This document shows positions 1-64,000 of a DNA stretch of 64,000 nucleotides, one piece after another (position 1 is the first letter of the stretch; the number at the start of each line of letters is the position of its first letter). This DNA is from Antedon mediterranea (taxonomy: Eukaryota; Echinodermata; Crinoidea; Comatulida; Antedonidae): contig NC_092671.1 of NCBI RefSeq assembly GCF_964355755.1, positions 34,863,304 through 34,927,303 of the forward strand, written 5' to 3'. The notes beneath the pieces are model-generated. The model searched no databases, was not told the DNA's origin, and saw only the letters and a list, made by a program, of their open reading frames with translations. The position numbers and the translations under genes were made by a program.

Positions 1-3000
1 CACCGGTTCCAATGTACTTCCACTCGCATGGTTCCTCAAGTACACTCATACGAGTCAGGCTTTCCGTTCAGAAGAGGTATGTCATTATTTTACCTTACTT
101 AACCAGAGTGAGGTGTATTTTTTTCATATTTATTTATTTTATATAACATTAAATTAGTTGGCTTTTGCTTTGGACAACAGTAATGACTAAAGCTCTGTCT
201 TCACTGTCAAGCTGACAAAAAAATGTGATGTGCCCATATATGGATACAATGATGTCATATCACTATCATGACATCAAGTTCACACAAGTGCTTAGCCCAT
301 CCAAGAAGTCTAATGTTCTACGACCAGAAGTATGGTCAAGGAGAGCCTTGAACCTGTGCATATTTTGTGGCTATGCATCTAACAATCTATACATTTTTGT
401 CCCATATAGAACAAAGGTTCCGATATTATGCAGCGTAGTATTTTAGGTCACATCCTTCCGGAAGCCATGGTCCATTTTCTGGAAAACCACAGTGCAGAGA
501 AGTTTGCAGAAACGTATCTAGGTGAATTTGATACCCCAGAAGCAATATGGAATAGTGAAATGAGGTACAGTAGAAATTATTACTTGGTACGGTTTTTGAC
601 ATGTCGCACTGTAAATTTGATTTAAGAGAGCCTAGAGAAAGCCAGAGAATGTTAAAAAACAGATGCTAACTTAAACAGATCAAGGTTTGGACTTGGTCTG
701 GACATGAAACTGAAAAATGTGTACAATTATACTCTCATCAATCAAAAAATCTGCAATTTCTTTTCTCGCTGTTTCACTTTATCATTGCCTGTGATATATC
801 AATTTGAAACGATAACGATGTGGAAATCTGTGAGAATGAGAAAAAGTTACCCCAACTGAGATTCGAACCCGGAACCTTCTGCTTGATATGCAGATGTCCT
901 AACCATTAGACCACTGGGGGCTTTCATTGTATTGTTCAAAATTTGATTTTTCATTTTTAGGAGGTTAATGATTGAAAAGATCGCTTCTCACATCGCAGAC
1001 TTCACTCCACGTCTTCAAAGCAATACCCGTGCCTTGTATCAGTACTGTCCCATTCCAATCATAAACTATCCGCAACTAGAAAAAGAACTGTTTGTTAATA
1101 TCTACTACCTGAGGCATCTATGTGATGAACAGAAGTTCCCTGATTGGCCAATCAAAGATCCAGTAAGTAAAATAGTCTTTACAAGGGGTAGAGAGTGTTT
1201 TTTCAAATGACAATTGTCTTCTCCTGGTTTAAAATCTGATTCGAAGGCTGCCTCCATGATGATCATGTCGAACCACATATAATACTTCATAGCGTGACCA
1301 GAAAGCGCTAGGCCCCCTAAAAATTCCATCGTAGGGAGTGTTTTTTTCAAATGACATTAACTTTTCCCGGTTGAAAATCTGATTTGAAGGCTGCCTTAGG
1401 TTATGTAGCATTGAACTGAAATTTAGTTGAAATTTATTTGTAGGAAAAATTCTCTTTTTTTAACTTCATGCTGCTTGCAAATAATACGATAACAACAGTA
1501 TACATGTAACAAATAAAATAGGCAATGAAAACCAAATACAGTATTTTATTTTCCAATTTAGGTAAAGTTATTGAAAGACATTCTCGAAGAATGGAAGAAA
1601 GAAGTCGAGAAGAAACCACCGTCCATGTCCAGAGATGAAGCCTTCGAAACACTGAAAATTCCAAAAGCCAAACAAGGGTATGATGATGTCATTTGTCAGT
1701 ATTACACCATTATCAGTACCACTACTGCCACCATCAGCAACATCACAACTATCTTTACCATCAGCTATCATCACTTCTACCATCCATACCAGCACCACTA
1801 TTCACCACCACCATCTTCACAACCATTTCCAGTACCACCATATATATTTCTTTCCTTCATAACAATGATTACAGATAGCCCTATCGTTATCCCATCATCA
1901 TTACCACTTCACAGCCCTCATCATCATCGTCAGCCGTTATCCATCCACTGCTGGATGAAGACCTCAGCATGCTCACCATCTGTATTTTGTCTTGCTGTAC
2001 CAGTTGGTACTGCTCCAATACTGTTGGAGTTCATCTCTCCCAACGCGTTCTTTGTCTGCCTCTGCTTCACTTTCCCTCCACATTGTTAAGGCTACATTCC
2101 AGCTGTTATCCTCTGACACAAGACCTAATTCCCATGTCCACTTTTTTCTTTTCACAGCCCTAGCCAGTAATAAATATCGTATACCATTATAATTAGAATC
2201 ATCACTATAACCCATTGTCTTGACTTTTATCATCATTAATAAAATATAGTAATACTATTGTATTACTATTAAATATTAATTATAATTCTATTTTTTCCAT
2301 TTCTGTTTAAATTAAAAATGGTATTATTTAAATTTTAGAAATGATGAAGGCTTTATTCGCAAAGCATACTTCCGTCTAGCTCAGAAGTACCATCCAGACA
2401 AGAATCCTGAGGGAAGGGATATGTTTGAGAAGGTGAACAAAGCCTATGAGTATCTGTGTACAAAGAGTTCAAAGACTGTTGATGGGCCTGACCCAGAGAA
2501 TGTGGTGCTACTTCTAAAAACACAAAGTATTTTGTTCAATAGATACAAAGAAGGTAAAAAGACATAATAATAATAATAATGGTTGTATAAAGGCCAGCGT
2601 CGTACGACGAAGCCTGAAGAGTTGTGTTGTCTGGAGAAAATTGAATTAATTCAATGTTCCCCCAACAACCTAAAAACTACGCCTAAGTGTAATTTCACTC
2701 TTCTCTGCTACATACACTGTATCTTATTCACATTGTCTTTCAGTTCTTGAACCTTACAAGTATGCTGGTTACCCCATGCTACTGAAGACCATCATGCTAG
2801 AGACAGATGACAAGTCTCTCTTCTCTAAACCAGTACCACTACTCGCTGAAGCTTGTGAACTTGCCTTCCACACAGTCAACTGCTCTGCATTGAATGCTGA
2901 AGAACTCAGGAGAGAGAATGGTATAGAGGTATGTTATCCATATTTTAAATCTTATATTACACACCTAAGTTAATCCTTGCCATTTGATTAGTTAATTATG

Positions 3001-6000
3001 TATCACGTTCATTATTTTGCACTAGTGAATGATGAACGGCGCTAATGAATGTTGAATGGCACTAAAAAACATTGAACAGTATTAATGAACATTGAACGGC
3101 ACTGATGAACGTTCAACGTGTAAGAATGCTGCCACACCAGGTTGTTTACTGATCCACTTTCGAAAATCAACCTGTAGTCCACACCATCTACAACTGTTCT
3201 GTTGGTCTAGCTGCCTTTCAGAATGTCATAGCTTCCCAGCCTAGCCTTGGATGATGATTAACAAATTGAATACAATCTTTTAGTTGATTCTATCAAGGGT
3301 GTAAATATTTTTCGTTTATCATTAATTAACAATCATTGCCTGTATGATTTTAAATTGATTTGTTGTTGTTGTTTCTTTTCAGATTCTTCAAAAGGCATTT
3401 TCCCGTTGTGTTTCAATTCTTACTCAGTCCAGTAATTCAGATGATGTACAAGTTCAGGTAAGTATTCTGTCTGTTTAAATGTAGCTAAGAATACGAATAA
3501 TTTCCAGGATTGACCTGGAATGTTTGGTCATGCCAGTTCAAAAGAAAGCAAAGATTCTCTTTCCCTGCCAATTTGCTAAAAAAATATGCAAAATATAAGA
3601 ACTTTGTTTCTGATTTATGTAAACAAAAGGACAATATAACACGTTGCCGAACAATTTTGATGATCTTTTGACCTTTCTAGATAGGTTTATCTTTCTCTAA
3701 GATAACAAGTTTGTATGTGGAACAAGTAAGCCATTATTTAACTGCTACTGATTTTAGCATGCTAAAGTTTTTCGGTCATGTGAACATCATTCTGTGGTAA
3801 AAGTTTATAATATATACATCATTTTGACACAGTAATAGGTATGTATTGTACATTATAATGTACTCTTATTTTCTTTAGGTTTGCATCAATGTTATCAAAT
3901 GTTACACAGTTGCTGCTCAATTTGAAGCATGTCGAGAAAAGATCACAGAGATTCCGACTATTATTAAGGATTTATCAAAGACGTTATACTTCCAGGTATG
4001 TACGATTTATTTTACTCTGGAAACATTTCAAACTGAAGAGAAACGTTCCAACGAACATAAACCATATACGACTTGCCGCCGACATTGTACTTTTTTCAAC
4101 TAGTAATCTATGCTGAACAAACTAAAAAAAAATGCTCCCATTTTAACCGTGAATGAAAGCTCTGAGTCTAAAACCTGTTTTGGACAACTTTTTTTGCACA
4201 TTTTATTTTTTTAATGTGTACACAGACGTCCCAAGTTGAAATAACAAAATTTGGGGTAAACAATAGAGGGTGTGCTATAATAATTTGTAATTATATAGAT
4301 GGCGCTATATAAGCTAATATTAAGTATAATATTACAAAAAATCATCCTCATCTGGGATATCCAATACCAAATTGAAGGCCTACGTACCTATGTTCAGTAA
4401 TAAAATAATGGATAATGCCAGACACCTTCAAGCATGGTATAGACTAGCCATCTAGGCCTACGATTATTTTGTTATAATAGAGTACACTTTTTCTTCACTA
4501 AATAAGTGTTTCACTGACGTTTGCATGTAAAAAATCTTTTTAAAGTAAGTCCTTCACTCACCTCGTGAGTGGACACCGCCCTCTACTCTACTGACAAATT
4601 GTTGCAGTTGACGCATATCAATACAACAATACACATTTGTACTTGGTTTGGCAGTTGATAGATGGCTGTTAATTTGTGAAACAAAATGCCTAAGAAATGC
4701 TTTTTTTTAAATACTGCCCGTCATTATAAACAGTGCCAGGATTGGAAAATGTTGGTTAATTTCAGGCCTTGGCATATATTGTCCAGATTTGCAGGGGAAA
4801 ATAACCAATTTTCGAGGATCTGGGGATCTGCATTAAAAATCGGAACAAAATTGCAAATTTCAGGGACTGGTGTACAAATTTATTTATTTAAATTGTAATT
4901 AGTGTTACATAAATTAATATTCTCTGTTTTTCAGAAACTTTCAGCACTGTGTGCTGTTGCTGCTAACTGTGTTAGTGCCTTTTCTGTCAGCAAGTTCATG
5001 CAGGATAGTCTGATGCAAGCTGGTGTAATATGGCATCTCTTGCTCTTCTTGTTCCAGTATGATTTCACGTTAGAAGAATCGGGGGTTGAGAAAAGCGGGC
5101 AAACAAACCAACAGGTAATATTTAGATGTGTTTTTTAAGCTCTGTCTAGACTATCAAACTAAATGTGATGTGCCAAAATACGGACATGATGATGTCATAT
5201 CACTACCATATTTGGGCACATCACACTTTTTTTGTCTAGTTTGATAGTGTAGACAGAGCTTTAATGTTGTGAGCGCAAGATTCAGTTGCATGCCAGCGTT
5301 TTTGAAAATGGTTGTTGCACATCAGTAGTTGTGACATCATTGAGTGGTTGTTGTTGTATGTTAACAGTGCCTTCCCTGACACAATATTAACATATTTAAA
5401 GAAACCGATGATGTGATCACCTGCTTCCATGGATAGTTGCAATTGTTTTAATCTAGAGTTTACACCGAACCCAGATTCCGGTGGCTGGATAAAAAAATTA
5501 CAAAAACTGGTTTGGTTAGCTTTTGATTTGTGATGACCGACGACCAAACTACGTCATATTGTGCACAATGGAAATATATGTTTGTGTGTCCTTGCTCCCC
5601 GCCTCGACTCATGTTTGATGGTTTCTGGGTCCAGACGATGACCGACCACACATCAAATGACCTGACCTAGGTTGGTCATTGATTTTCGCAAAACGAACGC
5701 TCCTTAATAATTTTTTTAAGATGTAAGAGTTTTTTCTGGCCACCAGACCATATTTAGACTCGGTGTGAACATAGCTTATGCTGATTCTTTTCTAAAGCTT
5801 GTCTACACTAACAAACTAGTTTAAGAAAAATAAATGTGATTTTCCCAAATATAGTAGTAATATACCCAAATATGGTAGCTATATGAGCTGTCCATATATG
5901 GGCACATCACATATTTTTTGTCACATAAATTTGATAGTGTAGACAGAGCTTTAAGCTGCCTTTTTACGATAGTTCTGTTTTAATCAAGTCCCTTTGTTTG

Positions 6001-9000
6001 TTTTTTTCACATGGTTTATCCTCTGGACAGACAAATCTTCAGGTTTGATAGTCAAATTCATAGATTTTTGTGGTTGGTTACGGCATAAATTAACACAAAA
6101 CTTTAGACAAATATTTAGTTTTTTCTTCCGCTGTATGTATTTTATTAGATGTAGTCTGGTATTAATTTTAATAATTGTAATAATAGCAATGTCTCAATAT
6201 AAGGTGATGGTGATAATGCAATTAGTTTATCAGTTTTAATAATAGTTATATGTAGAAGTATAATTATTATAATACAAACTAAATAGTTTAACTTTCGAAT
6301 GCTTTGTTGTCTTAAACATTTTTTATGTATCTTCTCCATTAACAAGCTAAGCATAATTTTGACCTGGTAGCTTTCGGGCATTTTATAGCAAAATTAGACT
6401 CTCAAAATTATTTTCTTATTTTCTTATGTGTTCATTTTTGCAATAGCTCCCTCAACAAATATATAAAAAGTTTAAAATATGAGTCATTGAATACTTGGAA
6501 AATCATGGAATTTTACCAATTTTGTAGCTTAAAAGGTCATGGAAAGTTTGACTTTCATTAAAAAGTAAAGGAAAGTACCGTACTGACGCGGGTATAAGCC
6601 CATACTCGGGTATAAGCCCACCCCCGACTTTTGACTAATTTTCATGAAAAATGAGGCACTCGGGTATAAGCCCACCCATTAATTCGAAGATCTACAGTGT
6701 GTGTCGTAATACATTATTTTGTATTTGGCGACGTCCATACACTGAATACACCTACCTTTGATCATAACCAAGCTAGGCTAACATACGCTAGGCCATATGA
6801 GGCCTAGCGGTCCTGTTTTGTTTACACTCCATCGCGGTCGACGATCGCTTCACACACGACGCTACAAGTCGCCAAAACGGAAAACCACTATTTGGTATCG
6901 GCTGCCATAAACAAGCTTATTAAATTTCTTTGGTACATTTCTATTTAACGAACATTGTATACTTGCTTTTCTGCTTGATAAATTCTTGTTCAATTGATGT
7001 TTAAAATAAGATATTCTACGATAAATTACACGAACTATAAGCTTAATTTTCCAACACTGTACACCTCGTGTATTTAGAGGCAACGTCGTACACGTGAGGG
7101 CGCTCGCTCGCATGGTGGACACAGTGTACATGTGCTGTTTTTGACGATCTGCATTTTTGGATCCTTGGGTATAAGCCCATCCCTGCCCCCCCCCCCCCCA
7201 AACTTGACGTGATTTCATGTTCAAGGGGGGTGGGCTTATACCCGCGTCAGTACGGTAATGGCAAACAAAATATAATACACTGAAAAATATCTGCTTTTTT
7301 ATTGGACGCCTGCAGTTTAGGACAATTATTTTGCTTTACTGACTTTCTATTCCACTCTTGTAAATCTGTTTCAAACATCAGGGAATTTTGGCTAAAAAAA
7401 TAAATGGGAAGTCATGGAAATTAATTAACATTAAAGTGTATGAACATCATGTTGATTTAACAAAATATTTTTATTTTGTAGGAAGTGGCAAATGATCTAG
7501 CCAGAAGGAGTCTAGTGTCGTTAGGAAGGCTTGCTGGGTTCACATCAGGGGAGGAAAAGACACCAGAAAATTTACCAATTCAGAAATGTCTGAACATACT
7601 TTTAACACCATACCTTGCAAGGCAGCTAGGAACAGAAAATCCAAATGAGGTACGAGTAAAGGTTACTTTAGTCTGGCAGCTGCTTATGTGTTTGTGACGG
7701 ACTCTATAGTTATAATGGTATAACAACTGATCTTCTATTTTGTTCAATTTATAGGTTCTAAAGGTTTTAAACAGTAACACAGAAAATCCATATTTAATTT
7801 GGGACAACTCAACAAGGGCAGAATTATTAGAATATTCTCACAGACACCAGACATCAAAACAAGTAAGATGATATTACTGATATCTTAAAATTGGACAAAT
7901 TTTTTTTAAATAAAGTTGTAGAAATTCATTTTTATTTAAAAGTTGGACAAATACATTTTTATGTGAAAGTTGGAAAATTCATTTTTTTTTAAGATGGATA
8001 AATTAATTTTTATGTAAAACTAAAAGTTGGAGAAATTCATTTTTATGTGAAAGTTGGAGAAATTCGTTTTTATGTGGAAGTTAGAGAAATTCATTTTTAT
8101 TTGAAAGTTATAACAATTTTTTTTTAATTTTAGGGCATTCCTAAGGATGAAATGGCAGCAGACTTCACATTCAGCGCCCATTCTAAGGAGTTGGTAATTG
8201 GTGAAATATTTGTGCGCGTGTTCAATGAACAACCTTCATTCCCATTAGAGGTAAGGCGTTTGTTGTTGTCTTATTAAGACGCGTCCTGCTTAAGGCGGTA
8301 TTCCAAGACGCTTCTAACAATAAGCTGATCTAATTAGCGAACCATTATGAATATTCATTAGCTTGAGTAGACGAGCCTGATCCCTGCTCACTATTGTTCA
8401 GAGTTCACTGCAACTTGAACACCAAACTAGTTTAAAACGCACCTAGCCAAAACTGAAATTCCAGTCGCTTCAAGTCATGATTTCGATTGTCTAAAGTCAT
8501 CCAACCTTCCGGCGAGTGTAAGATGGAGAGTCACTCTTTCGTAGATACATAGTATATGCCTCAAAGAAGATCGAAGATTACCTAGTAGACACAACCATGT
8601 CCGACGAATGATGACAATTGTTTAAATTGTTATTTTAAGAGAAAACGCAAAGTAAAATTAGATAGGTCTAGGTCTTAGTTTGAACTAAGACTTCATTAAA
8701 GCTTGGTTCCCACTTAGATGCAAAGACATAAGTGTGCCACAAGTAATTTGACCAATCACGATGCAGTGGATCATCCAATCTGTCACTACTGATTGGTCAG
8801 TCACTTGCATTGCGCCTACATTGTTGTGTTGCATTCAAATTAGAACCAAGCTTAAAAGATGTAGTCAAAGTTTGCAGTTCGACTAAATAAAGTCGGACTT
8901 TGTTGAGTTTACGATTGCTTGTACAATACATCTATAATGTGACCAATCAGATTACAACTAAACAGGCATGGCGTGGCATGCATCTTACACTTTTTGATGG

Positions 9001-12000
9001 ACATACATACACAGAAGATTATGTCTGATTTAAACATTTGCATTTTAACTAAAATGACATCATTTTTTTTTTTCAGTTTTACTTTCGAGCTATGGCTAAA
9101 GTTTGTTTAAGAATATGACCCTTTGTTACTGAAACTAAAATTGTTCATAAACAGATAAATTTCAAGAAAGAAAAAAATGTTTTCATTATATTAATTATGA
9201 CTTTTTCCACCAGGATCCAAAAGCATTTACAGTCAGCCTTCTGGACTACCTAGGCTCCATGGCCCAGTACTTGCACTCACTCATGGCCCTTACCTCAAAG
9301 GATGTTGATACTAGCAAGAACAGTCAGCAAGCATCAAGGCTAACCAACTCAGAGATGGCGCTAGAGGGCCTTCGCAACGTCATCAGGAACAACCCTGGAA
9401 CAGAAGCTAAATGTATAGGACATTTTAAATTGCTCTTTTCACTTTTAAGGATAACTGGTGCTGCTAAACTTCAACAATTAGCATTAGAGGTATTTTAATA
9501 TTTTACTATTTATGATTTTAGTATAATAATCAGGTCATTGGAAGTTTCTTGGAATCAAAATAAAAGTTCTTTAAATTGTTTCCTTTTTATCAAATCTCTA
9601 CATTAATTTTTGAACTCATGTATGATTCTATGCTGATGGCTTTTAACTGAGCATTTTTAATGCAATCTGGCTTAGGTACAAAAAACATAAAACTTAAACT
9701 TTGTTTAATGAGGGTGACTCATAACAGCTGAGGCTGACATGCATAAGGCCCTCAAATCAAATAAAAAATGGGACTGATACAAACATGAAAAACAAGAAAA
9801 AAAATGGAAAAAATTAAGTATGTATATCATTGAGAAAACCAATCACCTCAAAATTTATTTTACAACATGCGTTATTTTGATCATGTTATAGGTGATATGC
9901 AGTGTGACTAGTAGTAAGGATTGTGTGGACAACATCGCCGATTCAAATGTCATGGCATATCTCCTACTGGTTCTTCACTCGTTACCTACGGGGCGACTGA
10001 CGGCATTAGAAACCATGTATGCCCTTATGTCAAATACGAAAATTGTCAAAGAGTCAATTAGTAAAGGTACGAACGATTTTTTAAATTAATATAAAATAAA
10101 AAGGGTCTATGGGAATATTTTTGTTTTGGGACAGTTTTCCTCTTCGAAGAGGAAACTATTGTTCAAACCAAATTAAATTAGGCTTCATAGATTGTGAATA
10201 CAATAATTTATTTATTATTTATCATTAACTAAATTTGTATTAAATCTATTGTTTATTTTTTTTAATGATTTTGTTATTAAATATTTTTATTTATAGGTAT
10301 TATCATCTATTTACTGGACATGTTCTGTAATTCAACGAATCCAACAGTTCGTGAGAAGACCGCGGAACTGCTTGCCAAGATTATGACGGACAAGCTGATG
10401 GGGCCTCGTATCAGAATACTGTTGTCAAAGTTCTTACCGCCTGTGTTTATGGACGCTATGAGAGACAGTCATGAGGCCAGTATACACATGTTTGAAGGTA
10501 ATGGTACAGTATTAATAAAACAAGGATGCAAATGAATATAAACATTTCTTTTTCATCAAACCAATGGTAAAATACGAAATTAGATGGTAAAATACAAAAT
10601 TAAATAGTAAATACCTCATTTCATTTCAAATAAACATTTATTTTCTTCCTTTAAAATCATATAAAATAAACAAAAATAAGTAACATATTAAGAGTACATT
10701 TTAAAAAGACTGAGAAATCAATTAAAAACTTTTTATTTTTTTAGGTGTTCATGAAAATCCTGAGTTAATCTGGAATGAAGAAGCACGAGAGAAAGTGTCG
10801 TCAGTTGTCAAAAAGATGAAAAATGAGTAAGAAATAAAAAATATCAATGGCCCATGCTCTTGTCATACTGTACTATCAATAATCATCAATGAATAATATA
10901 ATCCCCATTTAATATAATGATAATTAAAACATTCCTTATTAAACAGCGCAGTGTACTGCTGGGTTTCCCATTGCACACTATTCAGGCCTACAATGTTGCA
11001 CAACAATAAAAAAAAAACATAGTACCTTCAATCTTTGATGTGGCACTGAAAACGTACCGTGCGATAGGACCTTCAATCTTTGAAGTGAACATGGAACATA
11101 TAACTGCAATAGGACCTTCAATCTTTAAAGTGGCATGGAAAACGTACCATGCGATAGTACCTTCAACCTTTGAAGTCGCACAGAAAACGTACCATGCAAT
11201 AGTACTTTTAATCTTTAAAATAGGCACAGAAAACTATCCATGCAATAGTACCTTCAATCTTGCACGGAAATCAACCAAGCAAATGGATTCCATATATTAT
11301 TTTGATGTGCAGAATTGAAAACCTTATTCTTTATTCTTTTATTTTATAGTCATTTTAATACTCAAAAAGACAACCCAGATGCTACGTGGAAGGTAAGTAC
11401 TGGAATATATAAGTTATTTGTGTACATTTACACTTTAAGCTAGTTACTGTTGCGTGTGGGATCACGATAAAAGACAAGGTTTGTGATCAAAACACAATAA
11501 TTCGTAGGTTCGCGATCAAACAATGCCCCATGATGATTGCGTCACCTGCTTTTAATCAGTCGTAATTAAATCATTACTATTTACTAGCTACCAGAAGAAT
11601 TCGCCGTGGTATACACGGATGTGGAAGGAGAGCTGATGATTGCTGGCGTATTTATCCGTCTGTTCATCTCGCAACCAAGCTGGGTTCTTAGGAAACCACG
11701 AGAATTTATGGTAGAACTATTTGAAAAGTTTACAGAATTAATTACAAAGAACAATCCAGATGTGAGTTAATTGATTTTCATTGATATATAGTAGAACCCC
11801 TCTTATGGAACATCTCTTTGCAGAGGACATCCCATTAAGGGGACATATATTATACACTATGACGAGTGGCGTAACGCAGGGGCCTGAGGCTCCTAGCTTA
11901 GGAACCCCAAGTGGCCCTCAACTCTGGAAGCCTTGGGTGTTTTTAGCCTTTTTCGACATATTTTAATGCCTGGGCACTGCTTAGGGCCCCCATAAGATCC

Positions 12001-15000
12001 GGGGCCAGTAAGCGCTCATAGCCGTTCCACCACTGACTGACCAACCCTTAGTCATAGGATGCTATATTAAGGGTACACTCCTATTAAGGGAACACATTTG
12101 GGAAGTGTAAAAAACAAATGCAAGTTTGATTGTAATGAATTTGTTTTTCTTTTATATTTATTCAAGAAAATGTTTTATTGTTTTAAAGGGCCAAGTATTA
12201 GAGGCAGTAACAACAGCCATGGTAAACTTCTTCATTGCACAGCCTACCTACGCTGAGCAAGTACCACAGCTAGGCCACATTCCAACGATCTTTCATGCCA
12301 TGGGATCACGTAATAGCGCCATTCCAAAGTCAAGTATGCTGGTGGTTCACAGACTAGTTGAAAGCGAGGCAAGTAATAGTTTAATTTTGCTCACATTACC
12401 ATGAACAGTTTACTCGATATTCAGTATATCAATGGTTCAGATATGGAAAGCAATTGAGGATGATGATTGATTTACGAAAAAACGCTTCCTTGATAATTCT
12501 ATCAGACTTTTTAGGAATTGTTCATCAGAGTAATTTTGTAGCTCTGTTGTATAATTTAGATATTGGGTTTTTTTTATATGTCTTAATAACATTTTTTTGC
12601 ACTTGTATATCAAATGAATTTCCTTTTTGACAAAGAAAATGAACTATGTATCATATTACATACACAGATAAAGAAAAAAAATAAATTTCTGTTTACATGT
12701 AGCCTACATAATGATGAGGAACAATGTGAATTCATCTAATTGTTGTTTATCATCTGTAGTATGAATGGGCATTAAAAGTGCTAACAAAAAAGAAATTGCA
12801 CAGTACAGTATTTTGTTATTGCTATGTATTTATTTTAGTTTACAAAAATGCAAATTGCTTTATAAAGCACACAAAATGTTAACAGAAATAGGATACAAAT
12901 TGTATTATACAAATACACAATCAATATTTTTATAAACAAATTGCAAAATATTGTTTCAAGATTTGAATTTCGAAGAAATGTTAGTAAATTTAAGATTTGC
13001 GGTATAGCATGTAATTCCTAATATGGAAGTAAGCTCTCAACTTTGTAATATTTCCTTTTTAGGAGTTAAATCGTAAACCGCACCCTTATTGAAAAATAGT
13101 AATAATTGAACTGCCTTATAAATCAGGTCATTACAATTGTATGTCAATACACTCAAACTGAACTGGCTTTTATTCAAAACTGGAAACTTTCCCAAAACTA
13201 GAATTTTCTTTTTTGTGGGTCCTACAACTTAATAAAGACAAAAAAATGCTAAAACATTCAGAAACCCCAACTGAATTATGGACCCATAGTGTCTGGTTTT
13301 GGGAATGATGACTGTATTAATAATCAGAGACTTTGGCCCTTAATTAATGTATACTCTCAGCCAGTGTTCTTAAATGTTAAAACATAAAGAATCAATACTT
13401 AGTTAGTCTTAATTATTTTTAAACAATATAATAGTATCTATTTATTAAATAGCTTTAAAAGTAAACATAAATATACAAGTTACAGTACATAAGAAACAAC
13501 AAACCATTGGCTAACTCTATATTTTACTCAATAAAATAGAATTGATGTTATTGTCTGTTTCTTAAATCTTGCATTTGTGACCAACAACTGATAAATTTAT
13601 CACCTGTTATCAATTTAGGCGTGCGTGCGAAGCATGGCACAAAGTGACTGTATCGGTCCATTAATGGTGGGAATGAGAAAGAGGCCAGACCAAACTGGGG
13701 TAGCCTGTGAAGCCATGCATAAAATGTTCCAAAGAAATTACCCAGAACTTGTAGTACAAGTAAGTTGTATTATTTTGCTCATATTAGAATAACAATCAGG
13801 TAAATATGTATCCTGTGCTGTATCTACCCTGTTTTTAGGTCACCCAAATAAACACATTTATTTTCAAGACAATCATTAAAAAAAAATAAGATATAAGATA
13901 ATATATTTTATCGTCTTTTTATTGCCATTATGTTACTTATTTTATTTAAATTCCTTTTTTTTTTTTTTAAATGTAAAATAACGAATGCAAATATGGTTTT
14001 AAAGACATAAAAATCAATCATTTTATGTACAGTATATACAGCAAATGTTTTTATTACAACTACTTTTAACGTTGTAACATATAAACGAGAGGGAAAAATA
14101 TGCTTAAAAAATATATAGAGCATGATAATAAAAGTGGGACGAACCCACACAAGACAAAAAAAAATATACATTTGAATGTGAAAAATTGCATTTAAATTTT
14201 AAAATGTAGGCATGTTAAAAGTCATCAGTGTAAAATATGTGATAGGAAAAATTCAGATACAAACACTAGAAATTCATGTAGTCACTTAAAGATGTATTTC
14301 CCCCTTAAAAAATAATTCTTAAAATAATTTTTGTTGTTGAATTTGCATTTTAATGTCACATAATAGCTATCCATTTTGACCAAACATTGGATCGAAAAAT
14401 TTTTATTTGCCTGAAAAAAACTGTAATTTAAAGCAAAAAAAATAGTCAAATTGGCTGCCAGCCAATGGAATTTAACAATTAATTTTATCATTTTATAAAT
14501 GAAAACATTAATTTCTTTCTTTTTTTCTACGGAAGTGATTAACTTTATTAGAACTACAAAATAACCTATTCAAAGTCTGATTTAATTTTCATATTTTTTG
14601 GGGGACAATACATCTTTTGTACATGTACAGTATATTATATAAAAACTATTTAGTATACTAAACAGGAGATTCAAGTTTATTTACAGGTAAACATAAAAGG
14701 ACATTTTTCACCAAATGAAAGATGGGTTTAAAAATGTAATGTTTTTCGGTTTAGGCCCTTGAACGTGACCTGATACCCTTCCTATTAACGTTACTTGAGA
14801 GTGGTATGCGAGAGCTACCAAACCCAGCAGGTATCAAAGCGCAGATTGTCAAGTCCATCAAGGCCATGCTGACTTGTTTGGAGAATGGTGAAAAAGTAGG
14901 CTTTAAATATACATTTTTACTTTTTGCAACTTTTTGATATAGGTTGTAAAGGCAGGCACAGACGAGCGGTAATGGTAAGCCTTAAATGGCAAGCGAAAAT

Positions 15001-18000
15001 ATAGAATCTATGTTATTTCTTATGACCATTTACACAAAACGCAGAGCGAATGGGCGGGTTGAACAGAAACCTGCTCAGGATAGATAAAGACAAGCACATT
15101 GTTTTCTGCTTACCGTTACTACTCGTCTGTGTGAATTGGTCTTTATGTTTTAAATCTTTACCTGTTTCTTGTTAAGTTTGATAGCATTAATATAAAAATG
15201 TTCATTTTTCTCTGGGTCATCTTTTTTCTTTTGACCATCTTTTTTGTCTCGATCATCTGTTTCCTCATGATCATCTCTTTCGTCTCTATCATCTTCTTTC
15301 ACATTCATTGCCATGTAATCATACACATTTTGTGTGACCTTGTCTTCGTTGCCTATATTGTCATTAGGTCTCATGGCCATGTAATCATACACATTTTGTG
15401 TGACCGTGTCTTCGTTGCCTATAGTGTCATTAGGTCTCATGGCCATGTAATCATACACATTTTGTGTGACCGTGTCTTCGTTGCCTATAGGGTCATTAGG
15501 TCTTATGGCCATGTAATCATGCACATTTTGTGCAACCATTTCTTCGTTGCTTTTAGGGTCATCGGGCCCTGTGTTCATATCGATTGGTTGGTTGTTTATA
15601 TCTGTTACTTCAGTGATTCGTGTCATCCTCATATCGTCTCTGTCAGACATCTGGTTAGAATTTCTCTTGTACAGTAATGAGATTATTAGGAGTAATAGTA
15701 AAATAAAAATAACTGTACCTAGAGAGAGGCCAACGACCAACAACCTAGTGGGTTCGCCGAGTGTTTTGGATTGCCCTTCTATTTTTAACCTTGATGGTTC
15801 TATTTCACATGTTTTTGTGACATTCTCATTCCAAATTACCCTACATTGAAATGTAGCATTTAAATCCTGTTGTTTAACAGTGAAATCAAAGTACAGCGTG
15901 TATTCTTTGAAATTATCCTCACCGCTATAATATACTTCAATCTGAACCTGTTGTTCATTTCTCCACCATTCAATGCTCATTTTTGGATAGCCTATCATAG
16001 ATGTACAGGAAAATGCAACTTTCTGCCCGATTAAATATTTCTGAAAACTGGTAGCATCACAAATAGGATATTGCGCTGGTGGAGGATAATCAACTAACAG
16101 AACAATATTTCCGTAGGTGACTAAGTCACTATATGCACTACTGGTATGATAGGTATTACAAGTATAACAATTTCGATGAAGATATTGTCCAAGTCCTTCT
16201 TTAATCCATATTGTCAGTTCTGCTTCAGTGGAGTTGTTAACAGAGTAGGCCTGTGCTTCTTGGCTAAAGTCAGTTAGTTTGCCTTCCATATAAATTTCAC
16301 CAATACCGTGACATTTATGCCATGAAATAGTGTGTTCTGAGGTTGTAGCTCCTGTACAGTTCAGGTCAATTATATCACCTTCAGGGACACGTACGTATAC
16401 AGACTTGTACGGATTTTTTGGAGGATTAACTGTTTTTCTCGTTTGAGCTTCAGTCATTTGTAATGCAGTGAGTAAAATCATCAACACAATATTTACAATT
16501 TTGCCTCTTGCCATGACTGCAGGTTACCGTATGTTAATCTAAATTGAATTTGAAAAGCTTTTAATTACAGTATTATAAATATTTCTTTAAATGGAATAGT
16601 TTTTTTTTAAATATATTCTGCAAATATACTTCTGAAATACACCATTGGTTTGTAGAATTTTGTTGGTCTTTATTTCCTTCCTTACTCTGATGATAAATTG
16701 ATTATTTTATCATAAGGAACACCTTTTTCTGAGTAATTTTCAACAAGACAAGGCCATATACATGGCTGCAGTCGCGTGCTCAAGTTAGTGTTTACCGACC
16801 GAACAACATAGAGAGCTGCGTTGCATGCGACTAAAAATACTGTAAACTTTGTAACAGTTTTTAATCAGTTCAGTTAATTAATATGTTTTCCTCTTAAATA
16901 TACATATATGAATGTAATCATGTGTTACCCAGCTTTACCCATTGCTGCATACTAATATACGCCCGGTAAATCAAGTAAAATAAGTCTTAGTTTATGTATA
17001 GCATCGTGGGTTTGTCTTGTGAATGGAATTGCCACCATTAAGAAGGATAGTGAATGAATTCACTTGTGGTTATCCTTGGTAATTTGCCTGAAATGTGAAT
17101 AAAAAAAAATAAATAAAAAAAAAATAAATAATGTTTTTATGATATGAATTACTACAAAATACATGTTATTAAGTAGTACATGTAAAGGTGTAAATAAAGA
17201 ATATTCACTGTAAAGCAATATTAAATTTGGGTATCTTGTTTATTATTAATACTTGCAGTGTGATGAAAAATAAACTAAGTTTTGTGTTTTTTAATATAGA
17301 TCCAGCAATTACTAGACAAATCAGATGTATGGGCAGCCTACAAGGACCAAAAACATGATCTCTTCATTTCAGAATCAGCTGTATCTGGTTATTTAACAGG
17401 TAACAAACTAAACTGATTTGGCATCTCTTGTACACCATACTCACCTAATGTATTCTATATTTTTTCTTTGATAAATTTATATGAGCTTTTTATGACTTTT
17501 TCCTTTAATACTTTTTATATTTTGTTGTTTATATTTGTATGGACGCACCATCCTTACACTCAGTAGAGCGGGGCCATTTAAACATTTTTAGTTCATAACT
17601 AAATTCATTTTGTTTTATTAAAATAACATTAACAGATTTCATATTTATTTTAGTAGTCTACCACAATTATTAATGTAAAGCATTATTTTTTTTGTATGAA
17701 TTTATTTTATTTTGGATGTAAATTCCGTTTCTCTTTGGAATGCGTTGCCTATTGACATCCGTCAGGCAACTTCCTCCAGTGTCTTCAAATCTCTCCTCAA
17801 AACCCACCTTTTGAATTTTTATTTTCTAAATTGTTCTGTCTTTGTAAAGTGCATTGAGGCTTTCAGCATAATGCGCTATATCAAGTACCAATTATTATTA
17901 TTATTTTTAATATTTAATTCACTTCTGGTTTGTGCTTGTACATGTTTCCTAAGTTGATAACGTTTTAAATTTCTCAATCTTCTTTTTTCACCACTAGGCC

Positions 18001-18092
18001 CTGGAGTTGCAGGCTACCTCACCCAAGGTCCGACCCAAGTATCAAGTAAACCACCACCAATGGACACAAGTCAAGATGAAATCCAAAGCTAA
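1..18092 (+). CDS. DNAJC13: DNAJC13 / RME-8 endosomal J-domain co-chaperone, C-terminal half (23 exons)
   Basis: RME-8 is an endosomal Hsc70 co-chaperone that acts with SNX1/retromer and WASH in recycling and clathrin removal. Exons: 1-76 (partial), 410-564, 961-1162, 1562-1677, 2339-2553, 2744-2928, 3383-3457, 3879-3995, 4935-5114, 7482-7649, 7755-7862, 8134-8250, 9214-9489, 9892-10066, 10297-10497, 10745-10826, 11350-11392, 11588-11761, 12189-12368, 13619-13759, 14755-14895, 17300-17399, 17998-18092. They join in phase into 1106 codons plus TAA. The J domain spans exons 4-5, with the HPD motif ([11 protein letters not shown]) in exon 5. IWN-type repeats are visible in exons 2 (AIWNSEM), 11 (LIWDNST) and 16 (LIWNEEA); the rest is armadillo-like helical sequence. 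Near-identical to vertebrate DNAJC13 in long stretches and ends with GPGVAGYLT plus a short tail, as in the family. The N-terminal half is outside the window. Intron 19 uses a GC donor, and intron 21 hosts an antisense receptor gene. Confidence 0.97.
188..290. mobile_element. MITE family A, partial copy 1
   Basis: Begins with AAAGCTCTGTCT..ACTGTCAA and continues with the TGTGATGTGCCCATATATGG subterminal block found in the four other copies (5137, 5793, 33336, 37155). The right terminal repeat is missing or degraded. It lies in DNAJC13 intron 1. Confidence 0.6.
848..920 (-). tRNA. tRNA-like gene or pseudogene, anticodon reads AUC
   Basis: The reverse strand folds into a 73-nt cloverleaf: acceptor arm 6 of 7 pairs, D arm GTCT/GGAC, anticodon stem TCTGC/GCAGA (perfect) with loop ATATCAA, T loop TTCGAAT, and a T stem with one mismatch (C-A) and one wobble. 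A-box TGGTCTAATGG and B-box GGTTCGAAT are intact, and a TTTTT Pol III terminator lies a few bases beyond the 3' end (841-845). The body resembles tRNA-Glu, but anticodon positions 34-36 read ATC (codon GAU, Asp), which is not a standard eukaryotic tRNA. The 1-72 mismatch also suggests a pseudogene or SINE head. It sits antisense in DNAJC13 intron 2. Confidence 0.55.
1695..1960. repeat. CAT/CAC-rich degenerate simple repeat
   Basis: About 265 bases of DNAJC13 intron 4 are irregular CAT, CAC and ACC triplets on the + strand. The His/Thr/Ser-rich frames read through it are artefacts of this composition. Confidence 0.7.
2578..2695 (-). repeat. Interspersed repeat family S, copy 1
   Basis: On the - strand this holds GCGTAGTTTTTAGGT, then TTGGGGGAACATT and, about 75 bases later, TACGACGCT. 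The same blocks occur in the same order on the + strand at 18721-18833, so it is a dispersed (SINE-like) family. Flanked by a short (TAA)n run at 2560-2580, as often seen at SINE/LINE 3' ends. Lies in DNAJC13 intron 5. Confidence 0.5.
3020..3118. repeat. Short minisatellite, about 23-bp unit
   Basis: About four degenerate copies of a unit like ATGAACATTGAACGGCACTA in DNAJC13 intron 6. Confidence 0.65.
5137..5263. mobile_element. MITE family A, copy 2 (complete)
   Basis: Terminal inverted repeats AAGCTCTGTCTAGACTATCA and TGATAGTGTAGACAGAGCTT bound a 127-bp element. Inside, GATGTGCC and GGCACATC form a second inverted pair, so the whole element can fold back. TTTAA-type sequence borders both ends, suggesting a TA- or TTAA-like target duplication. 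In DNAJC13 intron 9. Confidence 0.85.
5793..5953. mobile_element. MITE family A, copy 3
   Basis: Starts AAAGCTTGTCTACACTA and ends TAGTGTAGACAGAGCTTT, with the same GTGATTTTCCCAAATAT / ATATGGGCACATCAC subterminal pair. It lies about 530 bp from copy 2 in the same intron. Confidence 0.8.
6576..7257. mobile_element. Non-autonomous DNA transposon, 682 bp, GGGTATAAGCCCA termini
   Basis: Terminal inverted repeats of about 27 bp: the left end runs TACCGTACTGACGCGGGTAT, the right end is its complement and finishes ACCCGCGTCAGTACGGTA. Flanking TA on both sides fits a TA target-site duplication (Tc1/mariner/pogo style). GGTATAAGCCCA is repeated internally at 6600-6675 and near 7168. The interior has no convincing transposase frame. 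Sits in DNAJC13 intron 9. Confidence 0.8.
7884..8125. repeat. Minisatellite filling DNAJC13 intron 11, about 27-bp unit
   Basis: Eight or nine degenerate copies of AAAGTTGGAGAAATTCATTT plus a T-rich tail fill nearly all of the 271-bp intron (7863-8133), right up to the polypyrimidine tract of exon 12. Copy-number change would directly alter intron length. Confidence 0.8.
8251..9213. other. DNAJC13 intron 12, no recognised element
   Basis: 963 bases between exons 12 and 13 contain no gene, clear inverted repeat or simple repeat that I can support. Confidence 0.6.
11022..11265. repeat. 46-bp minisatellite in DNAJC13 intron 16
   Basis: Five to six tandem copies of a unit beginning TACCTTCAATCTTTGAAGTG and ending near ACCATGCAATAG. 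The period is about 46 bp with 10-25 percent divergence. Open frames on both strands here come only from the repeat. Confidence 0.85.
11868..12050. mobile_element. hAT-like short element nested in a Tigger-like end
   Basis: AGTGGCGTAACGCAGGGGCC on the left and, read on the opposite strand, AGTGGTGGAACGGC on the right resemble CAGTGGCG-type hAT termini. The flanking sequence (GTAGAACCCCTCTTATGG at 11791 and CTCCTATTAAGGGAACA near 12080) looks like a pogo/Tigger-type fragment into which it inserted. No transposase is seen. Lies in DNAJC13 intron 18. Confidence 0.4.
12369..12370 (+). other. GC splice donor of DNAJC13 intron 19
   Basis: Exon 19 ends CTAGTTGAAAGCGAG and is followed by GCAAGT, the consensus of the minor GC-AG class. 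The next exon (13619) begins in phase 0 with GCGTGCGTGCGA (ACVR). Using the nearby GT three codons on would shift the frame and destroy the conserved [10 protein letters not shown] sequence, so the GC donor is required. Confidence 0.85.
12770..13490. repeat. Dispersed repeat block R, intron copy
   Basis: Several blocks, in order (TATGTATTTATTTTAGTTTA; GGTATAGCATGTAATTCCTA; CAACTGAATTATGG; AATCAGAGACTTT), recur in the same order at 22900-24640, with an extra partial copy at 22530-22650. It is either an old interspersed element or an ancient segmental duplication. In DNAJC13 intron 19. Confidence 0.55.
14286..14618. mobile_element. MITE family B, copy 1 (about 333 bp)
   Basis: Ends are TAAAGATGTATTTCCCCCTT and GGGGGACAATACATCTTTT, an inverted pair. 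A second copy with a poly-T interior and the right terminus GGGGTCAATACATCTTTAA lies at about 46726-47030. In DNAJC13 intron 20. Confidence 0.7.
15150..16514 (-). CDS. Gene A: intronless Ig-domain receptor with repeated YxxM tail, nested in DNAJC13
   Basis: 454 aa, single exon, antisense inside DNAJC13 intron 21. Signal peptide 1-24 ([10 protein letters not shown] start, hydrophobic core, AEAQ-like cleavage). Ig-like domain 1 about 36-142 (C53, W65, YTC near 117-119) and domain 2 about 150-245 (C170, W183/184, C224), with several NxS/T sites. TM helix about 257-282, then LYKR. The tail has four 22-residue repeats: QNVHDYMAI (329-337), then QNVYDYMAM at 351, 373 and 395. Each YDYMAM holds two overlapping YxxM sites (YDYM, YMAM); YMxM is the preferred ligand of PI3K p85 SH2 domains. 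The last 50 residues are Asp/Lys/Glu-rich. Signal peptide, TM and juxtamembrane match gene B (24963-25739), while the ectodomains differ. Ligand unknown; a PI3K-coupled surface receptor is inferred. Confidence 0.9.
   Translation of the reverse strand: MARGKIVNIVLMILLTALQMTEAQTRKTVNPPKNPYKSVYVRVPEGDIIDLNCTGATTSEHTISWHKCHGIGEIYMEGKLTDFSQEAQAYSVNNSTEAELTIWIKEGLGQYLHRNCYTCNTYHTSSAYSDLVTYGNIVLLVDYPPPAQYPICDATSFQKYLIGQKVAFSCTSMIGYPKMSIEWWRNEQQVQIEVYYSGEDNFKEYTLYFDFTVKQQDLNATFQCRVIWNENVTKTCEIEPSRLKIEGQSKTLGEPTRLLVVGLSLGTVIFILLLLLIISLLYKRNSNQMSDRDDMRMTRITEVTDINNQPIDMNTGPDDPKSNEEMVAQNVHDYMAIRPNDPIGNEDTVTQNVYDYMAMRPNDTIGNEDTVTQNVYDYMAMRPNDNIGNEDKVTQNVYDYMAMNVKEDDRDERDDHEETDDRDKKDGQKKKDDPEKNEHFYINAIKLNKKQVKI
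15300..15560 (-). repeat. 66-bp in-frame tandem repeat encoding YDYMAM docking sites
   Basis: Four tandem 66-bp units inside gene A. Units 2-4 are almost identical at DNA level and unit 1 (VHDYMAI) has diverged, so the array expanded recently. Being a multiple of three, copy change adds or removes SH2-docking sites without breaking the frame. Confidence 0.9.
16515..17299. other. Upstream region of gene A / end of DNAJC13 intron 21
   Basis: Directly upstream of gene A, CATGACTGCAGGTT is shared with gene B, indicating common descent of the 5' flank. The rest is AT-rich, with short A-runs near 17100. No further gene is seen. Confidence 0.5.
17700..17915 (+). mobile_element. LINE 3'-end fragment
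   Basis: Encodes [20 protein letters not shown], the typical C-terminal end of CR1/L2-class reverse transcriptase ORFs (LWNxLPxxIR...FK), followed by a short 3' UTR with AATGCGCTATATCAAGTACC and an (ATT)n tail. Only the last few dozen codons remain. It lies in the last DNAJC13 intron. Confidence 0.75.
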
Positions 18093-18625
18093 GTCCACCT
18101 GCAATATGCAAATTAGTATAATTTTTAGTTGTGTTTGAATGGAAACTTTGATAGTTATTTGGAAACTATTTATTGTAAACATAAATAGTAGGGTTTTGCA
18201 AATACTAAAATAGAAGAATCACATTTAGGAAAAATCAACTAAGATATTAAACTATTATTTATCTGTTTTTATTTGTGAAACATTTCTTCAGTGCTAAATA
18301 CTTGTAATAATTAAAAAAAACATATTAGTTATTTCCTTTTCAGAAATCACATTGTGTAACGCAAACCTTGTTTGTTAATTCACCATGTAAACATTTAAAA
18401 AATAGTAAATTGTTATTTCTATACAACTTTAAATAGCAATTTTTAAACTAGTTTAAACCTGAACAAAACACAAATGGAATTGATAAAGGTTTCATATACC
18501 GTACATTCTTCTTAATTAAATAATGTTATACTTTTCATATAATATGTATTCAAAAGAAGAGATCTGAACGAGTATTGAATATTAATATAAAAAAATATTA
18601 TAACTTTAGGTGAAAATATTCATCC

Positions 18626-18658
18626 AGTTTGTAGATTCAGTTATTGAATCTACAAACT
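18626..18658. repeat. Small perfect hairpin, 14-bp stem
   Basis: AGTTTGTAGATTCA and its complement are separated by GTTAT, in the DNAJC13 3' flank. If transcribed it would form a stem-loop. Confidence 0.75.
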
Positions 18659-18720
18659 ATTAAGAAACCGAAGAAACATCTTGACTCGTCGGTGCTGTCT
18701 GAGTTTAATATATCTTGAAA

Positions 18721-18833
18721 TAGTGTCCGGCGTAGTTTTTAGGTCATTGGGAGAACTTTAAACATGTTTAATTTTCACCTGATGAGACGAGTCCTCGGGC
18801 GGGCCTCATCATACGACGCTGTCTGAGTTGGTC
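18721..18833 (+). repeat. Interspersed repeat family S, copy 2
   Basis: Shares GCGTAGTTTTTAGGT, TTGGGAGAACTTT and TACGACGCT with 2578-2695 in the same order on the opposite strand. Confidence 0.5.
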
Positions 18834-19280
18834 TTTACTGATTTTACTGACATTCTTGACGATGTTGGTGAGTTGAGGCCTATCCGATTAAAGTGGTTGG
18901 CTTAACAGTAACTATTGAAATTTTATTCTTAACGATGTGCTTAATTATTTTACTGAAATTCTAATCTTAATTGGACGTTATCATTATAGGAATCGATAAA
19001 TTGTTGCATCCTTTCAATAGATAGCTTTTCGTTCATGAACAATCTAGGAACTAGTTACTTCATGTTTGTGTACGTGTGCATGCAAGGACATTGGGATGTG
19101 GTTCTTCACTTCTTTGAAACAGTGGTTTATAGGTCAAGGAGACAACCAGCCACACATCACTGCATAGGTCGTAGGTCATTGCAATTTAATGCTCCTTATT
19201 CTCCAGTTTCCTGGTTTAATATTTGGAATTTCAATAAACGTACTATACACATATTTAATAAAATATTAACATTACTTTAA

Positions 19281-20199
19281 AATTATAAACTGGAAGAAAA
19301 TTGAGTATCCAACATTTTGAAACTATGACCTAATAATTTATGTTTGCAAATGAGAAATGTAGTTATTATGTTCTATAGAAGCTAACATTCCATCGTGATT
19401 TAGTGGTAAAGTTTTTATTCAAATCTAGCATCAAAACTCATTGCAGATTTACATTAGTTACATTATGTAAATTAGTATGCTGATTTGTATGCAAATGTGT
19501 ATCATAATTTCTATGCTATATATAGTATCACAACGCCCTTATATCTCGTCTGTATAGATTTTACTGATATAAATCATACTTATGCAAATTAGTATGTTAA
19601 TGACTATACAAATCAGTTAACTAACCTGTAAATTATACTAATGAGACGATGTTTCAATGTTAAAATTAATAATCATGTGACCTAGTATAAACACAATTTT
19701 TTGTGGAAAATTTTAAGATAGATTTTATGTAAACAGTAAATTCTCTAATAAAAACACAACATAATTATGTACATTATTATTTTGTATATTCAAAGCAATT
19801 GAAATTATATTTTTGAGCACCTATAAACAATTATATGTTAATAATTATAATGGATGTGTATCTATATCTAGTCTATCATTTGTTAATTTATGTTTTATTG
19901 ACTAAATAGTATATTGTTGTTATTATAATTATATCTGAGTTTTTTGTTGTTATTGATTCAGTAGCCTTCATTTTAGTGTTTTTATGGATTTATTTGTCAA
20001 TTTTAAGCATAAGGATAAACTTTAAAATATATCCTATATGACCATAATACTAGTTCTTCAATTTTGCCAGGGAGTTTTAATTATTGGCTATTCAAAGTCA
20101 AACAGCAACATGTATTGTTGTGTATGTTTTTTATTTAGCCAATCAAAATTATAATAATAATAATAATTCATTAAAAAGATTCATTCGGTTGGTATTGGA
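19281..20199. other. Intergenic, no recognised feature
   Basis: AT-rich sequence with several ATGCAAAT/TTAGTATG words at 19440-19640 but no coding frame, RNA gene or clear repeat. Confidence 0.6.
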
Positions 20200-20309
20200 A
20201 ATAAATTATAATAGTTAATTATATCTCAACCGTAATAGTAGTAGCAAATAACGATTATTATTTGCTACTACTATTACGGTTGAGATATAATTAACTATTA
20301 TAATTTATT
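20200..20309. repeat. 52-bp perfect inverted repeat with 6-base loop
   Basis: The arms 20200-20251 and 20258-20309 are exact reverse complements (centre block CTCAACCGTAATAGTAGTAG), with loop CGATTA. Perfect identity implies a very recent inverted duplication or gene-conversion-maintained cruciform. TA-rich ends and neighbouring (TAA)n runs suggest a foldback element. Confidence 0.95.
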
Positions 20310-21396
20310 AATAATAATAATAATAATCGGTTACTGCCCTAGATACAAAAATACACATACCAAATTATTTTTCTGTCCACCATATAGATAAAAATAATAG
20401 CATGTAACTAATTTTTCTTTCTAGGCAATTGAGCATGTTATGTTCTTTTTAAAAAATACTAAATTAACAGCTTATCATTAATAAAATGAATGTGAATCAA
20501 AAGTTTTAAGAAAACAATGTTTGTTTAAAGGTTCTTGTATTTTTGAGTAAAAAATAAATTAATAGACAACAGAAGGAATAATGTTTAACATTGTCAATAG
20601 TACCTTTCTATTGACTATGGTTTAGAATCAGTCGTGTGAGATAAGATAGTTGGAGGAAGAGGAGGTTGTACTATGGTTATAGCAATGTTTTCTAACAAAA
20701 GTGTTCCTAAAACTGAACAAACTATATCTGTTAAAATTAACTCAATGCCATAATCATCTCCGGTATTAAAAATCATCTGATATTTATTATGAAATCTCAA
20801 TTTTTATTTCATTATTATATGCTGAATTTATTATTTTTCCTTTTTTGTTTACATATAAGTATATAGCAATTTATATAGTAGTGTAAATTGTAGTTTAAAA
20901 TATATTGTGTTTATTATTGATATAGATAAATGTCACATAAGAATAACATATTTTATACAGATTCACAAATAATGGTATAGTCCTATTTTTAATGATGTTA
21001 AAAATGTTATGTTTGGTTTTTTGTTATATGGTATGACATTACTAAATGTCTTCCAATATTTGCTTGATAAATGGAAGTACTAGATAGATTATAAATTAGA
21101 TAGATTACTCTTATTAATTGTATTGATAAAGAAGACAATATGACATGCTATATCATGTGTATATAATGTATAATTTTGAAAATTAAAATATAAAGAAAGC
21201 CATGTCACCATTAATTCATAATTTTTATGAATAAAACATATTGTATGCCAATTGATTGTATAAATATATGTTTGATTCATTGTTTTGATGATTTTTTTTT
21301 GCTCATTTTTTCTTTTATTTGTCCAAAATATTTGCCCTCGGAGCTTTTAACCACTTTTCTATGAATCTCAATACTGCACCTTTTCTATAGATGATC
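20310..21396. other. Intergenic AT-rich stretch
   Basis: No coding exon, RNA gene or clear repeat can be supported here. Confidence 0.6.
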
Positions 21397-21860
21397 ATTA
21401 AGCCCTGATCCTGTTCATCATCCCTTAAGCCCTGACCCTCTTTCTCATCCCATTAAGCCCTGAACCTCTTTCTTAATCCCTTTAAGCACTGATACTCTCT
21501 TTGTCATCCCCTTAAGCCCTGATCCTTATCCTCTGAAACCCTGATTATCATCCTCTTAAGCCCTGATCCTCTTCCACTGAAGCCCTTATCCTTATTCTCT
21601 TAAACCCTGATCATCATCCTCTTAAGCCCTGATCCTCTTCCACTGAAGCCCTGATCCTCTTCCTCCTAAGCCCTCATCCTTATCCTCTTAAACCCTGATC
21701 CTCATCCTCTTAAGCCCTAATCCTCTTCCACTGAAGCCCTGATCCTCATCCTCTTAAGCCCTGATCCTCTTCCACTGAAGCCCTGATCCTGATCTTCTTA
21801 AGCCCTGATCCCATCCTCTTAAACCCTGATCATCTTCCCTTTAAACCCTTATTATCCTAC
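21397..21860. repeat. 22-bp minisatellite, about 21 copies
   Basis: Tandem units of the form AAGCCCTGATCCTCTTCCTCTT vary at a few positions (CTCATC, CTTCCACTG, CTTATC). Strong purine/pyrimidine strand asymmetry. Higher-order pairs of units recur, e.g. around 21540-21650. Confidence 0.92.
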
Positions 21861-22529
21861 TCATCACCTGTTTTTTTTTTCTTTTATTTTAAAGACATAG
21901 GTTTGTCCAGCTCATACAAGACTATATATGAGATAAACTAATGAAGAGAGACTCGAAGCTGTGCCAATTATATTGGTATATGTTGTGTTGTCTGCCTTTA
22001 ATAATAAGTACAAGACAATTGGGCTATATGATATTATTTGAAGCACAGGTCCTGCAACCAGAGTATTTTTTCTCCGGAATGAGAAGTTTCTTCGAGAAGT
22101 ACTGCATAATTTCCATTTCTAATTTTCCATTTTGAATTTAACGATGGTAACAATTTAGTTCTAGTACATGCCTTAATAGTAGATTTAGGTTACTCAATTG
22201 GAGTCCTCTAAAAAAGATACCAAAACATTTTCATGTAAGCCTATTTTATTTGCAGATTATTCAAAAGCTATTTTCAGGGGTTTTTTTGCAGAATATTCAT
22301 GAGGCATTTCCTCAGACTTCCAGGTCCGTGTAAGTAATAATATCTAAGTTTGTATGAAATAAACACACATCTCAATGATTAGCCTCCATTTCTTGTTTTT
22401 TACTGCAAAAATCTCCAAATGCAAAGATTCATCAGATTAATTATGGTATGATGCGAAAGAAGTATACAGTTTTTGTCATTGCGATCGAAGAAATGTCCTG
22501 ACCATTGCATTGATCATAATATTATGTTG
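21861..22529. other. Intergenic, no recognised feature
   Basis: Nothing beyond AT-rich unique-looking sequence is seen between the minisatellite and repeat block R. Confidence 0.5.
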
Positions 22530-24640
22530 TTTAAACATTTGCACGTCGAAGAAATGCTAATAAGGTCATGGTTTGCGGTATAGCATGTAATTCCTAATAA
22601 GGAAATAAATTCTTAACTTCACCTTTTTAGGAATTAAATTGTATTTGGTTTTTACTATGACGCAATTCAAGGACGTAAAGTGCAATGCAAGTAATTTGAC
22701 CAATCATAAGCAATGGATTATACAAACTTTGGTTTGTCATTGGTCAACATGCTTGCTTTGCACGTATGTGTAAGTCTGCATACGTTGTCTCTTAATAAAT
22801 CATGTTTTTCAGATGATCTGTCAATACATTCAAGTAGTCCAAAACCAAACACGTTAATAGTTTGATTTTTCTGTTGAACTCCATTTTGCTCACTAACATG
22901 AAAAATCTGTATATGAGTGATAAAGGAAGATAAAATTTACACACAGTACGTATTTGCTACTTAATTGCTTTATGTTTATTTTGGTTTACGAAATGTCCAT
23001 AGAAATGTCCATAGAAATAGCAGAACAAAGTATTTACAATATGCAATCAATATTTTTAGTGGTTAAACAAATTTATAACATTTTTTTTTCTTATATTTTT
23101 ACTTTTTGTATAATATTGTGCTTATAGTTTAAATTAATTTCACCATTCCATAATTTAATTAGTATAAAACTATAATGAGATTGAAGCCATGATTCGTTAA
23201 TATTCCTGATCACAATAAAATTACACTCTATTTTGTTTAAAAATAAATTTTTAATAAATAAAATAGATCATACAGTATATCATGTAGTTGAACAACCAGC
23301 TACTAGCATGCCTAGATAAAGTCTACAATTGCCAGTGGCCATCAGTGGTATCAATCAATAGAAAGAGCATACAAATTGTATTAAACAATAGGCAATCAAT
23401 AATTTCATAATTACAGTATTTTATATACAAACAGTTTTAAATTTCGAGAGAAATGCTAATAAAAATGATTATGGTTTGCAGTGAAACATGTAATTCCTAA
23501 TACGTCGTGAGGTGGTTTCCCGAATGATCGTAAAATCAAAACGGTACTGGTTATGACCAATTAGACAATTCTTGTCACCAACTAGTCATCCGTTCATAGA
23601 AGTACTGATGTAGTAGCCTACCTGTACGGTGACCATAGAATGTGACCCGAGACATGACTAACTACGACTTTTAGATGATAGAAAGTTGAGAAAAAATTTG
23701 TTACGAGTAGTTGTACGATATGAAGATGTTGATTACAATATGTTAAAGATGTAAAACATACTACACTAGGCGTATAAACAGTAATGTTTGTTTGTAAAAA
23801 CAATTTTATGTTAAAAGATATAAGGAAGAAAAGCAAAGAGATTGTGGAGCGGCTGTACCTGAATATACAATACAAGTATTGTAAGGTTAAAAACTAGAAA
23901 TTTAGCCGATCTTGTCAAAGGTCAAGCGCCTTCAGCCTGCCACGTTTCGATATTCGATATTGAACTTGACCTGACATGGTTCCACAATAATTTTATGTTA
24001 AAAGATATAAGGAAGAAAAGCAAAGAGATTGTGGAGCGGCTGTACCTGAATATACAATACAAGTATTGTAAGGTTAAAAACTAGAAATTTAGCTGATCTT
24101 GTCAAAGGTCAAGCGCCTTCAGCCTGCCACGTTTCGATATTCGATATTGAACTTGACCTGACGTGGTTCCACAATATCTTTATATGAAAAATTTGTAGAG
24201 TGGATAGAAAATTATTAAAAGGTTATTGTTAAACTGTTTTTAATATACGTTATTCGTTTTAATGTTAAACTATGTTTTTTTCATACCAAGCCTACCACAC
24301 CCTTAAAAAATAGTGAATAATTCAGGTCTTTTGTCCAAAGACTCAAAAAGGTGTTCAGAACAAAACATTCTTTAAAAACCAGAATTCTTCTAATCCTACT
24401 TCTTTCTACAAAATGTCTAGAAAATTAAACTGAATTATGGGATATGTTCAAGATGTCAAATTGTGTCAAAGCTAATCAGAGACTTTTTTTGTCTACCATT
24501 CTTTTGTCTATTCTATGTGTGGTAGGGAAAAGAGGAAACAACATAATCATCTTAATTAATTAAAAAAAATATAATATTATTTAATTAAATCTAAGCTTTA
24601 AGCAAACATACATATACAAAATACACAAGATGATACACGA
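22530..24640. repeat. Dispersed repeat block R, intergenic copies
   Basis: Contains GCGGTATAGCATGTAATTCC at about 22575, a block like 12820-12950 at 22960-23070, CATGTAATTCCTAATA at about 23490, and CTGAATTATGG...AATCAGAGACTTT at 24430-24490. These match parts of DNAJC13 intron 19 in the same order, interrupted by other DNA including the 187-bp tandem duplication. No gene is seen. Confidence 0.5.
23802..24175. repeat. 187-bp tandem direct duplication, about 99 percent identical
   Basis: Copies 23802-23988 and 23989-24175 differ at only two clear positions (GCCGATC/GCTGATC and GACATGG/GACGTGG). Each unit contains AAAGGTCA and TTGACCT, opposed nuclear-receptor-type half-sites about 50 bp apart, and GTTTCGATATTCGATATTG. 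Confidence 0.92.
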
Positions 24641-24962
24641 TTTAGGCACTTTTTAAAGACTAACACACAGATATACCCACCTATAGTCATCATCGGTTAG
24701 ATGGAGAGCAAAAGAAGAAGATATGTTTTTTCAGTTTCAAAAGGCAAATACATAGCCAAAAAATGTTGTTATTGTTTTTAAGCGTAGGCTAGGCTAGGCT
24801 AGGCTAGTCCTACTATAACAAAGTTCAGAATAAAAAAAAAACAATATTAATCACTATAAGCTTGGATGTTGTCAAATGATTCATGTGAAGTTAGGCTTCA
24901 CTACTAAGTAGTAGTATATCATGCAAGCTTATTGTTTATTGAACACCGTACACATATTCTGT

Positions 24963-25739
24963 TCACATTATTTTAACAACCTCATACACATCTTCGATCA
25001 TTTTTTTGTTGCCTTTAGCGGTTGGTTTGTTGTATATGTCTGTTACTTCAGTGATTACTGTCATCTTTTGATCATCTTTGTTTGTCATCTGGTTTGAAGG
25101 ATTTCTCTTGTACAGTAATGAGATTATTAGGAGTAATAGTAGAATAATAATAACTGCACCTAGGGACAGTCCAATGACCAAGGTCCTTGTCGTTTCAATG
25201 CACGGGGTCTCTGATGTTGTAATTGTTGTCTCTGGTGTTGAGGTCATACTCTTCGGTGTTGTGGTCACTGTCTCTAATGTTGCGCTCCATGTCTTTGTTG
25301 ATGCTGCTGTTGTAAAATATAATTGTTTATTAATATGTTTCAGCACTCTGCATTTTTTCCTATGCAACTTTTCTTTATAATACAACTTACATATGAGGTC
25401 AATTTCATCACCTTCACGGTGTTTAGTTGGCAGTTGACATGTTATGGTCCCATCCTTTGCTGCTGTTGTCAACTGTGATTTTTCAGTTTGTTCCTTTATT
25501 GTGCCGCATGTGTTGACATCCTCTTTCCAAGAAATATATTCAGATTGGTATGATCTCATTTCGTCATTATCCCAAATACATCTGAGATAAATGGTATGAC
25601 CTTCATAAGTACATACAATAGGCCTAGTATTACCAGATTTATAATTCCATTCTTTTTCAGATATTGTTTGAGTCATTTTCAGTACATTTGCAATGAGTGA
25701 AGTTATCCACAAAATATTTACAACTTTGCCTCTCGCCAT
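24963..25739 (-). CDS. Gene B: Ig-like/mucin-stalk membrane receptor, paralogue of gene A
   Basis: 258 aa, one open frame. Signal peptide about 1-25 (MARGKVVNIL, almost the same as gene A). One Ig-like domain about 35-135 (C43, C54, W71, C101, C117, C130), a Thr/Ser-rich stalk about 143-183 (likely O-glycosylated), TM about 185-209, then LYKRNPSNQM. The tail is short (about 47 aa), with tyrosines in TDIYNKP and EDVYEVV but no YxxM repeat. TM and juxtamembrane match gene A closely (ITEVTDI shared); the ectodomain does not. An optional 84-base intron may exist: GTAAGT at 25390-25385 and TTTTACAACAG ending at 25307, in frame, whose removal would delete 28 residues at the Ig/stalk border. Function is inferred as a cell-surface receptor or regulator of gene A. 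Confidence 0.85.
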   Translation of the reverse strand: MARGKVVNILWITSLIANVLKMTQTISEKEWNYKSGNTRPIVCTYEGHTIYLRCIWDNDEMRSYQSEYISWKEDVNTCGTIKEQTEKSQLTTAAKDGTITCQLPTKHREGDEIDLICKLYYKEKLHRKKCRVLKHINKQLYFTTAASTKTWSATLETVTTTPKSMTSTPETTITTSETPCIETTRTLVIGLSLGAVIIILLLLLIISLLYKRNPSNQMTNKDDQKMTVITEVTDIYNKPTAKGNKKMIEDVYEVVKIM

Positions 25740-27148
25740 GACTGCAGGTTTGATTAATATTGAATGTAAATTTATAAATTCACTTCCTTAAAACGAGGTT
25801 GTAAACTAAACAAACAAAATGATACATTTCACAACCAATAGTTGCACTTTTTATTTTATAAACAAATAGTCCTTTCCTTCAATAAATGTATATAAAATGT
25901 TGGACATAAATTAAAACAAATGTATAACCAATTTAGTGTTAAGCATTGTCTTGGAATGTTAAAATATCATAAGGACGGATTTATTCTTTTATCACACACA
26001 CCTTAATACCTATAATTATTAAATTATTGTATATACTGTACATATACAAATGATAATCAACTGGAATTTCCTAAAAAAAAGCATAAATAAAAGTGAATAA
26101 TTTCATCCAACCATTTCTTCCAACAAGGTCTGTATACATTTTTAAATGTTTAAATTTAGTTTTAGCATGACCAAAGAAAAGTTGATCAATGGCTAGTTGC
26201 CATCCCTCAAATATGTTATATGAACATGTCAACCAGTACTATAATGATGTATTTAAAGCATGTGCTACTACTGCCTGTAAATCAGTCAATGGGTTAAAGG
26301 TGAAAGGCCAATGTACAACAATGAATACTATAGGCTAATGTGTACATGAATGTTGACCTCTGTCCTTTTTTTAAACTTACATTGAATGTAAATGTTCTGT
26401 TGGGTTTTCTTTCTAAAATCTTCAAGATTGAACAACTGAAATTGTTATCATGGAAGAAGTATAAAAAACAAAACGTCGGTCTTATCACTAAAGTTATGAA
26501 CATATTTCGGAAAGACACATTTAATGGACGAATTTTTCACTTATTGCACAGATTATTTGTTTTAACCTGAAAGTTTAACATGAATGCTTTCTTAAAAAAC
26601 ACATTTAGATATAAATAGGTTTAGATAATCCAAGTCATCAAGGTATGCATATTAAGCTGCTGCTGTATTTATTTACATATTGAATATTTTATTCAAATTG
26701 TCAAAGACACACTGCCTCTTTTGGAAATGATGTAATAGGTAAAAGTTAATCAATATATGCTAACAAATGTAAGTAACTGGAAGGGCTATGCTACACCACC
26801 TCACACAGAATGGTATGATGAAACACACTGTTTATAGTTTAATACAGTTCTATGAATTATAATGGCTGAAAAAACTAATTCATGTTCTATGTCAATTGTG
26901 GGTGGAGCCTATATAATTCCAACCAACCTAATCATTTCCCTCATGCCAGGAAACAGGACAGTAGGATGATAGTCATAGTCAGAGTATGAATGTAAAATAC
27001 CATTTTTCATTTGTTGTCAATAAATTATTACAACAACTATAATTCCTGTTCAATTAAATTTGTAGCTGGAGCCAAATTCTGACCAACCAATCATGTTCAT
27101 AAATCCACTATTGCAAGTGTTTAATGCACACTTTTTCCTCCTTTTCTT
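25740..27148. other. Intergenic gap between gene B and the RhoGEF 3' end
   Basis: The upstream flank of gene B shares CATGACTGCAGGTT with gene A. On the - strand AATAAA (TTTATT at about 26668) lies roughly 480 bases beyond the RhoGEF stop and could end its 3' UTR. No other gene is seen. Confidence 0.45.
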
Positions 27149-30100
27149 TTATGACTTTAGTGTATGGTTTATCATGATATTTGCAAGGGCGTTGCGACGG
27201 CATCTCCAAAATCCAAGAGGAATGCTGTAATGTTTCACCAGCATCAACCAGCTATCACACTCTTCAGAATTTTCACACTAAAAAGGATTAAAATAAATAC
27301 AGGTCATATAAAGTACGGGACATTTTCAGTACTCTAAAAACATGATTTAATTTATAGTACATAATTTTACCTTTAAGTCAATGGTGTCGCCCTCCATTTC
27401 TGTAATGGTAAATTCATCTGATGTGTCGGAGCTTACAATACATTTTTCTAGTTGAAGTGGATCCTGTAAAAACATGAAATAATATAAATTGTTAGAATCA
27501 TTTCTTATTAGTTTAATTAGTATGCTTACAAAGAGATGTGAACCATACTTTTAGAACTTTCTAAATGGGTATACTAAGAAAGCCTTTGGGAACTAATTTC
27601 ATATGTTTACTTCACTTTTGCTTTGTGAAAATATAACCTTCATCTTTCACCTCATGATGAATTATTTGGCCCATTGCATAAAACATTCATTATTTGTATA
27701 TTATAGTTTGGCTAACTACTGTATTTACCCTAACAACAGCACATTTTCCAGCAGCTTTTTCTTTTATCAGAACCAATGCAGCTTTCTGACCTCCATCGGC
27801 GTGAGGAAACAGCATACCATTCTTGGGAAGGTTTGCTTCAATTTCAGACAAACGATCAACCTAAAAGAAAAGATTATATTCTAAAATGACCTTTTCATTT
27901 TGGAATAAAGAATGAATAAATAAAGCATGTGTATCTAGAAAAAAACAATTTTTATTTTATTCAATCGAAACCAACAGCGATAATTACCGCCACTAACAGG
28001 TTTGATACAAACAAAGCCAGGACTGTTTAAAGCACCTTGATTGGTCCTGACATTGATCAAGGGCTTCTCTCGTCCAGTGCCCACCCTGACCAGAGGTCTG
28101 AGGCAGATACTAGATGCAGGGGCTGCCATAAGAGTCAGCAGTACTGATTTCAAATGCCTAACGGGACCCCGGCTCCGTATACAGCACCCGCTATTCCCAG
28201 ATGGTCTCCCATCCAAGCTCTAACCAGGCCCAACATTGCTTAACTTCGGTGATCTGACGAGAACCGGTGTTTCAACGTGGTAAAGCCGTAGAATTGAAGG
28301 AAGAATAAAGAAAGAATGGAGGAGAAGCAGCCTGATGCATATAAGGAAAAAAATACAATTGAGCCTGGTGCATACAAGAAATGGTGATTGAAGATGGATG
28401 CTTCCAACATTGACAATACAGGCAATGGACTGTCATATAGATGATGATTATGATGATACTATGTCAGTGACAATGGAAACATTAAGACTATCTTAAAGGT
28501 TGGGTTCACACTCGATCACTGATGATTAACTGTGATCTTATTGTCTCGGCAAATACAAGACATCGATAATTACAGTGAAATTATGTTTTTTATACTCTGA
28601 TGTAATTAGATAGTCCATGAAATTCCGTGAAAAAATTGCAAGATGAGTCTCACCAACTTCTCCAGAGTGGTGAAAAGCATATTATGCCTGATCAATGTTT
28701 CTTGTGAATTTTCAATCAATCATAATATTTTTTTAGTCATAATAATGATAACCATAACGTGAAATTTCACTCTTCCCTGGTAAACTATCATAATGATAAT
28801 TCTTTATTTTAGATGGAAAATGGACACACTTAATAATAATGATCCTCAAGTATACAGCCACTTATCTATCCACAAGAGGGAGTTTGTGATGCAGTACACC
28901 AGGATAACCCTCTACTTATCATGAAAGATGTTCTACTGTGCAAACTAAAGCCATTACACCTAGTGAGTACAACAATTCTAACCGCTCGAACATTTAAGTT
29001 GCTTCCAATCCAAGTTCTATTGATTCTTTCTTTAATATAATCAATTAAAAAATCAAGGGATACAATACTTCTCAATTGCATAGTTTTAAATTATAATCGA
29101 TCTCCCAGTTTTTGTTCAACAAAATATTGTAAATGAATGTTTTAGTTTTATTTGAACTTGAAATCATATCTTTAATGCACTGTTGAAAAAATTACCATGT
29201 TCCAAAAAACATAAAATTACTATACCTTTCCAGTGCACACCAATACAGCATAGACAGGCACATGTCTTGGGGTACTGATCATTTTTTGCCATATCTGTTC
29301 CAGTCCTGGGCCTAGCATGAGCTGTGCCATGTGGACTAGATGTACCGTTTCCAGGTTCCAACATACACTTTCAACAGCCACCTATGAACAACAATTATTA
29401 AATATAAAATGTTTGTTTTTATTTTCCTTATATATTAGTCCATTCTTTTTATTCATTAATTCTTCATTTGATTATATTTACTTTTCTAATTTCAGCTTTG
29501 AGGTTACTTGGTATTGAGGTAGAGAATGAACCATTGCGTTTCACAGACAACTTTGTACCAGAGGTCCCCTGACTTTGCTGGAAAATAATTATAACATAAA
29601 CGGTATTTTATTTTGATAGAATTTACAAACAAGTTTCAAAAGAATTTAACAATTTAATGCAACAAAAAAATGAAACATTATTTATCAGCATCTTTGTTTT
29701 AGTTATACTCAGATATTGGTTTTACAGAGTGTAAACCAATATACTGTAGTAACCACCAATTATTGCTGTATTACCAGTATCATATGGAAGTTCCATAATA
29801 CAGTATCATATGTGTATCACATGTGGAGCTTGTACTTACCACATTAACTTCTTCTAAGAAGTCTTCTGTTCTTTTCTGAGCTTCTTGTAACCTCTCTTTA
29901 TCCTCGTGCCATCCTGGTGTCGATTTGTATATACGGTTAAGAAGCAGTGGATATCTATGTAAACAAAAGTTGATGAATTTAAATGTACCAATTATAATTA
30001 TCAGCATCATCATGACATCATCATCATAGTATCTTTGTCATTTTCATCACAATAATTGTCACAATTCTCATCGTTCTCATTGTTATAGCACACAGTACCA

Positions 30101-33100
30101 TAAATGTTGCAGACGTGGGTCCAGTTGACAGAACTGACTGAAATAACTCCATTGGTATCATGGTTTCTTACAATGTAATAATGACTCACAAACAGTAAGC
30201 TTATTTGTTGCATCATCATTGATAAAATAACAACCAAAACTAATACAGGTGCAATAAATATTTAAAAATATAATCTGATAGAGGGCGCTAGCCAAAAAGT
30301 TAATTCATATGATGATGACGATGAGCTTCAGATTACCTCATACTTCTTTGTACAGGCACCATCAGGAATGACTTTAAATGTTGTCGACGAACTGCTCTGT
30401 TGTCATTTTGAGATACCTCCAAGAAAACACGCAATAATTGTTTCTCACTTTCAAGTGATTTCAAAAGGGCTGCACCGGTTGGCTTAACATTTTGAAATAA
30501 AATACAAATTTATTATGAATTTTATAGTATTATAAATAATATTATAATAAATAATAATATAATGGTATTATAATGTAAGAAAAACATTACTTTTATAATA
30601 GAAAGAGAAAAACACCTCATTTGCATATTAATTTATGACACCTGTTTTTCTCAACTACATACAGAACCTCTTATACAGTCATTGTTGTGTGTTGTTCTAC
30701 CTATATGGTCAGGTCAGTGGTGGTGGTGTTGGTGGTGGTGTTAGATTGTGGAATAACAGACAATTTCTGACTTACGAGGAAGGTAGGATAACACTTTAAA
30801 TTTACTTTTTCTCTTTAAAACGTAAATAATATATGGTAGTAGTACTGTATAATCATAGAGATATTATAGTTCACTATAATATCTCTATGGTATAATCTAC
30901 ACTAGAAAATAATGAGTAAAGTTGTTCCTAGGCATTCATTCCTCTGCAGGATCACACAGGTAGGTAGTAAGTTTGCCCTGTCTGTTTCATCGTCTTGGTA
31001 GGGCTAGGCCTAAGGTTTTGAAATCTAAGTCCACTTACTTGATTCACACAATATGCCTCAAATGCTGGAAACAGTATACGTATATTATCCAGAAATATTT
31101 TTCCAATGCTTATGTTTATGTAGTCCTAAAAATGGAAAATTATAACAGAAAATTAAAGATTGTTTTAATATTTAGGATTTTTTCGAAAGATAATGTGCTT
31201 AATTGCTTCTAGTTTCTTACATAATCGTCTTGATCAGCAGCATTGTCGGCGGAATCTTGCAAGCAATCTGAAAATGTTTCGCTCACTTCAATAAGCTCCT
31301 ATAAAGACAATAAAATAGTTCAGTCACAAATGCTTCCAGTGCTTGCTTGAGTGTTCACCCTCTTCCAAAATCAAAAAGTTGATGTATATCATACAATCAA
31401 AGAATCAAGGGAGACTAAAATATGGCCATATTTTTTTCAAAATATTGTATAAAAATACTACTACAGCCATTTTCAGTGGTTCCTCTGATTTTTAGGTTGT
31501 GTTGGCATTGACTATCTTTTCTAGTTGTAAAATAACAACTCTTCGAACAATTGTAAGTGCCCTATCTTTAAATGCGTTCCCACCCAAACCCCTTCACCCT
31601 TTTCATCCTCATAACCATTTTAACTCCTCATAAAATCAAATCTATTCATAATATTTATAGATTTAATTGAAGAATGAATTTTTACTTGCGTGTACACACT
31701 GTAAGTTCCAGTATGTTCAAACTGAGCTAAGACTTTGATCAATTGTGAAAAAAAATTACTGTAACATTGGAAAATTGTTGAGGTGCAATTGGAGCATAAT
31801 GGTTTCAGTAAAGGAAAATTTAAAATTAAAAATGGAAATCATTCATGATGCGTTAAGGTAAACAAAAAATTACCTGTAGATTAATGAAGACTGCCTTGAG
31901 TTGTTCTGGTGTAAGAAGACCAGCGTTTTCCATAGCAACGTAGAACTCTTTGTGCATGACCTTTATGTCTTCTAAATAATTTACCTCTGTTTGTATAAAT
32001 TCCGTAATCGCTTCTTTTCTCGTTATTCGCTTTGTATTGCATTTTTTACATAAATAATCGCTACCATGTCTAAGAATAAATAGTAAGATATTAAATTAAT
32101 AACACCAATATAGTAATTGGGCAATAAATAGATCCTCTGATAGAAATCTTTCAACTCTGTGTATCTGATTTTTTTAATTTAACATTCACTTAAAACATTT
32201 TAAGTTTCGTTCACACTACAGGAACGATCCAGAATGGAATAATAGTCAGTTGGCTAAACTAATCGTAAAGCCTGATCATGTGATTCTGCTTGGCCTACTG
32301 GGATTGATTATCAAAAACAGTTAATGTCAATTTGACCTATGATTTCAAATCATGATTTTGGTGGTTCTAGAATTGCTTGGTTTTTCTGTTAGTGAGAAAT
32401 TCAAATTTATGGTATCCAGGATTGTTTGATTTTATTAAAATATTCAAACTGACCTGAACAGGAACAAAATAATATAAATGCATACTACTTCCTTGGGCCA
32501 ATGCATAACCAATTTCGTTTGTGAACATAGCTGTATTTTATTATTTTAACATGAGTATTGCAACAAAAGGTTTATTTTCATAGTTTGAATAGATATGGAT
32601 TTTTACAATACACATTTAATTAAAAATATGAGTTCATACTCGTAAAACTTCATTTTCAAGATGAAATCAATATTTTATACAGTATTTGACAAAATCATTA
32701 CTTCATTACTATGGTAACATTAAACATAAAAACGACATATTTTTCTAACTTGAATATTAATAAATTGCTTAAAGGTTTATATTTAAGAAAACTATAAACA
32801 AATGCACACCATTTGTTAAAAGCTACTGCCGATTTTACTTTTTCCAAAACAAAAAAGCACCATTTTCCATTTCATAAAACATAACAAGTATAAATGTAGC
32901 TAAAGAGAGTAACCCAGCAGTAAGGCAGAGGCACTTCAAACCAAAGTCATAGCACTTGCAATCTTTCCATGCGACCATAGTTCTGGTGGTAGAACAAGTG
33001 TTCTTGGACATAAAAGAGAGGTCCAGTGTAGATACACTGTATGAATTGTACTGTATGCACTCAAGGAAAGAACCCAAAGTATTTCCATGAATTTACGTAA

Positions 33101-36100
33101 CCCAGTTCCCTGGTTCAATTTCAGCCGCTGGTGATGTTACAGCAGTTATTGAGCCTGCTTTGTATATAAGGCTCACCTGTATCCAATCCCAGTAAGCTTC
33201 ATTTGAGCTGCAATAGGGATTATTATACACCAAGAACGAAGTGGACATTCTTGACACATCACCACAAATAAAAATATATACATATATCTCATAACTATAT
33301 TATACTAAACTTATCACACTATGTATAGCTTCATGTAAAGCTCTGTCTACACTATCAAACTAGTTTGATAAGAAAAAGTGATGTGCCCAAATATACGGTA
33401 GTGATGTGACATCATCATGTGCATATATATGGGCACATCACATTTATTGTAAAATAAAGTTTGATATTGTAGACAGATCTTAACACAACTTACTGTATTA
33501 TTTGTTGTTTGTGCTCAAAATAATTACTGCAGTCATAGCAAGTTGTACTGGTTGTTGAATCGCAAGAGACGCGACGGCCATTTGTCTCGGAACCTACCCC
33601 ACTGTCTACTCTTTCGATATCAGTACTACCAGGCTAGAAAAACATAAATAATTCATTGTTTGCTGATACAGTATAGAAAATATATATTTTTGACTTATTC
33701 TTATATTTGATTTGATTTTGATTTGATTTATTAGCATCTCATTAAAAAGACATACACAGTTTAAGAAACAGAGATTTCAAAAATGTTAAAAATACAAAAA
33801 CAGAGATGCAGGATAGCCCATGAAAGTCTCAATGTGAGACTTATTTCCAATGGGGTCCGTAAAGTAATATTATCTTTTATTTTTGCTACAGTATATTGGA
33901 AAAGGATCAGCATTACAATTATTTATTTAGTTAGGTATCGTGTCTCATACACATAAATAGTATTCCTTTGTGATTCTGTTGCTTCATGTACTACAGTACA
34001 GTCAACTCTCCCAATACTGTACAGCTAAAAACCGGAAACTCTCCCAAAACCAAACTTTCCTAAGGTCCAAAAGGTTCTTTTTTTTAAAAATCAAATTGGG
34101 AACCATGCAGGCTTAGCCCAGCCCAAAGGGCTGTCTATTATTACTGTGAAATTATTGAGATAGTGTAACAACATTTTGATTTTCCTGTTTTGTTTTACTG
34201 TTTGAAACAAAAAGGGCATACATGCAATATGGCACACAGGCCGGTCTTTAACTTATATGCTAGTTTAATTTACTTTTCATTATGCCATACCCCTCCCCTA
34301 CAATGCTATCATTCTATCAGGAAAGGGGTGAAGTAAATTTGGCAAAATTTGTATTGTTTTTTGTATCATTTTTTATTTTTGATAATAAAAAAGATCACTC
34401 TCAAGAAAAGGTGAGATAAAGTGTGGCATTATTTTGAGAATTGAATTATTTAATTTTTGATAATTATTTACAATATTTGTTAAGAATAATTGGACTTTCA
34501 ATATATAAAAACATCTAATAGCAAAAGCAACTGCCTTAATAGTTGCTATAGCAACATAAATGCACAATTAATTATCTCTCAATTTATAGAAGCCAATTAT
34601 TTTCTGGAACTAATTTTCAAACCTTTCTTTCCACACAAACAAAATTGAGTGACATGAGGATCAATAACATACTACTATGTTAATTGTAATGACATAGAAG
34701 GTATTAAAGCACATAATAATTTATTTCCTACTATCCTTCCTACAATTTTAAATTGTGCTGATAATACTAAATCGATTTTATGTAAAGCTACAATACCATA
34801 TAATTTACATTATAATATTTACTTATTTTTTATTTAACCTTATTAAAGGGTGAACCATGCTGCCAATCATAAGGCCCCAAAATGTGTATACAACTAAATT
34901 CTTTTTGCAATGTGAGATAATATTTTTGGTTTTTTTCAGAGGATCTAAAATATATCGAAAATATTAAATTATACTTATTATTATATAATTATATTGTACT
35001 AAACAATTTTTAAGTTATCATCCTAAATTGTGTGTTTTCATTTACTGTACAGTAGTACATGTATATAACTAGAATATTCCTATTGATTTTCAGTAAAATC
35101 AATATCAAATATTATTGGTGATGTCACAAATCTTCATCTTCAATATGGGCCAAAATAATAAATAACACGTCATTTGGTGTTGATATTTTTATTTTGCCAA
35201 GTATTTCTCTCAGTTTCTAAGCACAGAATTTAATTTATTTGAAATGTTACAAAATTTATAAAATATGTTTTTTAGATGTCTATTCGTATGACTGTAAAAA
35301 TATATTTATAACAAGAAAGTGTGCAAATTTAATTTTTCAGAACACCTACCAGCAATTTATCTGGTTCTTCTATATCATGAGCGCCCCCAACGCCACTGTC
35401 TGTACTCAGTGTACTTGCTCGGTGTCGAATCTTTCTACCTCTTCTTTTCACATCACCCTGAAATGAGCAAATCTTTTTTTCAATATTAATTTCAAATCAA
35501 ATATTCTTCATTCAAAGACACATCAAAATTCAATATAAAAATTAAAATAGGCAATTAATAAGATGCAAGGAAACACATAAAACATAAGCTTTTACTGTAG
35601 GTTTCATAACAAGACAATTGTATTGTCTTCCCATTTAATTCAATAGACAAAAATACACCCTTCTCAACATAAAAACCAAACCACATAATAATGATATATT
35701 CCATACAAGTCGAGGTGGCCGAAAACGACACCTGATCCTGCCAATTATCTGATTTGCGAACGTTTATTGATATTGTTCCTACAATTATGTTAAACTCACT
35801 TGCTGAAATGTAGATTCATTTAAAGCCTCAAAGCTTGATGTAACATGCAAACTCGGGGTGACTCGACCGCTGCTCGGTAAGCTTTCTTCTGATACATCTG
35901 AGCGAGGTGATTTTCCTGAATTACAATAATGAAAAAATCATCAGTAGTAGAGGGCTCAACAAATATTTAATTAAATTTATAAAACTAATAGTTCAATCAT
36001 AATAATGATATACTGTATATTATTTATTTATGTATTATTCAAGCCAATGTGTTTTGGCTTTAAAATAAATTTAGATTTTTATTATAGGCTGTCCGAACAA

Positions 36101-39100
36101 ATACTGTATTCAATTGTTGTAGTCTCATAATAATGAGGCTTAGTTGAGGGACTGTTTTTTTCTTTGGGTGAGAAAAAAATCCTGAAACACTAACAGGATT
36201 TGAACCAAAGACCCTGGGATTGGTACGCAAGTCACAGTGCCACTACCAATGACGTAATGACAACAAGTCATTTAGTTTATTTGACCTCAATTAAGCTTAA
36301 TGACCTTGTTATGATTAAAGTTGATGGCATCAGAGATAATTATCAAAAGCGTTTGAAAAATCAATACAGCCAATGGTGTATGAATATCAATTAAATGGGA
36401 TGACCACAGAAAGTAATGAGAACAAGTTTATTGATGGGAACAAGTGGGAACAAGCATAAATTTAATATCCAAGGAAAATCCAATATTTTTGAGGGAGGAC
36501 TAACCTAATTAAAACATTATCAAAAATTAGTTGTAATTTTATTTGGGGGAACGCTCACCCAAATCGCAATCCCCTGGGTTCCCCCTCTGAATATTTATTT
36601 TTTTGAATTGTATATTGAATCCAAAACTAAATTCGATTATATAGCCAATCTCTCCCTGTAGTTTATTTATATCCAAATTGCAGACTACCTACTTTCCCTT
36701 CCCTTTATTTCTGGCAATTTTTTTTGTATTGCTTTGTGACGCACACTCAATTTGTGAAATTGTTAACATCCTCAAATGCATTCCATGAGCAATTGGCTGC
36801 TTTGGTATGTTCATGGGAGTGACTTATACTGTAAAAGGTATGTTGAAATACAAGAAAATTAAGGTAATTGTCATACATCAAATGCAAACAAATTATGGCA
36901 AACATATAAAAAAATGTATGTGTCTTACCGTGAGAACTATTTCTTCTAACTTCCCTGTCACTTGCATGTCTTGTTGGCGGCTGAGTTTCCTCTTGCGTAC
37001 TATCGTCAATGGATCGTCTCTGCCTCTGTTTCTTCTTCTTCACATCAGCTGCTTTGGAGTCGGAGCATGAACGTGCCAAGCCAGCCTCTTGCTACAGTAT
37101 GAAAGCACAAAGATTATCTTTAACATGCCACATTTAAAAAAGGAATACAGTAACTTAGCTTTAAACTTTATGTGACAACAAAAATGTGATGTGCCCATAT
37201 ATAGAAACTTTTTTTGTTAAACTATAGTTTGCTTGAGTACAGTAGACAGAGCTTAAGGACAAATGTATGGTAGTCGGTTGTTAACCACACAAAATATTAT
37301 TTCATCACAAATTATTGAAAGAAAAACATATTCCACATTTTGTAATAAAATATTAAATTATAAACTTTTGCATTTATTTTCTGATGATTTCTATTTCTTA
37401 AAAAAAAATTATATTTTCTTCATTTTCAGTAAGGTTCATTATATTGTTAGATACAGTAAAACTAGTGGTCACCAGTTTTAACAAAAGTAATATAAATGGA
37501 TTAACATTATTAATTTAATTTGGTTTCAACCTACAAGCAACATTTTTTTATCGCTATTGTAAATCATTTCTTTCATTTGTACTGTAGCATCTGGCATGTG
37601 TATCAAAAAGATTACAAACTACATTTCGGAACACTAACGTTAATTCAATTTAAATGAAAAAATCAATAACTAAGCTAAGGAGAAATTTCCTATTAGTTCT
37701 TTTTACAATTCGACTTGTTTCTGGGTTTATTCAAGTAATGTTTTATGTTACCATGACAGTGGTTAACAAGAATTGATATTGCGTTTAATCTTATTAACTT
37801 ATTACAAGAAAATTTATTTTATTGAACTGTGAAAGTGCAATGTGACTATGCAAGTCAATGTATAATACATAATACCGAAAAGTATATTTGTGTTTATCTC
37901 TCGACCAAGACAAAACATTGATCAAAAGTCCGATAAACCATCATTGGATGGAAATGTCATTTATCATAGAATGACAAATACTTTAACATAATAAACGTAG
38001 GACATTTCTAATATTAGGAGAAATCTAATTGCAGCAAAAATAATAAATAACATGGATTTAATACTTCCTTTACTTATGTTATCTGAAACCATGAATGAAA
38101 ATACAGTAGTACAGAAGTTAGAACCCCAAATTTATAATTCTGCAAAGTATCATACATTACCATAGACAAACTACTGTAGGTGTAATCATTGCCTCTCGTA
38201 AACGAGACTCTCGTAAGCGACAATTGACAATTTATTTAGCTCAGTGGAATAATACTAATTTAAACTTATTTAGTGCATATTGATAGTATTATATTGTTAT
38301 ATTGTAAAATGCTTATGTCTTAATAATAATAATATAATATACTATTATGCACTAAATAAGTTCAAAATAATTTTCACTTACTAAACTAACATCTGTCACA
38401 TCTACAAATAGCTCAATTAAAAAAGTAAAAAGCTTTAAATAGTATTTTGACTATCGCTCAATATTTAGATAAAAGGTATCTTTATTCATTATTATATATC
38501 GGTGTCAGTCGCCGACGTCGGTGTCATTTCATCGTAAAGGTGATACAAAGTGATGAGTATGGTCGGTGGGTGTTACAAAGTGAGTGCGGTGAAGTGAAAC
38601 AATTGTACATGTCCTTAGAAACTAAGAAAGAAATAACGATTTTGGTCGCGCATCATTGATAATTAATTGTCCTAAAATACTTGCATCGTTACTTAAATCT
38701 ATAAGGAATGATTGATCTACTTAGATACTGTAAGGTCCTTGTTATGAAATGTACTTTTTTAAAAACTGTTAAACTTGAACTTTGAATTATTTCCTTTAAT
38801 CCTGATGAATAAAACATTCTGAAACTTTGTGTTACAGGTAGACTGTAAGTGTTGGGTTGTTTTAGAAATCTATACAAAATTGGCATTTTAAAAGTGAATA
38901 AATCTAAATAATTCAAAATGTAAGACAGGGGCGTCGGTTATGTTGGATGACCACACCTCTCCTATAAAAAGCTCGTAAAAATAGGCCTACGGTCTATATC
39001 CGTAATAGAAAAACCCAAAACGAACAAGTTCAAACTAGTTTGATAAATCTAGACATACTGTATGCATGAAAGTTGAACATTTTAGACATCCTCACATGTA

Positions 39101-42100
39101 CAGCAGTGTATACGTTTATATAGAGCTTTGCACCAGAGGGTGTGTAAGCACTATTGAACCTAGTATTGTAGACATGACATAGTTTCTATTCCTTTTAAAA
39201 TTATTTACATTTTGTGCAAGAATACAATTTCAATTCTCCTCTTTCTTGCCATCTACCAACTCTCCCACTTTATGTTTGCTAGAGATACACGTCTTATATA
39301 AATAGGACAAAAGCAGTATCATACTATCCATGTCAGCAAACTCTCCACAGTCACGTCTTTATTTCGCATTGCATTTACTGCCTTTATATGTACTTTCGTT
39401 ATACTCTACAGCAATTAATACAAAAGTGGCAGATCAATATTTTGGGATTTTATATTTCACTATAATCAATATTAATTCTATTCATATAACCTTGAAATTG
39501 AAAAACAATTCCATTCTTATTTGATTTGTCAGGATTTCTAATAAGAATTCTAAACATTATAAATACTGTACATTAAAATAAAACTGTTTGTTTAAACAAT
39601 TACATTAAATCCGTATTATTTCTAAATAAAAGGTATGATTGGTCTTACAGTTGATGAATTCTAAATAAGGACATATCCAAGAATAAGGGGGAAATGAGAT
39701 TCTTCCACGGAGAGAAATGATACTTGTCAAGTGTGGATCTAATATTTTGTGGAGTGGGGAACTAACATTCAGTATACTATTAATGTTAGTATTATTAGTA
39801 GTCTGTCATTTCATTTCATTTCATTATTTATTTGGTCTAAGTATATACAAAACAAAAAAACTGAAATTGGGGAGACCAGGGTCAACCTAAGTGAACTTAA
39901 TCACTGTAGCTGAGCCGGTTGACCCAACCCCAAAGTCAAAAATAGAAATACAAAAACTTAGTTCAAAATTTAATTTTAGCTGACAAATGGGGTGCACACA
40001 CTGCTAGCACTATCCCTTGGTTCCGCCCCTACTTTTACACTATCCAACATTTAAAAGTAGTGGTGTATCTCTTTACTATTTATTCATAGCAACTTTGTGA
40101 ATGGCAGAAATATTTATTTTAAATCAAAAAATGTTTAATTTCAGAAAAAAATGTATTGAAAAAGTACTTTTATTTTCTAATTTTCTGTAAATAAGTTTTA
40201 AATAATAGTAAATTGGAAATTATAAAAAAAAATGTACTGACCTCTTTATTTTGTTTTGTTCTTTTGTCACTCCCAGATCTTCGATGATGTCTCTCTGTTT
40301 TGGCAACTTCTCTCTCTACTTTGTTTTCGTCTGCAATTCAACCATTAAAATAAAATGTTACTATTAATTATGGAAGGTTTTTTGAAGTAAATGCTCAACA
40401 ACAGGCATATTTAAACAACTTAATATTTACATTAAAATTATTTTAAGTGGTAAAGAACAAAATTTAATGTATAATATTGAAAGAAGAAGTGTTGGTTGCA
40501 ATCAAGTTTTAAATTTTCAGTCAATTGTGGTCTGGAAAAAACTCATGGACAATATCAGATATGTGAATTGCTATGTTGAGAAGAAATCTGCAAATATTTG
40601 GAAGCTTTTGTAATCCCAAAAACAAAAATGTGTATTGCAACTAATAATGATGATACATACAGGTACGTAAAAATTATAAATAAAATTTAAAAAAGAAGTT
40701 TAAAGATTAGTGAATATAAAGGAATCTTACCTTGACTTGTTGCTCTTCTTAACGCTTTATTTTCCTCTGATTTTATCAAGTCATTTTGTTCTTTTTCTGT
40801 CGATTTTCTTCTCTCTCTTATTTCTTTTTCACTTCCTTTTGTTATTTTTCGTGTTAAAAATGGAGACTTAAATCGTTCTACTGGTTCACTCCTGCGCAGT
40901 CTTGTTCTTGAAGTTGACCGCTTTTCTTTAGGTTGTGAAATATCTCTAGAACTTTCTCTTGAATTTCTTTCATCTGTTTTTTCTTCTGACTTATCTTTAT
41001 GCTCTTTTTCTGGTTTTGACAACACTCTTGAAGTCTTTAAACCTTCTTTACTTTTCCTTCGAGTTACCTTGGAGTCAACACCAATATTCTCACTGGATTT
41101 GCTACCAAATACTTTAGGAACTTCTTCATCCAATTCACTATTAGGTAAGTCTGAGTTAATGTTCTGATTTTTCTTTTTCTGTGTACTCTCTGACTTTCTG
41201 GGTGAGACTAGCTTAATTCTTAAGTCACTAAGTTTTTTCATTTGTTTGAACTCTTCAAAGGATGGAATGTGAGTCTTTGGCTTAGATTGCAACCCCAAAC
41301 TATTACATCTACCTCTAGGAGTTTCTGAAAGATTCATAGATGGACTTTCATTGAATGTTGTCATCTGCTCAATTGGACAATTTTTATATGTATCTAAATT
41401 TGAAGGAACACTACCAGACTTTCTAAGTTCTTTACCAGATGATGGCTTGTCTCCACATAGTGGAGTTATTCCACCTTTTTTTTCTTTCCAAGCAACTGTC
41501 GGCTCACTACTTGGTTTTTTGTTTTCAATGTTATTGTTATCCGGTGTGGAAGGATAATTATCATTGTAATTGAGTGAATAAATAGGTTGTGAAATATCAG
41601 TAACAGATGCCTCTGAATTTTCAAACATACTTTGGAAAGAAAATGCTTTTAAAGGTGTTGGTGACATACTTCGGCTGCGACTTAAATTGGAACTTTCAGC
41701 AATAAGAGAGGCAACAGGTGATTTCTGTGTGTCAAAGTCTGTAGGACCTTCCCTAAGATCAAGACTATCATTATTCTTTAGATATTTCCTTAGCTTGGTT
41801 GTACTCTTCAGGGCTTCAGACCTGGGAGAGATTGTCTTAAAATTTCTTAAAGTATCCTTCTCAGACTTTGATCTGTATAAGTTTGATTTGCCATCCATTA
41901 CAGATGAGTTCTTCTTCTCTTCTGTAGTGATGACAATCGCAGGAGAAGCTGCACATCCTGGTAAATTATCCCATTGTTTGTCAATAATTGAACTTGTTAA
42001 ATCACAGTTGGATGATAAATAACTTGGTGTTGAAGATAAATAAGAAGAAACTGAAAAATCTACAGGATTGGAAAATGACCGTGTAATCAAAGATCGACTC

Positions 42101-42756
42101 TGGTCATGAACAGGGCTTGGGGTTGCAGATCGTAACCCGGTAAAAGTTTTTTGGGCTGTTGAATGTGTTGTCCATGATGGTGAGTATGGTCTGTTTGTAT
42201 AACTTGCGCTATCAGACATCCATGCAGTTGTTGGTTTAGAAAAATTCAAGTTTTCAATACTAGATTTTGGTTTCGCACGCATGTTAGAAAATTCCTGGTT
42301 TATAGAATCATTACTGGCATTTAAAGGTGATCTGGAATCATCATGTCTTATTAAATCAGAAGAAATCGTGCCTTGTCGTAAATCTGGAGAAACTGTACAT
42401 TGCCGTAAATCTGTTAAAGAATCTGAGGTTCTAGTCTTGTACAAATCATTGTAACTTACTGAACTTGATGTTAAATTTGATTGTAACGCTGTATCAGAAT
42501 GCAAATTTACAGAGTATATTGACAATCCTCCAATGCCCGAACTACTTCCATTTTTTCTCCCAACTAATGGAGATTTTGACAGTGAATTTCTACGATATGA
42601 GTAACCTCCATGGGAATAATTCAGGAATGAAGGCCCAGGAGTGGATGTTGCTCCATAGCCAAGGCTAGAATAGCTGCCAGATAATGTAGACCCCTTCGAG
42701 GAGGCTTTGTCAGTTAAGCCTGATGTATCATGAATTGAGTATGGTAGGCCTGCCAT
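27149..42756 (-). CDS. Dbl-family RhoGEF with Ser-rich N-terminus and CxxC...CxxC knot (16 exons)
   Basis: Predicted to activate Rho-family GTPases. Coding exons, in gene order: 42756-40731, 40330-40242, 37091-36929, 35915-35800, 35457-35350, 33633-33494, 32069-31874, 31298-31221, 31125-31039, 30482-30337, 29954-29840, 29577-29482, 29381-29226, 27860-27729, 27463-27371, 27277-27149. They join in phase to 1289 codons plus TAA. The first about 675 aa (one exon) are Ser/Thr/Arg-rich and disordered. Then come basic segments, two TDSGVG/VDSGVG motifs, CYDC-x18-CKKC, and the DH domain (AITEFIQTEVNYLEDIKVM as CR1; LMVPVQRSMRYPLLLNRIYK as CR3). A PH-like region ends in EECDSWLMLVKHY. I chose the second ATG (42756): it has A at -3 and G at +4, unlike the ATG at 42771. 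A 3' splice site at 42795 shows a 5' UTR exon further upstream. Subfamily not recognised. Confidence 0.88.
27939..28293 (-). mobile_element. 5S rRNA-headed SINE (SINE3-like)
   Basis: On the - strand, 28293-28175 is a near-complete 5S rRNA: CTACGGC start, CACCGAAGTTAAGCA, GGGCCTGGTTAG, CTTGGATGGGAGACC, TGGGAATA, GGTGCTGT, covering the internal Pol III promoter. It runs on without a terminator into about 230 bases of non-5S sequence ending in an AATAAAATAAAAATTG tail and TTTTTTT. This is the plan of SINE3 elements known from fish and other deuterostomes. It lies sense-oriented in the intron between RhoGEF exons 13 and 14. A degenerate 5S pseudogene is the alternative. Confidence 0.8.
28294..29225. 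other. RhoGEF intron 13, remaining part
   Basis: Holds AT-rich sequence without a recognisable gene upstream of the SINE. The frame across 28866-29081 shows no family resemblance. Confidence 0.5.
30854..30889. repeat. 17-bp perfect palindrome
   Basis: CATAGAGATATTATAGT, a TC loop, then the exact complement, in the RhoGEF intron between exons 9 and 10. Confidence 0.85.
33336..33483. mobile_element. MITE family A, copy 4
   Basis: TAAAGCTCTGTCTACACTAT on the left and ATATTGTAGACAGATCTTA on the right, with GTGATGTGCCCAAATAT / TATATGGGCACATCAC inside. 148 bp in RhoGEF intron 6. Confidence 0.85.
33715..33865 (-). mobile_element. LINE 3' end with (AAATCAA)n tail
   Basis: Read on the - strand: GACCCCATTGGAAATAAGTC, TCATGGGCTATCCTGC, then TAATAAATCAAATCAAAATC. 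This 3' UTR and short-repeat tail are typical of L2/CR1-type LINEs. In RhoGEF intron 5. Confidence 0.6.
33866..35349. other. RhoGEF intron 5, remaining part
   Basis: About 1.5 kb of AT-rich intron. I see no RNA gene, coding exon or clear repeat. Confidence 0.5.
36180..36256 (-). other. Decayed tRNA-like / B-box sequence
   Basis: The - strand contains a B-box GGTTCAAATCC and a weak A-box TGGTAGTGGCACTG at the right spacing, but the anticodon and acceptor stems do not pair. Probably a tRNA pseudogene or the head of an old SINE in a RhoGEF intron. Confidence 0.4.
37155..37256. mobile_element. MITE family A, copy 5 (decayed left end)
   Basis: Carries the AATGTGATGTGCCCATATAT subterminal block and the right end GTAGACAGAGCTTAA; the left terminus is degraded. 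Lies just upstream of RhoGEF exon 3. Confidence 0.65.
38263..38362. mobile_element. Foldback element, about 100 bp
   Basis: The left arm AACTTATTTAGTGCATA and right arm ATGCACTAAATAAGTT are inverted; homology extends imperfectly to about 30 bp per arm around an AT-rich loop. Confidence 0.7.
39790..40040 (-). mobile_element. LINE 3' end with (AAATG)n tail
   Basis: On the - strand: GGTTGGGTCAACCGGCTCAG, GTTGACCCTGGTCTCCCCAA, then ACCAAATAAATAATGAAATG and further GAAAT repeats, a typical CR1/L2-type 3' terminus inserted in a RhoGEF intron. Confidence 0.6.
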
Positions 42757-43994
42757 GATTTTGTTCTTCATGAATGAATTTTACTGGCAGAGGTCTGTAG
42801 AAAACACAAGCATTTATCACACATCATCCAGATGTTTGTCATACCATCTTCTTCATTGTATTTGTTACATTGATTTCAAGTCTTTAATTGAAATTATATC
42901 CTTTAGTTAACTCTTTCATGATATGTTAGAACAATCTGAAAAGATAATTAGAAAAGATGTAATTAATCAAAAGACTTTTATCAGCAATTACATGTAGGCC
43001 TACTATAATTTAACTTTTTTTAAATTTTATATCAAAAATATTTGTCTGAGTACATGCTGGGCACACATGTTGTCATGTCACTAATACTGCAATAAAAGTT
43101 TGGATTTAGTGGATGTTTCTATACAAATTCATCAAAAAGAAAATTACTAAATAAAATAATGTTGAATTCCAACATAAAATAAATCAAGTCTAAATTGAAA
43201 TATTTAAGAAATTGAGACAAAATTACTATAAACTAAAAGTCAAAAAATTATTTTATATTGTAAAGTTATAAGATCATATTGTAATCAAGATGTTTAAAAA
43301 TAAATAATAGTGGATGCTTTGAAAATTAAATTAGTACGAAAATGGTTCCAAAAAGTGTAAATAATAGTAATATCTGAATTCAAAAGGAAGGAACCTTTTT
43401 GTAGAAAAAAAAGGTAATTATTTAGATTAATTACTTTGCACAGAAGATCCAGTATCACAAAAGTCTAAGACAAAACCACTAATAATAGAATCATTTACGA
43501 TATTCCTTACACTGTAATGATTTTAACTTTAAGCAGGCTTTCAGTACAGTAGGTTCTTTCTTTCTAACTTACTGTACAAGCCTCATTATAAGGTAGGCCT
43601 ACATGGAGTGGTAAAACATTGTTGATTCTGTTGTCTTACACTTTAGTGTTAGATAATCCGGTGAATTGTATGTTACAGTAAACTGTATTGTTCAAGCTTA
43701 ACGACCTTTGTCATTAGCATCTATAACATGTTTATAGGTGTATATCTATAACATTTTCATTTCTTTTTTATTGCTCAGATATATATAAAAAATGCTTAAC
43801 CCTATTAACTGTATTATACAGATAATTAACGTTTGATACTAACGGGTTACCAACGGATGGGAAACGATCTAATAAGTGAATCTGCGATTTGATTGTAAAA
43901 TTGGTCTAAAAATTATTTTGAAAATATTTGATAGCTTCAGTAACTAAAATTGATAATGTAACATATTCACTTCACAACCAATGACTACCTCATT

Positions 43995-44121
43995 AAACAA
44001 TAATCAGTGGGGTGTGCCAAAGTGGGTGTGACTAAAATGGCCTCAAATGTTGCTAGAAAACGTGTTGCTTCGTCGGGGAATGTAGCCCCCGCGCCGGAAA
44101 GATCCTAGCGCCACCGCTGAT
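43995..44121. mobile_element. hAT-like fragment
   Basis: The right end, read on the - strand, is CAGCGGTGGCGCTAGGATC and a G-rich stretch follows, like CAGTGGCGGATC-type hAT termini. The left boundary is uncertain. Confidence 0.35.
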
Positions 44122-44182
44122 GTAGGCATATTCACACATTAATAATGTTACTGTAGAGTACATTGTCAAACAAATAGATTAC

Positions 44183-44259
44183 TATTATTCTTACTATGAT
44201 CAAAACATCCGTTACTAATGACATTAGTATCGGATGTTATGATCATAGTAAGAATAATA
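44183..44259. repeat. 37-38 bp near-perfect hairpin with one-base loop
   Basis: The arms 44183-44220 and 44222-44259 are inverted copies with two mismatches (centre ACTATGATCAAAACATCC). This is a recent inverted duplication or tiny foldback element. Confidence 0.88.
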
Positions 44260-46050
44260 TTAATATTGTTATCTTTCTATATCATTCATTATAGTAATAA
44301 TTTGTTATAGTACACCTGTGTTGCGCATTGATACAGTACAAGGCGAGGTTAAAAACAGATGAGGCAAAGATGCTTTAAATATAATTATTATAAAATATGA
44401 CAATCTGTGGTGGTGAAAATTGAAAATTTCAGATTTAGCCTCATGCTGACTACGGTCCTGCAGGTCATAGCATTCAGTTCTTGTTATTCAAACGAGATAT
44501 TCAAAGTATACTTTTTTCTCCCTTTCCATGTGCTGGGATAGAGATACCGGTATTGTATTTGTTGCCTACAATATTTCATGAAAACCCACAATACACTTTA
44601 CTTACCTTTGAATTTGTGTAAACCACTCAATTACTGTAATAGCCTACTGTAGAATTTTAGTATATGCACAAATTAAAACTTGTACCTACAGTAAATAACT
44701 CTCTATATTGTATTCAACTATTGTCTACAGGTACATATGTGTAGGTAGTTTTGTTACAAAATATAGCTTTTCTATTATAGAATTATGGAACAAAATGCCT
44801 TTTGTATCCACATTCCAATTAAATAGCAATCTTTTATGTTTTATCAATGACACATTCTTCAATTTTAGTTTATCTAAAAGGTTGTTGAACTAAATAATAA
44901 ATGCTGTAGTAGTGCAATTGCTTTTGTGAACAAATGGTCACCATAGCAACCATACACAAAAGCAAGATATATCAGCGGATAAAGGGAAGAATCGCATTGT
45001 TGTTTCTGGTACATCATAGGGTATGAAACCTGTTCCAAAAGTGTAAAATTATAAATATCCCTACAAACAAGCCAATAAACATTTTGCAAACAAAACAACT
45101 TTATTTTTTTTAATATATTTTTCTAGGTTCTAGACCGAAATTAGTAAAAAGATTAATATTTTGGCACATATGGCGTTTCATACATGAGCTCATTTTCAGA
45201 CACCGACCACTAGTGGACTAACATCAAAAGGACAATAAATACAGACTTAGCAAGTATAGAATAACATGCTCAGACCTCCAAAATGAGGTTCTGTACAGTA
45301 TGTATTGTACAGTGTACTATACATACAGTAGGAAGATGATTGATTTGTGAATACGGCCACAAGATGCTAAATCAGAGAAAAGCTTTGAATCAAACACCTT
45401 TCAAATTAGGTGACAATCCTGTAATAATACTAGGTCATGTCATATTATGGAATTACTTTATAATGTTGATTTTTGCTGTTGGCTATTGGTGCGTTATTAA
45501 ATCAAACCAGACAAGCACCTGCTCCCCCAGACACAAATTACTTTTAAATTGAAACATAGAAGAAATACAAATCTGTCTATGAATGTGTCAAATAACATTT
45601 AATTTAATATTAATAAGAACATTTTATATTTCCATATAAAATTTCATTAAAAATTACTTTTTTTTAAACTTTCTAACATTTATTTATTGTATACAATTTA
45701 CCAATACTTTCATATTTTTGTATGTACATATACTGTACCTGTGCAGTAATTATCTTTGTACATCATCAAAATGCTGTATATAGGCAGTGGAAATGAATAA
45801 AAATCAAATATGTTAAAACTGCCTCAATAGAAATTAATCAAAATGACTGTATGTTTGAGGCATAGCCCATCATCAAGTGAAGAGAAGTGTAACAAAGGAT
45901 AACATGTACCCGCCACAATTATTATTACATTTATATTTTTATTAAATATATACATAATTATATTATTATTATTATTATATTTTATTTGAATAATAACAAA
46001 ATTATGTACCTGTTTTATTATTATCACTCTATATATTGTTTGAAGGTTTG

Positions 46051-46205
46051 CATGGCGAAATCAAATGATGATATAAAGTTTGTAGTACACCACGTAAAAT
46101 GGCCAAACATATTGATCGAAACGTTGAGAAACTCAACAGTTCTTTTCAGAACTAATATAAATTGTGTACTGCAAACTTTATATCATTTTTATCGCTCTAG
46201 CCATG
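46051..46205. mobile_element. Inverted-repeat element, about 155 bp
   Basis: The left arm CATGGC...GATATAAAGTTTGTAGT and the right arm (its complement with a few changes) bound GATCGAAACGTTGAGAAACTC. A CTTGATGATGGGC-type word on the - strand at about 45870 recalls Penelope-like element ends, but the assignment is open. Confidence 0.45.
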
Positions 46206-46725
46206 TCCATATCTGATATGAGAAAAGCTCTATTCTGTATTCAGCATACCGTATAGTACACGCCAATAGTTGATATTTAATACCTACGATATGTAACTTT
46301 TTAATTAAATTCTAGGCCTAGAAATGTTACAGGTCAGTTAAATGGGTAAAGTAAGATTGTTGAGAAAGTGTCTTGTGTCTAGTTAGTTATTCAGACGATT
46401 AATTTCTACCAAAGTGGTATCAGTATTTATGTTATCCCTGTTTCAGCATTGTATGTAGTACTGTACAAAATTAAATTTACAGACACAAAGATTTACCTCA
46501 AAATCATTTATTTTTAATAATTAAAAAATGTAATAATTAATTATAGACATTTTCAGTCTTTTTTTTACAGTAGTGCAAGATGTACAGTATTGTCCCCCTG
46601 AAAAAAATAATTGAATATGCCACATACTAATAGTTATTTAATTCAATTTTATTTTCATAAGATACATCACTGTGTAATAACATGAGAGTTTTTTAAAAGA
46701 ATGCACTTATGCTGGAGAAACTTGA

Positions 46726-47030
46726 AAAGGGGCTTTAAGGCTAGTTCCACCAGAAAAAAATAATTCAAAAAGTATATATAATAAATGTTTCAAAAGTAGT
46801 CAATAAATAAATAAAAAATAATTATAATTCACTTTAACCAAAAATTGAATTGAAAAATAAATTATTTACCTGAAAAAAGGGTTGAGTTTTTGGTTGAATT
46901 TAAATTTATTTTGTCATTTTAGAAGTGAAAACATTATTTTTTTTTTTTTTTTTCTACTTTATTAAAACTACCAAATGGATTTGATTAAACTTCATTTTTC
47001 ATGTTTTTGGGGTCAATACATCTTTAATGA
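46726..47030. mobile_element. MITE family B, copy 2
   Basis: Shares GAAAACATT, a long poly-T, CTACTTTATTAAAACTAC and the terminus GGGGTCAATACATCTTTAA with 14286-14618. The left end is degraded. Confidence 0.5.
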
Positions 47031-49746
47031 GATATTAATCAAAAGACAGTATTCCATTTCTTTTTATTCTTATTTACCAGTCTTATATACCAGATTGTTA
47101 TTCTACCATATAAATATTCAAAATGTGAAAATGTTGTGAATAGTATAGTACAGGCTCAGTACTTTAATTTCCAGGCTTTTCAAACATATTTTTAATGTTT
47201 TGCTGTAGGCAGAAGTTATTCTTGAGCAGACGTTATTCTTGCGCAGACATGTGGTAATAGTTCTAAACTATACAGTACTGTGTTTTATCAATCTACGATC
47301 ACCAAGTTCCCAACTATTCTCAAATAAAAAGTTGAGAAAAATACACCTGATGGTAGAATGAGTCTTCTCAGATAAAGACTATAAACCGTACAGTAGGTAC
47401 AGAGTGTAGACAAACTATACAATATGCTTATGTGTGCACTTAAAATAACCTACAGTATTACATCTTTCAAGATGAGTAGGGGTTACCCCGGTAGTACTCT
47501 GTACATGTAGTACACTCACAGCCACTGTTGTGGACAGAGGGTGAGAGCATTTGGATTGGCAACACTAAAGTACAGGTAACATGACATGTCACCGTGTAAA
47601 AAAAAAAAGTCGCAGCACCATGAGCAATGGCGTTATACAAATAAACATCATTCTAATTCTCAAATCATCTGCCTTTGGCTAAAAATCACCACAATGATAG
47701 CTTTTTAATCAAATTATTTTACATCATTTAAGTGAAACAGAAAATTGTACACAAAAATATATTAATCGGGTCATGTTAATAATTACTATATAAATATTAT
47801 AATAGCTTTGGCTTTAGCTTATTTCCTGATCAGTTCTATATTTATTTTTAGAATGTCACATAAGTGTCATACTGTCTCCTATCACATTCATGTATTTTCT
47901 AAAGCATATTATTAAATGACACCTTAAGATCTATATATTCACCTGTTGAAAAACTGAATGACAATTTTTGTGTAAAAGGAAAGAAAAATCTATACAGTTG
48001 CCTTTCAGTAAAAACAGGCATTTTAATTTATAGTCTGCTTAAATTCATCTGAAATATTTTTGTTTTTAATCAAAATGAAAAATCTTTATGTTTTTATATA
48101 CCTGTAGTCCTATGGCTTTAATGTTCAAAATTTTTGAAAAAGTGAAAATTGAGGGAATGTGAACATTCTTATTAAAATAATATGACCATCATCAAATGAA
48201 TTTCTTTAGTATAGAAATTGGAAAAATCTAAGGCTCTTTAGGCCAAGAAAAAATTCTGGTTCATTTTTATTCTGAATAAACTGGATGTATCTAAAGTATG
48301 GCCTACTTTATGAAATACAAATAGGGCCTTTGTTTACAGGTTGCAGAAAAAACAAAAATTATATGTTTTCTTATAATTTTCAAATGTGTTCTTTGCTTTT
48401 AATTTTATAGTTATTAAAAATGTATTAATGTTATAAATTTTTCAGAATTTTTTATTATGAGAGATTGTTTACAATTCTAAACAAATGAATAGCAATTGAA
48501 ACAGATTTGTAGACAAAATGATATCATACTCACCACTTTGTTGGTATAGTACTAAAAATCCATTTTAATATATATTCCAAAAATAAATTCTCCCAAAAAA
48601 ATCAACAAGGAATTGAGGGAATGTAGTTTTTAGCTCTGTTACTGTGAAAAACAACCTGTATCATCATGCTAACAAGACCTGAATGAGATTCTTCACCACG
48701 CAAGGACGTGTACTATACATAACAATAGGTAATTGAATATTGATTCCCCAACCAATAAGGTTCATTCATTATACGCTTCACTGCACCTGGTCTAATGTCC
48801 ATCTTTGAATACAATGCTAAGTTTCTTTAATACTTACTTTAGGGGATTAGTTAATTATTCATGGGTTTATCCGTTCATTTTCATTATCGTCCACGAATGA
48901 CGTCAATTTTGATTGATTTTTTTTTTATTTGGAAGCATAAACAAAGGAGTAAATAAAATGAATTGCTTGTAGGAATGTGTTGTTTGTAATGTTTTTTTTT
49001 TTCAATTTACCGTGCTTCAAAATCTAATGAATTTTTTATACATAAATTGATTTCCTCCCTTTTGTCAGCAAAAGTTGCCTTGATTATTGGATTTTATAAA
49101 ATAAAGAAAAGTTTTTTATATTTTTAACTATACATGTAATTTTGTTAGGCCTAAAGTTTACAAATCTACTATAGAGAAATTTTAACATTTCCCTATTATT
49201 TTAATAATTATTATTTTAAAATAAATTAGAAGTATATGTCATTATATCAGTATTCCATTGTAGCAATGGCATCTTCACTGAGAAGTATACAGCAATTTAA
49301 AAGAAATAATAATTTTACATATTTTGATTTTCAGAAAATGGATTGGATGAATGAAAATAAGAAGAAAAAATCCAAAAATGCAAGGACTGAACAGAAGATA
49401 CAAAGATTTGTCAAATACAAAGTTTAAAAGGTAGTTTACTGCATTTCATCTAAGTAGAATCTTATATGCATACAAAATGCATTTTTTTTCGAACACGGAG
49501 AATGTATAAAACTATATTGCTATCTATGTAATTGTTGGTAAACAAGAAAAGTGTAAAGCTCATAAGCATAAATATAAAACAAGTAGAAACTACAAACATT
49601 TTAATGAAAATGAATTTAAAAGGGATATTGAAAAAATAAACTGGCAAGAAATTCAACATTATAATGATATTGATGACGCTACATATTTTTTCGAATCTAA
49701 TTTTCTTAAAATTGCTAATGATTATGCCCCGCTAAAAAAGAAGAGG

Positions 49747-51699
49747 GTGCGAAACAAAACTAGTCCTTGGCTAACAGATGATCTAGTTAGGTCTATGCGT
49801 GAGCGTGATGTACTAAAAAAGAAAGCATCTAAAACTAATACACCTGAAATGTGGGCTCAATACAAACTAAGTAAAAATAAGGTAAATGCTGAAATAAAGA
49901 AATGTAAAAAAGAATATTTTTCTAAACAATTAGATACAAAAGATTCAAAGAAAATATGGGAAACTTTAAGATATATTGTCCCAGCAAAGAGTATAAACAC
50001 TGAAATATCAAACTTAAAAACAAATGATAACAAACTAACAGCAGACTCTTCTAAAATAGCCAACAATTTAAACAAATATTTTTCTAAAATAGGACCTGAC
50101 CTTGCAAAAAACATCCCACCAGAAATTCCTAGATTACTTATTGTAAATAATACTAATCAAAGTAGGGACCTACTTAAATTTAGTTTTGTTAATCAGGAAT
50201 ATATTTATAAACAATTAAACGCACTCGATGTTAGTAAAGCGACAGGCTTAGATGAGCTTCCAGCTAAAATGCTGAAGTTGGTTATTGATCAAATCGTTGG
50301 ACCTCTCACTTATTTGGTAAATCTCTCACTCTCAACCAGTACTTTTCCAAAAAGATGGAAATGTGCCAAAATATGCCCAGTGTTTAAGGGGGGAGATAGG
50401 ACTGAAGCTAGCAACTACAGACCCATATCAATTTTACCGATTCTTTCTAAAATTATCGAGAGGGTTGTATTTGATCAGGTCTATCAATTTATTAACTCAA
50501 AAAATATGATTTATGCTTACCAATCAGGATTTCGTCCTAATTTCTCTACTGTATCTTCATTATTAAACATTACAGAAGATTGGATAAATGATATTGATTG
50601 TGGGAAGTATATAGGTTTAGTCATGCTTGATCTGAAAAAAGCTTTCGACACGGTAGACCATACCATACTTATAGACAAGCTTAAATCATTTAACTTAGAT
50701 GTCTCTATTATAAATTGGTTTAAAGACTATCTTTGTGATCGTACGCACTTAACACAAGTAAATGGTGTCCGATCAGATAAATGCTATAGTAATTGTGGAA
50801 TCCCCCAAGGATCAATTTTGGGACCACTCTTATTTATACTTTATGTAAATGATCTACCAAAGCATGTAAATAGTGTACAGATTAGTATGTATGCAGATGA
50901 TACAGCTCTTTACTTTGCATCTTCTGATATAAATGAAGTACTTGCAAAAATTAATGAAGATTTAAAAAAAATCAAATCATGGCTAGCAAGTAACAAGCTT
51001 AGTCTAAATGTAAATAAAACTCAGTGTATGTTTATAGGAACACAACAAAGGCTTGCAAAATTAGCAAACATTGATCTAAATTTAAACATAGACAATGTTC
51101 GGCTACAAAGAGTAAAAAGCTGTAAACATCTAGGTGTTGTTATTGATGAATATTTACTGTGGGATAAACAAATAGATAATGTTAAAAGTAAAGTATTGCC
51201 AGGCTTGTACTACTTAAAAAAATCTTCAAATCTCGTCCCAAAACATGTATCTTGCTTAATGTATAATAGTATTATCTCTCCACAGTTTAACTATTGTAAT
51301 ATTGTGTGGGGCAGATCAAATAAAAAAAATACTAATAAACTACAAATGCTACAAAACAGAGCAGCCAAAATTATTACAAAAACAAGGAAATACGACTCAA
51401 GTACACAAGCCCTGCAAAACTTAAACTGGATAAATCTTAATACTCAACTACATAATAATGAAGCCAAAATGTTATATAAAATATTCCATAATCAAGCACC
51501 ACCATATCTAAACGAACTATTTACACCCAAACTAGACACATACAATACAAGATCAAAGGATGTATTAAAATTGAATAAACCCAAAACAGAATATAAAAAA
51601 AAAAGTTTTTCATATCATGGTGCTAGTTTATGGAATACTCTAAAAAAACCAATGCAAAATGCCACAAATTTGAATACTTTCAAAAAATTATTGGTGTGA
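49747..51699 (+). CDS. LINE reverse transcriptase ORF (5' truncated)
   Basis: 650 aa from the first ATG; the same frame is open about 79 codons upstream. RT landmarks by residue: YRPISILPILSKIIERV at 224-240, YQSGFRPNFST at 258-268, motif A LDLKKAFDTVDH at 294-305 (Asp295), GIPQGSILGPLLFILYVNDL at 351-370, motif C YADD at 382-385, and KHLGVVID at 460-467. The C-terminal module ends SYHGASLWNTLKKP then FKKLLV, typical of the CR1/L2/Jockey group. An apurinic endonuclease domain is missing through 5' truncation, so the copy cannot move by itself, although RT residues are intact. The start codon is arbitrary. Confidence 0.92.
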   Translation: MRNKTSPWLTDDLVRSMRERDVLKKKASKTNTPEMWAQYKLSKNKVNAEIKKCKKEYFSKQLDTKDSKKIWETLRYIVPAKSINTEISNLKTNDNKLTADSSKIANNLNKYFSKIGPDLAKNIPPEIPRLLIVNNTNQSRDLLKFSFVNQEYIYKQLNALDVSKATGLDELPAKMLKLVIDQIVGPLTYLVNLSLSTSTFPKRWKCAKICPVFKGGDRTEASNYRPISILPILSKIIERVVFDQVYQFINSKNMIYAYQSGFRPNFSTVSSLLNITEDWINDIDCGKYIGLVMLDLKKAFDTVDHTILIDKLKSFNLDVSIINWFKDYLCDRTHLTQVNGVRSDKCYSNCGIPQGSILGPLLFILYVNDLPKHVNSVQISMYADDTALYFASSDINEVLAKINEDLKKIKSWLASNKLSLNVNKTQCMFIGTQQRLAKLANIDLNLNIDNVRLQRVKSCKHLGVVIDEYLLWDKQIDNVKSKVLPGLYYLKKSSNLVPKHVSCLMYNSIISPQFNYCNIVWGRSNKKNTNKLQMLQNRAAKIITKTRKYDSSTQALQNLNWINLNTQLHNNEAKMLYKIFHNQAPPYLNELFTPKLDTYNTRSKDVLKLNKPKTEYKKKSFSYHGASLWNTLKKPMQNATNLNTFKKLLV

Positions 51700-51767
51700 T
51701 TTTTTATTTATTTTGTACTCTTATCACAAATGTAATTAAGGTTTCTGTTCATATATTTTTGTTCTCT

Positions 51768-51832
51768 AATTTGTTATTTTTAAAATTTGTTATTTTTAAA
51801 ATTTGTTATTTTTAAAAATTTGTTATTTTTAA
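51768..51832 (+). repeat. 17-bp tandem repeat in LINE 3' UTR
   Basis: Four copies of a TTTGTTATTTTTAAAAT unit. Confidence 0.85.
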
Positions 51833-51918
51833 ATGTGTAATGTACTACTGTTAGTTGATCACGGCCTTGTAGAAGAACACCTTTATGGTGACACAAGCTT
51901 TTCCGTGTTAAAATAAAG

Positions 51919-51957
<39 letters not shown>

Positions 51958-51981
51958 TTTATAAACAATGTTTACCTTTTC

Positions 51982-52141
51982 AGGCGAATCCAAGGGCAAT
52001 CCCTGCCCCACCCCCTAACAAAATGCAATTCAAAAGATAGAACACTTTAAGTTCAGCACTTTATTTTATTAAGCCTTTCTCCTTTCTATCCCCTCCCCTC
52101 ACACTTTCCAGGATTTCAAAATCTTGGATCTGCCGCTGACC
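51982..52141. mobile_element. hAT-type MITE adjoining the LINE tail
   Basis: The left end CAGGCGAATCCAAGGGCAAT and, on the other strand, the right end CAGCGGCAGATCCAAGATTT form imperfect inverted termini of the CAGNGGCGGATCCAAG type, with C-rich subterminal sequence. About 160 bp. Confidence 0.5.
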
Positions 52142-54240
52142 TTAATAGTGCATTACTAGTAAACACAGTAGCAGAGTTTCCAAAACGGTAGCGATTTAAA
52201 GAATTTTCTTATAATGCTGTCTATATGCGCTAAAGTGCCGCGAGTAATAAAGTTACCATATAGGCTACTAACCATGATTATGTATACATTACCTATAGGT
52301 CACCTTAAAGGTCAAGTGCTTTTCTCATTGTGTTTTAAACTGTTTCAATATGCTCTTTGAAGTAACCACATAAATGCTTTAAAACGTGTAAGCAATCGAC
52401 AGTAGCAAAGCATATATAGGCCTACTGAGACTTATTGTTGGTTTGTTGAGCGGAGGTGAGCGGGAGGGGGAGGGTTAGGAATTGGTGATGTATGAAACAC
52501 CAAAAATTTTTAATTGCCCATTAAAAGGTGCAATTACAATATTTTCATGAATCAAATGTGCACGTATATAAACCCATTTTGAAATATAGAAGTAGATATA
52601 AATAAAGTTAGTAGATAATACCTAGTTTGTAATACAAAATCAATCTCCCTGTTTGGTTTTGTACATGAATAAATTATGCTACTGTGTGAAACAGGCTTTA
52701 GGGCTTAGTTCTAAGACAAAGTCTAAGACAGTCTTTATATAAATTTGCTTCAGAGTTACTCTAAAGAATTCAGTATCCTATTGATTCACTCTTAAGTCTT
52801 GAACAGCATATTTACCATTAATCTGTTTGCCTATCTTTTGTGTAGTTGCACAATAAGGAGACCCTATAGTGACACCATAGATCCCTTTAGAAACCTTTAA
52901 CAATACTTACACTATTTACACATCTTTCTTATATACCCTTCACATTTTCATTCACTGAGAATTATATATTGATATAAAATCATTTATCTGTACTACTATT
53001 ACCATAAATAGGATACAATAGGCTAGCCTTTATTAGATTCTTGGCTCTTTAAAATAGATTCGAGTTTTTTTTAACTAACGATTCAAACAATAGCTGGTCT
53101 ACGCTTTCAGGTCCAGCAGGCTTGGTTATTTGCACGAGTAGATCGTGACATGGCTTGTCCTGATTGAGCTAGAAAAACTTGGTATGTTAAGTAATGCTTT
53201 TCATGATCTTGTTGTATAAGCGTCTTACTCCAACCGAATCAAAGTTTGTTTAAGAAATGACTATTGATAATGTTTTAAGTCTATTTCATGCCTAGCTTAC
53301 CTGGACAAACCAACAATAACCCGTGCTCTCCAGAGGGAGGGCTTAGATACGAAAAGTTAAAGGTTCCTGGAATACTCCTGTACCATAATGGAGATAAGTA
53401 TGGAATTCCAAGCATTCAAATCCTCCCCTCTCCACCTTAAGGAGACAAATATTAAAGGATATCAACCCAAACCATTGGTCGAGGGTACATATAAACTTTA
53501 CATTTTTTTGTAATGTATTCCTAGTTACGAATAGTAGTAAACTTATTATAAATATCATGCCCATCACAGGGAATTTCATAAAATATAACTCATCCACTTT
53601 AAAAAAAATAGCAACCCCAAACAGACCCTACAACATTTACCTATTCTGGATATTCCATTAACCACCAACACTAATATGTACCAACCTTGCTTTAAAATGA
53701 TTCTGTCAGTGCCATTCAGATGTATTGTATATTTTCCTTGATGTTTATAACTATAGGAATTTGCGGTGAATTCCAATATAGGTCTACTCTCACATAATCC
53801 CAATTTGATCCAACAACTTATCTACAGTATTATATAAAAGCAGTAGCAAAATATACAGTGTAGGCCTACTAATAATAGCATTGTGTAGGTTATTCTATAA
53901 ACTAGGTTTAATTCTGATTACATTTCGTTTAAACAGTAATCTATGCCGGTTACTTACAATGTACTTGAATATTTGAATAATCTCTCAAGTGGATTTCAGT
54001 TGAACTTTGAATGTACATAGAGGGACAATAAATACAAAAATTAGCTCATTCACTTTAGTTTCCCATTGATTTTATTATCATACTGATAGTGGTATAAGCC
54101 CACTCAAATTTGGTGAAGTTTACCGAGTGACCCATCAAGTGACCAAAATGTGGGTCTACATTAAATACAAGGCTTCAAAGCAAAATAACTTTGATGAGTT
54201 TTGTTACTGAAGCTTGCAATGCAATAAGTAATAGGCATAT
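52142..54240. other. Intergenic, no recognised gene
   Basis: About 2 kb of AT-rich DNA between the LINE/hAT insertions and the Ig cluster. I found no coding exon or clear repeat. Confidence 0.5.
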
Positions 54241-54249
54241 AAGAATGAA

Positions 54250-54360
54250 GTAATGATGAATTTATTTATTCTTTCAGTTTTATTCGGTTCACTCAAAAAT
54301 ACAAAGACAAACATAACATAGAAAAGATAACAATATTAATAGAACGAACCGAAGAATAAC
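54250..54360 (-). mobile_element. Probable LINE 3'-end fragment
   Basis: On the - strand GTCTTTGTATTTTTGAGTG is followed by AACCGAATAAAACTGAAAG and an AATAAATAAA end, resembling LINE 3' UTR tails. Weak evidence. Confidence 0.3.
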
Positions 54361-54384
54361 CCAAGAAAGTTTAAAAGAAAACAG

Positions 54385-54460
54385 TGATGCTTTGTTCTGT
54401 GGCTATATGTTACATGAAGTGAATTTTCTAAGATCCATCTCAGCATACAGTTAAAGGTCA
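54385..54460 (-). pseudogene. Relic of a fourth ITIM-receptor tail
   Basis: The + strand words TGAAGTGAATTTTCTAAGAT, then CC.TCTCAGCATA, match the tail-coding region of gene D (58030-58070, encoding the NYAELDLRKF segment in reverse). Homology covers about 70 bases and lies about 700 bp beyond gene C in the tandem direction. The reading frame is broken and nothing upstream of it is recognisable, so it is a dead fragment of another family member. Confidence 0.75.
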
Positions 54461-55059
54461 GTGCGGGCAAACAATTTCTATTGATTATACATTCAAATAA
54501 TTATCGATCTATAGTTTCCTCTATGTTTCATAATTTATTTGTGTTACACGAGCCTGTTGGAAATAAGCACCTTCTTATCAGTGGAGGCGGGGTGGGGGGG
54601 GGGGAGAGTTCAAATTACTCAGTAAAATTTCTATTCTTTTGTACACAAATGTTGTGAATAGAATTAATATTTAAAAAACTATGAAAAATAAACAGTGTGG
54701 TAAAAAATGTTGTCAGATGACTAAGGTAATAACTGGAATTTTACGTTTCTAGTATTTTTATTCAACTTCAGAGTTTTATTTTCATGCTATAGCAAAAATT
54801 ATCCACTGTATATCCACCATATTTATTCACCTTCTAGGGAGTCATCGGACATGTTATTACATTGGGTTAAACTACCTAACTACTGAAAAAAAGTCTTCTA
54901 TTATTCTAGCAGAATTTTTCCAAATTTTGTATTTGACCCTTTTTAAGGGAAATTGATGTTTTTTCGTCTTGATTTCTATTAAAAATATTTGATTTATGTA
55001 CAATTAACCAGATATTATATTTAAAATTCATGCCAGTACCTAAGCTTTAAGGCCCCAAT

Positions 55060-55065
55060 TTTATT
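55060..55065 (-). terminator. Poly(A) signal AATAAA of gene C
   Basis: AATAAA on the - strand 83 bases past the gene C stop. Confidence 0.5.
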
Positions 55066-55147
55066 TTATCAAAGTTTGAATAGTATTGTTCTATAGAGGG
55101 CTCACTTCATATATCCCCATTTCTAAACGTTTTGTCAGTTCTGTTGT

Positions 55148-56689
55148 TTAGGTTTGTAATGTAGCATAAGTTATGCTTTGATCTTTGTCTATTATGTCAC
55201 ATGAGGTGGAAGTTCTAAGGTCCAGCTCAGCATAGTTAAGGCCCTCTGCATTTAGCATGTCTTCGATATCTTGTGTAAAAGGTCTGTTCTCATATAGAAC
55301 TTCATCATTGACCTGTGTATTAATATCACAATTATTGACATCTATTTGATTGGGTATGGATGAATAATAAACATCATCACAGGTGTCTCCACCTTCATCT
55401 ACGTTAGTTGTCACTATAGTCCTTTGAACAACCTCATACAATTGTGTGTTATTGAAGAGTGTTTCTGAGGTTACAGATTTATTGCTGAATATGGTTCTGT
55501 GTAATTTTTGTCGATTAAGAAACACAACTATCAACAATATCACAGATATAGCAATGACGGCCACTCCTAGAATAACTCCGACTATTGGTCCAGATTTGCT
55601 ATTATCAAGTTCAGTTATAGGCCCATTCATACTACTATTTATGTCCTGATCATTGTTAAGAAGTGTTGTTGGAAGAGTGTATATCTGTTGCCTTATGGTC
55701 AAAGTAGCTGATGAATTCCAAATCATTCCATCTTCTCTTACAAAACATGTGATAATAAATAGTTGATTTACAAGCAAAGTATTATTAAGTTGAAGATCAG
55801 TGATGTTCAAAATTGATATCATGGAAGTAAACATGTTTCCAGGAATGTATGGTGAGACCTGCCATTCATACGTAAGATTAGTTGTCTTAAGGTTTCTTGC
55901 AGAACACTGAAAATGAACATTAGTTGACTCTTGCACTGATAGTAATTTAGGTTTAATTTCCACATCAGGTGATAATACATTAAGTCTGATTGTACAGTTT
56001 CTTGTCTCTTCCAAAGCTTCACTGTCAAGATAGCATGTTAATTCAGTGTCATTTCTTTCAATTATAATTTCATTAGATTTTACCCATTTGTAATCGATGA
56101 CATCACTGACTATACTCTCAGCAACATTGACACCAGATATTGTGATGGTAAGATTTGGAGATGTACTTCCATGATCTTCTGAAATACAGTGAAGTCTGAT
56201 TGACTCACCAGTATATAATGGTGTATCAGAAATAATCCACTTAGCATTGTTTTTTAAAAAACAATAAGGAGAGGTTTCAGATGGTGGCTTGTGGACTGTT
56301 AGTTTAGCAGTAGCAGGGTTTGGCTGGAAAGCGAATGCATAATTTTCACTTCTATAACCAAATCGGCACTCGTATAATCCAGCATCAGAAAGCTGTACGT
56401 TTGAAAGTGTTAAATGGTAAGATAAACTGTTAAAAGATACAAAGTATTTGCTTGGAGATACTGATGAATACAACTGGTAAGCTCTGGTAAGATACCGAGT
56501 TTCGTTTTTCCAAAACAAAGTATAAACATTTGTATCATAAGTTGCTTTACAGTTAAAGACAACATCTGAGCCAATTCTTACTTGAGTGTCTTCTGGACCA
56601 GAAACTAAACTCTGGCTGTTAACATTAGAAATAATTGTAGAAATAATATAAGAATATACAACTATTTCAAATAGTCTGACAAACCTCAT
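55148..56689 (-). CDS. Gene C: intronless three-Ig inhibitory-type receptor with ITIMs
   Basis: 513 aa, single exon. Signal peptide 1-25; V-like Ig1 about 27-133 (C47, W60, DAGLYEC at 102-108); Ig2 about 143-239 (C168, C219); Ig3 about 242-333 (C262, W276, C315); many NxS/T sites. TM about 368-391 (GVILGVAVIAISVILL), uncharged. Tail tyrosines: QLYEVV (Y418); VYYSSI (Y442, ITIM-like); VLYENR (Y466, the YxN type bound by GRB2); LNYAEL (Y486, canonical ITIM); ITYATL (Y508, canonical ITIM). In animals, phosphorylated ITIMs recruit SHP-1/SHP-2 or SHIP phosphatases; extrapolation to this protein is inference. It is the first of three tandem same-strand copies and shares promoter palindrome and 3' UTR words (GTATTGTTCTATAGAGGGCT) with gene D. 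Confidence 0.92.
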   Translation of the reverse strand: MRFVRLFEIVVYSYIISTIISNVNSQSLVSGPEDTQVRIGSDVVFNCKATYDTNVYTLFWKNETRYLTRAYQLYSSVSPSKYFVSFNSLSYHLTLSNVQLSDAGLYECRFGYRSENYAFAFQPNPATAKLTVHKPPSETSPYCFLKNNAKWIISDTPLYTGESIRLHCISEDHGSTSPNLTITISGVNVAESIVSDVIDYKWVKSNEIIIERNDTELTCYLDSEALEETRNCTIRLNVLSPDVEIKPKLLSVQESTNVHFQCSARNLKTTNLTYEWQVSPYIPGNMFTSMISILNITDLQLNNTLLVNQLFIITCFVREDGMIWNSSATLTIRQQIYTLPTTLLNNDQDINSSMNGPITELDNSKSGPIVGVILGVAVIAISVILLIVVFLNRQKLHRTIFSNKSVTSETLFNNTQLYEVVQRTIVTTNVDEGGDTCDDVYYSSIPNQIDVNNCDINTQVNDEVLYENRPFTQDIEDMLNAEGLNYAELDLRTSTSCDIIDKDQSITYATLQT

Positions 56690-56713
56690 TTTTGATGATA
56701 GATCAATGATTGT

Positions 56714-56724
56714 GTTTCAGTTTC
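56714..56724 (-). promoter_or_regulatory. IRF/ISRE-like GAAACTGAAAC, gene C
   Basis: On the - strand GAAACTGAAAC fits the GAAANNGAAA core bound by IRF-family factors. It lies 25 bases 5' of the ATG, so it may be in the 5' UTR. Conserved exactly in gene D. Confidence 0.35.
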
Positions 56725-56755
56725 TATTCAACTTCACTGTGTGCTATGTTGTTTA

Positions 56756-56765
56756 GTATTTAAAC
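56756..56765 (-). promoter_or_regulatory. TATA-like element, gene C
   Basis: TTTAAATACT on the - strand, in the position where gene D has TATAAAAC; followed upstream by the shared CAGGAAATAATT word. Confidence 0.35.
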
Positions 56766-56841
56766 TTGAATTATTTCCTGCCTCGAACAAAATGGAGGGA
56801 GGAGGATTTCCTACACCGTACTATTCAGGATGTGTATGGCC

Positions 56842-56867
56842 ACTTGATACTATCTTTGGTATTGAGT
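56842..56867. promoter_or_regulatory. Conserved upstream palindrome, gene C
   Basis: ACTTGATAC-N8-GTATTGAGT, 153-178 bases upstream of the ATG. The same element with the same 8-base spacer occurs upstream of genes D and E while the surrounding DNA has drifted. Confidence 0.6.
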
Positions 56868-57983
56868 ATTATAGGCTGATTATAGAGCATGGAGGTGTAA
56901 CATTTGAGTATAGTAGTACATGTATAGTGTAAAACAAAAGTACCATTTAAATTATTGGGAAATACTGCATATCTGCTCTTTCATACACATTGTATGCTGC
57001 AAATTTTTCCAAATTTAAACAAACGGCCAAAATTGGTTCAAAATCAGACTCGCATTTGAAGGCTTTTAGATAAACAGGCTTCATATATTTAGAATAACTC
57101 TGCAATGAAACCATTCTCAGATAATATAGTACAATGCTTTATCATTTTATTGTAACTGATTAATTTATAGTGTACAGAAAAAGTTTAAAGCTGCCAGATG
57201 AGTAATGTAAAATATTATACTAAAAATTATATGATAATATAACAACAATAAGCACTGTAAAAGAATGAACCAAATTCTACAAAAGGAAATATTATATAAT
57301 AAATTGCATTTCAATGCTTTAGTAAAAAATATTTTATAATTTATGTACTTATATTTAATCTATTATTTTTAGTCAAGGTCTGAATGAGTACTGAACCCAG
57401 CCTTGTATGCAGTGGTCAGTCAATTCAGATAATATAGCTTGCATATTAATTTTAGATATAATTGTTTATAGATGATGCTATTTATTATTGTATAATTTAA
57501 ATTAAGATGTTAATTTAAAGATATTCTAAGAAGCAGTGATCAAGCCAGCCTGTAAGCAAAGTTTCTGGTATATTTTGTTATATCATACTTGATTTATTAG
57601 AAGCATTTCTTAGGACATAGTAGGCCTATATGGACCTAAATTATATTTTAGGATCTTACTTTGTATGACAAAGGATTTTGTATTATTTTTTTTTTCAATT
57701 TTAAATTGAAAGAGTGGAATAATGTAAAATGTTCACATTATTTTTAGTTATTATTAGTTGATTTATTTGAATTTTTTGCAGAAAATCATCCTCTTTGAAA
57801 GGCCTAAATAGTAGAATATTAAATGAAAAAAGTTGCCGGTATTTTAAGTATTGTATTTAAAAAAGAAAACACAGAAAAAGTTTTCATAGTATTGTTCTAT
57901 AGAGGGCTCACTTCAGGTCACCATTTCTAAACCTGAAATTAAGTTTTGTCCCAAAACATGCGTCGTTTTGTCAGTTCTGTTGT
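56868..57983. other. Intergenic gap between genes C and D
   Basis: About 1.1 kb of AT-rich DNA. The right end (from about 57890) contains the 3' UTR of gene D, with GTATTGTTCTATAGAGGGCT shared with gene C. Confidence 0.5.
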
Positions 57984-59498
57984 TTAGTTGTTCAATGTAG
58001 CATAAGTGACGCTTTGCTCTGTGTCTATTATTTCACCTGAAGTGAATTTTCTAAGATCCAACTCAGCATAGTTTAGTCCCTCTGCATTTAGCATGACCTC
58101 AGCATCTCGTGTAAAATTTTTGTTCTCATATAGAGCTTCATCATTGCCATGTGTATTGCTAAGAATATCACAATTGTTGACATCATTTTGATTCGGCACT
58201 GATACATTATCACATGGGTCTTCACCTTCATCTACGTTTGTTGTCATTCTATTTCTCTTTTTAACAACAACTGCATACAACTGTGTTTCATTAACCTGAC
58301 GTATTTCCGATTTGTTAGATTTATTGCTAAATAAGATAATGCATACTTTTTTGCGATTAAGAACAACTATCAACAATATCACGACAGCTATAGCAACAGT
58401 GACTGTTCCTATAATCACTGCAACTATATATGATTCCGAATCGCTGTTTTCAAGTTTAGTTGTAGGCCCATCACTACTATTAAAGTCCTGATCATTGTAA
58501 ATAAATGTCGTTGGTAGAATATCGATCTCTCGTGTTATGGTCAAAGTAGTAGATGAATTCCAAACCATTCCATTTTCTCTTACAAAACATGTAATGATAA
58601 ATAATTGATTTTCAAGTAAAGTATTATTAAGCTTAAGGTCTATGATGTTAAAAATTGATGTCCTGGAAGTAAAGATGTCTCCAGGAACATATGGTGAGAC
58701 CCGCCATTCATACTGGAGATTAGTTGTCTTAAAGTTTCTTGCAAAACACTGGAAATGAACATCATCCGCTTTTTGCACTAATAGTAATCTAGGTTTAATT
58801 TCCACATCAGGTAATAATACATTAAGTCTGATTGTACATGTTTTGATCTCTTCCAAAGCTTCACTATCAAGATAGCATGTTAATTCAGTGTCATTCCTTT
58901 CAATTATAATGTTATCAGATCTTACCTCTTTGTAGTCAATTATATCACTTACAATATTCTCAGCAACACTGACGTCAGATACCATGATTTTAAGATTTGG
59001 TGATGTACTTCTATGGTCTCTTGAATTACAATGAAATGTTATTGACTCCCCAATGTATAACTTTGTTTTTTCTGAAATCCAATTATAATTTCTCTTTAAC
59101 CAACACTTAGGAGAGGTTTCAGATGGTTGCTGATATACTGTTAGTGTGGCAGTAGCAGGTTTTGGATAGAAAGAGTATACATTGTCATTATAAAAATACC
59201 CGCATTCATAGAGTCCAGCATCAGAAAGTTGTACGTTTGAAATCGTTAAACGGTAAAATGAATTGTCAAACGAAACTGAGTATTTGCTTGGAGTATACAC
59301 CGTGTTGCCCCATGTAAGTAACCGAGTTCTGTAATACCAAAGCAATGTATATCCAGTTGCTTTACAACTGAAGACAACATCTGAGCCAATTCTTACTTGA
59401 GCGTCGTCTGGACCAGAAATTAAAGACAGGCTGTTGACAGTAGAAATTAAAATAATTATAATGTAAGCATATACTCTAAATAGTCTGACAAACTTCAT
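57984..59498 (-). CDS. Gene D: intronless three-Ig inhibitory-type receptor with ITIMs
   Basis: 504 aa, single exon, tandem paralogue of gene C. Signal peptide about 1-23; V-like Ig1 about 25-122 (C45, W54, DAGLYEC at 93-99); Ig2 about 131-229 (C157, C208); Ig3 about 232-323 (C251, W265, C304). TM about 357-380, uncharged. Tail: QLYAVV (Y408), ALYENK (Y457, GRB2-type YxN), LNYAEL (Y477, ITIM) and VTYATL (Y499, ITIM). The spacing from YEN to the last ITIM matches gene C, but the VYYSSI site of gene C is deleted (NVSVPN here). The V domain is the most divergent part between C and D; Ig2 keeps IIIERNDTELTCYLDSEALE. Predicted surface inhibitory receptor; partner and ligand unknown. Confidence 0.92.
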   Translation of the reverse strand: MKFVRLFRVYAYIIIILISTVNSLSLISGPDDAQVRIGSDVVFSCKATGYTLLWYYRTRLLTWGNTVYTPSKYSVSFDNSFYRLTISNVQLSDAGLYECGYFYNDNVYSFYPKPATATLTVYQQPSETSPKCWLKRNYNWISEKTKLYIGESITFHCNSRDHRSTSPNLKIMVSDVSVAENIVSDIIDYKEVRSDNIIIERNDTELTCYLDSEALEEIKTCTIRLNVLLPDVEIKPRLLLVQKADDVHFQCFARNFKTTNLQYEWRVSPYVPGDIFTSRTSIFNIIDLKLNNTLLENQLFIITCFVRENGMVWNSSTTLTITREIDILPTTFIYNDQDFNSSDGPTTKLENSDSESYIVAVIIGTVTVAIAVVILLIVVLNRKKVCIILFSNKSNKSEIRQVNETQLYAVVVKKRNRMTTNVDEGEDPCDNVSVPNQNDVNNCDILSNTHGNDEALYENKNFTRDAEVMLNAEGLNYAELDLRKFTSGEIIDTEQSVTYATLNN

Positions 59499-59526
59499 TG
59501 TAGGTTTAGCACGAATAAATGGTTGC

Positions 59527-59537
59527 GTTTCAGTTTC
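59527..59537 (-). promoter_or_regulatory. IRF/ISRE-like GAAACTGAAAC, gene D
   Basis: Identical to the gene C motif, 29 bases 5' of the ATG, near the predicted start site set by the TATA at 59563. Confidence 0.35.
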
Positions 59538-59562
59538 TACTCAGCTTTACACTGAGCTATGT

Positions 59563-59570
59563 GTTTTATA
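59563..59570 (-). promoter_or_regulatory. TATA box, gene D
   Basis: TATAAAAC on the - strand, 65 bases 5' of the ATG. Predicts transcription starting about 30 bases downstream, near 59535. Confidence 0.5.
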
Positions 59571-59626
59571 ATTTAAAATAAATTATTTCCTGATATACAA
59601 CGCTTAGCAGCCAAAATGGAGGAAAG

Positions 59627-59636
59627 GGGAATTTCC
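59627..59636. promoter_or_regulatory. kappaB-type site, gene D
   Basis: GGGAATTTCC fits the NF-kappaB/Rel consensus GGGRNWYYCC perfectly, about 60 bases upstream of the TATA box. The aligned position in gene C (56802-56811, GAGGATTTCC) has one key mismatch; gene E has none. Confidence 0.5.
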
Positions 59637-59686
59637 TAAAACATACAATTCATGACAAACATCGTTCTTTCAGGATGGGTATGACT

Positions 59687-59712
59687 ACTCGATACGATCT
59701 CTGGTATCGAGT
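59687..59712. promoter_or_regulatory. Conserved upstream palindrome, gene D
   Basis: ACTCGATAC-GATCTCTG-GTATCGAGT: perfect 9-bp arms, 189-214 bases upstream of the ATG. Confidence 0.65.
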
Positions 59713-61059
59713 ATTTTAGGTTGATTATGAAATAAACAAAGTATCAGTTAAACAATAAGGAAATACAATGCCCTTCTTCCATACAATGTGTTTGTTATGC
59801 TGCATTTAATAAATCAAAATAGTTATTGTATATCAAATGTAAGGTGTGTCAGTATTCAATTGGACATAAACCACTTGCATTATTATTATAAGACTTTTCG
59901 ATGGTTATTATACTTATATTTGAAAAAACTGTGCAACAAAATAATTTTCAGATGTAATATAACACAATGCTTTTAATACCTTTTAATTGCAACTGATTAA
60001 TTTATGTTTACAGCAAAATTCTATAATATACATTAATTATTATTATAAAATATCTGTAAAATAAAAATCAATGATAATATAATCAATTAAAAGAATCTAG
60101 AGAAGAAAATATGGTATAAATTATCTTTCATATTTCCCATGTTTTTGACCTTTTTTAATTATCTGTTAATAACAGTAACTGACAGAGAGGCAATAAATAT
60201 CCAGTATTATGCAATTCTTGGTAAATTCTGGAAAACATAATTATAGTTTGTATATTAATACGCCATACGATTACATGACCTATACTTTTCTTATAGTCTA
60301 TATACTTCCTATTTACAATTAATCATAACATGATTTTTTTCAATTTTCTAAATTAGACCATTGTGGTAAATCAAAGCACATATTTCCTGTATTTTTTATT
60401 TTTTTTTTTTTTAAATTAATTAATTTTTTACATACAATTCAAGAAACATTTTCGATAGGCTCAGAAAGACTAGGTTTTATAAATACAACGGCTTCACAGT
60501 ATTCAATATTCACCAATTATTATACTGTTGTAACTGATTAGTTTACTGTGTACAGCAAAAGACTAAAAATAAAAGCTGATTAATAATATAAAATATTGAG
60601 GTACATCTGATTAGTTTAATATAAAAACGATTAGCTACGGAAGTATAAACACAAAGAAGTTACATTTCATACTACTAATATTTTGTAAATATTTACAATC
60701 TATCTTATTCAATCATTAATTTATTGAATTTAATTATAAAAAAAACTAAACGTGTGGCAAAACCCAGCCTTGGCACAGCAACTTTATGAGACATTCTGAT
60801 AATTAGTAAAATTCAGATAATGGTAGCTTGTTTATTAATCTTAGATATGATATATGTTTGTATAGGTAACACTATTTAGGCTACTATTGATCACCTAAAT
60901 TATGCTGGGTTATTTTACTTATACTTTTTTATCATCATCTCTGGTTTTTTGTCGCGTGCAAACGCGACTCTACAGCTCACTATGTCGGTCGGTCGGTCGG
61001 TCAGTAAACACTAACTCAAATTTGCAGCCATGTGACGGTGACCATCACGTGAAATATCT
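59713..61059. other. Intergenic gap between genes D and E
   Basis: AT-rich, about 1.3 kb. CGGTCGGTCGGTCGGTCAGT at about 60985 is a short tetranucleotide repeat. No coding exon is seen. Confidence 0.5.
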
Positions 61060-61138
61060 TGTTCAGCAAAGTTTTTTTTCAGATCCAATGTTTAGCCATC
61101 GTGTGTGATACCTTGTAAACAGGTTCTCAGTTCTCATA
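61060..61138 (-). pseudogene. Decayed ITIM tail downstream of the gene E stop
   Basis: Immediately past the gene E stop the - strand still matches the C/D tail: TATGAGAAC (YEN), then TTTACA, CTAAA and TTTGCTGAAC, corresponding to TATGCTGAGC in gene C. The frame is shifted and the ITIM tyrosine codon position reads TTT. It is the untranslated remnant of the lost inhibitory tail. Confidence 0.7.
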
Positions 61139-62473
61139 TTAAACTTCATCATCTTCATTGGATACAGATAAATAATAAATAGCATTATCACAAGAAACTC
61201 CACTTTTGTGTACATTAGTTGTCATTCTTATTCTCTTATTAACGAACGAGTCTAATTTATTGTCATTATCCTGGGTTTCTGATTTTATAAATTTATTGCT
61301 GAACAGGATTCGGCGTAATGTTTGCCGATTAATAATAACTATTAACAATATTGCAGTTATAGCAATGACGGCCCTTCCTATAACCACTCCCACTATTACT
61401 AGTTCAGATTTGTTGCTATCAAGTTTAGATAGTCCATCAATATTACTATTAGAGTCCTGATTATCGTCAAGAACTATCGGTGGTAGATTAATATGGATCT
61501 CTCGTGTTATGTTTAAAGTAGTGGATGAATTCCAAACCATTCCATCTTTTCTTACAAAACATGTAATGGTATATAGTTGACTATCGACTAAAGTATTACT
61601 AAGCTTAAGATCTATGATGTCAAAGCTTGACGTTGTGGAATTAACAATGTCTCCAGAAATATATGGTGAGACCTGCCATTCATACTGGAGATTGTTTGTC
61701 TTAAAGTTTTTTGCAGAACAATGGAAATGAACAGCATCTGTCTCTTGCACTGATAGTAATTTAGGTTTGATTTCCACATCAGGTGACAATACATTAAGTT
61801 TGATTGTACAATTTCTTGTCTCATCCAAAGCTTCACTGTCAAGATAGCATGTCAATTCGGTATCTTTCCTTTCAATAATAATTGTATCAGATTTTACCCA
61901 TTTGAAATCAATGACATCACTTACAATATTATCAGAAACAATGACATCAGATACCGTGATGGTAAGATTTGGAGATGTATTTTTATGATCTACTGAGTCG
62001 CAATGAAATATGATTGACTCACCAATGTATAATGGTGTCTCGTAATAAATCCAATTAGCATTGCTTTTTAAAAAACACTGAGGAGAAGTTTGAGATGGTG
62101 GCTGGAGGAACGTTAGTTTAGCAGTCGCAGGATTTGGCTGGAAAGGTAGTGCATTTTTCCTATTATAACCAAACCGACACTCGTATAATCCAGCATCAGA
62201 AAACTGTACGTTTGAAATCGTTAAACGGTAAAATGAACTGTCAAAAGAAACAGAGTATTTGCTTCGAGACGTAGATCGAAACAACCGGTCACCCCTGGTA
62301 AGATACCGAGTTTCGTTTTTCCAATACAACGTGTAATTCATATAAGTCGCTTTACAGTTGAAGACAACGTCTGAGCCGATTCTTACTTGAGCATCTTTAG
62401 GGCCAGAAATTAAATTAAAAATAATTATTATGTAAGCATGTAGACAAATTTCAAATTGTCGGACAAACTTCAT
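61139..62473 (-). CDS. Gene E: tail-truncated paralogue with arginine in the TM helix
   Basis: 444 aa, single exon, third tandem copy. Signal segment about 1-20 is shorter than in C/D (the VNSLS part is missing). Ig1 about 22-122 (C40, W51, DAGLYEC at 93-99); Ig2 about 133-229 (C157, C209); Ig3 about 232-323 (C252, W265, C305). TM about 358-381 reads VGVVIGRAVIAITAILLIVI: Arg367 replaces Val of gene C within the membrane. The tail stops after SNEDDEV, just before the YEN/ITIM block; a TAA replaces the Leu codon of LYEN. The QLYxVV tyrosine is also gone (KLDSF). Only AIYYLSV (Y434) remains ITIM-like. A basic TM residue plus a short tail is the signature of activating receptors that pair with an ITAM adaptor. 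Alternatives: a decoy receptor, or a gene starting to decay, although the frame is intact. Confidence 0.88.
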   Translation of the reverse strand: MKFVRQFEICLHAYIIIIFNLISGPKDAQVRIGSDVVFNCKATYMNYTLYWKNETRYLTRGDRLFRSTSRSKYSVSFDSSFYRLTISNVQFSDAGLYECRFGYNRKNALPFQPNPATAKLTFLQPPSQTSPQCFLKSNANWIYYETPLYIGESIIFHCDSVDHKNTSPNLTITVSDVIVSDNIVSDVIDFKWVKSDTIIIERKDTELTCYLDSEALDETRNCTIKLNVLSPDVEIKPKLLSVQETDAVHFHCSAKNFKTNNLQYEWQVSPYISGDIVNSTTSSFDIIDLKLSNTLVDSQLYTITCFVRKDGMVWNSSTTLNITREIHINLPPIVLDDNQDSNSNIDGLSKLDSNKSELVIVGVVIGRAVIAITAILLIVIINRQTLRRILFSNKFIKSETQDNDNKLDSFVNKRIRMTTNVHKSGVSCDNAIYYLSVSNEDDEV

Positions 62474-62634
62474 TGTAAATTAACTAAAGACAAATTATAT
62501 GTTTCAATTGACTCAGCTTCACTGTAAATGTTATTTCACTGAAAAAACAAACCGATATGATTGAACTGTTCTAACTTAGAGGGATTCTGTATAATACCAC
62601 CAATTCAATTCATCCTTTCAGAGTGTATATTTCA

Positions 62635-62660
62635 ACTCGATACTATCAATGGTATCGGTT
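62635..62660. promoter_or_regulatory. Conserved upstream palindrome, gene E
   Basis: ACTCGATAC-TATCAATG-GTATCGGTT, 162-187 bases upstream of the ATG; one arm slightly decayed. Confidence 0.55.
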
Positions 62661-63500
62661 ATAAAAGCCTAGTGTCATAAATATATCATTGAAATCAGGA
62701 AACAAGCATTATGTCGCCGTAGGTATTCAAGTGGTTATTTTCAGATTTAATGTTTTTTACTAACTATATACAACGCATACTTTTTAGCAGTATGGAAGTT
62801 CAGATGGAAAAGATACCGCATAGATATTGTATTAATTTTTTCTAATAATATCAAGAGAATTTGAATGTATAGTCACATTTTAATTTAACTGGAGTCGAGA
62901 TTGATAACCGGAATGAATTGTCTTATGAAGTAGTCAATTTACGAAGTTTAACAAAAGATTGGAACAGTGAAGTGAAGGTATACCATTTGTTGACATAGAT
63001 GCATAATTGACACATAACAAGTCCTATTTAGTAGGCCTACACCCTTCAAATCCAAGTTAATTAGTATGCATTTCATCAGGGGATGGGAACCTCTTACCCA
63101 CTGCAGTTCTCCAGCAATATCCATCTTTGTCATTCCAAAACCTACGATAGAGGGTACTGTACTGTAAGTTTTTAGAAAAATAGTAGATCGTTATAAATGA
63201 TTGAGGAGGAAGAACATTGTATTGTGGTTGTATTATTTTTCCGATTTGGTACAGTATCTGTATCAACAAACATAATTTAGACTGTTTTACTGATTCATAT
63301 TCACCATCTTTCTTTGGAAATGATGAAACTAAAAATATACCAACATATGTTGCATTAATAACATCATCACAAATATAGATACTGTACACTACTACTACGG
63401 CTGTGTGTGTATATTTTACGTCGATCATCATTGGCTGCAAGTTATATGTATATACAGTTCCGCCAATCAAAACCTTATTCGTATTGATTGTTGCGATTCG
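62661..63500. other. Unassigned region upstream of gene E
   Basis: A 137-codon - strand frame (63470-63057) lies just left of the CpG-rich patch and could be a first exon. Its translation (e.g. RRFWNDKDGYCWR) matches no family I recognise, so it is not called. Confidence 0.3.
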
Positions 63501-63650
63501 TCAATTTTAACCAATAGAATTTCATGACGTTGACAATTGTTTCATCTTTCAACAACAAGTCGCCACCGCGCCAGCGCGCACACTATAATACACATTACAT
63601 GCGCATCGCAAACGTCACATTCTGTAATTTGTGCGCGTAGTAAAGTAACT
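63500..63650. promoter_or_regulatory. CpG-rich promoter-like patch
   Basis: The only locally GC/CpG-rich stretch in this end of the window: GCGCCAGCGCGCAC and ATGCGCATCGCAAACG (NRF1-like), with CCAAT boxes nearby (ACCAATAG at about 63510, GCCAATCA at about 63462) and GACGTT. It suggests a housekeeping-type promoter; direction unclear. Confidence 0.4.
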
Positions 63651-64000
63651 AGGCAGATTTAAATCTCTATAGTTACATATCAAAACAATTCCCGAGCCTA
63701 GTTTCGTTATAAATCATAATTCCAAATAATTCATTGAAAAAACCCTTATAAAAATACCTTTAATATTTCAATCATTCCTAAATAAGTAATTCAATAAAAT
63801 GAACAATTTTATATTAAAAAAAAGGTTATAAAATCGGATATTTAAACAAAATATATTACTATGCATAACCATGATAGAGTAGGGTAGGATTTAGTATGTC
63901 TATCTTTAATTTACTTATTTTTGTTCTAGAAAATTAAAAAATATTAATAATTAGAATTCTTCCAGGCCTATCCATATTATGACTTCACATGGATGTGCAT
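63651..64000. other. Right end of window, no gene seen
   Basis: AT-rich sequence without an open frame or recognisable element. Confidence 0.5.

Follow-up and report, generated by a model that had tools for sequence, protein, structure and literature searches.

Vertebrate paired-receptor families such as LILR, PILR and SIRP are described as gene clusters with related ectodomains whose members end either in an ITIM-bearing tail or in a charged transmembrane (TM) segment followed by a short tail (PMC3533184). For cattle KIR, the available sections report long- and short-tail types that are deeply split across the region between the TM and the 3′ end, a short-tail/TM module of single origin carried by activating KIR on divergent ectodomains, an adaptor, and breakage of most activating copies (PMC4258407). 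KIR2DL4, according to the accessible portion of its source, combines a TM Arg with one tail ITIM and has a known function and ligand (PMC8850630). Activating and inhibitory receptors have also been proposed in an invertebrate deuterostome, Botryllus, where FcoR, the partner of fester, reportedly carries signalling motifs whereas no signalling domain is known in fester itself; the accessible sections describe no pair combining a charged TM with a truncated tail, and the word 'charged' does not occur in the main text (PMC12065747). Among the matches listed from the open-access literature, no paper dealt with paired receptors of the charged-TM kind in crinoids or other echinoderms.

The window analysed here, 64,000 nucleotides of the crinoid Antedon mediterranea (contig NC_092671.1, positions 34,863,304 to 34,927,303), contains a receptor cluster that resembles LILR, PILR and SIRP in its layout, as well as CD300, a further family of this kind. 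The Botryllus fester/FcoR system is comparable in that activating and inhibitory receptors have been proposed there too, likewise in an invertebrate deuterostome. Three tandem intronless receptors, designated C, D and E, lie within 55148-62473 as intact single ORFs, all on the minus strand, in agreement with the preliminary description. Pfam likewise recognized Ig domains in each, with the first domain giving the strongest match, whilst the described number of three domains draws on sequence reading and on an AlphaFold model of E of low confidence (mean pLDDT 58), which shows a single helix (residues 358-390) besides three beta-rich domains. At the sequence level, ITIM members, short-tail basic-TM members, related ectodomains and clustering are all present, and we consider C, D and E to be probable members of a crinoid paired-receptor family convergent with the vertebrate types.

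Receptors C (55148..56689, 513 aa) and D (57984..59498, 504 aa), identified by their ORFs, Ig domains and motifs, are predicted to be of the inhibitory type, C being an intronless three-Ig type I receptor. Hydropathy places the TM helix of C at approximately 55517..55588 and that of D at approximately 58362..58430, and both are uncharged (GVAVIAI and GTVTVAI, respectively), as originally stated. The ITIM consensus is [SIVL]xYxx[IVL], and our scan pattern was widened to accept T also at the first (-2) position. Both receptors contain the two C-terminal motifs first reported, LNYAEL (55223..55240 in C, 58059..58076 in D) followed by ITYATL in C (55157..55174) or VTYATL in D (57993..58010), but C adds a third, membrane-proximal motif, VYYSSI (55355..55372), that D lacks. 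Further ITIM-type receptors, G, H and I, are located elsewhere on the chromosome, and with T allowed at -2 the numbers of ITIM-like motifs were three in C, H and I and two in D and G.

Receptor E (61139..62473, minus strand) is an intact 444-aa ORF of the Arg-TM, tail-truncated type. Its TM helix, at approximately residues 358-381 by hydropathy (61331..61402) and within the single helix of the low-confidence model, has Arg367 (codon AGG, 61373..61375) at about position 10 of 24, in a segment that otherwise aligns with C (GRAVIAI versus GVAVIAI), as had been observed. The earlier claim that E lost its ITIM block through a stop at the LYEN leucine was borne out in part: a TAA (61139..61141) replaces the CTA of C and D, but one canonical ITIM, IYYLSV (61163..61180), homologous to VYYSSI of C, is kept. 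Beyond the stop, aligning the DNA to that of C, D, F, G and relic copies revealed a decayed remnant of the distal ITIM region (approximately 61010..61138), still recognizable but with indels, frame breaks and an altered LNYAEL tyrosine codon, so that the stop alone does not account for the loss of the tail. A single recent nonsense mutation is rejected as the origin of this tail because the post-stop DNA has decayed and because one broken copy, r1a, has CAA at the stop site and a TGA four codons later. The initial comparison with vertebrate activating receptors, said to differ from inhibitory ones by exactly these two changes, is too clean for E, which retains a canonical ITIM and has a tail altered at many other sites. 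In joining Arg367 to IYYLSV, E is like KIR2DL4 as characterized in the accessible portion of PMC8850630, a likeness that does not extend to F, which lacks a canonical ITIM; no relation was found beyond the Ig fold, and function and ligand are known for KIR2DL4 only. With one ITIM retained, E could be bifunctional.

Gene F, approximately 40 kb from E, is a second intact Arg-type gene, with Arg375 in its TM, a truncated tail and the same AGG codon and TAA stop; its NYYSSV lacks the canonical -2 residue and is hence not a canonical ITIM. Four broken copies bear the whole or part of the Arg-TM/stop module, so that four of the six Arg-type copies are broken; the TAA of E is shared by r1b and r2, and the Arg codon is AGG in all five copies in which the TM is retained. 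C, D, E, F, G and the broken copies all lie within approximately 65 kb. An assembly error or rare allele behind the stop or Arg codon of E, a concern raised in the preliminary description, is very unlikely because F and the broken copies carry the same AGG/TAA module. A by-eye census of TM charge covered 20 receptors, drawn up beside a wider family query that gave 75 matches, and set aside ORFs lacking a TM, one non-Ig ORF and one with leucine-rich repeats, as well as a partial copy of F (L012) and the shorter of two readings for a single gene (L017/L032). Of the 20 receptors counted, E and F have a basic residue in the core of the TM and the remaining 18 do not. This distribution bears on the idea that E and F act as decoys or regulators, binding the ligands of C and D with weak or no signalling, the single ITIM of E perhaps inhibiting. 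Retention of IYYLSV in E, the non-canonical NYYSSV of F and the fact that no adaptor is known in Antedon are all compatible with such a role, but a decoy has no need of the TM Arg that every TM-retaining copy preserves and the other family receptors lack, and we regard it as quite unlikely.

Phylogenetic analysis of the TM and tail placed E and F in one group (support 100/100) and rejected the grouping of F with its ITIM-type neighbour G (p-AU 1.4e-7); when relics were included, all six Arg-type rows formed a single 100/100 group. The Arg-TM/short-tail module thus has a single origin. Ectodomain trees did not recover E with F, nor did they reject this grouping (p 0.215), and F with G was also ungrouped (p 0.174 overall), with Ig1 alone rejecting it (p 0.023). 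Because the ectodomain data do not reject E with F, the discordance rests more on synonymous divergence than on topology. In the ectodomain, the E-F distance was similar to that between E and the ITIM receptors, and the ratio of Arg-ITIM to Arg-Arg dS was 0.88-1.49, compared to 2.45-9.44 in the TM and tail (95% of 400 bootstraps); module and ectodomain are therefore discordant in synonymous divergence. Between ITIM-type receptors the tail was likewise more diverged (0.45 versus 0.30), and part of the TM and tail effect is therefore general. Having arisen once, the module may have reached ectodomains of other history through gene conversion or recombination among neighbouring genes. The parallel with paired receptors drawn at the outset is strengthened by these separate histories, since activating cattle KIR show the same pattern of one origin, divergent ectodomains and mostly broken copies in the available sections of PMC4258407. 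In contrast to the cattle genes described there, those of Antedon are intronless and from an echinoderm, and their best-listed matches include no KIR homology.

Outside Antedon, protein searches with C (7992 candidates scored) and with alignment A2 (7991 scored) each led to one and the same protein, the full-length Anneissia japonica relative LOC117110744, which has 38% identity, a TM that is uncharged by eye, and the motifs VYYSTI, LNYADL and TTYSTV. VYYSTI occupies the position of VYYSSI in C and LNYADL corresponds to LNYAEL, so that VYYSxI, LNYAxL and xTYxTx positions are common to the Antedon receptors and this relative. Since these ITIM positions also occur in Anneissia and the combination of Arg and stop recurs in intact F, the pattern goes beyond chance. 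No Arg-type relative was returned from another species in these protein searches; residues 230-444 of E (1129 candidates) gave nothing up to E 10, a search of little power, as even the Anneissia relative was missed.

For C, the 60 top-ranked PDB sequence matches (of 1611) were mainly antibody light chains, along with Robo1, Dpr2 and LRIG1, and contained no KIR or LILR chain. Such chains were equally absent from the 50 top-ranked fold matches (of at least 2000) to the low-confidence E model, where antibodies predominated and titin, IgLON/NEGR1, PTP delta, a marsupial T cell receptor, ICAM-1 and IgM also appeared. One entry labelled SIRP-alpha among the best matches, 6nmt_A, was discounted, since it is an antibody complex and its chain of 208 residues fits the antibody. 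The best-listed PDB matches therefore provide no specific sequence or fold link by descent to KIR, LILR or SIRP beyond the Ig fold. The absence of KIR and LILR chains from them makes the term 'convergent', used in the preliminary description, reasonable, but generic Ig similarity cannot prove convergence. The same generic matches would suit a cluster of Ig receptors for adhesion or neural functions, with tyrosine motifs that act through other SH2 proteins. Such a non-immune role sits poorly with the tandem expansion, the pairwise dN/dS of 0.47-0.74 among C, D, E, F and G and the discordant histories of module and ectodomain, all typical of immune receptor clusters, and we judge it improbable. 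Across pairs of these five receptors, Ig1, Ig2 and Ig3 are each 63-83% identical in amino acids, and the ectodomains are clearly related.

If C, D and their relatives are indeed paired receptors, ligand binding by the ITIM types (C, D, G, H and I) would lead to phosphorylation, recruitment of SH2-domain phosphatases of the SHP kind and restraint of the cell. The Arg types (E and F), with related ectodomains, the distal ITIMs lost and an intramembrane Arg, would pair through that residue with an acidic residue of a putative ITAM-type adaptor and activate the cell. Opposite signalling, shared ligands and an immune role would follow the vertebrate precedent. The ITAM family PF02189 (20 positions) had no match in this genome, and PF11628 had 17 matches, none above cut-off and none convincing among the 10 with loci; both searches were almost powerless, since each also gave 0 of 14 in control genomes. 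ORFs scanned across the 124-kb cluster and a further 30 kb at 18.65-18.68 Mb contained a single ITAM-like string, and no instance accompanied by an acidic TM.

These near-powerless adaptor searches are in keeping with decay of the Arg-type module, under which E and F would be late survivors with truncated tails and a TM Arg that drifted under relaxed constraint, without an activating partner. The breakage of four of the six copies, the shortened signal peptide of E (a 9-column alignment gap where F has 8 residues) and an E-F omega in the TM and tail of 0.38-1.60, an interval spanning neutrality, fit this reading, and with so short an Arg-type tree the unchanged Arg codon could be due to chance. 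Over the whole ORF, however, E-F omega was 0.46-0.92, with 99.5% of 400 bootstraps giving a value under 1, and both ORFs are open despite 0.171 substitutions per site, for which neutral simulation gave a no-stop chance of 0.003-0.006 per lineage when all E-F divergence was taken as neutral. Activating cattle KIR, a functional type, also suffer similarly high loss in the available text of PMC4258407. Decay is an unlikely alternative. The alternatives considered here overlap one another and the main reading, and their odds need not sum to one.

Returning to the paired-receptor reading, the chances are about even that modular pairing of the KIR/LILR type evolved independently in an invertebrate deuterostome, with a transferable Arg/short-tail activating module that recombines onto diverse ectodomains while activating copies are lost again and again. 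If so, vertebrate paired-receptor architecture and evolutionary behaviour arose separately in echinoderms, charged-TM pairing with short-lived activating and long-lived inhibitory members would be a general solution extending beyond vertebrates, and an echinoderm ITAM adaptor is predicted in an animal that lacks adaptive immunity based on lymphocytes. The two intact Arg-type genes offer a test bed for the generality of inhibitory/activating pairing rules, each adjoining an ITIM-type gene, at 1.6 kb between D and E and 1.4 kb between F and G.

Three immunoglobulin (Ig) receptor genes, C (55148-56689), D (57984-59498) and E (61139-62473), are arranged in tandem on the minus strand of the window, each as a single open reading frame (ORF), and the coordinates given in the preliminary description are correct. 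Ig domains were detected by Pfam in all three, the first domain giving the strongest match, and the AlphaFold model of E, weak at a mean pLDDT of 58, showed three domains rich in beta structure followed by a single long helix (residues 358-390). The sole public protein found with C was LOC117110744 of Anneissia japonica, a comatulid crinoid (38% identity). Consistent with the preliminary description, the transmembrane (TM) segments read GVAVIAI in C and GRAVIAI in E, the latter containing Arg367. The tail motifs required partial revision: D has the two ITIMs proposed for both C and D, but C has a third, VYYSSI, and whilst E, described as having lost the ITIM block, does stop at the LYEN leucine, it keeps IYYLSV, the homologue of VYYSSI. 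Past this stop, only a degraded remnant of the distal ITIM region is left, interrupted by indels and broken frames, and the tail tyrosine of TQLYEVV in C is absent from E (KLDSFV). The E signal peptide shows a 9-column alignment gap, where F keeps eight residues; the region gone is that bearing NVNSQS in C, and the cleavage site may therefore differ from those of its relatives.

The genome comprises 354 Mb in 18 contigs, of which C2 contains the window at 34863304-34927303. Genome searches returned at least 36 matches with C as query and at least 36 with E. Beside the window lie two intact receptors, F (C2:34965824-34967209; 461 aa) and G (C2:34968646-34970070; 474 aa), the latter an ITIM type whose tail ends directly after LNYAELDLR, and two further intact ITIM types, H and I, occur at 18.66 Mb of the same chromosome. 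F carries Arg at residue 375, a TAA stop identical to that of E and a tail motif, NYYSSV, without the canonical -2 residue. Four broken copies (r1a, r1b, r2 and r3; 34.936-34.982 Mb) contain all or part of the Arg-type module, namely the TM Arg and truncated tail. All five Arg-type copies with a preserved TM (E, F, r1a, r2 and r3; r1b is without it) have AGG at the Arg position, compared with GTG in C and ACA in D and G. E, F, r1b and r2 share the TAA stop; at this position r3 has a base deletion and r1a has CAA, followed by TGA four codons later. Of 20 different family receptors whose TM was examined, E and F alone had a predicted TM core containing a basic residue. A distant family member used as query gave at least 75 matches on contigs C2, C3, C6, C7 and C11 (C, F, G and I included), most in single open frames of approximately 400-1200 aa and many close together, a large, genome-wide set of multi-Ig receptors that are apparently intronless. 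One family relic outside the window (L018:7441-7866, plus strand; C2:25.2254 Mb) has an Asp inside the TM (GTVVVAIDVV) and a VTYATV motif.

Phylogenetic analysis of TM plus tail grouped E with F (100/100) and, once the relics were added, placed all six Arg-type rows in one group (100/100). A constrained topology pairing F with the adjacent G was 63 log-likelihood units worse than the unconstrained E+F tree (p-AU 1.4e-7). The ectodomain tree was close to a star, in which E+F was not recovered, but not rejected (p 0.215; Ig1 0.137, Ig2 0.065, Ig3 0.251), and F+G was likewise not recovered (p 0.174; Ig1 0.023, Ig2 0.078, Ig3 0.251). Averaged over the six Arg-ITIM pairs, dS was 0.29 for the ectodomain and 0.62 for TM plus tail, against 0.27 and 0.15 between E and F; the Arg-ITIM/Arg-Arg ratio was 0.88-1.49 and 2.45-9.44, respectively (95% of 400 bootstraps). 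This effect is due in part to generally greater divergence at the 3' end, since dS was also higher in the tail for the three ITIM-ITIM pairs (0.45 versus 0.30). In the 2-kb upstream flanks, E matched G alone, in stretches of 511 bases (93.5%) and 275 bases (86.5%), with no match to F. The simplest account, we infer, is exchange between neighbouring genes, through which a single Arg-type signalling module stays joined to a variety of ectodomains. In cattle KIR, according to PMC4258407, different receptors have acquired, by recombination, one short tail of shared ancestry, and five of six potentially activating genes are non-functional; the crinoid family likewise has one module, in two intact and four broken copies.

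E and F diverge by 0.171 per site. Because a neutral simulation at this divergence (5000 runs) left an ORF of E's length stop-free in only 0.3-0.6% of runs per lineage, and E-F omega across the whole ORF was 0.46-0.92 (<1 in 99.5% of bootstraps), both proteins are, as judged from sequence, kept open under weak constraint at the whole-ORF level. For TM plus tail alone, omega was 0.38-1.60, no different from neutral, and the unchanged Arg codon could be due to chance, the Arg-type tree being so short.

The standard definition of paired receptors (PMC3533184) comprises shared ectodomains and clustered genes, with ITIMs in inhibitory members and, in activating members, a short tail together with a basic TM residue, Arg or Lys, to engage an ITAM adaptor. 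In their sequence features the crinoid receptors agree with this definition, making the family a candidate for working like paired receptors, with no claim of descent from KIR, LILR or SIRP. E combines Arg with one ITIM, as does KIR2DL4 (PMC8850630), by analogy with which E may be bifunctional; F may lie closer than E to a pure activating form. Elsewhere in invertebrates, activating/inhibitory systems have been proposed, notably Botryllus fester/FcoR (PMC12065747), and a review describes an ITAM-bearing Ig receptor from oyster (PMC11999971); no paper on crinoid paired receptors was among the literature matches listed.

Receptor A (window 15150-16514, minus strand), another Ig receptor, has a tail unit repeated four times, one with HDYMAI and three with YDYMAM. 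YxxM is a PI3-kinase type motif, which the strings YDYM and YMAM fit. ORF B (24963-25787, minus strand) is shorter, resembles A in its start and TM, has a short tail ending VYEVVKIM and gave no Pfam match over the cut-off; A and B are possibly another long-tail/short-tail pair. An open reverse transcriptase ORF (49510-51699, plus strand; Pfam RVT_1) lies between B and C, and a serine-rich open frame of 697 aa (40687-42780, minus strand) had no Pfam match. Adjoining the H/I cluster at C2:18.67 Mb, a 791-aa ORF (L017:2920-5292, minus strand) that contains leucine-rich repeats and ends in a TIR-like region appears, by eye, to be Toll-like.
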